From positions 62,001 to 126,000 of IMG/VR virus record IMGVR_UViG_3300031707_002715: a stretch of DNA of 64,000 nucleotides, one strand, 5' to 3'. The notes below the pieces were generated by a model. It ran no database searches, had not been told where the DNA came from, and saw nothing but the letters and a program-made list of their open reading frames with translations. A program made the position numbers and the translations under genes. Shown in pieces: positions 1 through 64,000 of this stretch (the stretch's first letter is position 1; each line of letters starts with the position of its first letter). The DNA comes from a virus.

Positions 1-2
1 TA

Positions 3-3000
3 GATTCTACAGCACCGATAACTGTGATTACAGTTGTTCCAGATCACGGTAGCGGTTTTTACACCACCACACCAGACATTACTTTTTCTGCCACAGATAA
101 TGCTTCAGGTATTCATCATATTATCTATCAATTTGATGAAAATCCTACATTCGAATATCATCTTGAAGACGGGCCAATACATTTACCAAATACATCAAAA
201 ATAATTCGATTAACGTATTTTTCGGTCGATGTCGCTGGAAATGTCGAAACGCCCAAAGAAAGACTATTCAATTTCGACAACATAAAACCTGTAACTAGCA
301 CTGATGCGACTGCTATTAACGAATATAATGATCTTAATATCATATTATCGTGGGCTCACGTAATAGAATTCAACCCGATATCTGAAGAATATGAATTTAC
401 ATTATTAACACCATCATTGCGACAAAATCTAACGACTTATACTGACTGGTCGACGATGATGTTATACTTGACATCATTAAACGTTGATTCTACGTCAAAG
501 GTTTTCACAGTCGACTTACTAAATAATTATTTGGTGACATCTGTCACTCACAATTTAAGCACGGGCAATGTTCTTGAAGTCAGAAGCACGGTGCAATTAC
601 CAAATCCATTATTAGCAAACAGGTATTATTATATAATAGCAATATCAGCGACTCAGATAAAAGTTGCAGACACTTATGATAATGCGTTACTCGGCACTGC
701 CATAACTTTAACTAATACGGGCATCGGCGTCTTAACATTAAATAGAGCAAAACCAGAGATAGTAGTATCTGATCCGTTACGTATATTTTTGAAACCAGTG
801 GACGATAGACAATACACTGTCGTAAATGAAAGAATATTGACGCAAGACGATGCAATTAACGAATTAACGACTGCAAATAATTTCTTAATAAGCGTTTCGA
901 GAGTTTATAATAGTACTACTAGCACAACATTAACTGTCAAGTACACTTCTAATAATAAGATCTATACTAACGAAGTTTTTGCTGCGACTGATGTAATATA
1001 TGTTGATTACATTTATACTGGTATCAGCCATGTTTATTATGGAATAAATATTGAACCGTCGATATTAACGCCTGAAGGTGTGATAGTCGATCTAAATGAT
1101 AATGGTGTTAGCTCAATAAAATGGTTTGCAATTGATACAGCTGGTAATATAGAAGACACTAAAGATTTGAGTGCTACGGTCGCTGTTTTGAATAGGGCGC
1201 CCGTAGTTGATGTAAATATAGTAAAAAGTACTGATTTGACTGATTTTGTACCGAACGGCGATAATGATTGGTATAAATTAAATGAGTCGATTCCTACATT
1301 ACGACCAGAAATAAAGATTAATATTAAAAGCCCAAATGTATTTTTCTTTAATTATCATCCGACATTTATAAGCGTGAGCGGCCCTGGACCATATACGGTC
1401 CAATATCAAATACCATTTATAAACACGACATATGAAGAATTATCAGATGTTACACCGTATTTAAAAACTCGTGTAGAAAATATCACTAAGAATGAAGTAT
1501 ATACTGTTCAAACTCTTAGTGGTAACATCATCACGACCACTGCGACTATATTGCCTGCACCTAGTGATATAGTTCAAGTAGATTGTATATACTCTACATT
1601 ATTTGATGCTACTGTAGGTTCAGGTGCAAAAGTAATTACAATAGGTGATATACATAATCCAGATATAGTATTTGATTTTTCTGACAAGGCTAATCCGTAT
1701 TATTATCCTGAATCGCCGACTACTTATAATTTACAAGGTGAAAAAGATATAACGACTGTTGCTATAGATAAACGAGGTCGAGAAACGACAAATACTTCTA
1801 TACCTCAATTAAGCGGTCGCAACACGTTAAAATTAGATACTGATGCACCGATTTCTACAGATAATGCAGTTACTGGTTGGGTAAATCACGATGTCGTAGT
1901 GACAATCACATCAAATGATTTTGTACCGCCACCAGATCAGACTGCATCAGGCATTAACAGGATACTTTATAGTACTGACGGATCAGATCCGAATATAATC
2001 GTATATGATTCATCTGTGCTCGTGACTCTTTCAATCACGGGACAATATGCTGTTAAATACAGGGGCGTCGATAATGCGGGTAATTATGAAATAATCAAAG
2101 AATCTGTGCTCGTGCAAGTCGATAAGAGTGCGCCCATAACGTCTGTAGTGGTCGTTGCACCAGACGGGACAAATGGTTGGTATATATCGTCACCGCTTAT
2201 TACTTTAAATGCACAAGATCCCGATTCAGGCATTTACAAGACTTTTTACAAATGGGACGCCGGTTCGTTCGCATTATATCCGGGATCGTTATTGATACCG
2301 TCTGAAGGTGTTCATATACTTTATTTTTACAGTATAGATAATGTTGGAAATATCGAGACTATAAATCAATACACTTTTAAACTCGATACATCGATACCAA
2401 TAACTACAGATAATATTATAAGCGGCTGGATGAATAATCCAGTCGTACAATTGACGGTTAGTGCGTCGCCTTCAGGCGTGTATAGGACTTATTACGAGTT
2501 CGCTGTAGATCCCATCATACCGCCTGATCCGACTACGGGCTCATCGTTTACAATAACACAACAAATTAGATTTCCTGCAAGCAATATTTATAATTTGAAA
2601 TATTTTTCTATTGATATCGCAGGCAATGTTGAATCTGTAAAGGCTGCGACTAATAAATTAAAATTAGATTTAGAGAAACCGATCGTAGTTTCAATAAATC
2701 CAGTGAATTTAATATTTAATCCACCGCCAAATTTGACTGTTAATTTTGCAGATGTATTGTCTGGTATTAACGTTAACACTGTCAAAATAGTCGTCGATGA
2801 TATTGAATACTCGACGACTAAGAATTCGACATATTTTTCATACACGGGTGCTGCTCCATATAACACGTTGCAAGTAGTTGTAGGACCTGTAGCTAGCATT
2901 CCGAATTTTGATAATTTAGAAAATGTCGTCATTTATGCTAACGACAACGCAGGCAATGCATTGATTCCTGTCGTGGTCGGGATATTGCCTGTCGATACGA

Positions 3001-5063
3001 CTGCGCCATATATAAGAGGATTTTGGCCAAAAAATAAAGCTGAAGATGTGTCGAGAGACACTAATGTGATGCTGTTTATCGATGATGATATTTCGGGCGT
3101 CGATCTGCGAACTGTTTCAATAAAAATTGCAAACACTACATACCAAATTATTACGACGAATGTTATCGATGTCACGTATGTCGGGTCGTTACCAGATGTA
3201 TATTTAGATGTTCTAGATAATAATTTATATGTGACAGTGGGCGGTGTGGTTGTTGCAGAAGTTAATTTGACGCACGATGAATACTCGACCGTTAAAAAAG
3301 TCAGCGAGTTTTTAGATTCATTACCGGATTTTACAGCTACTGTTATAAATAAAGATTACGATCAAATTTCAAGTTTAGAATTCTTGAATTTATATCACGT
3401 CGCAGTTAATCCGAGTTTTACAATGTTTGTTGCAACATTTGAAGACAATAAGAGTATTTATTTTATACCTCGTAATAAGGGCTATTTAATCGCTATTACA
3501 CCTAGCGAGACATTTGAAGATAATTATTTAGTAAATGTGTACGTTGATGCAAAAGATTTTAGTAACAATTCAATGCAGGCTGAACATTACTATTTTACAT
3601 GTAAAGATTCAGTGACACCGTCGAGAGAATTTAGAGATAAATGGTATCAATATCACATCGACATTGTAAATCGTATTTTAAGTAGGTTAGAAACTACTTA
3701 TAACAAAAACTCAGAATCGACTGTATTTTACGGTTATTTCCGATCATTAGCGCTCGAAATTGCCAGGTCTAAACAAATAGCTGAAGATTACGCAAATGAC
3801 AATTATTATAATCAAACGAGATCAGATTTGTTATACCAAAATCTGGGCTATTTATTGAAGTTTGAACCGCGGCCTGATTTTTCGCATGATAGATATCGTG
3901 AAGTATTATTATCGTTAATGCAAATGTTTTTTAAAGGTTCGACAAAAGAAAGCTTAATTGAAGGCTTATCGGTATTTCTTGGCGTACAATCAGTGGCTAT
4001 TCGTGAATATTTAGATAACATCGCATGGCAATTCATGTTTTCTGTCGATATAGATATCGGCACTACGCCCATAAGAAATTGGGACGAGTTTAATGCAGAT
4101 GTGACTGCTGTAGTAAAATTAGTAAAACCTGCGCACACGTATTTCTTGTTAAGATACGTGTTCTCTGAAATTATTAGGACGCAAGATATTCAGGATGAGA
4201 TTGTAAGATGGGATTTTGCTTTTCATTCATCGGAAGATGTCAGGGCAAATTGCGAAGATAAATATAAGATAGCCGAAATAATAACTGAAAATGTATCGGC
4301 ACAGTTTGACGGTTCAAACAATTGTTGTTATGCTTATTATAAACCGATTTTGAATTGGTTAGAGACGACAATAACTAATGATCCAATAGACATACAGCTT
4401 GATGTGACACCGGTTGGACCGCCTATAAGTGTAACATCTGTTAATGGAATTACTGGTAAGATATGTTTAAGTAGGAACCCATTAATAACAGAGACAGTGA
4501 AAATTATCTATAAATTTAATAAATACGTAATATATAGAGAACTTAGATTATATACGAATACTTATACAATTACTACAGGTCAATTCGACTTAACTAGAAA
4601 AGCATTATTAAATCAAATTAATGTACCAAGTGATACAATAATTTCTTATAATATTCCAGAACAACTTCATGCTCATATATGCGAATCTGGAATATTTATC
4701 AATGTCCACTATGGTACTCTTAATGAGAGATGGACTTTACCAAATGAAAGATTGTTCTTTAACGTAAATGATTTTAAACACGAACGGGTAGAATTTGACA
4801 TTCGTGAGAAAGTAAATTTTGGCGCATTAATTAAAGAGACTGTAGATATACCAGACGAACGAGTGATGATGCAATTTGCGATACCGTATAGAGAAAGAGT
4901 ATCTATCATTAACAATGAAATCGGTTTTGTACACGAAACAAATGCTCAACCATTTACAACTAATTATGCAGAGTCTTTGACAAATAATAATCGCGATAGA
5001 TTTATATTTCCAAATGCTGCAGACTTGTTGTTTTTCTGGATTGAGCGAGATCTTGGAGGATAA
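3..5063 (+). CDS. Giant tail protein: Ig/chitobiase-like repeats plus gpI-like C-terminal region (5' end outside window)
   Basis: The frame is open from the first bases of the window and its first residues already match the internal repeat, so the true start lies upstream. The N-terminal two thirds are about six copies of a repeat recognisable by 'aPIT..' starts, a 'D..SGI...yY..d' core and ends such as 'FSIDIAGNVE'. Such CHB_HEX_C/Ig-like repeats are typical of extracellular fibre or adhesin stalks. From about nt 3610 to 4150 the protein changes to a helical segment ('DKWYQYHIDIVNRILSRLET') with a 'LLYQNLGYLL' core, which resembles phage tail protein I/baseplate proteins. The last ~270 residues are beta-rich. 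Inference: a baseplate-attached fibre or spike whose repeats project outward. Family assignment is from pattern only. It ends with TGGAGGATAA, where the GGAGG serves the next small gene. Confidence 0.75.
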   Translation, partial: DSTAPITVITVVPDHGSGFYTTTPDITFSATDNASGIHHIIYQFDENPTFEYHLEDGPIHLPNTSKIIRLTYFSVDVAGNVETPKERLFNFDNIKPVTSTDATAINEYNDLNIILSWAHVIEFNPISEEYEFTLLTPSLRQNLTTYTDWSTMMLYLTSLNVDSTSKVFTVDLLNNYLVTSVTHNLSTGNVLEVRSTVQLPNPLLANRYYYIIAISATQIKVADTYDNALLGTAITLTNTGIGVLTLNRAKPEIVVSDPLRIFLKPVDDRQYTVVNERILTQDDAINELTTANNFLISVSRVYNSTTSTTLTVKYTSNNKIYTNEVFAATDVIYVDYIYTGISHVYYGINIEPSILTPEGVIVDLNDNGVSSIKWFAIDTAGNIEDTKDLSATVAVLNRAPVVDVNIVKSTDLTDFVPNGDNDWYKLNESIPTLRPEIKINIKSPNVFFFNYHPTFISVSGPGPYTVQYQIPFINTTYEELSDVTPYLKTRVENITKNEVYTVQTLSGNIITTTATILPAPSDIVQVDCIYSTLFDATVGSGAKVITIGDIHNPDIVFDFSDKANPYYYPESPTTYNLQGEKDITTVAIDKRGRETTNTSIPQLSGRNTLKLDTDAPISTDNAVTGWVNHDVVVTITSNDFVPPPDQTASGINRILYSTDGSDPNIIVYDSSVLVTLSITGQYAVKYRGVDNAGNYEIIKESVLVQVDKSAPITSVVVVAPDGTNGWYISSPLITLNAQDPDSGIYKTFYKWDAGSFALYPGSLLIPSEGVHILYFYSIDNVGNIETINQYTFKLDTSIPITTDNIISGWMNNPVVQLTVSASPSGVYRTYYEFAVDPIIPPDPTTGSSFTITQQIRFPASNIYNLKYFSIDIAGNVESVKAATNKLKLDLEKPIVVSINPVNLIFNPPPNLTVNFADVLSGINVNTVKIVVDDIEYSTTKNSTYFSYTGAAPYNTLQVVVGPVASIPNFDNLENVVIYANDNAGNALIPVVVGILPVDTTAPYIRGFWPKNKAEDVSRDTNVMLFIDDDISGVDLRTVSIKIANTTYQIITTNVIDVTYVGSLPDVYLDVLDNNLYVTVGGVVVAEVNLTHDEYSTVKKVSEFLDSLPDFTATVINKDYDQISSLEFLNLYHVAVNPSFTMFVATFEDNKSIYFIPRNKGYLIAITPSETFEDNYLVNVYVDAKDFSNNSMQAEHYYFTCKDSVTPSREFRDKWYQYHIDIVNRILSRLETTYNKNSESTVFYGYFRSLALEIARSKQIAEDYANDNYYNQTRSDLLYQNLGYLLKFEPRPDFSHDRYREVLLSLMQMFFKGSTKESLIEGLSVFLGVQSVAIREYLDNIAWQFMFSVDIDIGTTPIRNWDEFNADVTAVVKLVKPAHTYFLLRYVFSEIIRTQDIQDEIVRWDFAFHSSEDVRANCEDKYKIAEIITENVSAQFDGSNNCCYAYYKPILNWLETTITNDPIDIQLDVTPVGPPISVTSVNGITGKICLSRNPLITETVKIIYKFNKYVIYRELRLYTNTYTITTGQFDLTRKALLNQINVPSDTIISYNIPEQLHAHICESGIFINVHYGTLNERWTLPNERLFFNVNDFKHERVEFDIREKVNFGALIKETVDIPDERVMMQFAIPYRERVSIINNEIGFVHETNAQPFTTNYAESLTNNNRDRFIFPNAADLLFFWIERDLGG

Positions 5064-5066
5064 TTT

Positions 5067-5201
5067 ATGCAAAAGATTCAAAATCAAGTTAAGAAGCAAG
5101 CACCAGCAAAGCTCAAAGAAGATTTTAAGAAAATTAGGTCTAGTGCAGGTGTGGGTATAATGAGACATGTAGACGGTCGAATTGAAAAACGGAAATTTTA
5201 A
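5067..5201 (+). CDS. 44-aa basic protein, partial paralogue of the next gene
   Basis: A short gene missed by length cut-offs. GGAGG at the end of the upstream gene lies just ahead of its ATG, and it ends 17 nt before the next start. The protein is Lys-rich. Its C-terminal 'MRHVDGRIEKRKF' matches 'MKHRDGTIERREM' near the N-terminus of the 179-aa neighbour, and both are preceded by a Gly-Ile/Gly-Asp-Ile stretch. It therefore looks like an N-terminal half-copy of that protein kept as a separate gene. The function is unknown; the position suggests a virion or baseplate accessory part. Confidence 0.55.
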   Translation: MQKIQNQVKKQAPAKLKEDFKKIRSSAGVGIMRHVDGRIEKRKF

Positions 5202-5218
5202 ACTATTCAGGAGGATTT

Positions 5219-5758
5219 ATGTTATTTGAAAATCAGAATCGATGGATAAAAAAGGGTGATATCTTCATGACGATGAAGCATAGAGATGGTACAATCGAAC
5301 GTCGAGAAATGCACAATGTCATTGTTGATCAGGCTTCATTTTTAATGGCACAATTAATGAAAGAATATGGTGGCACTAGTACAATTCCAGTTTCATATGT
5401 GCCGGGTATATTTGTATTAGCTGTTGGTACGGGTGATCCTGGTTGGGATTTGCAGAATCCACCGATTGCAACTGCAGCACAGACGTTATTGGTTAATGAA
5501 TTAGACCGTAAGAGATTTAGTCGTACTTATTATGTCGATGATCTCGGTGTCGAGTCATTAACGAGGACTCACATTGTTGATTTTGAGACGACGTTTAATG
5601 ATACAGAAGCTGTCGGTGCGCTTGTTGAAATGGGATTATTCGGTGGAACGGGATCAACGTCTGCAGGTGGAGGCGATATGGTAAATTACCACACGTTTCC
5701 AGTCTGGAATAAACCAAGTACATCGACTCTCGTATGTACTTGGAGATTGACGTTTTAA
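5219..5758 (+). CDS. Phage structural protein, tail/baseplate type
   Basis: 179 aa with a clear CAGGAGG ribosome site 6-7 nt before the ATG. No catalytic motif is visible. The central 'LAVGTGDPGWDLQNPPIA' followed by an 'LVNELDRKRFSRT' segment and a Gly-rich C-terminal sheet ('GLFGGTGSTSAGGGDMV') are the style of phage tail-fibre-attachment or receptor-binding subunits. It sits between the giant tail protein and the translocase, in the same orientation. It shares the RH.DG.IE.R motif with the 44-aa protein just upstream. Exact role unknown. Confidence 0.6.
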   Translation: MLFENQNRWIKKGDIFMTMKHRDGTIERREMHNVIVDQASFLMAQLMKEYGGTSTIPVSYVPGIFVLAVGTGDPGWDLQNPPIATAAQTLLVNELDRKRFSRTYYVDDLGVESLTRTHIVDFETTFNDTEAVGALVEMGLFGGTGSTSAGGGDMVNYHTFPVWNKPSTSTLVCTWRLTF

Positions 5759-5809
5759 TGCATGATCATGTTCTAGTTTCAGCAAAATAGTTTTCAATAA
5801 CAAAGAATA

Positions 5810-8191
5810 ATGATGAAATATTTCGATTTAATACAATGTGAATTTACAAAATATGCACGGTCTGAAGAGATGTGTAAGATAGCTAGACGTTTGAAAAGAA
5901 GCAAGAGTACGACCAAAGATTTTTTGAATGATATGGGTGATAAAAATGTCACGAATCCAAGTGCTAAGGGTAAAAAGCGTACAATTAAAGTCAAGTCATT
6001 GAAAAGCGGTGATGAGCGCCAAAAACAGTTGTTTAAGCAATTATATAAACAGTGGAAGGGATCAAAAACTAAAAAAGTTGACAAAAAAGATAAGTTAAAG
6101 AGTAAAGTTAAGAAGCGCAGGAAACAGATAAGACAAGAGTTTAAAAAGAAGAAGCAAGAGATAAAAAAAGAGCCTACTGAAAAAAAGAAAATTGAAAAAG
6201 TCAAGATGAAAGTCGATCCTAAAAAGATCGAAGAGCATCGAAAAGATATAGCGAGTGAAACAAAATCTAATAAAGAACAGCAAGTCATTGAAAAACAGAT
6301 AAGTGAGAAATTAAAAGCTGTTGGTGATAAATCAGACGAACAATATAAATCGACAATATCCGTAGTTAAAAAGAACGAAAAGAGCTTGTATAGAGACACT
6401 AGTGATTTAAATGATCCATTGCCGCCTGATCCAGAAAAATTAAAAACGATTGATACAGATCAAAAATCGTTATCTCGTGCAATGAAAGCTTTAGATATTA
6501 GTAATTCAGAGATATCAGATGTTGTTAATAGTCCAAATGTTGTAACATATAAAATTAGCTTGAAAAATTTAAGTGATAAAGATAAAGCTAGAGCAATGCA
6601 TAAGTTATTATCAACGGAAAGTAAAACAGTATTGAGTCATTTTATTGGTAAAAAAGAAAATGTCACTGTTAATGAAAATAGAGACACTGATACCATTGAT
6701 GTGCACGTACCGAAAGGTACTGATTTGAAAGATAGAGATCCCGTATCATTTAAAGAATTGATTACTAATGATAAATTTGTAAAGGCTTCAAAAGATCCGA
6801 CTAAATTACCGATTGCATTTGGTAAAGATGAGAATAATAACACAGTGACGTACGATTTTAGTAATACACCTCATTTAATAGTTTCAGGTGCGACTAAATC
6901 TGGAAAATCTGTGTTTAATCAAAGCATAATTAATTCAATTCAGATGGGTAAATCGCCAGATGAAGCGAAATTAATATTAATAGACGCTGCTAAAAAGGGT
7001 GCTGAATTTGCACAGTATAAAGATAGTGAATATTTGGATAGACCGATTGCAACGAGCGCTAAAGAGGCTGAAGATGCATTGCAGTCATTAAGCGACGAAG
7101 TCAATCGACGTAATGAGTTCTTGAAGACTATTAGTGGTAAGACGGGCATGAGTTTTAGAAATATTGAAGAATGGAACTCATTTGTCACTAAAGATACTGA
7201 GAAAATGAGTCCAAATGAACAGAAAGCATTCAATATTGTGCCAGAAGATCAACGAAAAAAAATGCATAGAATAGTAACGATAGTTGACGAAGCGAAAGAT
7301 TTGTTCAATAAAGAAGTCAATCCAAATGCACCAAAATTATTTAATTTAGTTGATCATATGCTAACAGTTGCTAGGTCTGTTGGTGCTCACATGGTTATAG
7401 CGACACAGTCGCCTGCAAAACAAAATATACCGGGTAAAATACAGGCTAATATTGGTGCAAAGATGACATTTAGATTGCAAAATAAGAGTGATGCTGAAAA
7501 TATTGGTGTGCCAGATGCAACTGATTTATTAATGTATGGTGACGGATATTTTGAAGATCCGTCTATGGGTGGCGGACCGACTAGATTGCAAACGGGTTTT
7601 ATTGATAAGAATGATGATGCAAAAATTAGCGAGAAAACAAAAGGCGAACAAAAGTTCATTGAACGTGAAAAGAAAGTTGTACCAAAACCGGTAGAAGAAT
7701 TTAAAGGAGTGACTGATCCGGCTTTTCTAGAATTCAAGCAAAGAATGAGTGATGTTCATAAACAGCTTGATGAACAGCGTATTAAGATACAAGAAAGACT
7801 AAAAGAATTAAAGGGTCGCGAATCAGAAATAGAAAAAGAACACCAGAGTTTACGAGAACAATTAGAAGAAAGACGACGTAAAACTCAAGACATCAGACAG
7901 CAACAATCGGATGTCGCACGTCAAAAAGAACGGTCGCCGGCAGTTGAAGTCGAAGAAGAACCTGTAGCTAAAGAACCAACAGTAGAATCTTCTTCGCCTG
8001 ATGTCGCTAGTGAAATTGAAGAATTAACTAAGACAGTACCTGTCAGCGATGTCAAGAAAGAGCCTAAAGCAAAAGAACTAGAGAGGCCGACTGAAAAGAG
8101 AAAATCGCTTCTTGATAGAATTAAAAAAATGTTTGGTAAAAAATCATCAATCGATATGACAAATCATTTCATCCAGAACATTTTAACATGA
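5810..8191 (+). CDS. FtsK/SpoIIIE-like DNA translocase with N-terminal virion-type leader
   Basis: 793 aa. Residues 1-18 ('MMKYFDLIQCEFTKYARS') carry the first half of the leader shared by several other genes here. Residues ~20-190 are extremely Lys/Glu-rich. An FtsK-type motor follows: Walker A GATKSGKS at 360-367, a 'LILIDAAKKGAEF' strand as in FtsK ('LIDPKRxEL'), Walker B 'IVTIVDEAKDL' around 488-497, and 'VIATQSPAKQNIPGKIQANI' with a terminal 'GDGYFEDPSMGG', both typical of FtsK-HerA family members. Residues ~640-710 form a coiled coil. No membrane segments and no gamma (KOPS-reading) domain are obvious. FtsK motors pump duplex DNA. Combined with the leader, a virion-packaged translocase acting at genome entry or packaging is possible (inference). 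The start may be either of two adjacent ATGs. Confidence 0.8.
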   Translation: MMKYFDLIQCEFTKYARSEEMCKIARRLKRSKSTTKDFLNDMGDKNVTNPSAKGKKRTIKVKSLKSGDERQKQLFKQLYKQWKGSKTKKVDKKDKLKSKVKKRRKQIRQEFKKKKQEIKKEPTEKKKIEKVKMKVDPKKIEEHRKDIASETKSNKEQQVIEKQISEKLKAVGDKSDEQYKSTISVVKKNEKSLYRDTSDLNDPLPPDPEKLKTIDTDQKSLSRAMKALDISNSEISDVVNSPNVVTYKISLKNLSDKDKARAMHKLLSTESKTVLSHFIGKKENVTVNENRDTDTIDVHVPKGTDLKDRDPVSFKELITNDKFVKASKDPTKLPIAFGKDENNNTVTYDFSNTPHLIVSGATKSGKSVFNQSIINSIQMGKSPDEAKLILIDAAKKGAEFAQYKDSEYLDRPIATSAKEAEDALQSLSDEVNRRNEFLKTISGKTGMSFRNIEEWNSFVTKDTEKMSPNEQKAFNIVPEDQRKKMHRIVTIVDEAKDLFNKEVNPNAPKLFNLVDHMLTVARSVGAHMVIATQSPAKQNIPGKIQANIGAKMTFRLQNKSDAENIGVPDATDLLMYGDGYFEDPSMGGGPTRLQTGFIDKNDDAKISEKTKGEQKFIEREKKVVPKPVEEFKGVTDPAFLEFKQRMSDVHKQLDEQRIKIQERLKELKGRESEIEKEHQSLREQLEERRRKTQDIRQQQSDVARQKERSPAVEVEEEPVAKEPTVESSSPDVASEIEELTKTVPVSDVKKEPKAKELERPTEKRKSLLDRIKKMFGKKSSIDMTNHFIQNILT

Positions 8192-8415
8192 TAGACACAA
8201 AAGCTATTATTAGACGATGTCCAAAAAAAGACAAAGACAATCGGCCATCGGATAAACAAAAATATTGTTTATACACTAGCGACGGTTCTAAATTATTGGG
8301 TCGTCATCCTTCGAAAGAAAAAGCATTGCGTCAAGAAAGAGCTATTCAAAAACATAAACATTCATCTATAATTAATAAAGAATTTTCAAAAATAGTTCTC
8401 GACAGGAGTGATTAA
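8188..8415 (+). CDS. 75-aa basic protein, conserved-phage type
   Basis: The start overlaps the translocase stop by 4 nt (ATGA), so the two are probably translationally coupled. The core 'KYCLYTSDGSKLLGRHPSKE' followed by 'ALRQERAIQKHK' is a pattern common in small phage proteins and in the tails of larger phage proteins. No enzyme motif is visible. It has an overall strong positive charge, which would suit nucleic-acid contact. It ends just before the GACAGGAGTG ribosome site of the next gene. Function unknown. Confidence 0.65.
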   Translation: MIDTKAIIRRCPKKDKDNRPSDKQKYCLYTSDGSKLLGRHPSKEKALRQERAIQKHKHSSIINKEFSKIVLDRSD

Positions 8416-11298
8416 ATGTCAACATTAGACTATGGCACTGGTGTTTCAAGAACATTGCAACCTGAATTTCACGGTTTTGACACGATAGTCTTTCAAGATG
8501 GTAAACCTGTTCTTGATTCAGAGCTTAATTTGTTGTTTGATGTCGTATCTGATAAATTTCAAAAATATATTTCTAATCAAGCACAAAGCGGTTTTCTTAA
8601 CGTGCCGTCATTTGTGTTCGATGTTACTTGGCCAAACAAATTTCAAATGCCTCAAGACATTGCTATTGTAAATGGTCATCAAATCAACGTTCTTTCTCAC
8701 GGCGATTCATTTATTGAATTGAATCCTGCATCGCTCGGTAGCGGCAATAATAGATATGATTTTTTATTTCTAGAAGTTTGGAAAGTAGAACTGTCTGGTG
8801 GCACTACAGACTATAAACCAGATGCGACTCACATTTATAAAGAAGGTAATGTCCAAAATACATTAAGCACATTAGACGATGATATTATCGATCCTATAAT
8901 TGTAGCTACTTATCCTGAAACTACAAAACGCGTACAAATTCAATATAGGATTCGTATTCAAGAAAATGATCCGAGCTTCATACTCAATTCGCAAAATTCA
9001 AATATATTTGACAGTATAACTTATGCTCAAGGCGGAGCATTAGTGCCTGTAAATCCATTTAACTTTTCAAATTTAGGTGCATCGACGGGCGATTATGGAT
9101 TGTGGCGCGCAGGAAACGGCGATGCTTCTTCGAGGCTACAATTAAAGAGCGTTGATGGTTATGTATATGCGATACCTATCGCATTAGTTTTCAGGAGATC
9201 GCAAGCGCCTTACATAGATGAAGATATTAACGGACAACAGGCGTCCGATGTCGCGATAGGTGGAACTTCAGATAGACCTGATGGATTATTTTATGATTCA
9301 GTTGCTAGCGCTGATGTCATTGATTTACGACACAATGTCGTTTTTGGTAAGCAAATAACTTATGATGAGATACTGAAAACAGCTATTAAAGACTTATTAA
9401 CTGGCCAGAACAAGACTAAACGACAGATCGCTGTGAAATACGATGCATTAAGTGACATTGCTATAACGGGATATTCGATTGTTGGTGCAGCTGACAAGAC
9501 GAGGACGACGATTAGCGACTTACAAACGACTATCGTTTCAAATGTTGTGAGACTTAATGTCGGCGACACTGATCCTTCTCAAGATTTTTATACTAGTAGA
9601 GCAGCTGGCAATTGGCAAATTGGAGATACTATAACGGTTAAAGCGCCTGCTGGATCGCCGGCAGGAACGATTATTTTAGGCACAGATGATGCTAGCGTGA
9701 GCACGAAACCCTTTGTGTATAGAAATAATGCGGGATTAATCAATGTAGCAGGCTCGTGGTTGAATACAGGCACTGCAACTGCTATATTTACTATTAATGA
9801 AAATATAACTGCCCAAGAAATATGGGTCACATATGATGTGCAATATCCAAATAATCAGGGCATGTCTTATATAGCTGATGACGTAATAAAAGTCGATTAT
9901 ACAAATGCTGCATCATTTCCAACTGTGCAAACTTCATATGTGCCTCATAGCGGAATTGTTCGTGCAAGTACAAATCTAGCTAATACATCGTTATATTTAT
10001 CGAGACATTCTAAACAGTTGAATTTTACGCATGCTGCAACCATCAATAGTTATGCCGCAAATTACCAGTTTACTAAGCATAACAAACAAATTAGCATAAC
10101 CCCAATCATTTCATCTACGACTACGATCAACGGTTCTACTCGAACGTTATTTACTAATAACACTAGCGCTACAACTAGAGAGTTATATTTACCGTTTGCT
10201 ACGAATAAGACGTGGATGGTTCGAGGCGTTTATACTACTCAGTCTGGTACGACTGAAATAGCTACTGAAGTATTTGCTAGCCAAAATCCATCATTGATTT
10301 CAGGTCATGTGTTTAAGCATCCGACAGCAGTTACTCAATATTCATTTGCAAAAATTACATCGATGGTCTACGTGCCGACTAGCACAGAGCTAGTTTCAAC
10401 AGGTGCGTGGTCGCCGGTATACAAGCAGAGTTCAAATGGCAATATAGACTTATTTGTCCTCGTTAATAGTAGCGGTGTAGAATATGTGCCGCCATCGTCT
10501 AATACGGCAGATTTCGTCATGGCTTATAGGAGTATCCCGACAAATAGAGTTAATGCTTATGTAGCTAGTAGCGTTGCACCGATCGATAATTGGATTAAAG
10601 TTCGTGATGATGCGACGATTATTGACGGCCAACAATTATGGGTTGATATGGATTATATTGGAGAACCTCATGATGGAGCCCAGGTAAAGATAGCTTATAA
10701 ATATTTACCATACCAAGGCTTAGTCGATACTTCGTCAGGTCTTCAATTGGATGCAATCATAAAAGCTTTAGGTGGTTTTATACATTCTGATGGTACTGGT
10801 AATGTCACTGCTAATATTGATCTAAAGACTTATCCACGAACATTAATATCTTATTTACCAACGCCATTAAATATCGAATATCTATTAAAAGGCGATTCGA
10901 TTACTGGCGTTACAAGCCTCGGTAAATATAATTCAAACGATGTATGTCACGTGGATACTAGTTTACTAGAATATGCTACAACAGATCAATCCATGTTGAA
11001 AATAGACGACATCATCACTGCTAGATTTAATGTAGCTTTAAATGCGATTGAACGAGGTGGTAATGAAGCTACTGCGTTAAAGTCGATTATGTTATTACCG
11101 TTAGCAGTTGCAAATTACAAGCAAGTAGTTATATTTGGATTAGCTATTACGACGAACAATTTTGCATTTAAAAACGAATTAATCTTGTATGTATGGACGT
11201 ATACTAATAATAATACAGCTAATCAATTGACATCGGCAGATGCAACTCATATAGGTGTTGACTTTTATTTCATAAATAAACGACCATTAGTAAAGTAA
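8416..11298 (+). CDS. Large baseplate/tail-fibre-like structural protein
   Basis: 960 aa, preceded by CAGGAGTGATTA. The N-terminal ~120 residues include 'FQDGKPVLDSELNLLFDVVS' and later 'YDFLFLEVWKVELSGG', as in DUF4815-type phage baseplate or fibre proteins. The rest is Thr/Ser/Asn/Gly-rich beta sequence with no cysteine clusters, transmembrane segments or catalytic signature. The size, order and composition fit a baseplate wedge or long-fibre component. The family name is inferred from pattern. Confidence 0.6.
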   Translation: MSTLDYGTGVSRTLQPEFHGFDTIVFQDGKPVLDSELNLLFDVVSDKFQKYISNQAQSGFLNVPSFVFDVTWPNKFQMPQDIAIVNGHQINVLSHGDSFIELNPASLGSGNNRYDFLFLEVWKVELSGGTTDYKPDATHIYKEGNVQNTLSTLDDDIIDPIIVATYPETTKRVQIQYRIRIQENDPSFILNSQNSNIFDSITYAQGGALVPVNPFNFSNLGASTGDYGLWRAGNGDASSRLQLKSVDGYVYAIPIALVFRRSQAPYIDEDINGQQASDVAIGGTSDRPDGLFYDSVASADVIDLRHNVVFGKQITYDEILKTAIKDLLTGQNKTKRQIAVKYDALSDIAITGYSIVGAADKTRTTISDLQTTIVSNVVRLNVGDTDPSQDFYTSRAAGNWQIGDTITVKAPAGSPAGTIILGTDDASVSTKPFVYRNNAGLINVAGSWLNTGTATAIFTINENITAQEIWVTYDVQYPNNQGMSYIADDVIKVDYTNAASFPTVQTSYVPHSGIVRASTNLANTSLYLSRHSKQLNFTHAATINSYAANYQFTKHNKQISITPIISSTTTINGSTRTLFTNNTSATTRELYLPFATNKTWMVRGVYTTQSGTTEIATEVFASQNPSLISGHVFKHPTAVTQYSFAKITSMVYVPTSTELVSTGAWSPVYKQSSNGNIDLFVLVNSSGVEYVPPSSNTADFVMAYRSIPTNRVNAYVASSVAPIDNWIKVRDDATIIDGQQLWVDMDYIGEPHDGAQVKIAYKYLPYQGLVDTSSGLQLDAIIKALGGFIHSDGTGNVTANIDLKTYPRTLISYLPTPLNIEYLLKGDSITGVTSLGKYNSNDVCHVDTSLLEYATTDQSMLKIDDIITARFNVALNAIERGGNEATALKSIMLLPLAVANYKQVVIFGLAITTNNFAFKNELILYVWTYTNNNTANQLTSADATHIGVDFYFINKRPLVK

Positions 11299-11487
11299 AG
11301 AATGATTTGTAATTTTTTAATCTACAATTTAATAAATAAAATTTTTGTAAATTAATTTTAAAACGAAACATAATATAAACGACAAATTCAATTTCTGTTA
11401 TCATTTATATACAACTTTTATCTTCTGTTTTCTATGGAAGACGAAGAAGTAAAAGAAAAACAGAATAATTAATAAAAGAACTTAAAA

Positions 11488-12582
11488 ATGATTAGATCAT
11501 CAGAACATATCTTAAAATACCAAACAGATTCAAAGTCTACTTTACTGTCTCAACTATTCAAAGACTACAAACAAGACCTTCAATTCTTTATTGACTTACT
11601 CTGGAACAAACAATTACCCCTAAAAAAGAACTTATCTTCTAAAATTCTACCTTCAAATATTTTAAAACACTCTCAATACAAACAAATACTCTATAAACAA
11701 GCATCTGAAATTATAAGATCTAATTTGACTAAAAAGAAAACTTCAAAACCAATAATTAAAAACATTTCAATTAACATAGACTCAAGACTATTTGATATAC
11801 AAAAAGATTCAAAAGAATTTGATGAATTTGTTCATTTAAGATTGCCTTACTTTCAAGACAACAAAAAAAGAGCTTTGCATATAAGACTTCCTATACGTTA
11901 TCATAAGCAGTCTTTGAAGTTTAAAGATTGGAATAGAGATAGCAGTATTAAGTTGAAAGAGATTAATGGGCATTATTTTGTAATTTATAGTTATGAGAAA
12001 CAAGAACCAGAGAAGAAGATAATTGGAAAAGACATTGGAATAGACCAGGGTTATAAAAAGTTAATAGTGACATCTGATGGAAGATTTATTGGAAAAGAGT
12101 TTGAAGAATTGTATGAAAGAATTTCAAATAAGGAACAAGGTAGTAGAAATTTTAAAGATTTGTTAATTGAAAGAGATAAAAAGATTAATGAGATTATAAA
12201 CAATGTTGATTTTAGAGATGTTAAGCAGATAGTAATAGAGAATTTGAAAGATGTTAAAAGAAATTCAAAGAAAAGAATTTATAAGAGATTTATGAACAAG
12301 TTACAAAGATGGAGTTACCCAAAGGCAATAAATAAGTTAGAACGACTTTGTGAAGAGAATGGTATTCTTTTGACAAAGATTGATCCAGCTTATACATCTC
12401 AGACTTGTTCTAAATGTGGATCTGTGCATAAAGAGAACAGATTGTTAGAGTTCTTTAAGTGTGTGGATTGTGGGTATGAGACTGATGCGGATTATAATGC
12501 ATCAGTGAATATCTTACATAGAGGAGTTTATAATCCCTCTACCACAAAAGAATTTTTGAACATTGTTGATAATAAAAGATAA
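11488..12582 (+). CDS. tnpB: TnpB RNA-guided nuclease, orphan (no TnpA)
   Basis: 364 aa, Lys/Asn-rich. The RuvC-like acidic residues lie in 'GIDQGYKKL', 'IVIENLKDV' and 'ETDADYNAS'. Between the second and third is the four-Cys zinc finger 'CSKCGS..CVDCG'. TnpB proteins are RNA-guided DNA nucleases that recognise a transposon-adjacent motif and use an RNA from the element's right end. No Y1 transposase lies beside it. The 189 nt upstream contain a hairpin-capable 'TTCTGTTTTCT ... AGAAAAACAGAA' arrangement at about 11423-11466, which may be the left end. Codon use is even more A/T-rich than in its neighbours. It sits between virion genes, so it is an insertion in the structural operon. It is a different TnpB subtype from the four others in the window. 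Confidence 0.9.
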   Translation: MIRSSEHILKYQTDSKSTLLSQLFKDYKQDLQFFIDLLWNKQLPLKKNLSSKILPSNILKHSQYKQILYKQASEIIRSNLTKKKTSKPIIKNISINIDSRLFDIQKDSKEFDEFVHLRLPYFQDNKKRALHIRLPIRYHKQSLKFKDWNRDSSIKLKEINGHYFVIYSYEKQEPEKKIIGKDIGIDQGYKKLIVTSDGRFIGKEFEELYERISNKEQGSRNFKDLLIERDKKINEIINNVDFRDVKQIVIENLKDVKRNSKKRIYKRFMNKLQRWSYPKAINKLERLCEENGILLTKIDPAYTSQTCSKCGSVHKENRLLEFFKCVDCGYETDADYNASVNILHRGVYNPSTTKEFLNIVDNKR

Positions 12583-12601
12583 TGTCAAAAGTAATTATAT
12601 A

Positions 12602-12754
12602 TATGTATTTAAAGATGAATCAGCTACAAGCAAATTACCAACATTACGTATAGAGTTTAAACCAGACGATCCAAGAATGTGGAGAGAATGGAGGATTTGT
12701 CATAGTGATACAATGATTAATAAAGAAAAAGAAAGTGATAGAATTAGATGGTAA
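12602..12754 (+). pseudogene. Start-less C-terminal coding fragment downstream of tnpB
   Basis: An open frame just after tnpB encodes a credible acidic/aromatic protein tail ('LRIEFKPDDPRMWREWRICH') ending in TAA, but it has no usable in-frame start or ribosome site. It may be the 3' remnant of a phage gene split by the tnpB element, or part of the element's right end. No matching 5' part was found upstream of the element. Confidence 0.3.
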
Positions 12755-13080
12755 GAATCTATGCTACTATAATCTACGTTTTTTTGCAATTAACATAGCG
12801 ACAATTAAAGTTATTCTCACAAAGTAAACTAAATTCCCTCTCTCCTCTCTCAACGTCTTGCATTTTATTTCTCTACATCGCAGCTCCACTACTCACTCAA
12901 ACACTTATTACCTACTCATAAACATTGACCATCTCTTGTGTCTATCTTGTACATGCGATGGTCGAAATGAAGAATTTTGATAGCCTATTGATAAGTACTC
13001 TTACATGATGAGCAACTTAAGTATTTGAGAATTTAAGAAGAGTAAGCGAGAGTGAGTCGAATCTATAAAAAGGAGTTGCC
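12755..13080. other. 326-nt intergenic region with a long hairpin
   Basis: No credible gene. It contains a 9-bp inverted repeat, TTGACCATC ... GATGGTCGA (12925-12965), with a 23-nt loop. There are several CTC-rich stretches, and the motif CTACTATAATCTAC at 12764-12777, which recurs at 15017. It ends in an AAAAGGAG ribosome site for the next gene. It could be a leader transcript of the three-gene module that follows. Confidence 0.35.
12764..12777 (+). repeat. CTACTATAATCTAC motif, copy 1
   Basis: A 14-nt sequence containing TATAAT, repeated exactly at 15017-15030. The two copies bracket the three structural genes 13081-14996. It could be a -10-like promoter element or the footprint of insertion of that module. 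No convincing -35 is visible. Confidence 0.4.
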
Positions 13081-13632
13081 ATGTATTTCGTAGGAAAAAT
13101 TTCTGACAAATCTTTAGTTGAAACATCGGGTACTTATTTACCTGATGATCCACCTGATGCAGCAATCCTAACGAATATCAAGGCTCGGTTAGGTGGAGTC
13201 GACGCTGATTATTCTGTGTATCATATTAGTAATACAGGATCAGATGCACAGAGAGTTTTAGCAGGTGACTCCGTAGCTTTAACCTGGACTGGCGACTCCG
13301 TAACAGGAATTTCTTTTGCGTCCGAAGATGCTAAAAAATGGATACAGTCATCTATCGATAAAACTTCTATTCTTGCTGATGGAGTCGAAGAAGCGATTAT
13401 CAATATGACTATTCTTACTGCTAATAAATCAGGAACGGATACTTCATTTAATGGAAACCTCGACATCAATATCGGAACACCTACAGGTAGGAATAAATAC
13501 AGGTTCTATTTTTATAATGGAGTAGCATCAAGTTCACTAAAAACTACTAATGCTGGAAAATTTACAATACCAGCAGGAAGAATGACTGACTATCGAATCG
13601 ATAACACTGTAACTTTAGAAGCAATTCAATAA
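13081..13632 (+). CDS. Putative virion protein (beta-rich), unrecognised family
   Basis: 183 aa, with AAAAGGAG 6 nt before the ATG. It is rich in Gly, Ser, Thr and Asp, with alternating hydrophobic strands, a Tyr/Phe-rich segment ('RNKYRFYFYNGVASSS') and no transmembrane or catalytic motif. It begins a three-gene + strand set with 10-nt gaps. The composition fits a small tail, head-decoration or fibre-associated protein. I do not recognise the family. Confidence 0.55.
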   Translation: MYFVGKISDKSLVETSGTYLPDDPPDAAILTNIKARLGGVDADYSVYHISNTGSDAQRVLAGDSVALTWTGDSVTGISFASEDAKKWIQSSIDKTSILADGVEEAIINMTILTANKSGTDTSFNGNLDINIGTPTGRNKYRFYFYNGVASSSLKTTNAGKFTIPAGRMTDYRIDNTVTLEAIQ

Positions 13633-13642
13633 GGAGGATCAA

Positions 13643-13933
13643 ATGAGTCTTTTAAGCGTATACAATCTTAAGGCAAATGCAGAGTTTAAAGCCAGGGTAG
13701 CATCTTCTGTTGCTAAAGCGGCGTATGATGTTCTCAACGAAAGTCCAGCGACCACTAATCATGCTGCACGAGTAGTGTGGGCTAAAGCAGCTATGAAAGA
13801 CGCGGCACCAGTCGCGGAGCAGATGTTGTGGACTATAGTTCAAAATGCAACGATTCAATCGTCTGGAACAACCTCGACAGATAACGACATCCAGTTTGTC
13901 GTTAATTCAAATATAGACTATTTTGCAGTATAG
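13643..13933 (+). CDS. Conserved phage structural-module protein (TTNHA type)
   Basis: 96 aa, with AAGGAGG 6 nt before the ATG. The N-terminal helix 'FKARVASSVAKAAYDVLNE' is followed by 'TTNHAARVVWAKAAM' and ends with 'DNDIQFVVNSNIDYFAV'. This pattern (TTNHA..., then S/N-D-x-DI-x-F-x-VNS) recurs in small hypothetical proteins in the tail or neck modules of many phages. Role unknown. It ends in TAG, which matters because a CUA suppressor tRNA is encoded at 62.9 kb. Confidence 0.65.
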   Translation: MSLLSVYNLKANAEFKARVASSVAKAAYDVLNESPATTNHAARVVWAKAAMKDAAPVAEQMLWTIVQNATIQSSGTTSTDNDIQFVVNSNIDYFAV

Positions 13934-13943
13934 GATGTAATTA

Positions 13944-14996
13944 GTGGCTACAATAAAATCAGTACAGAAAGGCACTGTTTCATTTGCTGGTACAGATACC
14001 AGCAAGACTGCTACCATTACTTCTATAACTATCGCTAATTCTGTCCTGTATTTCACTAGTTCTGGTTACACTTCTACTCAACCAAACTACAACTGTGTCA
14101 GAGGTGCAATTACTAACGGCACTACTCTAACCTTTACAAGAGGAAGTAGTGCAAATCCTAATACTCTTCAAGTAGAATTCTATGTCGTTGAATTTACATC
14201 AGGTGTAACAGTACAACGAGGGTCTGAGAATCTTGATGATCTAGCGTCAGCTAATGTAACTATAACAAGTTCTAGCCTTACAACTTCGTGGTCAACATGC
14301 TCATGGAGTATGGATGGTTTCACGATGCGTAGAGGGCATTTCATGGTTCATTATCTGAGTACTACCACGAATTTAGCACTAGTTAGAGGAGTTACTGGAG
14401 ATCCATGTGTTGTAGAGTGGCAGGTGATAACATACGATAATGCTACAGTACAGCAAGTGACAAAATCCTTGCTAACGACAGACACATCAGCCACCTCTAC
14501 AATAACATCTGTAACAACAACGAAGACATTTTTAGAATTCTCGTATTCGTCGACTACAACAGGGGCTTTTGAGAATAGAAATTGCTGGAATTCCTATCTT
14601 ACAAACGCCACGACAATCACTTACAGTAGAGATACTGCTCTTTTTAACTCTACTACCAGAGATTATGTAATAAGTATATCAGACTCCATTGCAGTACAGA
14701 GGGGTGAGAAAGCTGTCGCTTCTGGAACTGCAACGACTACCAATGCCTTGACTGCCATAGTAATAGCCAATTCCTTTGCACATTCGTTAAACACGCCAGG
14801 CATCTGTAAGAATGATGACAGCGATGGCGATAGTTGGAATTCTGATAAAAACGGAATAAAGTTAAAGTTTAATTCTACTACAGAGTTAAATTTTGCCAGA
14901 AATACCTCTACTTCTAATGTTACCTGCTCATGGGAAGTGGTGGAGTGGACTGCTGCTGCAGCAAAACCTGTTTTTATTATGATTTGGATAAGTTAA
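13944..14996 (+). CDS. Fibre-like protein with tandem VQRG repeats
   Basis: 350 aa with a GTG start, 8 nt after the previous stop. Three related ~110-residue units are seen. Each starts near 'SVQKGT'/'QQVTKSL', has a T-rich 'TSATSTITSVTTTKTFLEFS' strand, an aromatic/N/R turn ('CVRGAITNGTTLTF', 'CWNSYLTNATTITY'), and closes with 'TSGVTVQRGSE' or 'SIAVQRGE'. Such VQRG-type repeats occur in uncharacterised phage fibre or decoration proteins. Probably an exposed trimeric or repeated beta module. The host receptor is unknown. Confidence 0.6.
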   Translation: MATIKSVQKGTVSFAGTDTSKTATITSITIANSVLYFTSSGYTSTQPNYNCVRGAITNGTTLTFTRGSSANPNTLQVEFYVVEFTSGVTVQRGSENLDDLASANVTITSSSLTTSWSTCSWSMDGFTMRRGHFMVHYLSTTTNLALVRGVTGDPCVVEWQVITYDNATVQQVTKSLLTTDTSATSTITSVTTTKTFLEFSYSSTTTGAFENRNCWNSYLTNATTITYSRDTALFNSTTRDYVISISDSIAVQRGEKAVASGTATTTNALTAIVIANSFAHSLNTPGICKNDDSDGDSWNSDKNGIKLKFNSTTELNFARNTSTSNVTCSWEVVEWTAAAAKPVFIMIWIS

Positions 14997-15016
14997 AAAC
15001 GTATCGGTTTCTCATA

Positions 15017-15030
15017 CTACTATAATCTAC
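15017..15030 (+). repeat. CTACTATAATCTAC motif, copy 2
   Basis: Exact second copy of the 14-nt motif at 12764, located in the 125-nt gap between two convergent gene blocks. The rest of the gap holds no clear terminator. Confidence 0.4.
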
Positions 15031-15121
15031 ACTTTAACTCCCTGTTATTTTCTACGTTTTTATACATGATTATAAAATTATGATAAATAATAAAGGCGCA
15101 GCAAGTGCTCTCTATGATAAA

Positions 15122-16333
15122 TTATTTTGCTTTTACTGATAAATCCACACTAAGATCTTTAGCAGCTTTTACTTTTAAAAGATCAATTAAATCATTTGCA
15201 TTATTCGCTTTACCATCGCTATTACCCATTAAAATTTGTGGCACCCAATTACCTTGATAACCTTTAACTGCTTCTGCATACATGCTATCAATACGTATAA
15301 CAGCCGCAAGCTTCTTATCAAGCGCGCCATCTGCTGCCATGATTAACTGGCGCTTCTTAGCTTCACCTTCACCTTCTAATATTAAAGCTTGCTTTTTATG
15401 TCCAGCTGCTACTTCTTGTAAAATAGCGACATCTCTATCTTTTTCTGCGGCCGTCACTGCTTCAACTTTAATCTTCTCTTGTTCCCATTTAGCTTGCATT
15501 GCTATTGCTCGACCTTTCGCTTCTGTAGTAATCGCTTCTTGCTGTGCTCTCAATGCTTCTTGTTTAGCCACTTCAGTCCTAAGCGCTTGTTCTCTTCGGA
15601 GCTGAATAGCGTCATCAACAGCTTTTTCAAAGTCAGGCACACCAATCTGGCATGAAGTAACTTTGCATCCCAATTCCATTAAAATGTGTTTCGTTCTCTT
15701 TGGCTGTCCCGTTGGATCACGAGCAATCGCAGTTAAAACTTTCTTTTCGACTTTTGCTATCCTCTCATTACCATTAGTCTCCCAAACAGTATCAATTGTA
15801 GTAATCGGCACTGTCACATACATACCAAACATTAATTGGTCTTCAATATCTTGTTGCATTAAAGCAAGCGTTTGCGCAGCTTCTTGAGCGCCTCGTAAAT
15901 TCGCAGCTAGCTTAAAAGCGTTTTGAACGACTGGAACTATACCATTTTCTACAAAATGATCGTAACCACCTGAATATTGTCTAATAATTTCAATGATTTG
16001 TTTTTCAGTATTTGGTAATTGAATTCTAACAAGACCATTTAATTTAGCTTTTCCAAGATCACAAAATTGAACTACTATTGGTTCAATTTGAGCAGAGCTT
16101 TTGTCTTTTGCATCTCCAATACTAATAGTCACGACTTGCTTAAGAATTTCTACTCGTGACCATAACTTAAATGTCGGTCCTGGATTCATTTTAACTCGCA
16201 TATGACCCGTAAGACTCTGCAAAAACATGTACTCACCTTGATGATTAAATGCCACTATCCCTGTACACAATGGTATCAAAATTACCAACAATACGACGCC
16301 AATTATAAGTTTAATTAAACTTGTAGCACTCAC
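15122..16333 (-). CDS. SPFH/prohibitin-like membrane scaffold protein
   Basis: 403 aa. The N-terminal membrane anchor is at residues ~8-28 ('LIIGVVLLVILIPLCTGIVA'). A band-7 domain follows ('NPGPTFKLWSRVEILKQVVT', 'VRIQLPNTEKQIIEI'), and then a long Ala/Glu/Lys/Gln coiled coil at ~225-345 as in flotillin and HflK/C. SPFH proteins form ring or cage scaffolds in membranes and often control proteases or lipid domains. The start overlaps the preceding small membrane gene by 4 nt, so the two are probably made together. In a phage it could protect or remodel the host membrane during infection (inference). Confidence 0.8.
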   Translation of the reverse strand: MSATSLIKLIIGVVLLVILIPLCTGIVAFNHQGEYMFLQSLTGHMRVKMNPGPTFKLWSRVEILKQVVTISIGDAKDKSSAQIEPIVVQFCDLGKAKLNGLVRIQLPNTEKQIIEIIRQYSGGYDHFVENGIVPVVQNAFKLAANLRGAQEAAQTLALMQQDIEDQLMFGMYVTVPITTIDTVWETNGNERIAKVEKKVLTAIARDPTGQPKRTKHILMELGCKVTSCQIGVPDFEKAVDDAIQLRREQALRTEVAKQEALRAQQEAITTEAKGRAIAMQAKWEQEKIKVEAVTAAEKDRDVAILQEVAAGHKKQALILEGEGEAKKRQLIMAADGALDKKLAAVIRIDSMYAEAVKGYQGNWVPQILMGNSDGKANNANDLIDLLKVKAAKDLSVDLSVKAK

Positions 16334-16611
16334 AAATCCTCCTTTAAATAATTGTTTGCTGCTCTTGTATGTGCTTTTCGTACTTTTTTTGGCATGACTA
16401 CACTGCTTATATTAGCTTCAACATCTTTTGTTAAATCTTGTAACTCTTTATCTTTTGTTACCTTTTCATTAGCTAATAAAGCTCTACTCTTTCTTGTACA
16501 ATACTCAAATGCCAATTTAACTTCTGGTATTTTAAGAAACCAAAATTTAAACAACAAAAATATCACGATAAGCATCACGAGTAAATCTACAACTAAATAT
16601 ATAACACTCAT
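16330..16611 (-). CDS. Small single-pass membrane protein, SPFH partner
   Basis: 93 aa. Transmembrane helix at residues ~4-26 ('IYLVVDLLVMLIVIFLLFKF') followed by a basic helical tail. It is preceded by TAGGAGAGTAAA, in which the upstream gene's TAG stop is part of the ribosome site, and it is coupled to the SPFH gene by an ATGA overlap. NfeD-like partners often accompany SPFH proteins, but this one shows no NfeD signature. Probably a subunit or anchor of the same complex. Confidence 0.6.
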   Translation of the reverse strand: MSVIYLVVDLLVMLIVIFLLFKFWFLKIPEVKLAFEYCTRKSRALLANEKVTKDKELQDLTKDVEANISSVVMPKKVRKAHTRAANNYLKEDL

Positions 16612-16620
16612 TTTACTCTC

Positions 16621-17679
16621 CTACGTAAATTGAAACGAACTACCAGCGTAAGGTTCTCTGCGCAGTGATTTAAATTGAGGTGCAGTCGTTCTTTTACCTT
16701 CTGTACTCACTAATGACAAATACACATAATGTTTGTCGCCATGCAAGACGCCTTGGCCGACAAGCTGTTCATTTTCAAATTTCATCATTGTTAGTTCACC
16801 GATTCTTTCAAGTACTCTATAACCAACATTCAATTGAATAGTCTGACCGACAATGTGTTGAACATTGTCGTGAAATGCATTTTTCATTTGATCATATTGC
16901 GTCGTCAAATCTTCAATTGAATTTACTTTCTCTAAATCAATTGCCGGACTATTAATAGTAGCACCTTCATTTTGAATTATACGTACTGCCTCCGCACCAT
17001 AACTGTCACGAATAATTGCTCGCCAACTCTTTTTCCAACTATCATATTTCGGTAATACGTCGATAGCAATAATCCTACCATTTATCATAACGATAGCACC
17101 GAGCTGTTTATTAACAGGCTCAAACTGTGCTACAAATTGTTCGAGCCGATCTTCAAATTGGCTGTAAAATAATTGTAAACCATTAGTGCGACAATCAATG
17201 CCTTTTGACCACGTCGATAAAGTATCCCATAAAGCTCCTGTATCAGCTTCTTCAAATGTTGCTTTTTTAATAGCGATGCCCCTTAATGACGGCGGTAAAA
17301 TCATAAATGAATCTTGTTTAATTTTAGACATGTCAAAATGACCTGCTTGACTAGCCTGAACACAATTAGCAGGTATAAGCTTTGCATTGGCAGCTTTTAT
17401 TAAATGTGCATAAGGTACAGTGCGATCTTGAGCGTGTTGATTTCGATCGATCATCGTCCAGCCCTGCATTACGATACCAATATTACCGCTAGCATTTTTA
17501 AATTCTAAAGTATTATATTGCGGATCAGATTTCAATGTTACATCATTTATGTCAGCAACATTAGTGAATTCTACGTCGCTAATTATAGGTATCACTGTCA
17601 TATTACCGACGCTCTGAATGTTGCTGCGATCAACAACATATCCAACAAGTAATTCTTGGATTTGTAACATATCTGGCAT
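16621..17679 (-). CDS. ARPP-1-like protein, putative ADP-ribose/RNA-repair-associated domain
   Basis: 352 aa, no transmembrane segments. The N-terminal half has the layout of the ARPP-1 superfamily: 'VGNMTVIPI', then 'YNTLEFKNASGNIGIVMQGW', then 'MIDRNQHAQDRTVPYAHLIK' and 'LIPANCVQASQAGHF', matching the family's '..G..L.gakQnR.l...v.v....IPv.CVE.ghW' path. ARPP-1 has been described near ADP-ribose, NAD and RNA-repair genes, which agrees with the Ro60-like and CCA-adding genes beside it. The Cys and His are present, but the usual Trp is Phe. Ends in TAG. The assignment is from pattern and could be wrong. Confidence 0.45.
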   Translation of the reverse strand: MPDMLQIQELLVGYVVDRSNIQSVGNMTVIPIISDVEFTNVADINDVTLKSDPQYNTLEFKNASGNIGIVMQGWTMIDRNQHAQDRTVPYAHLIKAANAKLIPANCVQASQAGHFDMSKIKQDSFMILPPSLRGIAIKKATFEEADTGALWDTLSTWSKGIDCRTNGLQLFYSQFEDRLEQFVAQFEPVNKQLGAIVMINGRIIAIDVLPKYDSWKKSWRAIIRDSYGAEAVRIIQNEGATINSPAIDLEKVNSIEDLTTQYDQMKNAFHDNVQHIVGQTIQLNVGYRVLERIGELTMMKFENEQLVGQGVLHGDKHYVYLSLVSTEGKRTTAPQFKSLRREPYAGSSFQFT

Positions 17680-17718
17680 TTTAACCTCACTTGCATAAAC
17701 TTTAATATGATTTTTTCA

Positions 17719-19296
17719 TCATTTGCTTTCAAGAAAATGACCTTTAGACTCAATCAATTGTTCTCTAACTTGATCGGGCATTAATTCTTTAGCTTTGTCA
17801 CTTTGTAATGTGAGAAGATGTTTACAAAACTTAGCAATAGCGAGCTCAGGCTTATGTTTAGCAATTGCAAGAAACATCGACTCATTCAAACCATTAACTT
17901 CTCGAACGCCGACTGTCGCTGCAATATTAGAAATAGTACGAACGTCCATTGATTCAGCGGCAAACACTGGATTAAAATGTATAATCATCACTTTATTCTT
18001 GACATCGACTTTTTTCTTCAATGCAAATATAAGTTGGTGTAACGCACCCTCAAATGGTGAATTCTCATATCCATCACCGACAATTATAATCGTCTTACAA
18101 CCATCTTTCAACGCTTGCATAAATGCATCAGCATAATTAGATTGATCTTTTAATGTCGGAAATAGTTCATCATTATTCCCGTTCGTCCTATATTCTTTGA
18201 AATTCGTCGATACTTGTTTAAGCACCATACTAATCGCTAAACCACGAAGCATTGGATGATACTTAGTCTCATTTGTTCCATACATACTTTTTGATGTATC
18301 TAAAATAAGACCGACATCATCTAATGTAAAAGAAATATTTTTAGCAATTTCTTTTGCTTTATTTTCAAGTAACTCTCGTATTTGATTTACCGGTTTAGGT
18401 AACTTATCTAAAGAATTCAGATACACCAGTAAATCAAAAAGCTTCGCCTGCCTCATATCAAAACCAGTATCAACACCGACAGCTTTTACAGATTCTACTT
18501 TGAGTCGTTTTTCTTTAGCAGTAAGCTGCCCACCTTCGTCCTTATACATTTTCCAAAAGTCTTCCGGCTTAATCTTAAATTTCGACATAAAACCTTCTGC
18601 CACTGTAGCAGGAAGCTTTGCTAACTTTTCTTTATCGCCATTTTGAACTGCTACATAATCTTTAATCAATTGCGAGCAGTTTTCATATTCGTTGTATTTT
18701 AAATACCGCCAAATTTTCAATAATTGCTCATCACCATTAGTATGCGCGTGATAAAGAATTCTTTTAAATTCATTGCGATATTTAATCGCCCACAACGACC
18801 ATCTATTTTTGTTCTTACGAAGATATTCGTGAATCAAAAACATTGCTCTCTTTTTAGTGACTCTTTTCTCTTGTAACATAGTTAAAAAATCAAATACTCG
18901 AGTAACAGGCATCTTATCGAATGCTTGGAGAATTAGTTCATTTTCCCACTTTGAAAACGCAGAATATTTATGAGTCAATCCATTTTTAATATAAGTTTCT
19001 GTCGCCGGTAAAGAATTGTCGATCAATGTCCACGCTATTAATTGTTTATTGACATCGTTAACGCCCGTCGGCAACATCATCAAAGAATAAAACGACCGAG
19101 CATTTGTAAAGACAGGTGCATGCTGATCAATCATAGCTTGTCGTTGTTCGTCTTTTAAATTATAGAATGTCGATTTACCGATGTTGGTCTGTGCGCCAGA
19201 AATAAAAGCTATAAGGGCTTCACCGGTCAACACCATTGATTTACTCTCAGTCGCATTCTTTTCAACATTTTTCTTTGTCGTTAATGTCGTTGCCAT
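17719..19296 (-). CDS. Ro60-like TROVE + vWA RNA-binding ring protein
   Basis: 525 aa. The helical N-terminal two thirds begin with 'ALIAFISGAQTNIGKSTFYN', comparable to the 'R.L.lG...gtyY' start of TROVE domains, and continue as HEAT-like helices to ~residue 310. The C-terminal vWA domain has a MIDAS DxSxS motif (D333, S335, S337 in 'ILDTSKSMYG') and a second strand 'CKTIIIVGDGYENSPF'. The length matches Ro60 (~530-540). Ro proteins bind misfolded RNA and Y RNAs and assist exonucleases. Phage versions are known. Its neighbours are an ARPP-1-like gene and a CCA-adding enzyme, so it sits in an RNA-maintenance block. A structured RNA at 61.9 kb is a possible partner. The alternative is another vWA protein of TerY/CoxE type. 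Confidence 0.6.
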   Translation of the reverse strand: MATTLTTKKNVEKNATESKSMVLTGEALIAFISGAQTNIGKSTFYNLKDEQRQAMIDQHAPVFTNARSFYSLMMLPTGVNDVNKQLIAWTLIDNSLPATETYIKNGLTHKYSAFSKWENELILQAFDKMPVTRVFDFLTMLQEKRVTKKRAMFLIHEYLRKNKNRWSLWAIKYRNEFKRILYHAHTNGDEQLLKIWRYLKYNEYENCSQLIKDYVAVQNGDKEKLAKLPATVAEGFMSKFKIKPEDFWKMYKDEGGQLTAKEKRLKVESVKAVGVDTGFDMRQAKLFDLLVYLNSLDKLPKPVNQIRELLENKAKEIAKNISFTLDDVGLILDTSKSMYGTNETKYHPMLRGLAISMVLKQVSTNFKEYRTNGNNDELFPTLKDQSNYADAFMQALKDGCKTIIIVGDGYENSPFEGALHQLIFALKKKVDVKNKVMIIHFNPVFAAESMDVRTISNIAATVGVREVNGLNESMFLAIAKHKPELAIAKFCKHLLTLQSDKAKELMPDQVREQLIESKGHFLESK

Positions 19297-19383
19297 TTTA
19301 AACCTTTTAATTTATTTTTACAAACATTATTCTCCAAACAATAATCACTCATTTTATCGTCGAAATGAATTTTTAAAAAAGAA

Positions 19384-19713
19384 TTAAACTTTGCAAGCGC
19401 TTTGCATTATTATATCGATTGTATCTGTCCATTTACGAGGTAAATGCCCTTCTATATTAAGGGCATAGTCTTCAGATGCTTGATCATTTGTTTCATAATA
19501 AATTACAACTTCTAAATACGGTCCGAAATCGTGCAGAAACTTTTTTGTTACAAACATACAATTTTTAGGAATATTAGGAAAAAGAGTCGCTAAAAACTGC
19601 TTATAGCGTAAACATTCAACCCTCATTTTTTCAAAATACGTCGAATCATCACTTGACACTTGCACGCAGTCTTCATCACTGGGTGCCGATCCGAGCTCGA
19701 TATAATCTTGCAT
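19384..19713 (-). CDS. Unrecognised 109-aa phage protein
   Basis: The start was chosen at the ATG with AAAGGAG 6 nt upstream. A longer frame beginning with GTG near 19797 lacks a ribosome site and would run close to the upstream gene. The protein begins 'MQDYIELGSAPSDEDCVQVS' and ends 'PRKWTDTIDIIMQSACKV'. It is acidic and soluble, with three Cys scattered and no known motif. It lies between the Ro60-like gene and the CCA-adding enzyme. Confidence 0.6.
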   Translation of the reverse strand: MQDYIELGSAPSDEDCVQVSSDDSTYFEKMRVECLRYKQFLATLFPNIPKNCMFVTKKFLHDFGPYLEVVIYYETNDQASEDYALNIEGHLPRKWTDTIDIIMQSACKV

Positions 19714-19804
19714 ATAGTCTCCTTTCATTTTTCTTTGAATAAAAAATTCTTTAGTAGTTGCAGGAGCCAGTGCGTCGCTGGAAATCTTTTTAATCACCTT
19801 TTTT

Positions 19805-21127
19805 TCATCTTTTTCCGACTAATGCTTTAGCAGCCTCTATCGCTGCATCTTTATTTGTGATTTCACCTTCTAATTGTCTATCATATATCTCTCTAAGAAT
19901 TTTTCCAATTAACGGCGATTGAACAAAACCAATGTCAATTAAGTCCCTACCATTTATAAATGATAATGGTTTAATTTCTTCTTTTAAATATTCATTTTTT
20001 TTAGCTATTGCAAAGTCCCATTCTGTCAAATCACCATTACCACCTAATGAATCTGCTTTTAGCAGCGCTAAAATATCATCTATGTGATCTTGCCCTAAAA
20101 ACTTACGCAGCGTCGACTTTCTCATTTCTTTTATACTCATAGGTGTCATATGCTGATAAATTAAATCACAAGTATGATCTATAAAGTCGTTTGAAAACAT
20201 CAGTCTACTTAAAACATCCCTCGCTATATCAGCTCCGACTTTTGCATGTTCTGGAAATCTAATTCTATCAGTACATTCATTCGTCGCAGGTTTACCGACA
20301 TCATGTAATAATGCTGCAAAAATTAATTCATCAGATGGATTCATCGTAAATAAATTTTCCATTGTACGAATAATATGTTCTAATACATCTCCTTCAGGAT
20401 GAAATTGTGTCGGCTGTTGGACGCCTTTCATTCTTTCAACTTCAGGCAAAATGTAATTAATTAGTCCAGTATCAAACAAATAATTTAATGCTATTCGAGG
20501 CTTACCGATCCTAAATAATTTTACGAGCTCATCTCGAATTCGTTCTTGTGAAATGACTACGATGTTAGAAGCATTGAACTTTATAGCTTCATAAGTATTT
20601 GATTCTATAGTAAAATCAAATTTGACTGCAAAACGTATGCCTCGTAAAATGCGTAATTTGTCTTCATCAATTCTTACTTGAGGATCGCCAATAAATCGTA
20701 TGACCTTGTCTCGTATGTCTTTACGACCATCAACATAGTCAATAAATTTATCAGCAATCGGATCGTAAAACAACCCATTAATAGTAAAATCACGTCTTTT
20801 TGCGTCGTCTTGCATTGAAGAAAAAGTAACAGTTTCAGGTCGTCGACCATCGAGATAACGACCATCTATCCTAAAAGTAGCCACTTCAAATTCATAATCA
20901 TTCAACAATACTCTAATGACGCCAAATGATTTACCAGCAGGAACAGTTTTTTCAAAAATCATTTCAACATTATCAGGTAATGCGCTAGTAGCTATATCGA
21001 TGTCATTACTTTCATTTTGCATTATTTTATCTCGGACAAACCCACCAACAAATACAGCCTGATAGCCATGCCTTTGCAGCTCTTTAACAATGCTTATTGC
21101 GTCATTTAGTGCTGTCGATATCATCAT
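19805..21127 (-). CDS. cca: CCA tRNA nucleotidyltransferase (class II, with HD domain)
   Basis: 440 aa. The head domain has the nucleotidyltransferase signature 'FVGGFVRD' (G28, G29) and the metal-binding pair D42/D44 in 'NDIDIATS'. A 'RRDFTINGLFYD' motif and the neck signature 'DEDKLRILRGIRFAVKF' follow. The C-terminal half carries the HD phosphohydrolase motif 'LLHDVGKP' with a downstream His. This matches bacterial CCA-adding/poly(A) polymerase family enzymes with an HD domain, which add or repair the CCA 3' end of tRNA. It fits the tRNA cluster at 58-63 kb, where at least six of eight tRNA genes do not encode CCA. Second codon is also ATG, so the start is uncertain by one residue. Confidence 0.9.
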   Translation of the reverse strand: MMISTALNDAISIVKELQRHGYQAVFVGGFVRDKIMQNESNDIDIATSALPDNVEMIFEKTVPAGKSFGVIRVLLNDYEFEVATFRIDGRYLDGRRPETVTFSSMQDDAKRRDFTINGLFYDPIADKFIDYVDGRKDIRDKVIRFIGDPQVRIDEDKLRILRGIRFAVKFDFTIESNTYEAIKFNASNIVVISQERIRDELVKLFRIGKPRIALNYLFDTGLINYILPEVERMKGVQQPTQFHPEGDVLEHIIRTMENLFTMNPSDELIFAALLHDVGKPATNECTDRIRFPEHAKVGADIARDVLSRLMFSNDFIDHTCDLIYQHMTPMSIKEMRKSTLRKFLGQDHIDDILALLKADSLGGNGDLTEWDFAIAKKNEYLKEEIKPLSFINGRDLIDIGFVQSPLIGKILREIYDRQLEGEITNKDAAIEAAKALVGKR

Positions 21128-21130
21128 AGT

Positions 21131-21850
21131 TTATTCTGTGCTCTTCCAATAGCAATACAGACATGCATGAGCACAGCGCTGCTTGTTTTCAAGCAATTCT
21201 TTTTTATTACCAAGACATGCGCAGCATGGCCTTTGCTTAAACGACTTATCAATAGGTCGTTCGTTCAATATTTCGCAATCTATAGCAGATATACAGCCTG
21301 TGCATTCAAAATCAGGTTCACCGCAAATCTCAGGTTTATCTAATTTCTCCCACGCTTTTTTCCTTAATTCTAATGGCGCATGAAAAGTCGACCACGGTAA
21401 TTTTATATCTTTTTCTTCAAATCTCTTTTTCACATGTTCGTATTGATCAATAAATGATATCCTAACTCTAGTCTTAAAAATTTGTCGAGCTTGAAGTAAT
21501 ACACCATAAGCTGTATTTATCCCTACATCTGTCGGAATAATTGGATCGATCCTCAGTACTACTCTTTCCGGACCAAGCAATTCACAGAGACTCTTAAATC
21601 CTTTTAACGACTCTTCAACAATAGGCACATTTGGTTCGACTATCGATCCACCAAAACCGGTAATTGTCGTATGAACTATAACATTCGGTGTAAAATGATA
21701 CACTTCAGGTGCTTCATTTATCATCGTCTTAAGCAAATAAAATAATTTAAGTGGATTTTTCGATATTAAAATTGCAGGCTTGAAATCTAAGACCCATGGC
21801 ATCCATTGTAAATTAATAGCAGGGTCACCGCGCTCAGTTATACCGATCAT
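21131..21850 (-). CDS. DUF1848-family protein with C-terminal Cys cluster
   Basis: 239 aa, ending 3 nt before the cca gene. The N-terminal 'MIGITERGDPAINLQW' and the central TIM-barrel-like strands ('VIVHTTITGFG', 'VVLRIDPIIPTDVG') follow the DUF1848 plan. So does the C-terminal cysteine cluster: 'CGEPDFECTGCISAIDC', 'CCACLG' and the terminal 'RCAHACLYCYW', which is like the radical-SAM C(x3)C(x2)C spacing. DUF1848 proteins are uncharacterised, with a suspected Fe-S site. The gene is probably co-transcribed with cca. The substrate is unknown. Confidence 0.65.
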   Translation of the reverse strand: MIGITERGDPAINLQWMPWVLDFKPAILISKNPLKLFYLLKTMINEAPEVYHFTPNVIVHTTITGFGGSIVEPNVPIVEESLKGFKSLCELLGPERVVLRIDPIIPTDVGINTAYGVLLQARQIFKTRVRISFIDQYEHVKKRFEEKDIKLPWSTFHAPLELRKKAWEKLDKPEICGEPDFECTGCISAIDCEILNERPIDKSFKQRPCCACLGNKKELLENKQRCAHACLYCYWKSTE

Positions 21851-21857
21851 AATATTC

Positions 21858-22235
21858 TTAATGTGATATACATTTGAAAAATAAGTCTTGACTTATTTCT
21901 CTTGCATTTTTTCCCCTTCGAATAGCATCAGAGACTTGCTTCTTCATCACTTTTTTGCTTCCAGTCGATATGTCAGTCGTGACCTTTGCAATAGCTTCAG
22001 CCTCTGTCCTTCCATGACCAACTAGCGCACCCGATGTCCCTTCTGCTATATGATATTTCTTTACATGAAGATTCTTAAAAACATGAAGAACATAACCGGA
22101 CACTGTTATTGTCTGTAAAGGAATAGCCATAGTAAAAACAGGTTGATGAAGATCGCCACCAAACATAAATGGTTCATATTTTAATGTCCAAATACGAACG
22201 GGAACGGCAGCAGTGATTTTAACATTTTTGTGCAT
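21858..22235 (-). CDS. Unrecognised 125-aa protein
   Basis: The start is set at the ATG 2 nt after the ligase stop, with GGTGG in the ligase's last codons as ribosome site. A GTG-type start 21 nt earlier would lie inside ligA. The protein is basic and beta-rich at the N-terminus ('ITVSGYVLHVFKNLHVKKYH'), with a 'EGTSGALVGHGRTEAEAIAK' segment resembling phage double-stranded-RNA-binding-like or DUF folds. No firm family. It ends with a helical 'KQVSDAIRRGKNAREISQDL'. Confidence 0.55.
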   Translation of the reverse strand: MHKNVKITAAVPVRIWTLKYEPFMFGGDLHQPVFTMAIPLQTITVSGYVLHVFKNLHVKKYHIAEGTSGALVGHGRTEAEAIAKVTTDISTGSKKVMKKQVSDAIRRGKNAREISQDLFFKCISH

Positions 22236-22237
22236 TG

Positions 22238-24190
22238 TTATTCCACCATTTTCCAAAAATCGGCTTCAGGAATTGTTTTAACTCCTAATGCAGCCGCTTT
22301 TGAAATCTTATTACTGTTTGATCGACATACGAGCAAATAATTTAATTCTTTGTTCACTCGTTTAATTTCACCACCGTTTGCCGCAACAAATTCGTACCAA
22401 TCTTCTCTTCTATAAGCTTTATTCGTTTTAGGATCGATCTTTGTTAGTGGTCCGGTCACTTGAAACGATTTACCTTGCAATTTATTAGACTCCAATTTGA
22501 CTTCAACGAGCTTTTTAATTTTAACACCACTTTTCATTAACCGTTCAATTAAAGGTCGTCGTTGCTCAAGCCCTTCGACTATGTCTTTAGCTCGCGACGG
22601 ACCGATTCCTGAAATTTTTGCCAAATCCTGCTCAGTCACTTCTTCCATAAGTGCGTATAAATCGTATTCATCAGTAATTAATTCAGCCATTGTCTCACCG
22701 AGAGTGGGAATTGCTAGCGCGCATAAAAAAGTAACAATATCCATTTCTTTGCATCGTCCAAAACCTTCAACTATTTTCGTGGCCGATTTTTCACCTGATC
22801 GATCTAAACTTGCGACCTTTTGTATAGTGAGATCGTAAAAATCTGCAGGATCTTTTATAAGATTTTTCTCGTACAATTGTTCAATCGTGCTTTCACCGAT
22901 GTCTGTTAAACTCATACGTTTTTTCAAAACATCGACCCAGTGACGTAATTTACGAAATTCTTTACCTACACAATTATCGCTATCACATCTCAAATACGCG
23001 CTCTCCGGATCACGAGTCACCGGACCACCGCAAGAAGGACATTTCGTAGGCGCAACGATTTTCTTACCGACAGATTTGATGACCTGGATGACCTTAGGGA
23101 TTATCTCTCCCGATTTAATAACTAAGACGGTATCACCAATGCCGACGCCTAACCTGGCAATCTCATCGAAATTGTGAAGAGTCGCTGATTTTACTATTGA
23201 ACCATCAATATTAACTGGTTCAAGAACTGCATTTGGCGAAATGACTCCTGTCCGGCCAACTTCACATACGCAATCGAGTAATGTTGTTGCTACGCCACGC
23301 GCATCAAATTTAAAGGCAATTTGACCTTTAGGGTCACCGTTTGGATGTAGTCCGAGCTCTTTTTGTCGCGAAATGCTGTTGACCTTAAGGACTAAACCGT
23401 CAATATTGTATTTGAGTTTTTCTCGATCTGTGTCCATGTATTGTTGACGAATTCGAATGACTTCTGCCGGCGTAATTAATTTATAATTAGTGGTGACTAA
23501 TCCCAATGTGTTTGACAAATAATCAAGTTTTTCTGTTTCAAATGAAAATGTGATATCGGGTGAAACAATATCGTAAACGATCACGCAAACATATTCGAGA
23601 AATTGACCGTCAAACCGTTTTATTATGCCATTTGCAGCATTACGAGGATTTGAAAATGTTTTAGTCGATAAGCTGTTGACTTTATCAAAGTCGACTTTTA
23701 ACATCATTGCTTCACCGCGAATGCTAGCTGTGATTTTTTCCGGTAATGTCTGTTTTACAAACTTCAATTTCTTAGCATTGATAGTGATCTCATCACCGAC
23801 GTGACCGTCTCCTCGAGTGATGCCTTGTACTAATTCACCATTGATATAATTCAAGGCTATTGATGCACCGTCGAATTTGTCTTCGAGCACTAAAACTTTG
23901 CCTTGTATACGACTTGAATCAGCCCATTTTTCAAATTCAGCAATCGACATTGCGTTTGCTAATGACGACATTGGCATAGAATGTTTAGCTTTTTGCCATC
24001 CGTTCTCAGCATCTGGCGGTGCACCGGTTTTCTTCAATTCTAAATTATCAGGATCGAGCTGTTTCAATCTTTCTAATAAAGCATCGTAAACTCCATCCAA
24101 AATTCGAGGTTCCTTATTATAATAAAGATATCGATGAAGCCGAATTTCTGATGCTAATCGATCAACTTCATCTTTGACATTTTTTTTCAT
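22238..24190 (-). CDS. ligA: NAD+-dependent DNA ligase
   Basis: 650 aa, starting at the ATG with ATGGAGAAAAA upstream; a 20-residue longer frame has no such site. Domains in order: Ia-like N-terminus with 'HRYLYYN', adenylation domain with the nucleophile in KFDG (K105) and 'RGDGHVGDEITINAK', then OB fold, a four-Cys zinc finger ('CPSCGGPV'...'CDSDNC'), helix-hairpin-helix repeats ('ISGIGPSRAKDIVEGLEQ'), and a C-terminal BRCT segment. It seals nicks during replication and repair using NAD+. Full-length bacterial-type LigA is less common in phages than ATP ligases. Confidence 0.93.
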   Translation of the reverse strand: MKKNVKDEVDRLASEIRLHRYLYYNKEPRILDGVYDALLERLKQLDPDNLELKKTGAPPDAENGWQKAKHSMPMSSLANAMSIAEFEKWADSSRIQGKVLVLEDKFDGASIALNYINGELVQGITRGDGHVGDEITINAKKLKFVKQTLPEKITASIRGEAMMLKVDFDKVNSLSTKTFSNPRNAANGIIKRFDGQFLEYVCVIVYDIVSPDITFSFETEKLDYLSNTLGLVTTNYKLITPAEVIRIRQQYMDTDREKLKYNIDGLVLKVNSISRQKELGLHPNGDPKGQIAFKFDARGVATTLLDCVCEVGRTGVISPNAVLEPVNIDGSIVKSATLHNFDEIARLGVGIGDTVLVIKSGEIIPKVIQVIKSVGKKIVAPTKCPSCGGPVTRDPESAYLRCDSDNCVGKEFRKLRHWVDVLKKRMSLTDIGESTIEQLYEKNLIKDPADFYDLTIQKVASLDRSGEKSATKIVEGFGRCKEMDIVTFLCALAIPTLGETMAELITDEYDLYALMEEVTEQDLAKISGIGPSRAKDIVEGLEQRRPLIERLMKSGVKIKKLVEVKLESNKLQGKSFQVTGPLTKIDPKTNKAYRREDWYEFVAANGGEIKRVNKELNYLLVCRSNSNKISKAAALGVKTIPEADFWKMVE

Positions 24191-24206
24191 TTTTTCTCCA
24201 TTATGT

Positions 24207-24587
24207 TCACCAGCACAGAAATAAGCGTCCGATCCCGAAATGTTCACCACTTAAAATAAATTCATATTCCCAGTTATCTTCTATCCATATTCCAGAAATC
24301 ATAATATTAGTCACAGTTGCTTTGACTTTAACATTCTTCAATTCCACTACATGATCAGCCGGCGTCACGATCACAACAGCTTTATTATCATCAATATCAA
24401 TTGTTACGGAATAAAGATATTGCTTTTTATTATTAACATCCTGCCAATTAAAACTAAAAGCATAGCTTTCTGAGCCATCTTCATTTGTCCGTCTTATAGT
24501 TACTGCGCTACAACCAGATTTTTCCGTCTTATAAACAGACGTCCAAATTATCTTAGAATTATATCTCAAATGATGGAGGATTTCCAT
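24207..24587 (-). CDS. Unrecognised 126-aa beta-rich protein
   Basis: AAGGAAA precedes the ATG. Mostly beta strands: 'TIRRTNEDGSESYAFSFNWQ', 'YSVTIDIDDNKAVVIVTPAD', 'KNVKVKATVTNIMISGIWIE'. No signal peptide, cysteine cluster or catalytic motif. It ends 17 nt before the ligA start and is probably in the same transcript. Function not recognised. Confidence 0.5.
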   Translation of the reverse strand: MEILHHLRYNSKIIWTSVYKTEKSGCSAVTIRRTNEDGSESYAFSFNWQDVNNKKQYLYSVTIDIDDNKAVVIVTPADHVVELKNVKVKATVTNIMISGIWIEDNWEYEFILSGEHFGIGRLFLCW

Positions 24588-24638
24588 TTTCCTTATTAAA
24601 TCTAATCATACAGAAACACGTAGATTTATGAAAATAAG

Positions 24639-24670
24639 CAAAAAAAGCTGTAGAAATATACTCTACAGCT
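24639..24670 (-). terminator. Rho-independent terminator
   Basis: A 9-bp stem AGCTGTAGA/TCTACAGCT (24646-24670) followed on the - strand by a run of T. It lies just after the stop of the 166-aa gene and would end the transcript that starts upstream near 29.3 kb, separating it from the ligA block. Confidence 0.75.
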
Positions 24671-24687
24671 TTCTTTCTATAGGCCGT

Positions 24688-25188
24688 TTATTGCGTAGAT
24701 TTTTTCTTCTTTTTAAGACCGTACATTGTCGCAATAAGCGTAGAAATTGCACCGATTAATGCCACTAATCCTTCTATGACTTTAACAACAAAATCGAGGT
24801 TTTTGCGATGAGAATCTGACTGTGATTGCAAATTTTCTAAAATAGTCGTCACCTTATTTAATGAAGTTTTCGTTTCTAAAATTCGGTTATCTAACTGCTC
24901 CATATCTTTATCATATTCGTGGATTGTCACATATTGGAAATTGCGACTTAAATATAAAGGTCTTAAAATAGCGTTAGTGTCTCTCGTCGTATCTTTTATA
25001 GAGTCACGCATTGCAAACAGCTTGTCGGGCGATGTCAACGGTATTAATGGCATATATTGGAGCTGTATGAAACCAGGCTGCCTATGTGCTCTAATTCTAC
25101 CAGACTCACTTTTACTCACTAATGAATCTAATGCAGTCGCACTCACAATCGAACAGCAGACGATAATCAATAACGACATGTTACGCAT
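24688..25188 (-). CDS. Secreted/anchored coiled-coil protein, holin-accessory (XhlA)-like
   Basis: 166 aa, with GGGAG before the ATG. The N-terminal signal-type helix ('MSLLIIVCCSIVSATA') is followed by ~85 soluble residues. A coiled coil at ~95-130 ('LDNRILETKTSLNKVTTILE') comes next, and then a C-terminal transmembrane helix ('GLVALIGAISTLIATMYG') ending in Lys5. The coil-TM-Lys tail resembles XhlA-type haemolysin/lysis accessory proteins. A role in lysis or envelope interaction is inferred only. No endolysin is next to it. Confidence 0.55.
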   Translation of the reverse strand: MRNMSLLIIVCCSIVSATALDSLVSKSESGRIRAHRQPGFIQLQYMPLIPLTSPDKLFAMRDSIKDTTRDTNAILRPLYLSRNFQYVTIHEYDKDMEQLDNRILETKTSLNKVTTILENLQSQSDSHRKNLDFVVKVIEGLVALIGAISTLIATMYGLKKKKKSTQ

Positions 25189-25196
25189 GTTGCTCC

Positions 25197-25245
25197 CTAT
25201 TTAAAAAGTTTCGAGTAGCAATCTGTGGACTCAATCTCTTTTCTC
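25197..25245 (-). pseudogene. 3' part of a phage gene split by an IS200/IS605 element
   Basis: These 49 nt encode 'RKEIESTDCYSKLFK' and a TAG that forms part of the next gene's ribosome site. Joined to 26850-27043 they give an exact multiple of three (243 nt, 80 aa), so precise excision of the IS would restore the gene. Confidence 0.7.
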
Positions 25246-25295
25246 TGACGTACTCCCACGACTAAAGTCGTTGGGTTCTCGTGTTCACTGTCTAA

Positions 25296-26321
25296 TCATG
25301 CGGCTACGCCGCTGGATAGGACAACTCCACGTTGCGGGGCATCAGTGCTCCCTTTGCATACATCCCTGTCTGTATGCAATGGATCAATTAGAGGCCACGC
25401 AGCTATGTTAAAAGCTGCGTTAGCATCCGCATGATCTACGTGTCCACACGAAGGACACATAAAGCTCTTATCTTTTCGTATGCCTATAGTCCCACACCTA
25501 CTACACTTTTTAGAAGTGTATGCGGGAGCAATTAAGCCTACGCCTACTCCAAACTTTTTGGCCTTGTACTGAATCATCATCAGTAGCTGAAAATAAGACC
25601 AAGAGGATAGGGAGTACTTGAAAGATCGAGCCTGTTTTTTATTGTTTCGGATTCCTTTAAGACTCTCCAACTTAATTGAGCAATTGTTCTCCTTTGCTGT
25701 TAAGACTATTTTCTTTGAAATCTTGTGATTCAAATCTCTAACAATATCAGACTCTCTACGTTTAATCTGATTCAGCTTTCTGTATTTCTTTTGGCTCTGT
25801 AGCTTTTTTCTGATGCTTTTATATTTTGTATGTATATGTAGAGCTTTTTTCCCAAGTTTGACAACCGACCCAGTAGAAGGAATCCCAATAACTGCACAGT
25901 GCCCCTTAGTATTCAAATCAACACCGAGATAGTTTTCAGACTTAATCAGATCAGGTTCTTTGATTTCTCCTGAGATGTAGGCGTAAGTCTTATCAAGTTC
26001 TATCTGATTTATTTTCTGGAGCTCATATCTGAAATATGTGGTGGGGAGTTTGAGCTTTAAGCATGGTATGATTAGTTCCGTTTTATCAATCTTGATGGAC
26101 TGACTTGGTACAGTCAACTTGACTCTGTTGATCCTTTTAAGTTTTTTGTTAGCACTATACTTTTTGAGTATCTGGTTAGACAGTGCTGATTTCAATCCGA
26201 AATGTTTAACATCTTTGGAACTTCTCAAACCTGTCTTTAAAGCAAATAGGGCTATCTGTCGAGCCTTTTCAAGCTCGGCGGATAAATCTACGCCATGTTT
26301 AATTTTGATCGTGAGGATCAT
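25296..26321 (-). CDS. tnpB: TnpB RNA-guided nuclease of IS200/IS605
   Basis: 341 aa, overlapping the tnpA stop by 4 nt. RuvC-like acidic positions are in 'YLGVDLNTKGHCAV', 'CSIKLESLKGI' and 'VDHADANAAFNIA'. The zinc finger 'CSRCGTIGIRKDKSFMCPSC' lies before the last Asp. It would cleave the donor or empty site using an RNA transcribed from the right end. The reading frame appears intact. Confidence 0.92.
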   Translation of the reverse strand: MILTIKIKHGVDLSAELEKARQIALFALKTGLRSSKDVKHFGLKSALSNQILKKYSANKKLKRINRVKLTVPSQSIKIDKTELIIPCLKLKLPTTYFRYELQKINQIELDKTYAYISGEIKEPDLIKSENYLGVDLNTKGHCAVIGIPSTGSVVKLGKKALHIHTKYKSIRKKLQSQKKYRKLNQIKRRESDIVRDLNHKISKKIVLTAKENNCSIKLESLKGIRNNKKQARSFKYSLSSWSYFQLLMMIQYKAKKFGVGVGLIAPAYTSKKCSRCGTIGIRKDKSFMCPSCGHVDHADANAAFNIAAWPLIDPLHTDRDVCKGSTDAPQRGVVLSSGVAA

Positions 26322-26713
26322 TTGTAATTTTGGTCGTCAATATATTTCTTGACGGTGTCTTCTGAAATGTGACCTATAGATTCACAGTAGTAGGATCGAG
26401 TCCAGAGGAAAGGCATTCTTGATTTTAGTTTTGGAAACTCTAAACGCATTATTCTTGAACTGTATCCTTTGAGATGCTTAACAATCAAATGAGGGGAATG
26501 TATTGGTGAGCATTTAACAAAAAGATGGACATGATCTGGCATGACCTCTATGTTCTCTATGATGATAGAGAATTCTTTCGCCTTTTCATAGAAAAGTTCT
26601 TTGAGTCTTTTTTCAACATCCCCCACTAAAACCTTGCGCCTATACTTGGGACACCAGATTAGATGATAGCCCAGATTGTAGGTAGCCTTGTTTGACTTTT
26701 TCAATCTTGGCAT
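26318..26713 (-). CDS. tnpA: TnpA Y1 HUH transposase of IS200/IS605
   Basis: 131 aa, with AGGAGGTATCTA before the ATG. The HUH metal motif is in 'MPDHVHLFVKC', and the catalytic Tyr in the C-terminal helix 'TVKKYIDDQ'. 'YHLIWCPKYRRKVL' is the family's N-terminal signature. It catalyses single-strand cutting and joining at the hairpin ends. Intact, so the element could be active. Confidence 0.95.
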   Translation of the reverse strand: MPRLKKSNKATYNLGYHLIWCPKYRRKVLVGDVEKRLKELFYEKAKEFSIIIENIEVMPDHVHLFVKCSPIHSPHLIVKHLKGYSSRIMRLEFPKLKSRMPFLWTRSYYCESIGHISEDTVKKYIDDQNYK

Positions 26714-26849
26714 ATTAGATACCTCCTACTTATCTAATATACATCATTTTAAAAGAAGTGTAGAATTTATTTTGTGGCACGGCTCGCTTTCATCCCACGG
26801 CTAAAGACGCTCGAAGACTCGCTCCGTGGGCTTTCCCGCTCGCAGGATT

Positions 26850-27043
26850 GTAAAATTTGCAATGTCCTTACCATTATATGCCACTGTACAATGTACTTGA
26901 CTATAATTCCTTAATAAATAATTTTGTACAATCTTCTTAAATTTTTTTATTGCCTCATCGTGGCTGTTAAAATCTTTAGCAGAATATTGAGTCCTGTGCG
27001 ATTCTAAGTTATCGATCTTTTCAATGTACAGTACATATCTCAT
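26850..27043 (-). pseudogene. 5' part of IS-split gene, unknown 80-aa protein
   Basis: The start overlaps the stop of the nuclease gene by 4 nt (ATGA). It encodes 'MRYVLYIEKIDNLESHRTQY' through 'NGKDIANFT'. After that the frame runs into the IS left end, which adds a spurious 'ILRAGKPTERVFERL' tail, so as it stands it may still make a chimeric 80-aa protein. The 3' remainder is at 25197-25245. Function unknown. Confidence 0.7.
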
Positions 27044-27825
27044 TGCTCCTCCTCTAATTTTTTTACTAAGGTTTTAAGACTTTCATTAATATTAAATGAA
27101 CAATCAATCCAGTTACACCATTTACAATTATCACTTTGCTTCTTTTTGAATTCATCAGCCTTTATTGCTTGAAATATCTCATCTACTTTTTTCTTAACAT
27201 CATAGTAATCTTCATCTTTAACATGTACGTCGACTATTCTATTTTCTTTTTTTGATGGATACACGAACTTAATACATTCTTCTACTATGTCGAATTGTTT
27301 ATAGAGGGCCCAACTATAAATTAACGCTTGCAACCTGTGTTTTTCTTCATTATGTTTTCCTGTCTTCCAATCTAATACATAAATCTTGCCATTGACTTCA
27401 GTCACTAGATCTATATAGCCATGAACATCAATTTCGAATTTATCATTATTATATGCCTGTTTAAATTCAAGTTCAGAACCAATCGCTTCATGTAACCAAT
27501 CATTAGCTTTTGCCATTGAAACCCAGTTTTTTATTATTGTAAAACCAGAAGCCCTAGCGTACTTCAATTCTATATCTTGCGCATTCTGCATTTTAATTTC
27601 TATATCAAAAAACTTTTCCCAATTTTGAAATAAATCGTGAGTCTGAAACGTACGCTGATTATAAAATGTCTGGAGTAATTTATGAAATGCTTGACCTAAT
27701 ACTAATGCAGCGCTCGGTGCTTTTATCGCAGTTCGTTTAAGTATTTTATCTTGTTTAAAAGCCCATGGGCACGTACAAAAATAGTTGATCGTAGAAGCAG
27801 ACAAATTGAAATCGAGCTTAATCAT
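27040..27825 (-). CDS. PD-(D/E)XK nuclease, Cas4/AddB-like with likely Fe-S cluster
   Basis: 261 aa. 'LSASTINYFCTCPWAFKQDK' gives the N-terminal Cys pair. The nuclease core is 'VHGYIDLVTEVNGKIYVLDW' followed by KTGKH, with Asp and the D-W-K triad, then a Gln-Tyr/Ala-type helix 'RLQALIYSWALYK'. C-terminal Cys ('CKWCNWIDC') would complete a 4Fe-4S cluster as in Cas4/AddB. The family performs 5'-end resection, recombination, or protospacer trimming. There is no CRISPR array here, so a recombination or replication role is more likely. Coupled to the trigger-factor gene by an ATGA overlap. Confidence 0.8.
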   Translation of the reverse strand: MIKLDFNLSASTINYFCTCPWAFKQDKILKRTAIKAPSAALVLGQAFHKLLQTFYNQRTFQTHDLFQNWEKFFDIEIKMQNAQDIELKYARASGFTIIKNWVSMAKANDWLHEAIGSELEFKQAYNNDKFEIDVHGYIDLVTEVNGKIYVLDWKTGKHNEEKHRLQALIYSWALYKQFDIVEECIKFVYPSKKENRIVDVHVKDEDYYDVKKKVDEIFQAIKADEFKKKQSDNCKWCNWIDCSFNINESLKTLVKKLEEEQ

Positions 27826-29108
27826 TTTCGTTCTTTTACTGTATTTACTAATATTTTTGTCGCTTTCTCGTGCTTAACAGCTGTTTCGCTAGCACGATAA
27901 TTATTTCCCTTCTTTAAATCTTCAATAATTTGGTCTATTTCTATTTTATTTTTATTGAGTGTATTTGCTCTATTCAAAACAAATTCTTCGACCTCAGCGC
28001 TTGTCGCTGTTATATTATTAATCTGGCAAATGTGATCTAAGAAAATTTTAACTTCTAGAGCTTTTTCGACTCGAGGTCTCTTTTGAGCGTAAAATACGTC
28101 TTTACCATTTTTGTTCTTTTTCACAAATTCTTCTTCGGTCGTCCCCATCCGATACAAAAATTGATTCCATTCATTTGCTAATTCCCACTCAATCATTGCA
28201 TTCGGTATGCACTCTATTTTTGACTTGGTCACACATTGTGTCAAAATGTCTGATTCAAAATTCTCTTCATCTATCTTCTTGTAATCTTCGATTAATTTAT
28301 CACGCAATGTTGATCGAAATTGATCGACTGTCTGATCCTCATCAACTGCTAATTGTTCGACAGTTTTAATAGTTTTCGATTCTATTTTATTAATGGTAAC
28401 AGTGAATTCAGCTTCTTTATCCTGCAAATCTTTTACTTGGTAATCTGTCGGAAATCTCGTCACCACTTTACCAACTGTGCCCAATTTCAACTTGACCATT
28501 TGTTCTTCGAAACCGCTAATAAATTTTGTTTCACCGACTACAAATTTATAATTCTTAGCTGTACCACCAGAAAATGATTTGCCGTCGACTTGGCCCATAA
28601 AATCAATTATTAACACATCACCTCTTTTGATTTCATAATTTAGATCGAGCATATTAGTAAACAAGGCTTTTGAATGCTGTAAAGCTTTAACTTGGTCGTC
28701 AACCATTTGTTCAGAAATAATCGTCACATTCTTGACTACATTCACGTCTGCGATATTAAAATATTCGACTTTTGGTTTTAAGTATACTGTAGCCTGGATT
28801 GTTAGCGGTATATTATCTTCAAATGGACCGACGACTTCAAAATCAGTCGCGTCAACTACTTCTAACTTCTCCTGTTCAAGAGCTCTCTTATATAATATGT
28901 CAAACACTTCTCGATAAGCAGTGAACCTGTTAAAATGGGGTTGTTTTTCAGCTACTTCACGAGGTACATGGCCCTTGCGAAATCCGTTAGCATAAATTTG
29001 GTCTTTAATCTTTTCATATTGTTCTTCGACCAGACCTTTGACCACTTCTACAGATTCAACAAATTTTAATTTGTACGGTATTGACAACTTCTTCAACTTA
29101 ATCTCCAT
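27822..29108 (-). CDS. tig: Trigger-factor-like ribosome-associated chaperone/PPIase
   Basis: 428 aa from the ATG preceded by AGGAGGACGCA; a 12-residue extension would lie inside the upstream gene. The N-terminal ribosome-docking signature is 'GFRKGHVP' (consensus GFRxGxxP). A PPIase/FKBP segment follows ('KRGDVLIIDFMGQVDGKSFS', 'FISGFEEQMVKLKLG'), then a long helical C-terminal arm. The length is close to cellular trigger factor (~430). It binds the L23 site at the exit tunnel and folds nascent chains. A phage-borne copy could favour folding of viral proteins on host ribosomes (inference). Confidence 0.88.
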   Translation of the reverse strand: MEIKLKKLSIPYKLKFVESVEVVKGLVEEQYEKIKDQIYANGFRKGHVPREVAEKQPHFNRFTAYREVFDILYKRALEQEKLEVVDATDFEVVGPFEDNIPLTIQATVYLKPKVEYFNIADVNVVKNVTIISEQMVDDQVKALQHSKALFTNMLDLNYEIKRGDVLIIDFMGQVDGKSFSGGTAKNYKFVVGETKFISGFEEQMVKLKLGTVGKVVTRFPTDYQVKDLQDKEAEFTVTINKIESKTIKTVEQLAVDEDQTVDQFRSTLRDKLIEDYKKIDEENFESDILTQCVTKSKIECIPNAMIEWELANEWNQFLYRMGTTEEEFVKKNKNGKDVFYAQKRPRVEKALEVKIFLDHICQINNITATSAEVEEFVLNRANTLNKNKIEIDQIIEDLKKGNNYRASETAVKHEKATKILVNTVKERK

Positions 29109-29325
29109 TGCGTCCTCCTGCACATAAGAATTTGAATTTAGCAATCTTGTCTTGCAATTCTAGTTTATTAGAATTCACAGGCAATTTCTTAATTTTAAGT
29201 TTATCTAAATATCTATTTGTTAACACAATCGCATTAGCTTGTTGAACTAGTGAACGTTCTCCGCGATTATTTAATTCATTAGCCATCGCAACTATCGCCG
29301 GTATAACTATGCGTCTCTTCGGCAT
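29098..29325 (-). CDS. Small basic protein, unknown
   Basis: 75 aa, overlapping the trigger-factor start by 11 nt and carrying its AGGAGG site in its last codons. Helical and Lys/Arg-rich ('MPKRRIVIPAIVAMANELNN'). Its start in turn overlaps the 3' end of the IS-split gene below. No recognised family. Confidence 0.5.
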   Translation of the reverse strand: MPKRRIVIPAIVAMANELNNRGERSLVQQANAIVLTNRYLDKLKIKKLPVNSNKLELQDKIAKFKFLCAGGRNGD

Positions 29326-29394
29326 TTTCTCAATCTCAATAAATTGTTTCTAAAAGAATACTTTATTGGTACGACACCCAATTTTACAAGTTCT
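29307..29394 (-). pseudogene. 3' part of a gene split by the 29.4-kb tnpB element
   Basis: Encodes 'ELVKLGVVPIKYSFRNNLLR' and a short basic end with TAG. Joined to 30536-30702 it gives 255 nt in frame (84 aa), supporting both element boundaries. Confidence 0.6.
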
Positions 29395-30535
29395 TTGAGC
29401 CTCTGCCGGGGATAAATCCCCGCAGATTCCTGACTGCAATCATGCTGCTGCATGTAGCACCTCGACGGTCGCTCCGACCGCAGCATTTAGAACATTAACG
29501 GCAGAATTTATATCTCTGTCGTTTTGTGCACCACAAGCACAGTTCCAGTGCCTTACCGAGAGTTGTGCGAGACCGCTTGGCCCGGTTAAGGCCCCGCAAG
29601 CCGAGCACATCCTCGTGGAGTTTTTTGACGGAATTTCTAAATACTTTCGACCGCACGAACTGCTTTTGTACGAAAGCATTTTTCTTAACTGGTAATGTCC
29701 AGAACTGGACACAGATTTACCGAATTTCTTGGCAATACTATTAATATTATCAGAGCTAAAAGCAATAAGAACATTTTCCTTGACAAGACGAAGTGACAGC
29801 TTGTGATTTCTATCATTGACGCGGCTTGCTCTGCGCTCAGAAAGTCTGGCGGCAAGTTGCTTATCATGGCCCCGCTGCGCTTGTCCTATCCGTTTTTCAA
29901 TAGCTTCCAGTTCCCTCGGATGTTCTATCTTTTCTCCGGTAGAGAGGGTCAACAGAGTTTTAAAACCGGGATCAATCCCTATCTGCCCATTACCGGTACA
30001 AGCTATTGGTTCTCTTTTCGCATCAATAAAAAGGCATAAGTACCAACCGGAAGCACGCTTGATTATGCGTCCGTTTTTAATAATTCCTTTAGGCAACTCC
30101 TGTTTGTGGTAGCGTATTTTACCGATACCAGGAATACTGATATGGTTTTCTTTTGGGGGATGAATGCGGTCTGGAAAGGATATGGAATTTAATTTGTTCC
30201 GCACACCTTTGAGGCGCGGTTTTCCACTAATCTTTTTAAAGCACCGCTGCCATGCCGTATAGACCTGAGACAAAACGCCTTGAATAGTGTGTGAAGGAAT
30301 TTCCAGTTTCTTTCCATGATCAGCGAGAAGATTTACAAAATCAAAAGCAGAAAAATATATTTTATCTTGTGCGTTAAGTTCTATTTTCCGTAATCCAAAA
30401 TTATAAATTGCCGTCAGATTCCACAACCAATTATCAAGCGTGGATTCCTGCTTTTTATTGAAGTGAAGTTTGAGGGCAGATGTTATCATGATTGCTGGTT
30501 AATATATCGTTGTATGGTTTGCCCGCAGACATTAG
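29395..30535 (-). mobile_element. tnpB-only IS200/IS605-group element, copy 1
   Basis: 1141 bp with no tnpA. The right end has the hairpin GCGGGGATTTATCCCCGGC just after tnpB. The left end starts CTAATGTCTGCGGGC, and AAACCATACAACG is shared with the copy at 42.5 kb. The boundaries are supported by restoration of an 84-aa frame. It is inverted relative to the 42.5-kb copy. Confidence 0.7.
29440..30489 (-). CDS. tnpB: TnpB RNA-guided nuclease, copy 1 of a pair
   Basis: 349 aa. RuvC-like acidic residues in 'GQIGIDPGFKTLL', 'ENVLIAFSSDNINSI' (an atypical second site with Ser-Asp) and 'NDRDINSAVNVLN'. Zinc finger: 'CSACGALTGPSG' and 'CACG'. Most residues are identical to the TnpB at 42574, so the two share a recent origin. 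The reading frame is intact. No Y1 transposase accompanies it, so movement would depend on one supplied in trans, for example that at 26.3 kb, although the ends differ. Confidence 0.9.
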   Translation of the reverse strand: MITSALKLHFNKKQESTLDNWLWNLTAIYNFGLRKIELNAQDKIYFSAFDFVNLLADHGKKLEIPSHTIQGVLSQVYTAWQRCFKKISGKPRLKGVRNKLNSISFPDRIHPPKENHISIPGIGKIRYHKQELPKGIIKNGRIIKRASGWYLCLFIDAKREPIACTGNGQIGIDPGFKTLLTLSTGEKIEHPRELEAIEKRIGQAQRGHDKQLAARLSERRASRVNDRNHKLSLRLVKENVLIAFSSDNINSIAKKFGKSVSSSGHYQLRKMLSYKSSSCGRKYLEIPSKNSTRMCSACGALTGPSGLAQLSVRHWNCACGAQNDRDINSAVNVLNAAVGATVEVLHAAA

Positions 30536-30702
30536 TGAGTTATAGAGTCAATTATGTGTGAAAAATTCTTTATGACGAAGTCCGCGACTTCATCTTCATT
30601 TATCTCTTCGTGCTTTTCCATTAAATACAAAAGGATACCCGCAGTCAAAATATCTTTAACTATTCCACTGTCAAACAATTGACCTCGTTCGTCTGTTGCC
30701 AT
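30536..30702 (-). pseudogene. 5' part of gene split by the tnpB element (acidic 84-aa protein)
   Basis: The ATG follows AAAAGGATAACATAA. It encodes 'MATDERGQLFDSGIVKDILT' then 'EEINEDEVADFVIKNFSHII'. In the present sequence it ends at a TAA formed at the element tip, giving a 56-aa truncated acidic helical protein. Function unknown. Confidence 0.6.
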
Positions 30703-30805
30703 TTATGTTATCCTTTTCGTTAACAATGTTAACACAGACAAAATATTTAAATACAACATGTCTGAGTGATATATCGTACACATTTTTAGTTACTATTCGC
30801 CAATT

Positions 30806-32239
30806 CTATTCAGGGCTACTTTGACCTGTAATTTCAGCCATTATCTCGTCGTGCGGATTGTAATCGACATCATATTCTACTTTCATTACATCAAATTTTC
30901 GTTTCAGGAATAATGTAGGACCCCGACCGTCTCGATACTTGACGATCGACATTTTTAGCCACTGTGCTTCATCTGAAAATATACCCAACATAATATCTGA
31001 ATTTTGACCTAACCTATCAGAGCTCGCTGAATCCATAGCATCCATGTCTCTACCTTGTAAATGTCTCTTGTGACCTTCCCTGTTAATTTGGTTCGCATTT
31101 ATCACTGGCACGTCCAACTTTCTTCCCAATAATTTCAAATCCCAAGAGATAGCACCGACTGGATCATCGTCTTCTTTATTAGGCTTCATCAAATAAATAG
31201 GATCGACGATCACTAATTGAATTTTTTTACCACTTGATTTCTCAAAATTATTAATTCTAGATTCAATAAAACTCGCCTTACACATTGACGGTGCATCTAA
31301 AATTAAAAAAACATTTTCGCGCTTATCTCTTTCTTCCTTAATCTTTTGCTCAATATAAATCAATTCTTCGTCTGTCAATAAATCTGCATTTTTCATTTTA
31401 AAATAAGGTATACCGGTCATCCTCGAGTATAACCGCCTTTTTTGTTGCAATATCGGCATCTCGATTGTCACGTACATTACATTAGATCCAGTTTCCCAAG
31501 CCGCATATGCGAAATTCAATAACACGATAGACTTACCTTGTCCGGTCCTGCCCATGACTGTTATCAAATCGCCGCCCGTCCAGCCGCTAGTCGCTAACGT
31601 CAATGGCTCGATACCAGTGTCAATGCCTTTATACTTTTCTGGATTATTGTGCCTGTCTTTTATTAACGCAATATCTTCATCTATATTCTGGAATGCGTCT
31701 TCTTCAATTATCCTCTCACGAGTATTTTGATCATTTAATTGTTCTAATGTTACTTCTAACTTTCTTATTAATGGCGCAGCACTTACGTCTCTGGAGCCTT
31801 CTTTAATAGATCGAAGTTCGTTTAATATGCCTTGTGTGACGTCAAATATTTTTCTAATGTTAGATAAATTCTTTACGTCATCGATAATCGGTTCCAATTC
31901 TTGCTGCTCAAATTTCCTATTTAATATCTTTTCGAATAATGCTTTTGCATCAGCTATCGATTGCTCTTTTTTGTACTTCTTAACGATTTTTTGATTGACG
32001 AGATCAGTGGTTAAAGCTGAAGAATACGAATGATAATGTATCACTATTGCAGAGAATAACCAACCCCTAAAATCAGTCGTAAAACAATCAGGAGAAATAT
32101 TACTGTTTATAGCTTTTTCAATGTTACGATTAGCAGCTTGTTGATCGATCACATCGTGATTAATCAGACTTTTAAGTAATTTATTTTCGCCAGCTATAGA
32201 TGTAAATATCTTCTCAGACACGGTGACCCTTTTTCCCAT
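30806..32239 (-). CDS. dnaB: Replicative DNA helicase, DnaB family
   Basis: 477 aa. The N-terminal helical domain (~1-160) is followed by a RecA-like motor: Walker A 'MGRTGQGKS', 'MYVTIEMPILQQKRRLYSRM' (H1a), Walker B-like 'IQLVIVDPIYLMKP', 'VINANQINREG' (H3-type Gln) and an Arg finger region near 'KYRDGRGPT'. This is an SF4 hexameric helicase that unwinds the phage fork. Its start overlaps the loader gene by 26 nt, which suggests coupled synthesis. Ends in TAG. Confidence 0.92.
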   Translation of the reverse strand: MGKRVTVSEKIFTSIAGENKLLKSLINHDVIDQQAANRNIEKAINSNISPDCFTTDFRGWLFSAIVIHYHSYSSALTTDLVNQKIVKKYKKEQSIADAKALFEKILNRKFEQQELEPIIDDVKNLSNIRKIFDVTQGILNELRSIKEGSRDVSAAPLIRKLEVTLEQLNDQNTRERIIEEDAFQNIDEDIALIKDRHNNPEKYKGIDTGIEPLTLATSGWTGGDLITVMGRTGQGKSIVLLNFAYAAWETGSNVMYVTIEMPILQQKRRLYSRMTGIPYFKMKNADLLTDEELIYIEQKIKEERDKRENVFLILDAPSMCKASFIESRINNFEKSSGKKIQLVIVDPIYLMKPNKEDDDPVGAISWDLKLLGRKLDVPVINANQINREGHKRHLQGRDMDAMDSASSDRLGQNSDIMLGIFSDEAQWLKMSIVKYRDGRGPTLFLKRKFDVMKVEYDVDYNPHDEIMAEITGQSSPE

Positions 32240-32957
32240 TCATAGGTCGCTTCAACTGTTCAAGTAAGACTTTCGACTTTTCCTCTCGAATGTCAGAACC
32301 GACTATCCTAAGTTCAATCAAACTCGATTTCAATAACGTCACTAATGAGTCGTTAAAAATTGTCGATGATGCTGTAATGTCGTGCATAGATGTCAATATA
32401 GTACATTTCTTTTGATTGCAGCGCGTCACAAATAATTTATCTAAAAATTGTGTTGATTGATTAGTCTGTATATGATAATCGCGACCAATGTCATCAACTA
32501 CTAAAAAATCAACACTTGTCATGATGTATTGATATTTTAATTTTAGATTGTATTCTTTCCAACCTGACGTTATGAAGTCAACTAAATCAGTCATCGATAT
32601 AAAATAAACAGTAAATTTTTGTTCGATCGCTTTCTTTAATACGACGACGGCAGCCGTTGTCTTTGCTAAACCATGAGTACCCGATAAAAATAGCCCTGTA
32701 CCATTATCTTTTGCTTTTTCAAGATTTTCAAAATACAACGTAAAATTTTGAATAGACTCATCATTTGCGACATCGTTACTCCAAGTGTCAACTACATCAT
32801 TAAAAGTATAAGAATAATAATTAGCAGGAATATTAGCTAGGAGCATGTGCCGCTTGAGTTCATTATTTTCTTCTTTTAAGACGTGCCTGGTGCCGTCAAA
32901 CTCCGTCATCTCGTACATGCGAAAATAATGATCGAGGAATTTTCTGTGTTGATTCAT
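32214..32957 (-). CDS. DnaC/DnaI-like helicase loader (AAA+)
   Basis: 247 aa. Walker A is 'GTHGLAKTTAAVV' (GxxGxxKT). Walker B is 'VDFLVVDDIGRDY', followed by sensor-1-like 'CTILTSMHD' and an Arg-rich C-terminus. The N-terminal ~80 residues are variable, as in DnaC/IstB ATPases. The gene directly precedes and overlaps dnaB, the expected arrangement for its dedicated loader. Confidence 0.88.
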   Translation of the reverse strand: MNQHRKFLDHYFRMYEMTEFDGTRHVLKEENNELKRHMLLANIPANYYSYTFNDVVDTWSNDVANDESIQNFTLYFENLEKAKDNGTGLFLSGTHGLAKTTAAVVVLKKAIEQKFTVYFISMTDLVDFITSGWKEYNLKLKYQYIMTSVDFLVVDDIGRDYHIQTNQSTQFLDKLFVTRCNQKKCTILTSMHDITASSTIFNDSLVTLLKSSLIELRIVGSDIREEKSKVLLEQLKRPMNGKKGHRV

Positions 32958-32975
32958 AATGCATAATATACTTTT

Positions 32976-33884
32976 TTATTCGTTAGATTTCAACCAATTG
33001 TATCCATCGTAAATTTTATTTTCTCGCTGTTCGTCTCGTAACATTTTACAGCCTAATTTCCACAATCTGCGTAATTCATCAACATTATTATTAAGAAATT
33101 TTGCATAAACAGCATTACCGATTATGTTGCCGATCGCAAGTTTTATTGCGAACTGTTTTTCGCCAGATTGTTTTTGTTTTTCAGTGTCTCTTGTGACCTG
33201 TTCTTCATCAATATGGGGTTTATTTTTAGTTTCCACCGATATGCCTTCAGCCATCCTGACGACATATCTAAATCCTCGTAGTCCGGCTATCTTAAGGTTA
33301 TTATTATATTTGTAACAAACTTCTTTTAAAGTAATTTTATCGAAATTTGAGAGGTCCAATAAAAATTGAGCTATCGTACCAAGAGTAAAACGTTTATCTC
33401 GTTCTCGACAATGTTTTTGTATCAATTTAATCGTTTTAAGTAGCGAGTCGACTAATATATTATCAGGTTCAGAAATCACTAATTGAATCTTTTGCTTAAT
33501 CACTTCGTCAGATATCTCTCTTTGCTCTTCTTGCTGTTGTTCATTAGCAAAAACTGTCACTCTAATATTCCTAAGCTGATCATTTTCTGAAAATTCAGCA
33601 TTATCTTGTCTAATTTTTCGACCGTTTAATACATACGTTATTGAATCTTGCCGTTCTTTCTTAGTTATTAAATCACTGTCAACCAATTCTTTCCAAATGC
33701 TATGTGCATAAGCGATATTAATGCCTACAGATTTTCTCAGTGCTCTAGCGCTTCTAATATGCATATCATTATCATTAGTGCGAGCAAGATAAATCATTTT
33801 AAGAAGCACTTTAAACGCATCGCTACTTAATTCATCAATGTACTTTTCAAAAACAACTTTTTCGACTTCAAAGTAAGAGTTCAT
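32976..33884 (-). CDS. Replication initiator-like protein with winged helix
   Basis: 302 aa from the ATG (a TTG two codons earlier is possible; neither has a clear ribosome site). Residues ~15-75 look like a winged helix ('DAFKVLLKMIYLARTNDNDM', 'IAYAHSIWKELVDSDLITKK'). The C-terminal half is helical, like DnaD/phage replisome-organiser proteins. The order initiator-loader-helicase matches many phage replication cassettes. It would bind the origin and recruit the loader-helicase complex. No iteron-type origin is visible inside the gene. Confidence 0.65.
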   Translation of the reverse strand: MNSYFEVEKVVFEKYIDELSSDAFKVLLKMIYLARTNDNDMHIRSARALRKSVGINIAYAHSIWKELVDSDLITKKERQDSITYVLNGRKIRQDNAEFSENDQLRNIRVTVFANEQQQEEQREISDEVIKQKIQLVISEPDNILVDSLLKTIKLIQKHCRERDKRFTLGTIAQFLLDLSNFDKITLKEVCYKYNNNLKIAGLRGFRYVVRMAEGISVETKNKPHIDEEQVTRDTEKQKQSGEKQFAIKLAIGNIIGNAVYAKFLNNNVDELRRLWKLGCKMLRDEQRENKIYDGYNWLKSNE

Positions 33885-33920
33885 GATCAATTTTTAACAA
33901 AATTTTTCGTCAACTTTACA

Positions 33921-33950
33921 ATAAAAAGGCACTCAATTTCTTGAGCGCCT
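33921..33950 (-). terminator. Rho-independent terminator
   Basis: Stem AGGCGCTCAA/TTGAGTGCCT (33927-33950) followed on the - strand by TTTTTATT. It ends the transcript of the leader-tagged gene series and separates it from the replication cassette. Confidence 0.8.
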
Positions 33951-33977
33951 CTTTAATTTATAAAAAATAGCAATTTT

Positions 33978-34418
33978 TTATATCTTAGAATCTTCAGGCT
34001 TCTTTAACACTTTTTGCAAGTTTTCAATAGCACCGTCATGATGTCCGCCCACATGCCAGTTCCATTCACCTTCTGCTGTTTTAGAACCATTATAAATAGT
34101 TACAATCGCTGAACCTATGGCCAAAACCCATTCATCACCATGTTTTTTAGTTCTAAAATTCGGCATTCCAAATAGTTTTATTAAATCTCTCTTTGAAGCT
34201 GAAATTTCGCCTTTATATGACGTATCCATCGCTGCATCGGGACGTATTCTTCTAACTCTAACATCATTAATCATCTTTATAGGATATATAGGTCGTAACG
34301 AAGTGTGAGGATGTGAAGAAATATATCGTTTCTGATCTGCTACAGATAACTGTCTCCACCAATCAGGGATCGTAGCATGTTTTACAAATTCTTTTTGTAT
34401 TGTTGCTACATGTTTCAT
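33978..34418 (-). CDS. Leader-tagged protein 1 (146 aa), WHVGG domain
   Basis: The start is set at the ATG that opens the shared leader 'MKHVATIQKEFVKHA', with CAAGGAA upstream. The second leader half 'WWRQLSVADQKRYISSHPHT' follows. The body has 'LIKLFGMPNFRTKKHGDEWV' and 'VTIYNGSKTAEGEWNWHVGG', a beta domain (FG.P....eW...V.TIY....WhvGG) found in many phage hypothetical proteins. Last gene of a five-gene series with the same leader. Function unknown; an internal virion or injected protein is inferred from the leader. Confidence 0.65.
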   Translation of the reverse strand: MKHVATIQKEFVKHATIPDWWRQLSVADQKRYISSHPHTSLRPIYPIKMINDVRVRRIRPDAAMDTSYKGEISASKRDLIKLFGMPNFRTKKHGDEWVLAIGSAIVTIYNGSKTAEGEWNWHVGGHHDGAIENLQKVLKKPEDSKI

Positions 34419-34476
34419 AATGCGTATATTCCTTGCCATGTCTTTATGTTTATAGTCTGCAACTTTTAAGTGTTCT

Positions 34477-35124
34477 TTATCCAACAATTATACTCTCAGG
34501 CTCATTCTTTGTACGTTCCTGTAATTTATATGTGATGCCCCTTTTATCTAATTCATCCATAAATTTCTGCTTATCAGCATCAGGTGATATCACTAACGAC
34601 GGTTTACCCTCAATATAATGTTTAGCTGTCGTCATGTAATAACCCGGAAAATATTGCCAAGCTATGCCTCTTTCAGTCCCGTGCGCTATCGGCGACTCCG
34701 ACATCTCTTGTATATCTAAATCTTTCAAAATATTCTTGACATCATCAGCTGACACTGTAGCTAACATACCTTGGTCTTTTAACTCCTGCCGTACCTTTTG
34801 ATCTCTTTGCGTTGTGCGTTCCTTGATAATCTCATTGACAGCTTGTAATTGTTTCTCAACCCAATCTCGTTGGTGTAGTGGTTGCCGTCTCCTATAACTA
34901 GCAAGACCGAGTTTCAAGCCAGTTATCGTCAATCGACTACGTTTTAATTCAAGCTCGCGATCATCTAATTGATTAAATTTTCTTTTCAAATCTTCGACTG
35001 TAGCAGTCAATTGTTTCCTACTTGCGGGATGTTCTTTCAAATACTGCTCTTGCTGTTCTCGAGACAATGTGTCCCAAAAAGCCAATTTTATAAACTCAGT
35101 TTGAATTCTTGCTAAATGTTTCAT
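34477..35124 (-). CDS. Leader-tagged protein 2 (215 aa)
   Basis: Leader 'MKHLARIQTEFIKLAFWDTL' then 'SREQQEQYLKEHPASRKQLT'. Residues ~40-120 are a charged coiled coil ('KRKFNQLDDRELELKRSRLT'). The C-terminal ~70 residues form an alpha/beta unit ('GIAWQYFPGYYMTTAKHYIE', 'LVISPDADKQKFMDELDKRG'). No catalytic signature recognised. Gap of 51 nt to the next tagged gene. Confidence 0.65.
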   Translation of the reverse strand: MKHLARIQTEFIKLAFWDTLSREQQEQYLKEHPASRKQLTATVEDLKRKFNQLDDRELELKRSRLTITGLKLGLASYRRRQPLHQRDWVEKQLQAVNEIIKERTTQRDQKVRQELKDQGMLATVSADDVKNILKDLDIQEMSESPIAHGTERGIAWQYFPGYYMTTAKHYIEGKPSLVISPDADKQKFMDELDKRGITYKLQERTKNEPESIIVG

Positions 35125-35175
35125 AAAATACTTGCTTTCTTTTGAAGAACTTAAACCTTAGATTTGCTAAACATT

Positions 35176-35547
35176 TCATAGACCCTCTAATTGATCAATA
35201 GTAACTTCTCTAAGACCATCATCATACTTACCAAGAGCATGGTCAAACTTACTATCACGGTACTTCTTGTCTACTCTCACCATGACTAATTCATCACCTT
35301 TTTCGATAGTCTCGACTTTACCAAATTCTTCCGGCCATCCTTCACGTTTATTCGGTTTCAAGCGGACCCGTTGACCTTCTACAATTGCTTTAGTAGTCTT
35401 TTTCTTACCAGACTTGGGTTTCGCAGTGATACGTCTTTTTGACTTTGGATGTCGCTTGAGGTAAGCTTTTTGATCCTCAATCGATAACTTGTCCCACTTG
35501 CGAGCTTCTTTAAGAAACTCTACCTGGATTTTTGCTACATACTTCAT
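35176..35547 (-). CDS. Leader-tagged protein 3 (123 aa) with KOW/SH3-like body
   Basis: Leader 'MKYVAKIQVEFLKEARKWDK' then 'LSIEDQKAYLKRHPKSKRRI'. After a Lys-rich linker the body is a small beta barrel: 'EGQRVRLKPNKREGWPEEFG', 'VETIEKGDELVMVRVDKKYR', ending 'GLREVTIDQLEGL'. This fold type (G..V.l....g..G.V) is common in phage proteins as a nucleic-acid or protein contact module. The leader also contains L-K-E|A, the form of a T4-like prohead-protease site. Confidence 0.65.
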   Translation of the reverse strand: MKYVAKIQVEFLKEARKWDKLSIEDQKAYLKRHPKSKRRITAKPKSGKKKTTKAIVEGQRVRLKPNKREGWPEEFGKVETIEKGDELVMVRVDKKYRDSKFDHALGKYDDGLREVTIDQLEGL

Positions 35548-35587
35548 AATTAGTTTTCTTTCTAATTATCAAATCTTCTTGTCATTA

Positions 35588-37795
35588 TTAGTCGTGATCA
35601 TATTGCTCAATATATAACGGTGAGATGCCCAATGCATCTTCGGTCCTTTTATCAGCTCTATTTGAATACTGCGTTTTATTCATACTTACATGATATCCAA
35701 TGCCCATACCGTGCGGTGCAAACGTGTGTGATCTTCCCATTCTTAGATCTTTCTTAATCTGTTCAATACCTTCAGGCGTCACCTTCCAAACGCCACCCGC
35801 GACAGGGACGTCTAACGATCGACCTATTTTATCTTGTTTTTGTTTAACTTTTTCTGCCGTGTCTTTTATGACTTCAGCAAATGGTCTATCATCGTTCCAA
35901 TCCACACTCAAACCGACATCAGTCCCGCGAGCACCTAAACTATAAATACCACCTTTACCCGGCACCCTATAATAAATTTCTCCACCATATTTCCCATATT
36001 CACCCGGCTTACCGAGCGACAAAATCATTTCCATAGTATCATCGTCATCACTGACTACAAAGTGATCTGCCCATTGTTCACCTATTGTAGCTCTATCTTT
36101 AAATTTAAACCCTTCAGGCAATTTCAAATCTTCTTTCGATTTCTCATAACCATGCTGGTCCATCAACTTATTAATCAGTTCTACTTTCGGTACGGTTTTT
36201 TCTAATACACTTTTAATTTTGTCTTCATATTTTAAGAAACTTTCTACTTCTTCTTGCTGATAACCGATTAAAATATCTTTATTCGACTTAACATCTTTTA
36301 CAAACGCATCAAAATCAGCTACCGCTTTCTTAAGATTGTCTACTGATAATCCTGACGGACCACCTAATGCATTAGCTATATTTTTATGTTGTTCTGGCGT
36401 CAAATTAAATTTACGACCTTTTTTATAAAGATATTTACTCGACTTACCTTGCGCGTCAATTCTTTGACCATATACATCTTCTCTCGGAAACTTCTCAAAA
36501 GCTTGAGCCAAGTACATGCAAGTCTGGGGCGATATCCGGAGTAAATCTGTTGCTGCCGCTGAATCAGCAATGTCTCCCATAGAATCACTATAACTCTTGT
36601 GTATATTATCAGCTACTCTCTTGATTTCTGCTCTTAATTTTGCTTTCTTCTCGAGTTCAGGTGCTTTCTTAATATAATCTTTAGCATCTACAACTGAATC
36701 AAACGTTGCAAATTCTAATCCACCGACGCCCATATTTGTGCCGCGAGGTGCCGAAAATCTTGTGGATGTTGGAACATCATACCTAATCATTTGACCAAAA
36801 TTTGGATGATTAAATTCATTTTTAATAATCGGTCTATCACCGCTTGCATCTTCGATCGACCGTTTTTCATGCATTTCGCGTCTTGAATGTGGAATTAAAT
36901 ATTTTGCAAATTGTTTTTGATCGCCGGGTAACTCATTTTCAATTCTCTTGAGTTCGATTATTTCATTTGAAAGCAACGGTTCTGGTAATTTGTATTTTTC
37001 CATTATTTCTCTATTCGGGTCTTCTTCACCTTCGACTTTTGGTAATTTACCATCATTACTTATTAATACATCTTTTGCTATTTGAATAAATTCGTCTTTT
37101 GAAAGAGGTTTACGTCTTGTGGATTTAAACCGTCTTGTCCTTGCTACTAATCCTGCATGACGTTCAATCTCATGAATAAGATCTATAGCGTCGTGATGGC
37201 TTTCACCTGGAAATTCTTTTTGCCAAATTTTATTTAATTTTTTAGCATCTGTAGATTCTTCTTTATATTTATCTTTTCCGGCTGACGAATAAACATCAAA
37301 AAGATTACCGAGCTTACTATCTAATTTCGGAGTGTTAGACTCGACTTGTTTTGTTTCGTGAAGTTTTACGTCTGTATCCCCCCCTCGCAAGTCGTCAACG
37401 CTCTCATTACTCCTTAATTTCATATACTGATCCCAGTGATAATTTTGCATATTATCGTGATGATTAGTTTTGTTAAGAATATCTTCTCTATCAGGAGCAG
37501 CATCATCGTATTTACTATGATAATGTCCGTATAATTGATGATGTATCTTGTAAGCATCGTGATGTGCGTCAGATGTTTTTAATTTATTTGCTCTTGTAGT
37601 AGCTTCTTGAGCTTCTTTATCCTCTTTTACATTCTCATCCAGATCTCTTTTTACTGCGCCTTTAGGCCTGGCTGTTAATCTTCTTTTTGTTCTTGGATGT
37701 CTCGAGAGATAGCCCTTCTGTTCTTCATAAGAGAGATCGTCCCACTTACGAGCTTCTTTCAAAAATTCTGTCTGAATCACTGCTAAATATCTCAT
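35588..37795 (-). CDS. Leader-tagged protein 4 (735 aa)
   Basis: Leader 'MRYLAVIQTEFLKEARKWDD' then 'LSYEEQKGYLSRHPRTKRRL', very like protein 3. A charged His/Lys/Asp-rich segment follows (~50-170; 'KIHHQLYGHYHSKYDD'). Then come helical blocks and two short Gly-rich beta motifs ('GTNMGVGGLEFATFDSVVDA', 'GARGTDVGLSVDWNDDRPFA'). No transmembrane, Walker or peptidase motif stands out. The size and leader suggest a major internal or ejected virion protein. Real function unknown. Confidence 0.65.
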   Translation of the reverse strand: MRYLAVIQTEFLKEARKWDDLSYEEQKGYLSRHPRTKRRLTARPKGAVKRDLDENVKEDKEAQEATTRANKLKTSDAHHDAYKIHHQLYGHYHSKYDDAAPDREDILNKTNHHDNMQNYHWDQYMKLRSNESVDDLRGGDTDVKLHETKQVESNTPKLDSKLGNLFDVYSSAGKDKYKEESTDAKKLNKIWQKEFPGESHHDAIDLIHEIERHAGLVARTRRFKSTRRKPLSKDEFIQIAKDVLISNDGKLPKVEGEEDPNREIMEKYKLPEPLLSNEIIELKRIENELPGDQKQFAKYLIPHSRREMHEKRSIEDASGDRPIIKNEFNHPNFGQMIRYDVPTSTRFSAPRGTNMGVGGLEFATFDSVVDAKDYIKKAPELEKKAKLRAEIKRVADNIHKSYSDSMGDIADSAAATDLLRISPQTCMYLAQAFEKFPREDVYGQRIDAQGKSSKYLYKKGRKFNLTPEQHKNIANALGGPSGLSVDNLKKAVADFDAFVKDVKSNKDILIGYQQEEVESFLKYEDKIKSVLEKTVPKVELINKLMDQHGYEKSKEDLKLPEGFKFKDRATIGEQWADHFVVSDDDDTMEMILSLGKPGEYGKYGGEIYYRVPGKGGIYSLGARGTDVGLSVDWNDDRPFAEVIKDTAEKVKQKQDKIGRSLDVPVAGGVWKVTPEGIEQIKKDLRMGRSHTFAPHGMGIGYHVSMNKTQYSNRADKRTEDALGISPLYIEQYDHD

Positions 37796-37829
37796 AAAAC
37801 CCTCTTTGTAATTATTTCATTCACTCTTG

Positions 37830-38216
37830 CAAAATGCATCTTGCATACCGTTTCGTTCTTCTTAATAGCTGCGAGAGTGATCATTATCTACCGTATTGTT
37901 TGTGTGGCCACTTAATACACCTATGATTATCGAGACAATTTGCATGCTTCGCAAAATAATATTCTGAGCACCACTGACTGTCATAATTTAATCTTCTGCG
38001 TTTGTGTAGCCACCAATGCAAGCACCATTTGAAACGACATGCTTTGTGTTTATTACATCGATACACTAATCGCACCTATACAGTTTCAGTTTCGGCTTGT
38101 GTTTGTTATGCGTTTGTATAACGTTTTGACCATTAACAAGAGATTTGGCTAATTTTTGCTAGATTTTTATCTGACATATTCATATATCTTACAGACTGAA
38201 TCGCTGCTAAATATCT
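37830..38216 (-). pseudogene. Decayed duplicate of the tagged-protein genes
   Basis: The 5' part reads 'IRYLAAIQS' with an ATA in place of ATG, matching the protein-4 leader. It then jumps to 'VRYMNMSDKNLAKI', which matches 'ARHMMDDMPDKNQAKI' of tagged protein 5. Its 3' end preserves 'MQDAFCKSE' and the stop of protein 5. The flanks AAAACCCTCTTTGTAATTA and CACTCTTGCAAAATGCATC (+ strand) are present both here and at 38220-38275. This is a collapsed duplicate, partly replaced by unrelated sequence. Confidence 0.6.
37884..38075 (-). CDS. Possible 63-aa Cys/His-rich protein inside the decayed region
   Basis: GTG-start frame with eight-plus Cys/His in zinc-finger-like spacing ('CNKHKACRFKWCLHWWLHKR' and 'WCSEYYFAKHANCLDNHRC'). 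There is no good ribosome site. It lies inside the decayed duplicate, so it may be an inserted gene or only chance. Low confidence. Confidence 0.3.
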   Translation of the reverse strand: MRLVYRCNKHKACRFKWCLHWWLHKRRRLNYDSQWCSEYYFAKHANCLDNHRCIKWPHKQYGR

Positions 38217-38243
38217 TATAAAACCCTCTTTGTAATTAGTTCG

Positions 38244-38804
38244 TCATTCACTCTTGCAAAATGCATCTTGCATTTTTCTATAAAATTCACCCGTCGATGC
38301 TAGTGTTCCACCGTGATCTGGATGACTCCAAACTGTCACATTTTTAAAAGCATCGCGAGTGTAATCGTCAATCCTTTCTTTAATTTTTGCTTGATTTTTA
38401 TCTGGCATATCGTCCATCATATGTCTTGCAGAACTTGACGTCAACCAATAAGCAATTCCATTATTGCCCAATCCTTTTTCTCGCAACGACTCCTCAACCA
38501 TCTTATCTATCTCTGGAGTCCTATTCGATGTTCCATAATATCCGCTCGGTGTCGATGCCCTAATATATTCTAAATAATGTTGTGTCTGTGCAATTTCGTC
38601 CGATAATCCACCTTTATATTTCTTCCTGTTGATAATTGCCATTGCTAAATCTTGTGGAGGCTTTGTCGTAGGACGAAGTTTTGTGCCAGGATGAGATTTC
38701 ATATAATAGTATTGCTCTTCGTACGACAACTTCGACCACCAATGAGGTTCGATCTCTTTAGCGTATTTAGTAAACTCTCTTTGAACTATTGATAAGCGAC
38801 GCAT
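38244..38804 (-). CDS. Leader-tagged protein 5 (186 aa)
   Basis: Leader 'MRRLSIVQREFTKYAKEIEP' then 'HWWSKLSYEEQYYYMKSHPG'. An AAAGGATAAATT ribosome site precedes it. The body is helical with 'IAYWLTSSSARHMMDDMPDK' and a C-terminal 'VTVWSHPDHGGTLASTGEFY' segment with a His-x-Asp-His. No family recognised. First in the tagged series, and the source of the decayed copy just downstream. Confidence 0.65.
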   Translation of the reverse strand: MRRLSIVQREFTKYAKEIEPHWWSKLSYEEQYYYMKSHPGTKLRPTTKPPQDLAMAIINRKKYKGGLSDEIAQTQHYLEYIRASTPSGYYGTSNRTPEIDKMVEESLREKGLGNNGIAYWLTSSSARHMMDDMPDKNQAKIKERIDDYTRDAFKNVTVWSHPDHGGTLASTGEFYRKMQDAFCKSE

Positions 38805-38868
38805 AATTTATCCTTTCAATTAGTAGATCAAAGACACAGTAATTAGAATTAGTTTGCTTATTAAATAA

Positions 38869-41835
38869 TTAGAACCCATCTATTATTTCAAATTCGCTCT
38901 CTTGCTCACAGATTTCTCTCCTCTTCTTATAATGACCCAACAAATATCTAACATTATCTTTAAAATCTATCACTATAGCTTCTGTCTTACCATCTGATGG
39001 TCGTAATGTCCTACCAATCCTTTGAATCATTCGTGTCGGTGATTTACCAGCGCCCGCCAATATTAACGAATCAAGTGCTGGGATATTCAAACCCTCATCT
39101 GCCAAAGAATTATGACACAACACACCAGGACCGTTAAAAAATACTTCAGTATCTTCAACTGAAATATCATAAACATATTTTGGTTGACTTGTTTGATACG
39201 GATATAAATTTTCAATCTTAGTTATCGGTACATTAGCGAACTTATCATTTACTTTTAATTTTAAATAACTTTGTCCAGGTCTTGTATTCATATCAGGCGT
39301 TCGTCCCAAATCAAACAAATTATGTTTAACAGTTAATTGATACCCCCAATTTTTAGATCGTATTCTATGCTCAGACTTTAATAAATTACCTTCTAAATCT
39401 ACATTCGGTTTACGACATTTAAATGAAAAATTGTTAATATCATTATTTAGTAATATTCCAATCACGCCATCTAGTAATTGTTTACTTACTGAAACAAATG
39501 TAAAACTGTATTTATTATTAAACGACCCATCAGTCAAAAAATAACCATACAAGAAGCCCATTTGAATCTCTTTTGAACTATTGAAAATAAATTGTGGCAC
39601 TTTCTTAACTAAAGCGTTGCCCAACATTCCAAATATATCAGCTATCAAATAAGCCATTAACTTACCAGCAATTTTTATTCCTGTTGTTCCACCATGACCT
39701 CGTTTAAATTTCAAATCAGGAAAAATTGTCCTTAAGCACTCTTCCATTAACTCAACAGATTTTTCCTTAACAAACTTGACTCCAGCAGTTTGTCCCTTAA
39801 AACATAAACAAAAACTACCTTTTGTCATGTGACCATCGCCGATTAACATGCCACAAATCTGACCCAATTTTACAGAATTTTTCAAAATAAATGGTAATCC
39901 AAAGTCACCCTTTCTACTTCTTTTGTAAAATATCTTAGCTTTTAACTTGTCTCGATGCTTAAATTTTAAAACACTATCAACAGAACATCTATATTTCCGT
40001 TTCTTATACTTAACATTTTCATTAAACCATATTACAAAATCTTTATAAAATTGATCTTTATTTTCTAAACGCTTTACTGCATCTTTTTCAGTATCACCTG
40101 AAATATCTCGACATTGTTTTTTTAGAACTAGATATTCAGACTTAATAAATCTCATTGTTGAATTATTGAATTGCATGAAACTTTGATTCCTGTCAAGTCG
40201 GACTTCTAACTTTTCCACAAATGGACATTTTGAAAATTCATACAAAAGATCAAATTTATCTACTTTAACAACTTGATTTAATGGCAGTCTCAAAGCAGTA
40301 ACAATGTTATTACCTAATTCAGGCAATACTTTCTTCAATTGTCTATTGTCATAAGATATTAATGAATGATTTTCAGTTACTAAAGCAATTCGTCCTGACT
40401 TGAGTCTAACTCTTAACACATTATTTTTACATTCATGTCTATGAACATGCGTAATTCTTTTCCATACAATTTTATTGTTCAAAAATGACAGAGTCTCATA
40501 TTGTTCATCAAAATGTGTCAAATATTTCTCAACAAAGTCACCAATTTTTACTAAATCAACATGTCTCTTTGAATTTCTAATCCATATTGTTTCATTGTGA
40601 TCTAAAGAAGTACCCACGAGCACATCTAGCTGTCTATTTCTCACTTGATTGATATACTTTTTCCTCACCATCTTATCAACATGGCTGTATATAAACTCGA
40701 CAGATATACCTCCGACTTCATTTATCATTTTTGTCAGTAAATGACCATGTTTTTTAGTTGTGACAGTTATCAACACAGACTTATTCAAACTCTTTAATCG
40801 TTTAACACAATCGACAATCAATGTATTACGATACAAATTATTTACGATATAAGTCTTATAAATCGAATTATATCGCTTGCGGCTAAATTTATACTTAGAA
40901 TTTTTAGAACCTTGCAAATAGTAAATCTTCGGCCTAACTAAATACTCGTTCTTAATCAAATATGAAGCCGACACTCTGCTAATAATCTTACCGGCATATG
41001 CCTGCAAAATCATGTCCTTACCTTGACCAGTTTCGGGGGTCGCAGACATGGCTATCTTGAAATACGCAGACCTACAAGCCTTTATCGTCTCGATATATGT
41101 TCTAGCAGAGATATGCTGACATTCATCGATCATCACACATTGAACAGATTGTATGAATTTTTTTACATTCTCATCTCTGATAAAACTCTTTTTTACGATT
41201 TCATCTTCTTCCATCTGCTCTTTTTCGATCTCATCAAACGGTATATATTTCTTATCTAACACTGAATGAATCGTCTGTATCATACACACATTTATTTTCT
41301 GAATATCACAAGTTCCACCACCAATCTTACCAATCGGCACTCGCAATAATTCTCTCAAATCGTCGTAAGCCTGCTCAAATAAATCACCCGTATGCACTAC
41401 GAATATCGACGAAACATTTAATTTAGCTAAAATAGCACCTGCAATAATTGTTTTCCCACCACCAGTAGCAATCTGGATTACAAATCGTTGACTTTCATCA
41501 GACGTGTCAACGATACCTTGTTGATAGGGTCTTAATTTTACACCATACAGTTTTAGCGGTTTATTAACGGCGGGTTTTATTCGGTTGTCCACGACATCAT
41601 ATGTAATATTATGGGCATCAAAAACATCAGCAGCTTTTGAAAATAATCCTGTAGGAAATGACTGTTTTAATTTATTAAAAAGATGATGTTCTAAAGTAAT
41701 AAAATTGAAACCATTAAACTCTAAAGTCTTATAAGTCATTGCTGTCGACAAATCATAGATAATACTATTATCTAGATCACCAATCACTTTGATATTTACA
41801 TTACCGACTTCAAGTCTCATAATTTTAATAATCAT
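38869..41835 (-). CDS. SF2 DNA/RNA helicase interrupted by an intein
   Basis: 988 aa precursor. N-extein: Walker A 'IATGGGKT' (122-129), DEAH-like box 'VMIDECQH' (234-241), 'MSATPET' motif III, and helicase C domain up to 'LDVLVGT' (409). The C-extein, 79 aa, begins 'SLADEGLNIPALD' and has the motif VI 'QRIGRTLRPSDG'. Joined, 'VGT-SLADEGLNIP' restores motif V exactly. The mature helicase would be ~488 aa, of the UvsW/RecG-like SF2 type that remodels forks or R-loops. AUG choice: two nearby ATGs; the first is used here. Confidence 0.88.
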   Translation of the reverse strand: MIIKIMRLEVGNVNIKVIGDLDNSIIYDLSTAMTYKTLEFNGFNFITLEHHLFNKLKQSFPTGLFSKAADVFDAHNITYDVVDNRIKPAVNKPLKLYGVKLRPYQQGIVDTSDESQRFVIQIATGGGKTIIAGAILAKLNVSSIFVVHTGDLFEQAYDDLRELLRVPIGKIGGGTCDIQKINVCMIQTIHSVLDKKYIPFDEIEKEQMEEDEIVKKSFIRDENVKKFIQSVQCVMIDECQHISARTYIETIKACRSAYFKIAMSATPETGQGKDMILQAYAGKIISRVSASYLIKNEYLVRPKIYYLQGSKNSKYKFSRKRYNSIYKTYIVNNLYRNTLIVDCVKRLKSLNKSVLITVTTKKHGHLLTKMINEVGGISVEFIYSHVDKMVRKKYINQVRNRQLDVLVGTSLDHNETIWIRNSKRHVDLVKIGDFVEKYLTHFDEQYETLSFLNNKIVWKRITHVHRHECKNNVLRVRLKSGRIALVTENHSLISYDNRQLKKVLPELGNNIVTALRLPLNQVVKVDKFDLLYEFSKCPFVEKLEVRLDRNQSFMQFNNSTMRFIKSEYLVLKKQCRDISGDTEKDAVKRLENKDQFYKDFVIWFNENVKYKKRKYRCSVDSVLKFKHRDKLKAKIFYKRSRKGDFGLPFILKNSVKLGQICGMLIGDGHMTKGSFCLCFKGQTAGVKFVKEKSVELMEECLRTIFPDLKFKRGHGGTTGIKIAGKLMAYLIADIFGMLGNALVKKVPQFIFNSSKEIQMGFLYGYFLTDGSFNNKYSFTFVSVSKQLLDGVIGILLNNDINNFSFKCRKPNVDLEGNLLKSEHRIRSKNWGYQLTVKHNLFDLGRTPDMNTRPGQSYLKLKVNDKFANVPITKIENLYPYQTSQPKYVYDISVEDTEVFFNGPGVLCHNSLADEGLNIPALDSLILAGAGKSPTRMIQRIGRTLRPSDGKTEAIVIDFKDNVRYLLGHYKKRREICEQESEFEIIDGF
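39109..40608 (-). other. Intein with LAGLIDADG homing endonuclease (500 aa)
   Basis: Residues 410-909 of the helicase. Ser1 starts block A 'SLDHNETIWIR'. Block B is 'GRIALVTENHSLI' with the conserved T..H. The two LAGLIDADG motifs are 'ICGMLIGDGHMTK' and 'FLYGYFLTDGSFNN'. Block F/G is 'YVYDISVEDTEVFF' ending 'VLCHN', followed by Ser+1. All splicing residues are present (Ser1, His, terminal His-Asn, Ser+1), so it should splice. A Ser at position 1 is less usual than Cys. Confidence 0.9.
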
Positions 41836-41860
41836 ATAAAAAATCTATGATTCTAAACAT

Positions 41861-41887
41861 AAAAAAGCTGGTTTTTAAACCAGCTTT
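41861..41887 (-). terminator. Rho-independent terminator-like hairpin
   Basis: Stem AAAGCTGGTTT/AAACCAGCTTT with a 2-nt loop, followed on the - strand by TTTTTT. It sits upstream of the helicase and just inside the 5' edge of the PHP remnant, where no - strand gene now needs it. This is a hint that the neighbourhood was rearranged. Confidence 0.6.
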
Positions 41888-41935
41888 CAAATCATTCACT
41901 CTAATTACACTTTTCTCTCAACTGGAACAATAATT

Positions 41936-42307
41936 GTGATCGGTGCTATTCATACCAATATAAAACAGGATGTTACGGAAATTTATAAGAAAGCTATAGC
42001 TACTGGTAAGGTACATATCCTCGGGCATTTAACCGGACGATTGATAAATACACGACCCGGACACGAGATGGACATCGAAGCTATTTTGCAAGAGTGCAAG
42101 AAACGTAATGTAGCGATCGAGTTTAATTGTCAGCCGAATCGGTTAGATGTCGATGAGAATATAATGATGAGGTGCAAGCAATTAGGTATCAAAATAGCGC
42201 TTGGGTCAGATGCACACGAGAAACACCAGATTAGTTATGTAAAAAGTTACGGTGTTTGGCTCGGTCGCAGGGCATGGTTGACAAAGAATGATTTATTTTC
42301 AAAGTGA
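41936..42307 (+). pseudogene. DNA polymerase X PHP-domain C-terminal remnant
   Basis: The 123-aa frame from GTG matches the end of bacterial PolX: 'IGAIHTNIKQ' (SIHSNF site), 'VHILGHLTGRLINTRPGHEM' (LGHPTGRLL), 'VAIEFNCQPNRLDVDE' and 'KIALGSDAHE', ending 'GVWLGRRAWLTKNDLF'. The polymerase domain and first half of the PHP domain (metal ligands) are missing. Upstream, the frame stays open only to a terminator hairpin at 41.87 kb. Either a truncated relic or a repurposed PHP fragment. No clear ribosome site. Confidence 0.65.
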
Positions 42308-42316
42308 GAAACGTCA

Positions 42317-42412
42317 ATGACCAAAGAAACTCGTTGCTCATTAAAAAGAAACCGTATTTCTCCAGATTGTTTTCATTTCAACAAGGAACATCATGCTTAC
42401 ATACAAATTTGA
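42317..42412 (+). CDS. Possible 31-aa peptide
   Basis: Begins 'MTKETRCSLKRNRISPDCFH' after a weak GTGAG site and overlaps the next start by 20 nt. No family. Reported because it fits the spacing of the small-gene run, but it may be chance. Confidence 0.25.
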   Translation: MTKETRCSLKRNRISPDCFHFNKEHHAYIQI

Positions 42413-42449
42413 TCGATCTTGGCCTAAAACAGAATTAGAAATTCTGAAT
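42393..42449 (+). pseudogene. 5' part of a small gene split by tnpB element copy 2
   Basis: AAGGAACATC precedes the ATG. Encodes 'MLTYKFDRSWPKTELEILN'. The frame then meets a TGA inside the element. Joining to 43669 yields a 61-aa protein in frame. Confidence 0.55.
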
Positions 42450-43668
42450 AGATGACGGGCCGCAATCCACGGGGTTTTAACCCCAGTGGTTAGGCCTGCA
42501 AGATTTTTCGTTTTGTTGTTGACAACGCTAATGTGTCAGCAGAAACCATACAACGTTACATCAAAAACCAATCATGATAACTTCAACCTTAAAACTTCGT
42601 CTCAACAAAAAGCAAGAAGCCACACTCAACGGTTGGCTGTGGAATCTTACGGGTGTTTATAATTGGGGCTTGCGGAAGATAGAGCTAAACGCGCAAGACA
42701 AGATTTACTTTTCGGCTTTTGATTTTGTCAATCTTCTCGCGGATCACGGGAAGAAATTAGACATTCCTTCCCACACTATTCAAGGAACTCTATCTCAAGT
42801 CTATACGGCATGGAAAAGATGTTTTAAAAAGATTAGCGGGAAACCGCATTTTAAAGGCGTGCAAAACAAATTAAATTCTATATCCTTTCCGGACCGCATT
42901 CACCCGCCGAAAGAAAATCACATCAGCATTCCCGGCATCGGGAAAATACGTTATCACAAACAGGACCTTCCATCGGGAACAATTAAGAACGGCAGAATTA
43001 TTAAGCGGGCCTCTGGCTGGTACTTGTGCCTTTTTATCAAGGCACAGCGGGAACTTATTATCTGCACCGGCAACGGAGAGATAGGAATCGACCCCGGCTT
43101 TAAAAGCCTGTTGACTTTATCAACTGGCGAGAAGATAGAACACCCTCGGGAACTGGAGTTGGCCGCAAAAAGGCTGGCGCAAGCGCAACGGGGACACGAC
43201 TTAACTTTAGCGGCACTAATTCATGAACGGGTTGCTAACCAGAAGAAAGACCGCAATCATAAATTGTCCCTGCGGCTCGTTAAAGAAAACGAGTTAATTG
43301 CTTTTAGTAAAGATAATATCAAGGGCATTGCAAAGAAATTTGGCAAATCCGTGTCCAGTTCTGGACACTATCAGTTGCGACAAATGATTTCCTATAAGAG
43401 CAATTCCTGCGGTAGGAAATACGTCGAACCTGATTCGAGAAATTCCACCAGGATGTGTGCCGCCTGTAAAGCCTTGACTGGCCCTACAGGCTTATCACAA
43501 CTGTCGGTGATAGAATGGGTGTGTTCGGCTTGTGGTGCCGTATTGGATCGAGATGTAAACTCGGCCATAAACACCCTTATCGGGGCGGGTGCCGCCTACG
43601 AGGTGCATCATGCAGCAGCATGATTGCAGTCAGGAATCTGCGGGGATTTATCCCCGGCAGAGGCTCAA
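42450..43668 (+). mobile_element. tnpB-only IS200/IS605-group element, copy 2
   Basis: ~1.2 kb. Left part has the hairpin CCACGGGG/CCCCAGTGG (42468-42490), absent from copy 1. The CTAATGT...AAACCATACAACG segment (42528) and the right end GCGGGGATTTATCCCCGGC...GGCTCAA match copy 1. Left boundary: 42450 if the interrupted gene is used as guide, 42528 if copy 1 is; both keep the frame. Confidence 0.65.
42574..43623 (+). CDS. tnpB: TnpB RNA-guided nuclease, copy 2 of a pair
   Basis: 349 aa, same length as the copy at 29.4 kb and nearly collinear with it; differences cluster around residues 190-210 and the C-terminus. RuvC-like residues are in 'GEIGIDPGFKSLL', 'LIAFSKDNIKGI' and 'LDRDVNSAINTL'; the finger is 'CAACKALTGPTG' and 'CSACG'. 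The frame is intact. Inverted relative to copy 1, so the two could recombine and flip the 29-43 kb segment. Confidence 0.9.
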   Translation: MITSTLKLRLNKKQEATLNGWLWNLTGVYNWGLRKIELNAQDKIYFSAFDFVNLLADHGKKLDIPSHTIQGTLSQVYTAWKRCFKKISGKPHFKGVQNKLNSISFPDRIHPPKENHISIPGIGKIRYHKQDLPSGTIKNGRIIKRASGWYLCLFIKAQRELIICTGNGEIGIDPGFKSLLTLSTGEKIEHPRELELAAKRLAQAQRGHDLTLAALIHERVANQKKDRNHKLSLRLVKENELIAFSKDNIKGIAKKFGKSVSSSGHYQLRQMISYKSNSCGRKYVEPDSRNSTRMCAACKALTGPTGLSQLSVIEWVCSACGAVLDRDVNSAINTLIGAGAAYEVHHAAA

Positions 43669-43797
43669 TCTCTTTTCTTGATCAAGACATTCTTACCGGA
43701 AAATGCTGCTACGAGCATCATGAATCTGGAGTCTTGGAAAAATGATATCCCGCAGCGAGAGTATGACAACATGCGTAACTGGTTATTGGCGTTATGA
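43669..43797 (+). pseudogene. 3' part of gene split by tnpB element copy 2
   Basis: Encodes 'SLFLIKTFLPENAATSIMNL' and ends '...YDNMRNWLLAL' TGA, overlapping the start of the ATPase gene by 4 nt as an intact operon gene would. With 42393-42449 it gives a 61-aa acidic protein of unknown role. Confidence 0.55.
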
Positions 43798-44327
43798 ACA
43801 GGTTCATTTCATCATTAGAATTGCTCCAGGAGTATCGAAAAATCAAACCGTTCGCTATTGAATTTCGTGAGGGACTTAATGTGCTTGTTGGAGAAAATGG
43901 AGCCGGCAAGTCTACAATCTTTCATTTGATGATCGAAGAAGCTGCAAATAAAAGTCTAGTACGAATAGATTTTCGTCCAGTAGAGTATCGTTTCTTTGAT
44001 ACTGAAAAACAAAATCCACGAACTCGAGGCGAAATCAAAGCGGAATTCGATATTGTTAGTCGTTTTTGTTCGCACGGTGAAACTATTTTTGCTATCGTAG
44101 ATGAGTGTAAAAAGTTCAAAGACACTCTTTTGTTGATCGATGAGCCTGAAGCAGGAGTTTCGATACGTAATCAAAGAAAATTGGTCGATGCATTTCAAGA
44201 AGCTATAGTTAATGGATGTCAGGTAATAGTGGCCACTCACTCGTTCGTAATTATCCAAAGCGTTCTGACTGTTTTTAGCCTTGACTCAAGAACTTGGATG
44301 ACGTCGAAAGAATATCTTTCATTATGA
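43794..44327 (+). CDS. Small ABC-type/AAA_21-like ATPase
   Basis: 177 aa. Walker A 'VGENGAGKST' (~33-42). A short lid without a clear ABC signature motif follows, then Walker B 'TLLLIDEPEAGVS' with D-loop-like sequence and H-loop 'QVIVATHSF'. The compact single-domain form occurs in phage and defence-related ATPases (OLD/RecF-like head without a coiled coil). Start coupled by ATGA to the split gene. The partner or effector is not obvious; the next gene is a zinc-ribbon protein. Confidence 0.75.
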   Translation: MNRFISSLELLQEYRKIKPFAIEFREGLNVLVGENGAGKSTIFHLMIEEAANKSLVRIDFRPVEYRFFDTEKQNPRTRGEIKAEFDIVSRFCSHGETIFAIVDECKKFKDTLLLIDEPEAGVSIRNQRKLVDAFQEAIVNGCQVIVATHSFVIIQSVLTVFSLDSRTWMTSKEYLSL

Positions 44328-44503
44328 ATATGAACCGTGAACAATTCTGCAGTGAATGTCGCGATCCAACAGGTCGTGCTGGTAATTTTCACGAATCGTT
44401 GTTCGTGCAAATTCCCGGAGAAGATGAACCAAAGGGACCGTTATGTGACACATGTGCAGATGCACTGTCTAATGAGTACAGCGTAGAGATTCAAAGGATA
44501 TAA
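44324..44503 (+). CDS. Zinc-ribbon protein (59 aa)
   Basis: ATGA overlap with the ATPase stop sets the start. 'FCSECRDPTGRAGNF' and 'PLCDTCADAL' supply two Cys-x2-Cys knuckles. Probably a small DNA- or protein-binding adaptor made with the ATPase. Confidence 0.6.
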   Translation: MNMNREQFCSECRDPTGRAGNFHESLFVQIPGEDEPKGPLCDTCADALSNEYSVEIQRI

Positions 44504-44505
44504 AT

Positions 44506-44679
44506 ATGAAAAAATTTGAACAAGCAATTTTTATACTCCGTCGTAGACAAAAAATGCTACAAACATACATTAAAATTCAAGAAAAGAATGCAGGTCGTAT
44601 TGAATCTTGGTTTCGAGACAGTCTTCTAGCTGAAATTAATGAATTAAAACAAGCAATTAACGTACTTAAGAAATATTAA
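44506..44679 (+). CDS. 57-aa basic helical protein
   Basis: Starts 2 nt after the previous stop (TAAATATG), with AAAGGATATAA as ribosome site. 'MKKFEQAIFILRRRQKMLQT' through 'LKQAINVLKKY' is almost entirely helical and basic, likely a coiled coil. No family recognised. Confidence 0.5.
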   Translation: MKKFEQAIFILRRRQKMLQTYIKIQEKNAGRIESWFRDSLLAEINELKQAINVLKKY

Positions 44680-44728
44680 ATTTCATGTCGACAGAAATCG
44701 CAATCATCAATTCATTGGAAAGCAAAAA

Positions 44729-45304
44729 ATGGACGCGACAAAATTAGTCAGTAAGCTTGTCGAAAAATTTGGTAGTGATGTAGTTCGATCAGCATATCAC
44801 GTACAAATCTTGTCTAATAAAGGACCTCACGATATTTGGATTAACAAATTCAATGAGATAAAGTTCAAACTTGTTGGAAATAGAAATTCTAAAGATAACG
44901 TATCGATAGATTTCATTATACAAAGCGTTCAATCCACACAAAAATCACATTTTGACAAGATGCGAGAGATGCTAGATTTAGCTAAGTTCGTTAATGAATG
45001 CGAACAACGAGCAAGAGGAGAAATTGCTATTTTTACTGATGCAGGATTTAAAGGCGGCAATGCGCGAATCGCTGCAGTATTTGTAAACGGCGACAATATT
45101 GAAGCGAAATCTCAGTTAATTGAAGCAGTAAACAATAGTATTGCAGAGTTTAGTGCGATTAAACTCGGTTTATCGATGCATTCTGCTGCTCCGGTTTATA
45201 ACGATAATCAGAGCATTGTTTTAACTATGCAGAACGAACGCGTGAAGTGGCTGTCGAGGACTCAAAATAAGGCAGCTGATCAGATAGGAAACATGAGACA
45301 ATGA
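44729..45304 (+). CDS. RNase H-like protein
   Basis: 191 aa. The C-terminal 100 residues have the RNase HI layout: 'IAIFTDAGFKGGNARIAAVF' (first Asp), 'NNSIAEFSAIKLGLSM' (Glu), 'VYNDNQSIVL' (second Asp) and 'NKAADQIGN' (final Asp). The N-terminal ~90 residues are a separate unknown domain. It would remove RNA from RNA-DNA hybrids or primers. The stop overlaps the next start by 4 nt. Confidence 0.7.
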   Translation: MDATKLVSKLVEKFGSDVVRSAYHVQILSNKGPHDIWINKFNEIKFKLVGNRNSKDNVSIDFIIQSVQSTQKSHFDKMREMLDLAKFVNECEQRARGEIAIFTDAGFKGGNARIAAVFVNGDNIEAKSQLIEAVNNSIAEFSAIKLGLSMHSAAPVYNDNQSIVLTMQNERVKWLSRTQNKAADQIGNMRQ

Positions 45305-45993
45305 GAATTTTATCTATTGATTGGGACTATTTCTTTCCTGACATCAATAATTATGATTGGTGCGCAAATGAAGAGAATTCATTATTTTACGAAGCAATTT
45401 GGTTCTGTCGTTGCTATTCTCATAATTTGGTCACTAAAAAAGAAGCATTATTCGAATACATTCCAACAATTCCTGAAAATTTTTGGTCGATAGTTAAAAA
45501 TCGACCTAAATTATATTTAGCTGACTCTCATTCACAAATTTGGCACTTAATTTCGCAATTATCTGGTTGTATTGTCGACAGCTTCGATGCGCATCATGAT
45601 TACGGGTATAAAAATAAACCTGACGTCGTCGATTGTAGTAACTGGGGACAGCACGGTTTGCGTTTATGTGATATCAGCGAATTAAATTTATACTATCCTG
45701 GATGGCGAGAAAAGTACAAAGAATCTAAAGGCATTATTGGGCCGACTAACACACATTATGGTTTGCCAGGACCGAATAATTACGACGCAGTATTCGTTTG
45801 TAGGTCGAGCTGTTGGACACCGCCGTGGCACGACGTTAGTTTTAAACGATTTATCAGCCGGTCAAATCTCGATAATAATCTTATGGATCAAAAAGTTTGG
45901 AACAGACGATCGTTGACGATGAGAGAAGCTAAAAAAATAAGGCTTATCGATAAGGCGCGCATTGAACAATTGATGAAAGCTAATCATGTATAA
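45301..45993 (+). CDS. UPF0489/arginase-fold-like protein
   Basis: 230 aa. 'ILSIDWDYFFPDINNYDWC' at the N-terminus and 'IVDSFDAHHDYGY' in the centre look like the metal-ligand strands of arginase/deacetylase-like folds (UPF0489). 'WGQHGLRLC' and 'FVCRSSCWTPPWHD' follow. A metal hydrolase of unknown substrate is a guess. It also contains 'IPENFWSIVKNRPK', a motif seen in two nearby proteins. Confidence 0.45.
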   Translation: MRILSIDWDYFFPDINNYDWCANEENSLFYEAIWFCRCYSHNLVTKKEALFEYIPTIPENFWSIVKNRPKLYLADSHSQIWHLISQLSGCIVDSFDAHHDYGYKNKPDVVDCSNWGQHGLRLCDISELNLYYPGWREKYKESKGIIGPTNTHYGLPGPNNYDAVFVCRSSCWTPPWHDVSFKRFISRSNLDNNLMDQKVWNRRSLTMREAKKIRLIDKARIEQLMKANHV

Positions 45994-46210
45994 CATCGAT
46001 ATTTGTTGTGATATCGGCAGACAAATGAGACAGATTCGTCAGCACTTGAACATGACTCAAAAAGAAATTGCAACTGCTATTAATGAATCTGCTGCATTAC
46101 TTTCTTATTATGAAAATAATAAACGACAGCAAAGTGTCGACGTCTTGCGTAAATTTTTACTTTATTGTCGCAACGACGTCGTGCCGGTGGATTCTTACAA
46201 TAATGTCTGA
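45986..46210 (+). CDS. XRE-family HTH regulator
   Basis: 74 aa, overlapping the previous gene by 8 nt. 'IGRQMRQIRQHLNMTQKEIA' then 'INESAALLSYYENNKRQQSV' is a classic Cro/C1-type helix-turn-helix. No extra domain. Last gene of the + strand run, directly before a terminator. It may autoregulate this short operon. Confidence 0.85.
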   Translation: MYNIDICCDIGRQMRQIRQHLNMTQKEIATAINESAALLSYYENNKRQQSVDVLRKFLLYCRNDVVPVDSYNNV

Positions 46211-46218
46211 TGTATAGA

Positions 46219-46260
46219 AAAGCTCGTCAATAAATTTGACGAGCTTTCTGTTCTTCTTGT
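46219..46260 (+). terminator. Rho-independent terminator
   Basis: Stem AAAGCTCGTCAA/TTGACGAGCTTT with a 5-nt loop, followed by CTGTTCTTCTTG. Ends the 43.8-46.2 kb operon. Confidence 0.75.
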
Positions 46261-46352
46261 ACTAATTTCTGTTTTACTAATTTGTTCTTCTTGTACTAAT
46301 TTCTGTTTTACTAATTTGTTCTTCTTGTACTAATTTCTGTTTTACTAATTTT
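46251..46352. repeat. Three tandem copies of a 34-nt repeat
   Basis: The unit begins TTCTTCTTGTACTAATTTCT and ends GTTTTACTAATTTG. Copies 1 and 2 are identical (46251-46284, 46285-46318) and the third is nearly complete. Smaller echoes ('TTTTGTACTGT..', twice) follow. It is pyrimidine-rich on this strand. Possible origin-type iteron, regulatory array, or slippage product. Confidence 0.8.
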
Positions 46353-46663
46353 GTACTGTTACCAATTTTGTACTGTAACATCTAGTATAAGAAGTGGTTC
46401 TCCCAGCTTCCATGCGCGCATTTGATTTTTAGTAATGCTTTACTATGTGAGGGTTAATTACAACGACCTCAGCGCGCCGTGCTAAATAATCAACTTTTAG
46501 TTCTTCACTAATTTTAGTTCTTCACTAATTATAAGTTTTTTGTTACGTCATAATCTGCCTCCTTTTTCTATCTCCGGTCATACGCACGATGAGGGTCTCA
46601 ACCTCACCGGCACATATTATTGGGCCTCAGCCATTTAGCGAAGTGCGGGGTCTTTCCCGGATG
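46353..46663. other. 311-nt region without a gene
   Basis: It holds a doubled TTTTAGTTCTTCACTAA (46494-46528) and patches of higher G+C such as GACCTCAGCGCGCCGTG. There is also a short hairpin GAGGGT-CTCA-ACCTC near 46590. No coding frame has a ribosome site. Together with the 34-nt repeats it makes this the most repetitive non-coding stretch of the window. Confidence 0.4.
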
Positions 46664-46876
46664 TCATCGTTTTTCTGGACCGCTGTCCGTATAACTTGCT
46701 GGTATCTGCTGTGAGTCTTTATCGATGAAACTTGATAATATTGCGGCGATTGTCTGGTTAATTTTCTCCTGTGATGCCGATTCAGGAAGGAGATGTGGTT
46801 CTGCCACAGGCTTATTTGCTACTATAGACCAAAAAGCATCTGGGATGTTTGGCTTAGTAATCGTTACTTCATTCAT
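46664..46876 (-). CDS. 70-aa protein, unknown
   Basis: Strong CAGGAGGTAAT site before the ATG. 'VTITKPNIPDAFWSIVANKP' recalls 'IPENFWSIVKNRP' in the 230-aa protein at 45.3 kb. The rest is a helical Ser/Gln/Glu segment. No known domain. Confidence 0.6.
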   Translation of the reverse strand: MNEVTITKPNIPDAFWSIVANKPVAEPHLLPESASQEKINQTIAAILSSFIDKDSQQIPASYTDSGPEKR

Positions 46877-46937
46877 ATTACCTCCTGAGCAATTTTACAG
46901 CGCTGGTTTCCCTTGACTACTTATTTCAACAATTTAG

Positions 46938-47056
46938 TCCACACAATAAAGAGATTATCATCTTTTTGGCCACACAGGACATAATTTAGGATTATCTTTA
47001 TCCTGTGCCTTATCACAGTCTTTTAAAGCTTTCTTAATCTCTTGTGCAGACTTCAT
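46938..47056 (-). pseudogene. Frameshifted partial duplicate of the next gene
   Basis: About 120 nt copy the 5' half of the gene at 47287: 'MKSAQEIKKALKDCDKAQDK' then 'PKLCPVWPK'. One extra A and an extra GA/T in this copy cause a stop right after. The duplication ends just after the shared CACAATAAAG. Confidence 0.75.
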
Positions 47057-47071
47057 TTTGTTATTTATATA

Positions 47072-47287
47072 TTATTTTATTTTAGAATCCGGATCACCAG
47101 TCAACACCCATCTGAGAGCATTCCGACAAGACGCTGTCGATTGGGCAGCAGCACCGACAAAAGTCGTACAGTCCACACAATAAAGATTATCATCTTTTGG
47201 CCACACAGGACATAATTTAGGATTATCTTTATCCTGTGCCTTATCACAGTCTTTTAAAGCTTTCTTAATCTCTTGTGCAGACTTCAT
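47072..47287 (-). CDS. 71-aa Cys-containing protein
   Basis: The start is taken at the ATG following CTGGAGATAACAAA. 'MKSAQEIKKALKDCDKAQDK' and 'LYCVDCTTFVG' with four to five Cys suggest a small zinc-binding protein. Its 5' half was duplicated downstream (46.94-47.06 kb). Function unknown. Confidence 0.6.
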   Translation of the reverse strand: MKSAQEIKKALKDCDKAQDKDNPKLCPVWPKDDNLYCVDCTTFVGAAAQSTASCRNALRWVLTGDPDSKIK

Positions 47288-47291
47288 TTTG

Positions 47292-47534
47292 TTATCTCCA
47301 GGCTCCAAAAGGAGTATTCGGACGGACGGTCACGTTACCGTTTGGGTTGAGTTCGACGAAATGATCGTCAAATTCTCCCACACCGACATCATAATACTGA
47401 GACAAAACTTCAAGAGCAAAGTCTGCAGCAGCTTGTTCCGGAGTTCGCTCAAATCTTCCGAGAGAAGGGTCAACGTCGGCTGTACCTTCTCTAATATTCT
47501 TATCAATCTCAAAGATAAATTCTTTATCGTTCAT
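47292..47534 (-). CDS. 80-aa acidic protein, unknown
   Basis: Lies between the glycosylation operon and the Cys protein and ends over the latter's ribosome site. 'ERTPEQAAADFALEVLSQYY' and 'VGEFDDHFVELNPNGNVTV' are well-formed helices and strands, but there is no recognised family. Weak ribosome site. Confidence 0.5.
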   Translation of the reverse strand: MNDKEFIFEIDKNIREGTADVDPSLGRFERTPEQAAADFALEVLSQYYDVGVGEFDDHFVELNPNGNVTVRPNTPFGAWR

Positions 47535-47537
47535 AAA

Positions 47538-48191
47538 TTAAGTCTTAATAGTATAATCTTTTGAATTATCATAGATTTGAGTAATTAACCATTTTTTTGC
47601 GTCTTGTTGATTTATAGCATTCTTATCAATTATTTTACAAAATTCATCGTATGTGATCTTTGGAAATGTATGAATTGCTGAATTAGGTGAAACGTTGTAG
47701 ATTTTAGTCAAATCATCTTTGTAAGCTTCGAAATATTTATTGCCCTTTAAATAAGCGACTTCGTTTTGCATACCGCGATGTATAATATTATGAAAATGAC
47801 TTTTATCATTCAAAAATTGACCATCGTATCCCAAAAGATAAATTTCTTTGAAATGTAATGCTATTCCTAACGATAATGCGAATAATCCAACTAAATAAGG
47901 ATGATATAAACCAAATATTAATCCTCGAGAACCATAATATTTTTTTGATGCAGATAGTTGCAAAATATTGACAGGAACATCTCGACTATCTCTTGTTATT
48001 TTAATAGAATTTTTATTATCAATCATTTGTCTGTTATCTTTATAAAAATTTCGATCGATCCAGATAATAGCTGTTGGTTCATAAAAATGACACACATAAT
48101 TAAGACCAAACGTAAATAAATTATCCAATTTATGCAAATCAAAATCTTTAATACTAGACCCGCCACCAATGATAACTAATGTGTCATTCAT
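47538..48191 (-). CDS. DUF115/sialyltransferase-like glycosylation protein
   Basis: 217 aa. 'VIIGGGSSIKDFDLHKLDNL' with a following 'FGLNYVCHF' is the N-terminal GGG.S...D pattern of DUF115/Maf- or Cst-type transferases, and 'EIYLLGYDGQF' is the typical mid-domain strand. Probably transfers or prepares a sugar. Last gene of the glycosylation operon, coupled to the fusion gene by a 4-nt overlap. Confidence 0.5.
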   Translation of the reverse strand: MNDTLVIIGGGSSIKDFDLHKLDNLFTFGLNYVCHFYEPTAIIWIDRNFYKDNRQMIDNKNSIKITRDSRDVPVNILQLSASKKYYGSRGLIFGLYHPYLVGLFALSLGIALHFKEIYLLGYDGQFLNDKSHFHNIIHRGMQNEVAYLKGNKYFEAYKDDLTKIYNVSPNSAIHTFPKITYDEFCKIIDKNAINQQDAKKWLITQIYDNSKDYTIKT

Positions 48192-51100
48192 TTAATTTTA
48201 TACTTTCTAGATGCTTGAAAATGTTCGATCACAGGCGTACCCTCATCTTTCATGATGTCAAAAATTTGGCAGTAAGTCGCAGGTAAGTGAAACACTTTCA
48301 AACCTTTTAATAAATTCACAGCTTCGTGTAAGAATGATTGGTCTAATCTATATTTCTTGCGATCTTTATTAACCAATTCGACCCATTTTGTCAAGAGCAT
48401 AAAGACGTTGTTAGTATAATTAAAGTACATCGTGCCACCGAGCAATTCGCAATTGCCATTTCTTCGTTGTCGTAAATGATATGCAAAATCATACTCGATT
48501 AATGATAAGAATAACACTGGATCTTGTTGAACTATTGCGTCGCAGTCGATCCATATTACGGGTCTTTTATACTTATCTAACATATCTTTTACGAATATCG
48601 ATCTATAAAAACAATTTGCAAACCAGTCGCCTTGAGACTGTATACTAACTATTTCATAATCGAGATTAAATCGTTTTAATGACATTTCTAGTTTAGGATA
48701 TTCACTTTCATATCCCGTATTTTTAGTATAATAAGATATGAATACGGGTCTAATTATCTTTTTAATTTCGACAGTTGGTGTAGACATTTGTTTAGCAGGT
48801 GGTTTAGTGGGTACTGGTTCAGTGATTAAAGGTGGTTGTTCGATGCATGCAATTGGTTCAATAGGTTTTTCTATTTCTAAAAAATTGATTTGTTCAGTTT
48901 GCGCTTCTAAATTTTTGAATACTAGTTCTTTATAATTTGGTAATGACTGCATAAAATTATCGCTTAAAATCTGTATGTCTTTTAATCTATTTTGTACGAG
49001 CAATTCGAACGTAGTGTCCCATAATTTTTGATTTACAGTCCAACTAAAAAATTTTTCAATATGTTGTCTATTTCTATTACCGACAATTTTTCGTAACTCT
49101 GGATTATTTTTTAATAATAATAACTTTTCATTCATTTCTTTAATCACTTGTTCATCAGGCAACGCAGACACTATCCAGTCTTTCTCTAACAGTATGCTTA
49201 TACATCCGACTCTTGTCGATATCACTGGCAAGCCGCAAGACATGGCTTCTAAAACTACTCGCGGCATACATTCGCTAATACTAGTCAACACTAATACATC
49301 AATAGACTGGTAAAACGCTTTCATTTTATCTAATGTTTGACCGTCTACAAAATATTCTCTACCCCAGTCGCTCTTCTTGATGACCTTAAAGATTAATTTG
49401 TCTAGTAAATACGGTCGTTTGACTTGGCGTGCACAACCCGCCCATCCTACAATAAAGTCATTGTTTGTTTTATTGAATTTAGTGAAGAAGTTCGTGTCTA
49501 CAGATTCTGGTAAAAATACGACAGTTTTGTTAGGATAAATATTCTTTAAGTAATCTAAATGTCTAATGGAGATCGAGACAATTATGTCAGGATCAGTTTC
49601 ATATTTTAGTTTTGATTCTCCACCATAACCACCGATAATTTTAATTCCTTTCTGCTTTAATTTTACAATTAATTCATTGATTTTTGAAAAATGTATATTT
49701 GGCGCATGTATATAAACTACATCAGCATTAATGTCAATCACATCAACTAATCTCTTATAAGTTATAATATTAGAGGTATATAACTGTTGTTCTTTTGCTA
49801 CGAAATAATAAGCCCAACCGTACTGGTCTATTATCTTGCAAATTGTTAGTTTTCGTTTAGTGATGATGCTCTTTTTCGGTTTGTACTCATCCCAATTTCT
49901 AAAACATAATTTGCACGTATCGCTCATGCTTTTAATGTCGCAAAAACTGTCTCTAAGTTTTCTAGCATTGTCGTTTTGCCACACGTTTTCAAAAGTTTTA
50001 AGAGAACCAATCTCTTTATTCGGCGCGTAGACTGACCCGCAAAAAGTGACACTGTCATCACCGTTTATGCCAATCGTCGTCCACGGGATCTGACAATTAC
50101 AACGAACTTCATTATATCTCATTAAAGTTGGATATAATTTAATAAGATTTGATTCTGGTAAATCTAACAGTGCGTCGACGCTGTTTTTGTCATCGTATGT
50201 CAATACTTCGCGCCAAAATGATTTATCATCATAACTGCTAGCTAAATGCGGTAGTAAATTCAATAGGTGCACAGTTTTTACACCTAAAGAATTAACTAAA
50301 GTTAAGAATTTTGGTACGTATTTCAAGTTACTCTTCGTGCAGACATAAGAGCAATAAGTTTGTAAGCCGTTATCTACACAATGTTTAATGCCCTGTACGA
50401 CTTTAGAGAAAGTGAATGTTTTATTTATCTCATTATGTAACTGTTCGTTTGGTGCGTTCAAGCTTATCGAGATATAATCGGGACGATTTGCTAACAATTT
50501 GTCAAGGCAGTCTATTATCAATGACCCGTTCGTTATCAGGCTTACCATTTTATTTTTAGATTTGATGAACGAAATTATGTCAAACAGATTATCACATAAA
50601 AAAGGTTCGCCGTAACCAGCACAACAAAAACTATTAATAGAAGGAAATTTTATTAATAAATCGTGCACATTTCTTATTGTCATATCTGTCGCTAGTTCAA
50701 TTGAATTTGTATTACGGTAACAAAATTTACAATTAAAATTGCACTTTGATGTCAAATACAGATTTGCACTTACCGGCGGATTCAAAAAGCTCTTCATTCT
50801 CTCAAATGACATATGCCTATTCCTAAAGTCTTTTTCACCGGTCTGAATATTATCAGTGCTTAGACTAGTATAAGCTCCAAGAAGTGCATATAAATTATTT
50901 TCTGTGGGTTCTTTTTTTAATATCGACCACAATTTCTTGGGCAAGTCACTCATCCATATATATTTGAATTGTTTAAACTTGTCTAACAAATTTTGATATC
51001 TTTCAAAAATGCTTTCGTTTGACCATTTGGGTGCATGCTTTCCAATTACATCATTCGATAGTTTGACCTCGAATCCATCTTTTTTCAGTCTATCGAGTTG

Positions 51101-51499
51101 TTCTACTTCGCACGACATTGATGACAAATCATACGGATATTTTTTAAGCACAGCATGTTTATAAATCTTGACACCATAAATTTCAAAATCTAGATGCATA
51201 TCTATAAGTTTGTATGCGATCATTGCGACCATCGAGTTTGAATTTTTAATCGAAGTATACAGCGTCTCAATACCGTTGTAGTTAATTATCATATCTTCGT
51301 CAATTTCGACATAATAGTCTGTTTTGCAATCATCAATCATAATCTGAAAAGCTTTTGACATCGGATAAATGTTCTTAATAATTTCTATTTTAAACGACAC
51401 CGTTTGATTATCAAGTGAAGACAGACAATCATTATAACAGGGATTATTTCCGCTGCTTATTACGAAGACTGTTAAGTCTGACAAGAAAGGTGCATTCAT
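48188..51499 (-). CDS. Four-domain fusion: GT-A / radical SAM-SPASM / GT-B (GT4) / GT-A
   Basis: 1103 aa. (1) Residues 1-~215: GT2-like fold, 'VFVISSGNNPCYNDCLSSLD', DxD-type 'DYYVEIDEDM'. (2) ~245-525: radical SAM with C253/C257/C260 ('CNFNCKFC'), 'CCAGYGEPFLCDNL', and a SPASM-like Cys set ('CNCQIPW', 'CGSVYAP', 'CKLCF'). (3) ~545-850: GT4, 'VGWAGCARQVKRPYLL' and the donor-site helix 'SECMPRVVLEAMSCGLPVIS'. (4) ~920-1103: second GT-A with 'VIWIDCDAIV'. Pro-rich linker at ~900. Such a chain could modify and glycosylate one target in sequence. The combination is unusual and the order is read directly from one uninterrupted frame. Confidence 0.8.
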   Translation of the reverse strand: MNAPFLSDLTVFVISSGNNPCYNDCLSSLDNQTVSFKIEIIKNIYPMSKAFQIMIDDCKTDYYVEIDEDMIINYNGIETLYTSIKNSNSMVAMIAYKLIDMHLDFEIYGVKIYKHAVLKKYPYDLSSMSCEVEQLDRLKKDGFEVKLSNDVIGKHAPKWSNESIFERYQNLLDKFKQFKYIWMSDLPKKLWSILKKEPTENNLYALLGAYTSLSTDNIQTGEKDFRNRHMSFERMKSFLNPPVSANLYLTSKCNFNCKFCYRNTNSIELATDMTIRNVHDLLIKFPSINSFCCAGYGEPFLCDNLFDIISFIKSKNKMVSLITNGSLIIDCLDKLLANRPDYISISLNAPNEQLHNEINKTFTFSKVVQGIKHCVDNGLQTYCSYVCTKSNLKYVPKFLTLVNSLGVKTVHLLNLLPHLASSYDDKSFWREVLTYDDKNSVDALLDLPESNLIKLYPTLMRYNEVRCNCQIPWTTIGINGDDSVTFCGSVYAPNKEIGSLKTFENVWQNDNARKLRDSFCDIKSMSDTCKLCFRNWDEYKPKKSIITKRKLTICKIIDQYGWAYYFVAKEQQLYTSNIITYKRLVDVIDINADVVYIHAPNIHFSKINELIVKLKQKGIKIIGGYGGESKLKYETDPDIIVSISIRHLDYLKNIYPNKTVVFLPESVDTNFFTKFNKTNNDFIVGWAGCARQVKRPYLLDKLIFKVIKKSDWGREYFVDGQTLDKMKAFYQSIDVLVLTSISECMPRVVLEAMSCGLPVISTRVGCISILLEKDWIVSALPDEQVIKEMNEKLLLLKNNPELRKIVGNRNRQHIEKFFSWTVNQKLWDTTFELLVQNRLKDIQILSDNFMQSLPNYKELVFKNLEAQTEQINFLEIEKPIEPIACIEQPPLITEPVPTKPPAKQMSTPTVEIKKIIRPVFISYYTKNTGYESEYPKLEMSLKRFNLDYEIVSIQSQGDWFANCFYRSIFVKDMLDKYKRPVIWIDCDAIVQQDPVLFLSLIEYDFAYHLRQRRNGNCELLGGTMYFNYTNNVFMLLTKWVELVNKDRKKYRLDQSFLHEAVNLLKGLKVFHLPATYCQIFDIMKDEGTPVIEHFQASRKYKIK

Positions 51500-52026
51500 T
51501 TTTCAGCTTCTACGTTTAGACTTATAAGCGTTCCGTTTATTTTATCTGCCGGAATATACGCTTGACTGTAGTCGTCTACGTTGGCATGCTCTGTCGATCG
51601 CCAATCGTAACGTCGTACATTTTTTGCGCCCGCTAATTCAAGCGTATTTTTTAACGTGTTAAAATCGAATCCAGTGTAATGAAAATTATAGAGATAATTA
51701 CAGCGACCAAAAATAGGCCCGAGTATAAGAGAAAGATCGCCTGTTTTTTGGTATACGCGTAATAGGCTTTCCATGTCGGGAACAGCTATCCTTAATATCC
51801 CTCCGATTTTTAATACTCTTAACCACTCATGAATAACATCAATTATATTTTTTTTATGGAAATGCTCTAAAACGTGACAACTATAAACTAAATCGCAAGA
51901 ATCACTCTCAATCATCGGTAGTCGATCGACGCTATTGACTATATCAATGTGTGGAAACTCTACTACGTCTATATGCACAAAACCAGGTATGAATCGCTTT
52001 CCACAACCTAGATGTAATTTCATCAT
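51496..52026 (-). CDS. SAM-dependent methyltransferase (Methyltransf_11 type)
   Basis: 176 aa. Motif I 'LHLGCGKRFIPGFVHID', motif II/III 'DLVYSCHVLEHFHK', then 'VLKIGGILRIAVPDMES'. A small-molecule or sugar methyltransferase typical of phage and LPS glycosylation clusters. Overlaps both neighbours by 4 nt. Confidence 0.82.
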   Translation of the reverse strand: MMKLHLGCGKRFIPGFVHIDVVEFPHIDIVNSVDRLPMIESDSCDLVYSCHVLEHFHKKNIIDVIHEWLRVLKIGGILRIAVPDMESLLRVYQKTGDLSLILGPIFGRCNYLYNFHYTGFDFNTLKNTLELAGAKNVRRYDWRSTEHANVDDYSQAYIPADKINGTLISLNVEAEK

Positions 52027-52961
52027 TCTGACCTGGATGCTAAAGTGCGTGACAATGCTATTACATCATCGTAATAAGGCGCGTCGCAATCGAATCCTAA
52101 ATCTTTACATAAAAATCTCATACATGATTCGAAAGTCCTCATTCCAACTAACACTCTTTGGTGTTTGGCAATAGCCCGTTGATATTCTTGTATTTTAGCT
52201 TGAGACATGTTTTTAAGATAATTCATTAAGTCGCTTTCTGACCAAAAATCTCTGTAATCTATATAACAATTTTTAGGAATAAACGTTGATGTATCTTTTG
52301 GACCTAAATAAACTAAGATACATCCTGCAGCTATTGCATCAAATGGTTTCTCTGTCAAATGGCCCAAGTCTAATTGACTTTCGATTGCGAATGCGAATGT
52401 ATAATCTGATAATAATTTAATTTTAGCAGAATATCTCGGTAAATTTCTTTCGTATGTATCTGATGTATCATTTTTTATTTCTAAAGGTACAGGCTTACCG
52501 GCTCCACCATAAACTTCCATGCCCAAAGCTTTAAGTTTATTTATTATCACACCTCGCGGTTCGCCATCCCGAAAATGATTAGTTATAACAGTACTAAAAA
52601 AATTTGTACGATTTCCTGTAGGATAACACTCTTGTTCTGTGATCCATAAGGGAATCGGCATATATTTAACAGTATCATTATCTATATCGGTCGAGTTATA
52701 AGTATAAATTCTGCCAAATTGTTGTTGGTATCTCAATCGAAAACCATGAGGTTGGCGATAACGACCCTCATAATGTATCAATACTCTTTTGGAATAATCG
52801 AACCTATTAATGATCGATGAGACTAATTGACGACGATCAGTACTATATGGTTGAAAAACTACTAACCAATCGTCTTTAGTGGGCGATATACTCATTGTTG
52901 CATTTTGCACTGGAACATTTATATATTTGTTCCAGCACCAATATGTCACTGTGTAAATCAT
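52023..52961 (-). CDS. GT10-like (alpha-1,3-fucosyltransferase family) glycosyltransferase
   Basis: 312 aa from the ATG 2 nt after the preceding stop; an alternative start 27 nt upstream would overlap that gene. The GT10 signature is clear: 'YTFAFAIESQLDLGHLTEKP', 'DAIAAGCILVYLGPKDTSTF' and 'NCYIDYRDF', parallel to the family's 'FalafENS...dYvTEKl.da..ag.vPVv.G'. It would transfer fucose or a related deoxysugar from a GDP-sugar. Confidence 0.75.
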   Translation of the reverse strand: MIYTVTYWCWNKYINVPVQNATMSISPTKDDWLVVFQPYSTDRRQLVSSIINRFDYSKRVLIHYEGRYRQPHGFRLRYQQQFGRIYTYNSTDIDNDTVKYMPIPLWITEQECYPTGNRTNFFSTVITNHFRDGEPRGVIINKLKALGMEVYGGAGKPVPLEIKNDTSDTYERNLPRYSAKIKLLSDYTFAFAIESQLDLGHLTEKPFDAIAAGCILVYLGPKDTSTFIPKNCYIDYRDFWSESDLMNYLKNMSQAKIQEYQRAIAKHQRVLVGMRTFESCMRFLCKDLGFDCDAPYYDDVIALSRTLASRSE

Positions 52962-52963
52962 AA

Positions 52964-53542
52964 TTATTGTTTTTCTAAGTCTTGCCACTCTTCTATGGTC
53001 ATTAAATTTAATATTTGCTTTCTATATTTACAAAGTAAAGAAAAATCGATAGGTTCATCACATTTGAATAAGTCTTGCTTTTTATTAGGCTTAATAATGC
53101 CGATGCCTTCGTCTATATCGACCGTACAAATAAATAAGTCTGGATCATTTTGCCTGAAATGTAGGATTGCTTTCCACACTGATCCGTTCCAATGTTGAGT
53201 ACTGATATTTTCTGTTTGATGGATTTCTAATTGTGGATTACAATCATGTAATAAGATTATTCCTTCAGCATCTAGACATTTTAACGAATTGATGACGTCT
53301 TTAATGACTTGAACAGCTTTATGATCACCGTCTATAAAAACGACGTCGTATTTTTGAGTGTTATTAATAAAAAATGCATCTGATTTCATTGGATAATTAC
53401 AAGGGTTAACGGGATCGACTGCGTCTTTATACGCAGCTTTTATTTTTGAAAAATTAGCTGACGGATGGCCGATACCTATTTCGAGATAATGGCAGTCTTG
53501 CTTTCTTTCTGTATAAAAATTTATGATGTCTGTCCTGTTCAT
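52964..53542 (-). CDS. Class I SAM methyltransferase (Methyltransf_24-like)
   Basis: 192 aa from the ATG that overlaps the previous stop by 4 nt (ATGA). 'CHYLEIGIGHPSANFSKI' (motif I), 'YDVVFIDGDHKAVQVIKD', 'GIILLHDCNP' follow the TylF/Mtf24 plan with D-G-D-H metal/SAM strand. Probably O-methylates a sugar, in concert with the next TylF-type gene. Confidence 0.78.
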   Translation of the reverse strand: MNRTDIINFYTERKQDCHYLEIGIGHPSANFSKIKAAYKDAVDPVNPCNYPMKSDAFFINNTQKYDVVFIDGDHKAVQVIKDVINSLKCLDAEGIILLHDCNPQLEIHQTENISTQHWNGSVWKAILHFRQNDPDLFICTVDIDEGIGIIKPNKKQDLFKCDEPIDFSLLCKYRKQILNLMTIEEWQDLEKQ

Positions 53543-54237
53543 GATTTTTTCCAATACACTCCCCAAGAATCTATTACGTTTATAAGATCTTGTATGTTAT
53601 TTTGTCTCCTGAAATTTTCAACAGCAGTTCTACAATTGACCCAACTATAATCGTCGATGATGATGTACCCGTTTTTCACTACTTTAGAATATAACATCGT
53701 TAATGAATCCCATGTCGATTCGTATAAGTCTCCATCTAATCTTAAGACTGCAATTTTTCTTATTAAATCATTTGCGAGAGTGTCTTTAAACCACCCTTCA
53801 AGAAATATAACATTCTCGTCTAATAATTCATATTTTTTAAAATTATTCTTAACTTGCTCGACGCTGACTTTTAAAAGATCGACTGAATGTAATTTGCTGT
53901 TACTATCAATAGGATACTTGTCACTCGGTACAGGCACGCCTTGAAAAGAATCTGCTACAAAAATTTTTTTATTAGTGATTCCGTAAGCTTTTAAGATGCC
54001 CTGCATAAAAATCACTGTTCCACCTCGCCATACGCCAGTCTCTATTAAATCACCGTCTACATTATTTTTGATGACGTCTTCGACGCAATATTGTACATTA
54101 TTAAGACGTTTATGACCTATCATTGTAAATGCCCTCTTAGGCCAGCATGTGCCATTTAATATACTGTCTGTTTCTTCTTCATAAATAATGTCCAATAAAG
54201 ATTTTTTTAGTAATTCTAAATATAATTCTTTACACAT
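53539..54237 (-). CDS. TylF-like O-methyltransferase
   Basis: 232 aa. 'TMIGHKRLNNVQYCVEDVIK', 'GDLIETGVWRGGTVIFMQGI', 'KIFVADSFQGVPVP', 'AVLRLDGDLYESTWDSLTML' and 'GYIIIDDYSWVNCRTAVENF' are the full TylF/MycF signature, including the metal-binding Asp residues. MycF/TylF enzymes methylate deoxysugar hydroxyls. Length is usual. Confidence 0.9.
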   Translation of the reverse strand: MCKELYLELLKKSLLDIIYEEETDSILNGTCWPKRAFTMIGHKRLNNVQYCVEDVIKNNVDGDLIETGVWRGGTVIFMQGILKAYGITNKKIFVADSFQGVPVPSDKYPIDSNSKLHSVDLLKVSVEQVKNNFKKYELLDENVIFLEGWFKDTLANDLIRKIAVLRLDGDLYESTWDSLTMLYSKVVKNGYIIIDDYSWVNCRTAVENFRRQNNIQDLINVIDSWGVYWKKS

Positions 54238-54238
54238 T

Positions 54239-55051
54239 TTAATTCTCGAATTTATTTAAGATATTAATGTTAGCATAGATTTGACACGTGTTATTAATAG
54301 AGCCTCGAAAAATGCAAGTCCATAGGCTAGCATTATTGGTGTCAAAAATTACATATTTACATTTACTTAGAATAGAAATGACGGCTAGATAATTAACACC
54401 CAATTCGTAGTTACTAATCGCATTTTGTTGTAAGTGCATTGCTCGATCTAATTTTGCCAACGGCATCTCTTCAATATAAAAAGATTGGTCCTTTAATTGG
54501 CGCTTGAAATAATCTAAGACTTGTTGTTCGTCTGTCTGTATTAAAATTTTATAGTTAGACAATCCATTGATCAAATTGATGTTTTTTAAATAATATTGTG
54601 GATGAACTTTAGGCACTTCTAGTAATTTATCTGTGCCTCGATAAAGAATACTAATTGTATGTTCGAAATCAATGTTATATTTTTGAATGAATAATTGCAG
54701 TCTATTGTTTACTTCATCAGCTAAATTAAAATAAGTATCTCTTATTGGTGCTAGATCAGAAAAATTGAATTTACTACATTCGCCGATCATTGCATTGAAG
54801 TAAATGTTTTGCTTATTGAGCTTTACGTCATTATTTATGGTTTTAAAATATAAATCATACACATTTCGTTCTAATCTATCTGATTTATTCCAGGTTGACG
54901 CATGGGGCCAAAAAATTTTTATAGGCTTGACAGTACTTTCGTGTATTGATAACAAGCTTTTAAATGTGACGCTTGCATTTGACAATAAGCCGCAATCATG
55001 TTTGTCAAGGCTTAACGTGTTATTTTCTTGATTATAAGTTACGCCGTACAT
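54239..55051 (-). CDS. Fucosyltransferase-like GT-B glycosyltransferase (NodZ/GT11 type)
   Basis: 270 aa. 'TISILYRGTDKLLEVPKVHP' is the donor-site segment (H/Y-x-R-G-x-D) of NodZ/O-FucT-like enzymes, 'KILIQTDEQQVLDYFKRQLK' the typical following Rossmann strand, and 'ISILSKCKYVIFDTNNASLW' the acceptor-domain end. A second deoxysugar transferase is a reasonable inference; substrate unknown. Confidence 0.5.
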   Translation of the reverse strand: MYGVTYNQENNTLSLDKHDCGLLSNASVTFKSLLSIHESTVKPIKIFWPHASTWNKSDRLERNVYDLYFKTINNDVKLNKQNIYFNAMIGECSKFNFSDLAPIRDTYFNLADEVNNRLQLFIQKYNIDFEHTISILYRGTDKLLEVPKVHPQYYLKNINLINGLSNYKILIQTDEQQVLDYFKRQLKDQSFYIEEMPLAKLDRAMHLQQNAISNYELGVNYLAVISILSKCKYVIFDTNNASLWTCIFRGSINNTCQIYANINILNKFEN

Positions 55052-56109
55052 TACATGTTCTTTTCTAATATTTTAACGTCTCTTGAATTTGTTTTAATTA
55101 TTTCTTTAGTTTTGAAATTTGTCGTTTGTAAGATGTATTCATCTATATTACTTCTTTTAGATTCATATAACCATGTAAATTGTTCTTCATTTGGCTGCGG
55201 AAGTGTATAAATCAAAAATTTAGTTTTCTGTGCCACAGTGCGTAAAAATTCATCAAACACTTCTATCGGATATAATCTAGAAATATGATGGAACATTGCG
55301 AGACATAAAGTACAATCGACGTATTCACTGTGTTTTATATAATCTATCGCATTATTATTATAACAATCAAATCCTATTTTCTTTAATAATAAATTGGCGA
55401 TTTTAAACCTGGTTATATTGTCTTCTATACCGATTCCTTTTTTAATTAAATCTTTTAATTTATATAGTGTAAATCCATGGCATGTACCAACGTCTAATAC
55501 ACTGTCAACTTTATTTTTCTTGAAAAAGTCACATATAATTTGTTCTTTTCGTCCATCAGTAGAAAATGTCCAATCACTAAAATCTGGATGTAATATCGGT
55601 TGGTATAAAAATTTATTCGGGTACAAATCTTCTAGTTCTTTGTATAATGTGTTCCATTCCAGTAATCTCTCACATATCGTGACTTCTATTGGCAAGTTTT
55701 TAGAAGCTAGTAAGCTTATTCTATGCATTCCATCCCAAACATTTATCATACCGTCGTTATGTACTTTTACTGGTCGATATCCATAATAATGATCTGAATT
55801 TTCTACTTTTTTATAAATTTCACGCGATTCATCCCATTTGGGCGTCACTAGATACATTTTTTTATATTCTATACATCTATTAATAATGTCATTTTTGTTT
55901 TTTAAAATGCCATTCCACACAGTACCGTCTCGATCAAACATTGTCATCAACCACTTAAAATAGAATGTAGATTCTAATGACGTGTCTATATTTTCGTCCC
56001 ATTGCTTAGCAGTCAAAAAATGAGGGCTCAACTTAATAAAATCTAATAAATTTGTGCTCCATGGATCGTTACTGAGTGTTATTATTTTTCCGGTTTTAAT
56101 TATTCTCAT
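55051..56109 (-). CDS. ParB-like + SAM methyltransferase fusion
   Basis: 352 aa. Residues ~100-150 include 'GYRPVKVHNDGMINVWDGMH' followed by RISLL, a ParB/sulfiredoxin-like 'DGxHR' site. Residues ~190-330 form a methyltransferase ('VDSVLDVGTCHGFTLYKLKD', 'CTLCLAMFHHI'). Such pairs occur in nucleotide-sugar and phage glycosylation clusters. It shares one base with the next stop/start (TAATG). Confidence 0.65.
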   Translation of the reverse strand: MRIIKTGKIITLSNDPWSTNLLDFIKLSPHFLTAKQWDENIDTSLESTFYFKWLMTMFDRDGTVWNGILKNKNDIINRCIEYKKMYLVTPKWDESREIYKKVENSDHYYGYRPVKVHNDGMINVWDGMHRISLLASKNLPIEVTICERLLEWNTLYKELEDLYPNKFLYQPILHPDFSDWTFSTDGRKEQIICDFFKKNKVDSVLDVGTCHGFTLYKLKDLIKKGIGIEDNITRFKIANLLLKKIGFDCYNNNAIDYIKHSEYVDCTLCLAMFHHISRLYPIEVFDEFLRTVAQKTKFLIYTLPQPNEEQFTWLYESKRSNIDEYILQTTNFKTKEIIKTNSRDVKILEKNM

Positions 56110-57023
56110 AAGTATTTTTGAAATTCATTGTCTATAATATTAACTGCATCGATCATGTCAGTGCAATAATTAATTTTTTTATTCCAGTTATTTTGATCAA
56201 TCGGCTTCTTAATCTCATCAATTAATTGTTCTATACTTTCTACAATTGGAAGCTGAAATAGATCAATATTATATTGTGGTATAAAAGGCACGATCACTTT
56301 TAAAGGTGTATAGTATACTTGCGGAATAATGACTTTTGAACCGAATGCTAGCATATCGACGACAGTACTGTTATAGCTTCCACAATGGGTCGAAATAAAA
56401 ATTTCTTTGTTTTTAATGTTACTTAAATAATCGTTAAAATTGCTTTGCTTAATTATTGTGATCCATGGATATTTTTCGTACCATTCTAATTGTTCATCAC
56501 TACGAAAAAGCTTGTAAATTTTATACTTGTCTTTTAATTTTTCTAATACATTTAAAATTTTAAATGTCCAATCAAATTCAGAATCTATATTAGGATTACC
56601 CTTAAAATGTGCTCGCCAAGCATGATCTAGTAAAATTGATTTATTTTCTTTTGCTACATTCGTGTACAAAGATTTTTCAATCGGTGCATTTATTAAAATG
56701 CTATTATCTTTTTTAACGTATGTAAAATTTAGATCGATCTGTGAAATTGCTATTTCCAAAAATGATGCAGTCTTGATTGAAGTAGCAACTGAAATTTTAT
56801 GATAGTCTATAGACAATTCACTTAACAATGCATGTATTAATGAAAATTGTGCAGTAGGAATATCTGTTAACTGTGATGTTAATATTTTTTTGACTGTTAT
56901 ATGCTTTAAATTGCAAAAATGCTTTGCAAGAAAATATGAGTACATCTGCGAACTTGTATAAATAGTATTTAAAGAGAAATCTCCAGAAATAATTAAATTT
57001 AATGTGTACGGTTTCATTATCAT
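56106..57023 (-). CDS. GT-B-like glycosyl/glycerophosphotransferase, unassigned
   Basis: 305 aa. 'ILLDHAWRAHFKGNPNIDSE', 'YKIYKLFRSDEQLEWYEKYP', 'EIFISTHCGSYNSTVVDMLA' and 'FGSKVIIPQVYYTPLK' follow the C-terminal half of GT-B or capsule-type transferases (H.G...T..E/D.L..G..vI.P). No family fixed. Coupled by ATGA at both ends. Confidence 0.5.
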   Translation of the reverse strand: MIMKPYTLNLIISGDFSLNTIYTSSQMYSYFLAKHFCNLKHITVKKILTSQLTDIPTAQFSLIHALLSELSIDYHKISVATSIKTASFLEIAISQIDLNFTYVKKDNSILINAPIEKSLYTNVAKENKSILLDHAWRAHFKGNPNIDSEFDWTFKILNVLEKLKDKYKIYKLFRSDEQLEWYEKYPWITIIKQSNFNDYLSNIKNKEIFISTHCGSYNSTVVDMLAFGSKVIIPQVYYTPLKVIVPFIPQYNIDLFQLPIVESIEQLIDEIKKPIDQNNWNKKINYCTDMIDAVNIIDNEFQKYL

Positions 57024-57700
57024 GCTTGTCTTCTAAATGGCTGTATAAACGGTGAAGGCGCGCTAATACTTGCTCCCATTGGAGCAGATCTTGTCATTCG
57101 AGGTTTCGGCACGACATTTACGATATAATTATAAGCATCGCTCCAAATTGTACTGTCGTTAACTCTAATCGATATTGATCGTGTCAATACATTCGGACTA
57201 CCCTCGATCTTTATCTTGACGCTGCTATCTGTTGAAGAATCAATACTATAACCAGTGCCGGCTGATGCAATCATTATAAATTGTTGTGGGTACATCTTTG
57301 TAGTCTGCACAATTAGTGTATCGAGCGTGATTGTTATGTAAGAACTAACATACACTTTTGGAAAACTTTTTTGATTTGTAATTATCGGCACTTCGACTAC
57401 AGACACGTTAAGACCGAACCAACCACTTACAGGATCAACGCCATCATCTACTCTAGTCGCGACAGACAATGAACCGACATAATCTGTCGCAGATATCACA
57501 TCAAATTCATCTGTTATGCCAGAACCTTGATCTACAGTATAATGTGAACCTGCTTGACCCTCAATTGACCAATCATAACCGCTACCATCTGGAAATTCAG
57601 GATTGTCTACAAATAAATCAGTCAAATGAACTGTCAAGATTTTGTTTTTACCAACAATCATCGGATTAAATCTTTGACCTGTAATAATAGGGGGTGCCAT
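57020..57700 (-). CDS. Ig-like virion-type protein, probable glycosylation target
   Basis: 226 aa, first gene of the glycosylation operon, with GAAAGGTAAATT before the ATG. Two ~90-residue beta units are similar in plan: 'TVHLTDLFVDNPEF'...'SHYTVDQGS' and 'TITLDTLIVQTTKMYPQQFI'...'TGYSIDSSTDSS', each followed by 'VSG/ISIRVNDSTIWSD'. A Ser/Pro-rich C-terminus follows. No signal peptide. Tandem Ig-like proteins decorate phage heads or tails, and Ser/Thr density would suit O-glycosylation; this is inference from position. Confidence 0.55.
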   Translation of the reverse strand: MAPPIITGQRFNPMIVGKNKILTVHLTDLFVDNPEFPDGSGYDWSIEGQAGSHYTVDQGSGITDEFDVISATDYVGSLSVATRVDDGVDPVSGWFGLNVSVVEVPIITNQKSFPKVYVSSYITITLDTLIVQTTKMYPQQFIMIASAGTGYSIDSSTDSSVKIKIEGSPNVLTRSISIRVNDSTIWSDAYNYIVNVVPKPRMTRSAPMGASISAPSPFIQPFRRQA

Positions 57701-57880
57701 AATTTACCTTTCGTTATAGTTTTTTTCTTATTACTATAATAAAGCTTAAAAATAAAGCGATAATAAATGTAGTTTATTGATAATAATACTCTTTGATCCA
57801 TGTTCAATAATTTTTGATAATATGGTAAATCTATGACTATAATTGTGATAATATATTTATAACTTAAGAATATTTGATCT
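57701..57880. other. Divergent, very AT-rich intergenic region
   Basis: 180 nt between the - strand glycosylation operon and the + strand tRNA cluster, nearly all A/T, without a gene. Multiple TATAAT-like words occur on both strands, so promoters for both directions are likely here. Confidence 0.4.
57793..57821 (+). promoter_or_regulatory. Candidate sigma70-type promoter for the tRNA cluster
   Basis: TTGATC, 17-nt spacer, GATAAT. Good spacing and -10 match; -35 matches in four of six. It is placed ~60 nt before the first repeat unit and 220 nt before tRNA-Gln. The AT-richness makes chance matches easy. Confidence 0.35.
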
Positions 57881-57993
57881 TTGAATATGGTGCTATGAAT
57901 GAAGGTTCAGAATATTACATTAACTATGTAAATCAACTAAAACGACCATTTATCGTTTTTTTCTTTCACTTCATTCGAATTTCATCTATTCAA
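57881..57993 (+). repeat. Inverted-arm unit 1 (degenerate tRNA-like unit)
   Basis: Begins TTGAAT...GAATGAAG and ends CTTCATTC...ATTCAA, arms complementary to each other. Inside are two hairpins, TTACAT/ATGTAA and AACGA-7nt-TCGTT (T-arm size), followed by T7. Same layout as the next unit, which encloses tRNA-Gln. Confidence 0.45.
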
Positions 57994-58040
57994 ATATCTT
58001 AAAAATGATACATAATTGAATGTGGTGCTTAGGATGAAAG

Positions 58041-58112
58041 TACAGGATAGCTCAATGGTAGAGCATTAGTTGTTGAAACTAAATGTTAACGGCTCGAAAC
58101 CGTTTCCTTTAA
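58041..58112 (+). tRNA. tRNA-Gln (UUG)
   Basis: Cloverleaf: acceptor TACAGGA/TCCTTTA (one C-T mismatch), D stem GCTC/GAGC, anticodon stem TTAGT/ACTAA with loop TGTTGAA, variable 5 nt, T stem AACGG/CCGTT with loop CTCGAAA. No encoded CCA. Enclosed by complementary arms (58016-58140) like unit 1. Confidence 0.8.
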
Positions 58113-58157
58113 AAACTTCATTCGAATTTCATCCATTCAATTTTATTAGAAAGTAAT

Positions 58158-58253
58158 ATGAAAACTTCCATCAAACACACGAGTAATAATACGAGTAATT
58201 GCACGTGTAGTTTTTGCTTTAATAGCAAAAACGAACTGGTGGAGTTTGCATAG
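58158..58253 (+). CDS. Possible 31-aa Cys-rich peptide
   Basis: 'MKTSIKHTSNNTSNCTCSFC' then 'FNSKNELVEFA' TAG. The C-x-C-x2-C and 'CSFC..S.NEL' resemble a piece of the ClpX zinc-binding domain ('CSFCGKSQ.E'). Ribosome site is weak (AGAAAG). Ahead of a terminator. Confidence 0.35.
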   Translation: MKTSIKHTSNNTSNCTCSFCFNSKNELVEFA

Positions 58254-58275
58254 ATAGATAACTCAAAATCTTTTA

Positions 58276-58314
58276 CAAAAAAGCTCCACTGGCGAAAGTC
58301 AATGGAGCTTTTTT
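58276..58314 (+). terminator. Rho-independent terminator
   Basis: AAAAAAGCTCCA ... TGGAGCTTTTTT stem with a ~14-nt loop. It ends the first tRNA transcript, unless read through to the later tRNAs. Confidence 0.75.
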
Positions 58315-58441
58315 ATTGGGATGAAGACAATCTAAAGTATTACGAGTCACATGTAAAGATTTATATCATAACACAGAGACAGTATATGATAGTATCAAAG
58401 ACATTTTAAGTAATTCACAAAACTGTGAAATAAAGATAGAT

Positions 58442-58699
58442 TTGTTTACTAAAGCACAGGCTAGACGGTTACAATTATTAGCAGAATTTGAAGAAAACCG
58501 ACGTCGATTAAAAATTGAAAAACAGCAAGCGAAGAAGTTAGATCGACAAATTATAATTACACAACGAACTAATGACATTTTGCATAGTGATTTTACAAAG
58601 CGCGGTACAATTGAAAATCTTAGTAATAAATGGGGAGTTTCACATACACGAGTTAGACGATTTATAAATGAACATAAAGATTTGATTGAGCCGCTTTAG
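58442..58699 (+). CDS. Helix-turn-helix-like basic protein
   Basis: 85 aa from TTG; the same frame stays open for another 117 nt upstream with plausible coding ('KDLYHNTETVYDSIKDILSN') but no standard start. A coiled basic N-terminus ('RLQLLAEFEENRRRLKIEKQ') and a C-terminal 'TIENLSNKWGVSHTRVRRFI' helix-turn-helix suggest DNA binding. Its TAG stop is bases 8-10 of tRNA-Phe. Confidence 0.5.
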   Translation: MFTKAQARRLQLLAEFEENRRRLKIEKQQAKKLDRQIIITQRTNDILHSDFTKRGTIENLSNKWGVSHTRVRRFINEHKDLIEPL

Positions 58700-58763
58700 C
58701 TGAACGGTCCAGCGCAGGTTTGAAGCACCTGAGTATCCAGTTCAATTCTGGGAGGCGGCACCA
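58690..58763 (+). tRNA. tRNA-Phe (GAA)
   Basis: Acceptor GCCGCTT/AGGCGGC, D arm GCTG...CAGC, anticodon stem CAGGT/ACCTG with loop TTGAAGC, T stem TCCAG/CTGGG. A73 is followed by an encoded CCA. Its first 10 bases are also the end of the upstream coding region. Confidence 0.9.
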
Positions 58764-58782
58764 TTTTTTTAAGGAGCATACT

Positions 58783-58866
58783 TTGCGAATATTTTTGTGT
58801 GCGTGTGATCTTTACAGTTTTTTTGGATGTGCTGTTCAAACTTTTGTTCTTGATCTTGATGAATGA
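58783..58866 (+). CDS. Possible 27-aa peptide (TTG start)
   Basis: AAGGAG lies 6 nt before the TTG. 'MRIFLCACDLYSFFGCAVQT' is hydrophobic with three Cys. Too short to be sure. Confidence 0.2.
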   Translation: MRIFLCACDLYSFFGCAVQTFVLDLDE

Positions 58867-58882
58867 AGTTCTTTGAAATTAC

Positions 58883-59146
58883 TGGCAAGTAGTTCAATTT
58901 GGCAGAACACCTGGCTGTGAATAATAACGCAGCTCTAAATGGAAACATTTAGATGAACACGCCGCTAAGTCGGGGAAACCTAAAGAGCAATCCATGGCAA
59001 TCCCGAGCAAGGAAGATAAAAATCTTCTATGCGTAGAGACTTTACACGGCGCACCTGAAATGGTGAAGAGAAAGTCCACGCTATATGGAAACATATAGAT
59101 AAGTGTAACCAGGTAGTTGGGGGTTCAAGTCCCTCCTTGCCAGCCA
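58883..59146 (+). tRNA. tRNA-Asn (GUU), split by a group I intron
   Basis: 5' exon 58883-58918, 3' exon 59106-59146. Acceptor TGGCAAG/CTTGCCA, D stem GTTC/GAAC, anticodon stem CCTGG/CCAGG, T stem GGGGG/CCCTC with loop TTCAAGT, discriminator G, encoded CCA. After splicing the loop is C-U-G-U-U-A-A, anticodon GUU. G73 agrees with bacterial tRNA-Asn. If the other possible junction were used, the anticodon would be UGU (Thr), but the P1 pairing favours Asn. Confidence 0.8.
58919..59105 (+). ncRNA. Group I self-splicing intron (187 nt)
   Basis: The exon end GGCTGT pairs with the internal guide GCAGCT (58930-58935), giving the required U.G at the splice site. The intron ends in G. Core elements: 'GTCGGGGAAACCTAAAG' (P4-P6 start), 'GCAATCCCGAGCAAGG', 'GCGTAGAGACTTTACACGG' (P7/J8-7). 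GAAA-loop hairpins CTAAATG/CATTTAG (P2-like) and CTATATG/CATATAG (P9-like) are also present. No homing endonuclease inside. The insertion is within the anticodon. Confidence 0.88.
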
Positions 59147-59165
59147 TTCCAGAAAGGAGCTCATA

Positions 59166-59192
59166 ATGACAGCCAGTATCATGCACCAGTGA
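59166..59192 (+). CDS. Possible 8-aa leader peptide
   Basis: AAAGGAG 7 nt before ATG, then M-T-A-S-I-M-H-Q-stop, with the stop inside a GCACCA/TGGTGC hairpin just upstream of the next gene's AAAAAGGAG. Looks like a small translated leader; may be chance. Confidence 0.2.
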   Translation: MTASIMHQ

Positions 59193-59217
59193 GTGGTGCT
59201 AACAAAAAGGAGTCATT

Positions 59218-59454
59218 ATGTCTCATCCTGTGAACAAGAGAGAGCGTTTTCTTGTCGGAGTTAAAAAGAGTAAAAAACGCGTTAGTCGTTTTTATTCTTA
59301 TTTGACTAAAATTCAACATCCTGATTGGGTTGAAAAATCAGCACAACGTCGTAGGAATTGTACTAAGACTTGTTCATGCGCAGGTTGTGGTAATCCGAGA
59401 AAATATTTTAATGAAGAGACGATACAAGAAAAAAGATGGAAGATAGCCGGATAA
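59218..59454 (+). CDS. Conserved small phage Zn-binding protein
   Basis: 78 aa, AAAAAGGAGTC before the ATG. 'KRERFLVGVKKSKKRVSRFY' and 'RRRNCTKTCSCAGCGNPRKY' (Cys at C-x3-C-x-C-x2-C) followed by 'NEETIQEKRW' form a pattern I recognise as frequent in phages and plasmids, without a known function. Its last 17 nt are also the start of tRNA-Ser. Confidence 0.7.
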   Translation: MSHPVNKRERFLVGVKKSKKRVSRFYSYLTKIQHPDWVEKSAQRRRNCTKTCSCAGCGNPRKYFNEETIQEKRWKIAG

Positions 59455-59527
59455 CGGTTAGCCGGGACTGTTTGCTACACAGTTGCTCAGTGGTACTGAG
59501 TTGGGAGTTCAACTCTCTCATCTTCCG
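59438..59527 (+). tRNA. tRNA-Ser (GCU)
   Basis: Class II: acceptor GGAAGAT/ATCTTCC, D stem CCGG/CCGG, anticodon stem ACTGT/ACAGT with loop TTGCTAC, long variable arm CTCAGT-GGT-ACTGAG, T stem GGGAG/CTCTC. G73; no encoded CCA. Overlaps the end of the upstream gene. Confidence 0.9.
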
Positions 59528-59534
59528 CTGTTTT

Positions 59535-59605
59535 GACGGCGTAGCTAAGTGGTAAAGCACTGGTCTGCAAAACCAGCATCAGCAGTTCAAATCTGCTCGT
59601 CGTCT
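59535..59605 (+). tRNA. tRNA-Cys (GCA)
   Basis: Acceptor GACGGCG/CGTCGTC, anticodon stem CTGGT/ACCAG with loop CTGCAAA, T stem AGCAG/CTGCT. Discriminator U as expected for Cys. No encoded CCA. Eight nt after tRNA-Ser. Confidence 0.92.
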
Positions 59606-59611
59606 ATTTTT

Positions 59612-59684
59612 GCTGGCGTATTTCAATTGGTAGAAAGCCAAAATCGTAATTTGGCAGTTTGAAGTTCGAATCTTCTCGCCAGCT
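59612..59684 (+). tRNA. tRNA-Thr (CGU)
   Basis: Acceptor GCTGGCG/CGCCAGC, D stem TTTC/GAAA, anticodon stem CCAAA/TTTGG with loop ATCGTAA, T loop TTCGAAT (T stem with one T-T at its base). No encoded CCA. Reads ACG codons. Confidence 0.9.
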
Positions 59685-59730
59685 TTCTATGCTAATAAAC
59701 ATGATTATTTGCTATTATTGGGAGACTAAT

Positions 59731-59946
59731 GTGACTATTTCTAAACATTTAACAAGAAAACTTCTTTCTGGAAGAATAGTTAAAGAAGAACTCAAACGGA
59801 CAATTGTCATCGATAGTAAATGTCCCAAAAAATGGGTATGTATTGATTTAGAAAATGGTAATATCTGGGTAAAAGATCGTAAGTATAGACGACCAAATTC
59901 TATAGAGAAAAAAGAAGCATTAAAGATTTTAAACTTAGTAAATTGA
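59731..59946 (+). CDS. 71-aa basic protein, unknown
   Basis: GTG start chosen because GGGAG lies 6 nt upstream; the ATG 30 nt earlier has no ribosome site. 'KRTIVIDSKCPKKWVCIDLE' and 'NGNIWVKDRKYRRPN' are compact beta segments. No family. Confidence 0.5.
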   Translation: MTISKHLTRKLLSGRIVKEELKRTIVIDSKCPKKWVCIDLENGNIWVKDRKYRRPNSIEKKEALKILNLVN

Positions 59947-59961
59947 TACGACTATATTATT

Positions 59962-61353
59962 ATGATGCACACGATGAAAGCCTTATTCGAATCATTGCAG
60001 CATCGATTGCGACCAGAAGACGTCGCTGAACTAGTGCTTGCAGAATTAGATGATTTGACGAATCATGAACGTCAATTATTGAAAAACGTAGCTCAGTGCT
60101 CTTTAAAGCGTGGTGTTTTCGCAATGACTTCTATGGCTGCAGACTTTCAAAAGCCGGTCGCACCGATAAGACAAGTAAATAAGGCTCAGGAACTTTTTAA
60201 AGACGCGTATAAACTGTCAGAGGTTGACTGTGCAAATCCAAAAATAGTATTAGGCTTAATTCGTAGAATTTCTCTAGAAATATATAAGCAAGTCGGCAAG
60301 AATGATTTTAAAGATAACCGCCTTAATAAGCTGGCTAGAAAACAAAGGAAATTAGATATTTCTCGTCGTCGTTATAATAAATTATTTCGATTCCTTGCAC
60401 GATTTGAACAAAAGGTTGATAAGTATATAATTGAGCAAGATAAATTCCAAGCGACTTGTATATCAAAATCGGGCTTAGCAAATCAAATCGATAATGACGA
60501 CTTTTGTAAGTCACGTGATGCTGCTTGCTTTGTCGCATATTTTACTGCGAGGCGTAATCGCAGGAGTGTATTTACTAACGAAAGTCAAGACAGAGCATTT
60601 GATGACGTATCGAAAATGCTTTACGATCGTTTTACTAAGAAGCCACGTCGTGCAGGTTGGAGGATAATTGCTCGCGTGATGCCCGATTTCGAAGTGATAA
60701 GTAAATTAACAGACAAAGACAAGATGGAGTTACTTATAACGTGGTTGGACGTCTTAAGCAAGATAGCTTCTATGTTAGCAACGATATGGATCCAGAGTAA
60801 ATTTGATCGCGCCACAATGATTGTTTCGAAGGGCGACGACTCGACAACGTGGAATGCGCTTGCAGGTGCGTGGAACACTGCACGACAAAGTTGGATGAGT
60901 TTAATGTTCACACTAGACATGCGAGACGAACTAGATAAAATTTGCTTCGGTAAAGTCATGAGGTTAATGGCTGCTGATGTGGTTGCGTGGCATCGTAGCA
61001 GTGGTGGTAATGTCGAACCTGACACGTTAGTGTGGGCTGATTTACCGGCACCATGGGACGTGTTTTCTGGTAAAGCTATTTGCACGCGGTCAAAAGTCGA
61101 AGATGCTTGTAATAAATATAATGTTGATCCAATTAAGAAAAATTGGACGTATCCAATACAAAAACGTGAAGCAGTCGCTTTTAAACCGACGCCGGAATTA
61201 GTGCATGGCGTTATGGTATCACATCCTGCGCTCGCTAAAATAATTCGAAAAGCAGGGTGGTTTTCAGGTAAGAAATCAAGGCCCATAGCTGAAAACGTGA
61301 TAATACATAGAGAAAATGGGTTTGCTACAAATGTCGAATTGGATTCGATGTAG
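59962..61353 (+). CDS. 463-aa unknown protein, helical
   Basis: No transmembrane or nucleotide-binding motif. Blocks that look conserved: 'LARKQRKLDISRRRYNKLFR' (basic helix), 'LLITWLDVLSKIASMLATIW', 'DTLVWADLPAPWDVFSG' and a C-terminal 'FKPTPELVHGVMVSHPALAK'. The basic helices and the place within a tRNA cluster would suit RNA binding, but that is a guess. No clear ribosome site. Its TAG stop is bases 8-10 of the following tRNA. Confidence 0.6.
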   Translation: MMHTMKALFESLQHRLRPEDVAELVLAELDDLTNHERQLLKNVAQCSLKRGVFAMTSMAADFQKPVAPIRQVNKAQELFKDAYKLSEVDCANPKIVLGLIRRISLEIYKQVGKNDFKDNRLNKLARKQRKLDISRRRYNKLFRFLARFEQKVDKYIIEQDKFQATCISKSGLANQIDNDDFCKSRDAACFVAYFTARRNRRSVFTNESQDRAFDDVSKMLYDRFTKKPRRAGWRIIARVMPDFEVISKLTDKDKMELLITWLDVLSKIASMLATIWIQSKFDRATMIVSKGDDSTTWNALAGAWNTARQSWMSLMFTLDMRDELDKICFGKVMRLMAADVVAWHRSSGGNVEPDTLVWADLPAPWDVFSGKAICTRSKVEDACNKYNVDPIKKNWTYPIQKREAVAFKPTPELVHGVMVSHPALAKIIRKAGWFSGKKSRPIAENVIIHRENGFATNVELDSM

Positions 61354-61416
61354 CTCAGTGGTAGAGCACGTGGCTCTTGGACCGCGTGGACGCAGGTTCG
61401 AGCCCTGCCATCGAAT
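61344..61416 (+). tRNA. tRNA with 8-nt anticodon loop (identity uncertain)
   Basis: Acceptor TTCGATG/CATCGAA, D stem GCTC/GAGC, anticodon stem CGTGG/CCGCG, T stem GCAGG/CCTGC with loop TTCGAGC. The loop is CTCTTGGA, eight bases. Read from the 5' side the anticodon is CUU (Lys), from the 3' side UGG (Pro), or UUG (Gln) in between. No encoded CCA. Confidence 0.8.
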
Positions 61417-61448
61417 CTTATTTTTTACAATCAACGAGGAGAGTGCGT

Positions 61449-61889
61449 ATGAAGATTGTCAGAGCAATGAAACAAATTAAGAGATTACAGGGCGAAATTA
61501 AAGAGTTGCAGAAAAGAGCATCGAGTTGCCTGAACACGATCGAAGGCAACGAGTTCTCTGAAAAGTTTGATGAACTCTTGACAGAGCTCTCTGAAAAAAA
61601 GCTGAGACTCAGGACTCTCAAAAATGGAGTCATGGTCTCTAACATCCAGAGAGGAATGTTCGAGAAGATCCTGGAGCTGGGAGAACTGAAGAGTCATATC
61701 GATTTTATCAGAGAACTCGAACCAAAAACCGGGCTTGCAGAAACTAGTTATGGAGAGGCAGCTCAGAAACGTATCTCTCAATGGACTATAGTAGCTAAGA
61801 ATAAAGCAGTCCAAGAGATCCAGAATAAAATCAATGAGCTCACCGATGAGCTCGATGATTTCAATGCGAAAACCGATATTGTACAATAG
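61449..61889 (+). CDS. DIP1984/DUF6847-like coiled protein
   Basis: 146 aa from the ATG after CGAGGAGAGTGCGT; a longer frame starts inside the tRNA and is rejected. 'MKIVRAMKQIKRLQGEIKEL', 'KKLRLRTLKNGVMVSNIQRG' and 'KILELGELKSHIDFIRELEP' match the DIP1984 pattern (three helices, 'G' turn, 'L..R..L...I..Lr'). Function of the family is unknown. Codon use is slightly richer in G/C than its neighbours. Ends in TAG. Confidence 0.55.
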   Translation: MKIVRAMKQIKRLQGEIKELQKRASSCLNTIEGNEFSEKFDELLTELSEKKLRLRTLKNGVMVSNIQRGMFEKILELGELKSHIDFIRELEPKTGLAETSYGEAAQKRISQWTIVAKNKAVQEIQNKINELTDELDDFNAKTDIVQ

Positions 61890-61895
61890 AAATAG

Positions 61896-62094
61896 AAGCA
61901 GGGTTGTCCAACCGAGATAGATCGGAGTCTGAGAGCCGGAGCAATCCGGTTTGAGGATGACGAATCTGTTTCAACATGGTATAAAGATATCGATAAACCC
62001 TTTATGTCATTGGTTTTCTAGTTCTCTGTTATCTGTCACCTACGGCTCGGTTTCGAGCTACGGTTATTAGTCTTAGTGACGACCCTGCTTTTTT
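61896..62094 (+). ncRNA. Structured RNA closed by a 13-bp stem; candidate Ro-associated Y-like RNA
   Basis: 5' AAGCAGGGTTGTC pairs with 3' GACGACCCTGCTT (one G.U), directly followed by a T-run, so the closing stem is also the terminator. Internal hairpins: CCGA-6nt-TCGG, CCGG-AGCAAT-CCGG, ATAAAG...CTTTAT, GCTCG-GTTT-CGAGC. Length ~199 nt. End-pairing plus an internal structured module resembles bacterial Y RNAs, and a Ro60-like gene is at 17.7 kb. A 6S-like or other RNA is possible. Confidence 0.5.
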
Positions 62095-62100
62095 AATTAT

Positions 62101-62280
62101 ATGGCAGACACTGCACTCATTTATAATGAAACTGCAAAATGCGACGATTGTGGCAATTCTCCTATAGTGATTCAACATTGGGGACCAATAACTAATGGAG
62201 AAAATAAAAAACTTTGTCAATCGTGTTGGAAAAAAAGACTGGATAAAAAAGAAGAAGAAGATAAAACTCGTAGACTTTAA
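62101..62280 (+). CDS. 59-aa zinc-finger-like protein
   Basis: 'KCDDCGNSPIVIQHWG' and 'KLCQSCWKKRL' give two Cys-x2-Cys pairs, then a Lys/Glu tail. The ATG is 6 nt after the T-run of the structured RNA and has no ribosome site, so expression would need readthrough and weak initiation. Confidence 0.45.
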   Translation: MADTALIYNETAKCDDCGNSPIVIQHWGPITNGENKKLCQSCWKKRLDKKEEEDKTRRL

Positions 62281-62373
62281 AAAAGGATCAATCGATGTTA
62301 TAGGTTTTTAGACCTCCTTGACGATACTCTTTTGTTTGAATTTAATCATAAAACAAAAACAAAGGAGTATCAA

Positions 62374-62667
62374 ATGTTATCTTTATTATGCCTCAAAAAC
62401 TATCTAAAATGTCAAGCCTGTACGATTCGAATTACTAAGCAGGAACTCAAAAAATATCAAAAAGATAATAACGGTTGGGACGGCGGATTTTATGCTAAAA
62501 TCCGTGCTCTAGTTCATGATTACCGGCATAAGCATATAGCTTATTGTCTGTTGAAAGGAATTGTTTATGAATCTATTGAAAAACCTCGCGAAGGTAATGA
62601 ACCGAATATGGCCCTTATCCAGGAGATACAAAATGAGTACACCAAAAATGTACCTTCTGGTGCGTAA
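62374..62667 (+). CDS. 97-aa unknown protein
   Basis: Start set by AAAGGAGTATCAA before the ATG. 'MLSLLCLKNYLKCQACTIRI' and 'WDGGFYAKIRALVHDYRHKH' with Cys and His. No family recognised. Its 3' end carries the CAGGAG of the PTH2 gene, overlapping it by 35 nt. Confidence 0.5.
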   Translation: MLSLLCLKNYLKCQACTIRITKQELKKYQKDNNGWDGGFYAKIRALVHDYRHKHIAYCLLKGIVYESIEKPREGNEPNMALIQEIQNEYTKNVPSGA

Positions 62668-62938
62668 GGATCTTGAACAGACATACAGATGTGTTCAGGC
62701 GACACATGCTCTAGTACTGTTTTTTCAAAGATATCCAGAGCTTTTTAATGAATGGAATAATGGATATCTTATTTTTCTGGGAGTCCAAAATCTAAAAGCT
62801 CTTCGCGTATGGGCAGAAAAACTTTCTTATGTAGGAAAATCATTTGCTTGTTATAAGGAATTAGATCTAGATGAGCAGATGACTGCAATAGCGTGCTATG
62901 ATACTGGTGAGGTGTTTAGTAAGTTGAAAGTAGCATAA
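62633..62938 (+). CDS. Peptidyl-tRNA hydrolase, PTH2-like
   Basis: 101 aa from the ATG after CAGGAGATACAAA. 'KMYLLVRKDLEQTYRCVQAT' (strand 1 and the Gln/His helix 'QATHALVLF'), 'WNNGYLIFLGVQNLKALRVW' and 'CYKELDLDEQMTAIACYDTG' trace the whole PTH2 fold. PTH2 frees stalled peptidyl-tRNA. It is the archaeal/eukaryotic-type enzyme that also occurs in phages. It lies directly beside the suppressor tRNA gene. Confidence 0.72.
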   Translation: MSTPKMYLLVRKDLEQTYRCVQATHALVLFFQRYPELFNEWNNGYLIFLGVQNLKALRVWAEKLSYVGKSFACYKELDLDEQMTAIACYDTGEVFSKLKVA

Positions 62939-62943
62939 AAATT

Positions 62944-63015
62944 GCTCCAGTAAGTTAGTGATTAGACGCAATGTCTCTAAAACATTGAGCATGGGTTTGA
63001 ATCCCATCTGGGGCA
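62944..63015 (+). tRNA. Suppressor tRNA (CUA, reads UAG)
   Basis: Acceptor GCTCCAG/CTGGGGC, T8-A9, D stem short (GTT/GAC-type), A14 present, anticodon stem AATGT/ACATT with a 7-nt loop CTCTAAA giving anticodon CUA, variable 4 nt, T stem ATGGG/CCCAT with loop TTTGAAT, A73. No encoded CCA. The D arm is weak and lacks GG, so efficiency is unclear. Confidence 0.75.
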
Positions 63016-63058
63016 TAATAACATTTTGATAATTCCAATATATAAAGGAGGTATTTTT

Positions 63059-63231
63059 ATGAACTATACTAGTCGAGTCTTGTGTGAGTTTAGTAAGAAT
63101 GCTGCGTGGCAAAATTTACCATATAAATCTCAACGTAGATATCTAAAACGGCATCCTAAATCGCGTTTTCGACCGACAGCATTACCTGGATCTGAAATCG
63201 AGAGGAATAGATTTTATGATGTGCCTATTAT
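63059..63231 (+). pseudogene. Leader-tagged gene interrupted by an IS200/IS605 element
   Basis: AAAGGAGGTATTTTT precedes the ATG (best ribosome site in the region). Leader 'MNYTSRVLCEFSKNAAWQNL' then 'PYKSQRRYLKRHPKSRFRPT' matches the tagged family at 34-38 kb. After 'ERNRFYDVPI' the frame enters the IS left end and stops ~45 nt later, giving a 71-aa chimera. The rest of the gene should lie beyond the IS, outside the window. Confidence 0.7.

Positions 63232-64000
<769 letters not shown>

What the first reader, a model, noticed from the sequence alone, without database searches (positions are those of the whole stretch)
33978..38804. A shared bipartite N-terminal leader on a set of otherwise unrelated phage proteins
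Five clustered genes (34418, 35124, 35547, 37795 and 38804 starts, - strand) begin with the same ~42-residue leader: part A M-[KR]-x4-[IV]-Q-x-E-F-x-K-x-A, part B W-x2-L-S-x-[ED]-[ED]-Q-x2-Y-[LIM]-x2-H-P-x-[ST]. The bodies differ (WHVGG domain, coiled coil, KOW/SH3-like, 735-aa giant). A sixth copy begins the IS-split gene at 63.06 kb, a seventh is decayed (38.2 kb), and part A alone starts the FtsK-like gene at 5.8 kb. T4 internal proteins carry an N-terminal capsid-targeting sequence of comparable style (...EFI.EA) that is cut by the prohead protease. Here the Glu of Q-x-E-F is invariant, and two copies contain L-K-E|A. Inference: a modular tag that sends cargo proteins into the head, perhaps for ejection with DNA.
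Basis: partly seen in the sequence, partly recalled or inferred. Interest (0 to 1): 0.88.

Follow-up and report, generated by a model that had tools for sequence, protein, structure and literature searches.

The report
Shared phage head-cargo address tag
A group of giant viruses of bacteria puts the same short two-part tag on the front of up to about 35 unrelated proteins per genome, most likely an address label that loads those proteins into the virus head so that they enter the next host cell together with the DNA.

Summary
The leader is real. All five genes carry it, plus a sixth at 63.06 kb and part A alone at 5.8 kb; three more tagged genes lie outside the window in the same 126-kb phage record. 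The "seventh copy" is only a 78-bp duplication of a gene start. A profile finds 10, 35, 31, 13 and 14 copies in this and four related uncultivated phage contigs, almost always at residue 1, and none in reversed or shuffled controls. Third codon positions and upstream DNA are largely randomised, so selection acts on the peptide. Bodies are unrelated (85 bodies, 57 families) and include an Alt-like RNA-polymerase ADP-ribosyltransferase, topoisomerase IB, FtsK-like ATPase, CCA-adding enzyme, M17 aminopeptidase and a sigma-like protein.

Part B alone recurs in other large phages; in one group it lies between portal and prohead-protease genes. In another 215-kb phage a different part A is shared by about 14 genes, three of which continue into the same part B. 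Best reading: a bipartite capsid-targeting tag that works like T4's. Sequence homology to T4's signal is not shown, and T4-type cleavage is possible in only 29% of leaders. No virion proteomics was available.

The parts
33978..34418 (-). Tagged gene 1, 146 aa; leader = 34287-34418 (A+B)
   Evidence: HMM; listed ORF begins at an upstream TTG (34487) but the leader Met is at 34418
34477..35124 (-). Tagged gene 2, 215 aa; leader = 35002-35124 (A+B)
   Evidence: HMM
35176..35547 (-). Tagged gene 3, 123 aa; leader = 35422-35547 (A+B), body a KOW/SH3-like barrel
   Evidence: HMM; AlphaFold2; best fold match NusG at E 1.2e-3; tagged relatives in G001 and G004 at about 58% identity
35588..37795 (-). 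Tagged gene 4, 735 aa; leader = 37670-37795 (A+B)
   Evidence: HMM; tagged relative in G002 at 39% identity over 607 aa
38244..38804 (-). Tagged gene 5, 186 aa; leader = 38664-38804 (A+B)
   Evidence: HMM
63059..63274 (+). Tagged gene 6, interrupted by an IS-like element; leader = 63059-63181 (A+B)
   Evidence: HMM; sequence
5813..8191 (+). FtsK/SpoIIIE-like gene with part A alone (5813-5857)
   Evidence: Pfam E 4.6e-27; leader HMM E 2e-4; relative in G002 at 44% identity, also with part A
38196..38273 (-). Partial duplication (direct repeat) of the gene-4 start region 37772-37846; not a full leader
   Evidence: blastn 92% over 78 columns
8356..8412 (+). Weak part-A-like end of a 75-aa protein; its relative in L088 continues into a full A+B
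   Evidence: HMM E 0.06

Best explanation
The leader is a head-targeting (capsid-targeting) tag. Part A is an amphipathic helix starting at Met1; part B is a short second helix ending in H-P-x-S-K, followed by a basic flexible linker. Together they form a small docking unit, separate from the cargo body, that most likely binds the scaffold or core inside the growing prohead. Cargo is thereby packed before the DNA and enters the next host with it. Part A seems to be a clade-specific address, part B a module shared more widely among large phages. SHOWN: the tag, its position, its modularity, selection on the peptide, the cargo families, and the gene neighbourhood of part B in related phages. INFERRED: binding to the prohead core, packaging, ejection. 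UNKNOWN: whether and where the tag is cut off.
For: About 100 leaders in five records, at residue 1, on 57 unrelated body families. Peptide-level selection. Two-helix leader separate from the body. Cargo includes an Alt-like RNA-polymerase ADP-ribosyltransferase, topoisomerase IB, CCA-adding enzyme, aminopeptidase, FtsK-like ATPase, sigma-like protein; T4 Alt is a head-packaged, ejected protein (PMC9026906). G001 and G002 encode prohead protease and capsid protein. Part-B proteins lie directly upstream of the prohead protease and just after the portal in L134/L136/L138/L140, two genes upstream of the prohead protease in pEa_SNUABM_5, and directly upstream of the terminase in G001/G002. In G005 a different part A on about 14 genes continues into part B in three of them. 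Not found in a scan of cellular genomes.
Against: No virion proteomics. The window's own record, G003 and G004 show no capsid or protease match (they may be fragments). T4 cleavage residue rarely present. Profile similarity to T4 IPII/IPIII not significant. No capsid, portal, protease or scaffold protein of G001/G002 was found to carry the leader.
Confidence: 0.75

Rival explanations
1. The leader docks proteins to another phage-made structure inside the infected cell (replication compartment, early vesicle or phage nucleus), not to the head.
For: Some cargo acts on DNA (topoisomerase, FtsK-like ATPase), which would also fit a DNA compartment. The hosts and cell biology of these phages are unknown.
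Against: Cargo also includes aminopeptidases and a CCA-adding enzyme, odd for a DNA compartment. Part B lies beside portal and prohead-protease genes in several phage groups. A search for the phiKZ nuclear shell protein found none, but it missed an expected positive control and is inconclusive.
Confidence: 0.12
2. The leader is an ordinary small interaction domain that gathers the tagged proteins on one phage or host complex in the cytoplasm, with no role in transport.
For: It is predicted to be folded (two helices) and is under peptide selection.
Against: Cargo activities are too diverse for one complex, tens of copies per genome, and the head-gene neighbourhood of part B.
Confidence: 0.09
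3. The similarity is a by-product of recombination that copies gene starts (promoter, ribosome-binding site and first codons), without a function of the peptide.
For: A 78-bp duplication spanning a ribosome-binding site and gene start exists at 38.2 kb.
Against: Upstream DNA is unrelated between copies (31% identity), and third codon positions have drifted (51%) while second positions stay 81% identical.
Confidence: 0.02

Closest known systems
Capsid targeting sequence (CTS) of phage T4 internal proteins IPI-IPIII and Alt
   Same: Short N-terminal leader on otherwise unrelated proteins; E-F-[IL]-x-x-A core; amphipathic helix pattern; an Alt-like ADP-ribosyltransferase among the cargo (PMC9026906, PMC12373910).
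   Different: About 42 residues in two parts instead of about 10; on up to about 35 proteins per genome; the T4 processing Glu is matched in only 29%; no significant profile similarity.
Phage P1 DarB N-terminal packaging signal
   Same: N-terminal residues (30 are sufficient) send a protein to the head (PMC9024508).
   Different: The P1 paper found no shared motif among Dar proteins; here the tag is shared and strongly conserved. Sequence comparison with DarB was not made.
Propeptides of giant phage SPN3US and phiKZ head proteins
   Same: Giant phages; N-terminal extensions on ejected head proteins, thought to act like CTS (PMC5694885).
   Different: Those are mostly over 100 residues, cut after AxE or SxE, and not one shared leader across tens of proteins.
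Prohead core proteins encoded between portal and prohead protease (T4 genes 67/68)
   Same: In L134, L136, L138 and L140 a part-B protein lies in that place; in T4 the core holds gp67, gp68 and the internal proteins together (PMC9026906).
   Different: No family match of the part-B proteins to gp67/gp68; the parallel rests on gene position.

Membership tests
T4-type capsid targeting sequence | Common leader at the extreme N-terminus of otherwise unrelated proteins of one phage | tested here: met
   83 proteins with the leader Met as ATG start; 57 body families
T4-type capsid targeting sequence | Sufficient and necessary to load a protein into the prohead | not testable with these tools
   Needs virion proteomics or reporter fusions
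T4-type capsid targeting sequence | Sequence kinship with MKTYQEFIAEA, including targeting Phe7 | tested here: inconclusive
   E-F core shared (F11 98%) and rare elsewhere (0 of 387 untagged ORFs; 3 of 203 in other phages, two of them IPII/IPIII), but profile score not significant
T4-type capsid targeting sequence | Cleavage by the prohead protease after [LI]xE within the leader | tested here: not met
   Glu at position 14 in only 29% of leaders; cleavage elsewhere cannot be excluded. An [LV]xE motif precedes part B in L134-L140
T4-type capsid targeting sequence | Phage encodes a prohead protease and internal scaffold | tested here: met
   Protease G001 E 2e-18 and G002 E 3e-17; capsid E about 1e-70; an acidic scaffold-like protein between them. 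Not found in G000, G003, G004, which may be fragments
T4-type capsid targeting sequence | Cargo of the Alt type (ADP-ribosyltransferase acting on RNA polymerase) | tested here: met
   G004 18581-19378, phrog_802 E 3.4e-15
SPN3US/phiKZ-type long propeptides | Propeptide usually over 100 residues, cut after AxE or SxE | not tested
   Leader length of about 42 residues differs; cleavage not examined
Phage-nucleus import | Phage encodes the nuclear shell protein | tested here: inconclusive
   No match in G000-G004, but the search also missed phage Moabite

The most novel reading that the evidence does not exclude
A general, modular head-loading code exists in large phages: a clade-specific part A (MKHLAxIQxEFLKxA here, MIKINSxxRLxAT in phage G005, MAKLKDLINE-type beside the protease in other contigs) joined to a widely shared part B (W[WF]xxLSxxxQxxY[LIV]xxHPxSK). 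It marks a whole injected proteome of tens of proteins, so that the cargo can be read directly from sequence.
Probability: 0.5. Interest if true: 0.87.

Novelty: new variant of a known kind. Interest (0 to 1): 0.77.

Why it matters
Which proteins jumbo phages inject is largely unknown and has needed virion proteomics. If this tag is the loading signal, the injected set of a whole uncultivated phage group can be listed from DNA alone: about 10 to 35 proteins per record, most of unknown function and good candidates for host takeover and counter-defence. It would also give a second, bipartite kind of signal for loading chosen proteins into phage heads.

Tried and rejected
Pfam and PHROGs on the five clustered window proteins gave nothing significant. 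tblastn of the 735-aa protein against phages and a viral-contig scan with it gave no match; its relative came only through the leader. T4-type protease PF03420 and capsid PF07068 gave no hits; other families then found protease and capsid. The search for the phage-nucleus shell protein was uninformative because its expected positive control failed. The AlphaFold2 model of the 735-aa protein was poor (mean pLDDT 60), so no fold search was run on it. The library searches made here found no paper describing this leader. Copied-DNA origin of the leader was rejected by the codon pattern. Near-chance hits to phage Moabite were looked at and set aside.

Full report
1. The observation. An HMM built from seven leaders, run over all six frames of the 126,451-bp record that holds the window, finds ten copies: the five; the gene at 63059, interrupted by an IS-like element near the contig end; part A alone on the FtsK-like gene at 5813; and three consecutive genes outside the window at record positions 12151, 13177 and 13455. 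The supposed seventh copy at 38.2 kb is a 78-bp direct repeat of the junction upstream of the 735-aa gene, with ATG changed to ATA.

2. More than chance. Over 14,071 frames from six phage contigs the seven-leader HMM hits 92 at E<=0.01, against 0 in reversed and 0 in shuffled sequences. The profile search of whole records gives 10, 35, 31, 13 and 14 matches in G000 to G004 (126, 416, 330, 86 and 128 kb); two smaller contigs carry it too. In the pieces held, 83 proteins have the leader Met as an ATG start codon, and 53 of these carry A+B.

3. The leader as a peptide. In about 100 aligned leaders E10 is 94%, F11 98%, K13 92%, A15 85%, Q26 93%, Y29 97%, H33 100% and P34 89%, but E14 only 29%. Among 25 ungapped A+B leaders codon positions 1/2/3 are 70/81/51% identical, four-fold sites 41%, and DNA from -60 to -20 31%. 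Selection holds the peptide; the copies are not recent DNA duplications. AlphaFold2 on the 123-aa window protein with 43 rows gives helices 2-16 and 23-32 with block pLDDT 81-92, then a less certain linker, then a separate KOW-like barrel. Part A as a helix is amphipathic.

4. The cargo. With the first 45 residues removed, 85 bodies fall into 57 families, 39 of them single. Bodies shared between phages keep the leader; the 735-aa protein has a tagged relative at 39% identity. Assigned bodies are FtsK/SpoIIIE-like ATPase, topoisomerase IB, M17 aminopeptidase, CCA-adding enzyme/poly(A) polymerase, a sigma-like protein in the head module, a nucleoside-deoxyribosyltransferase-like protein and a weakly supported metallopeptidase in this record, and an Alt-like RNA-polymerase ADP-ribosyltransferase (G004 18581-19378, E 3e-15). 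T4 Alt is a head protein ejected into the host (PMC9026906). In the CCA-adding enzyme the leader is an extra extension in front of the catalytic domain.

5. Link to the head. G001 and G002 encode a prohead protease and a major capsid protein in one module. A sigma-like protein with part B lies directly upstream of the terminase there. Part B alone also begins a protein of Erwinia phage pEa_SNUABM_5 and Yersinia phage fHe-Yen9-02, whose annotated starts are too late; in pEa_SNUABM_5 it is two genes upstream of the prohead protease. Phage NCTB has it on a related protein. In contigs L134, L136, L138 and L140 the part-B gene lies directly upstream of the protease ORF and a few genes after the portal; in L140 portal (E 4e-66) and head maturation protease (E 1e-50) were confirmed. 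That is the place of the T4 core genes 67/68 (gene order from general knowledge), and an [LV]xE-like motif directly precedes part B there, which would fit a gp21-type cleavage site. In phage G005 about 14 genes share another leader, MIKINSxxRLxAT, and three of them continue into part B. BcepSaruman gp075 shows an A-like start followed by part B. So part A varies by clade and part B is common. The BcepSaruman, NCTB and Xanthomonas matches are individually weak.

6. Comparison with T4. T4 IPII and IPIII begin MKTYQEFIAEA. Residues 4 and 7 direct targeting, 8 and 10 processing (PMC9026906); T4-like internal proteins share only this leader, and at least ten are known in related phages (PMC12373910). 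Aligned on E-F, T4 Phe7 corresponds to F11 (98%), but T4 Glu10 to position 14, Glu in only 29%. The pattern E[FY][LIVMSTAF]xx[AS] in the first 20 residues occurs in 0 of 387 untagged ORFs here and in 3 of 203 ORFs from other phages, two of them IPII and IPIII; the profile score itself is not significant. On present evidence it works like a capsid targeting sequence; descent from the T4 signal is not shown, and the cleavage criterion is not met as a general rule.

7. Not cellular. A scan with leader patterns over one genome for each of 84,980 bacterial and archaeal species gave 169 candidate stretches and no relative.

8. Limits. All relatives with the full leader are uncultivated contigs, several possibly fragmentary; hosts are unknown; no virion proteome was available; receptor, cleavage and ejection are inferred. 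Only pieces of G001 and G002 were read gene by gene. The search for a phage-nucleus shell protein failed its control and says nothing.

Noticed in passing
L131 (record G005, 215 kb), genes at about 41400-64600 and 168042: A different shared leader, MIKINSxxRLxAT, begins about 14 genes; three continue into the same part B. A second, independent tag family.
   Followed up: partly
L009 3007-4011 and L010 about 2968-4005: Annotated starts of pEaSNUABM5_00152 and fHeYen902_035c are probably too late: an upstream ATG with a ribosome-binding site, overlapping the end of the glycosyltransferase gene, adds part B.
   Followed up: yes
L108 18099-20105: The topoisomerase IB of Xanthomonas phage PhiXhv-12, a relative of the tagged topoisomerases of G001/G002, ends in a part-B-like motif (weak, E 0.018 to 0.4): possibly the same cargo tagged at the other end.
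   Followed up: partly
G002 304901-306838 and 315504-316397; G001 287736-288395: Proteins with tandem or repeated tags (two part B, or two whole leaders about 100 residues apart).
   Followed up: no
window 8188-8415; L088; G001 347946-348152: A small CP-x-KDK...LLGRHPSKEKA protein beside the FtsK-like gene in this record and in L088: tagged at its N-terminus in G001, followed by A+B in L088, with a weak part-A-like end here.
   Followed up: partly
window 38869-41835: The 988-aa helicase seems to contain an intein (helicase motifs split, insertion ending ...VLCHN/SLADEG); judged by eye only.
   Followed up: no
window 15122-21850: An operon-like group with a Band 7 protein, an ARPP-1 domain protein (E 4e-26) and a DUF1848 protein (E 4e-21), unusual for a phage.
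   Followed up: no
window 11488-12582, 29440-30489, 42574-43623, 63338-64000: Several genes that look like TnpB of IS200/IS605-type elements; one lies in the element that interrupts the sixth tagged gene. Judged from sequence appearance only.
   Followed up: no
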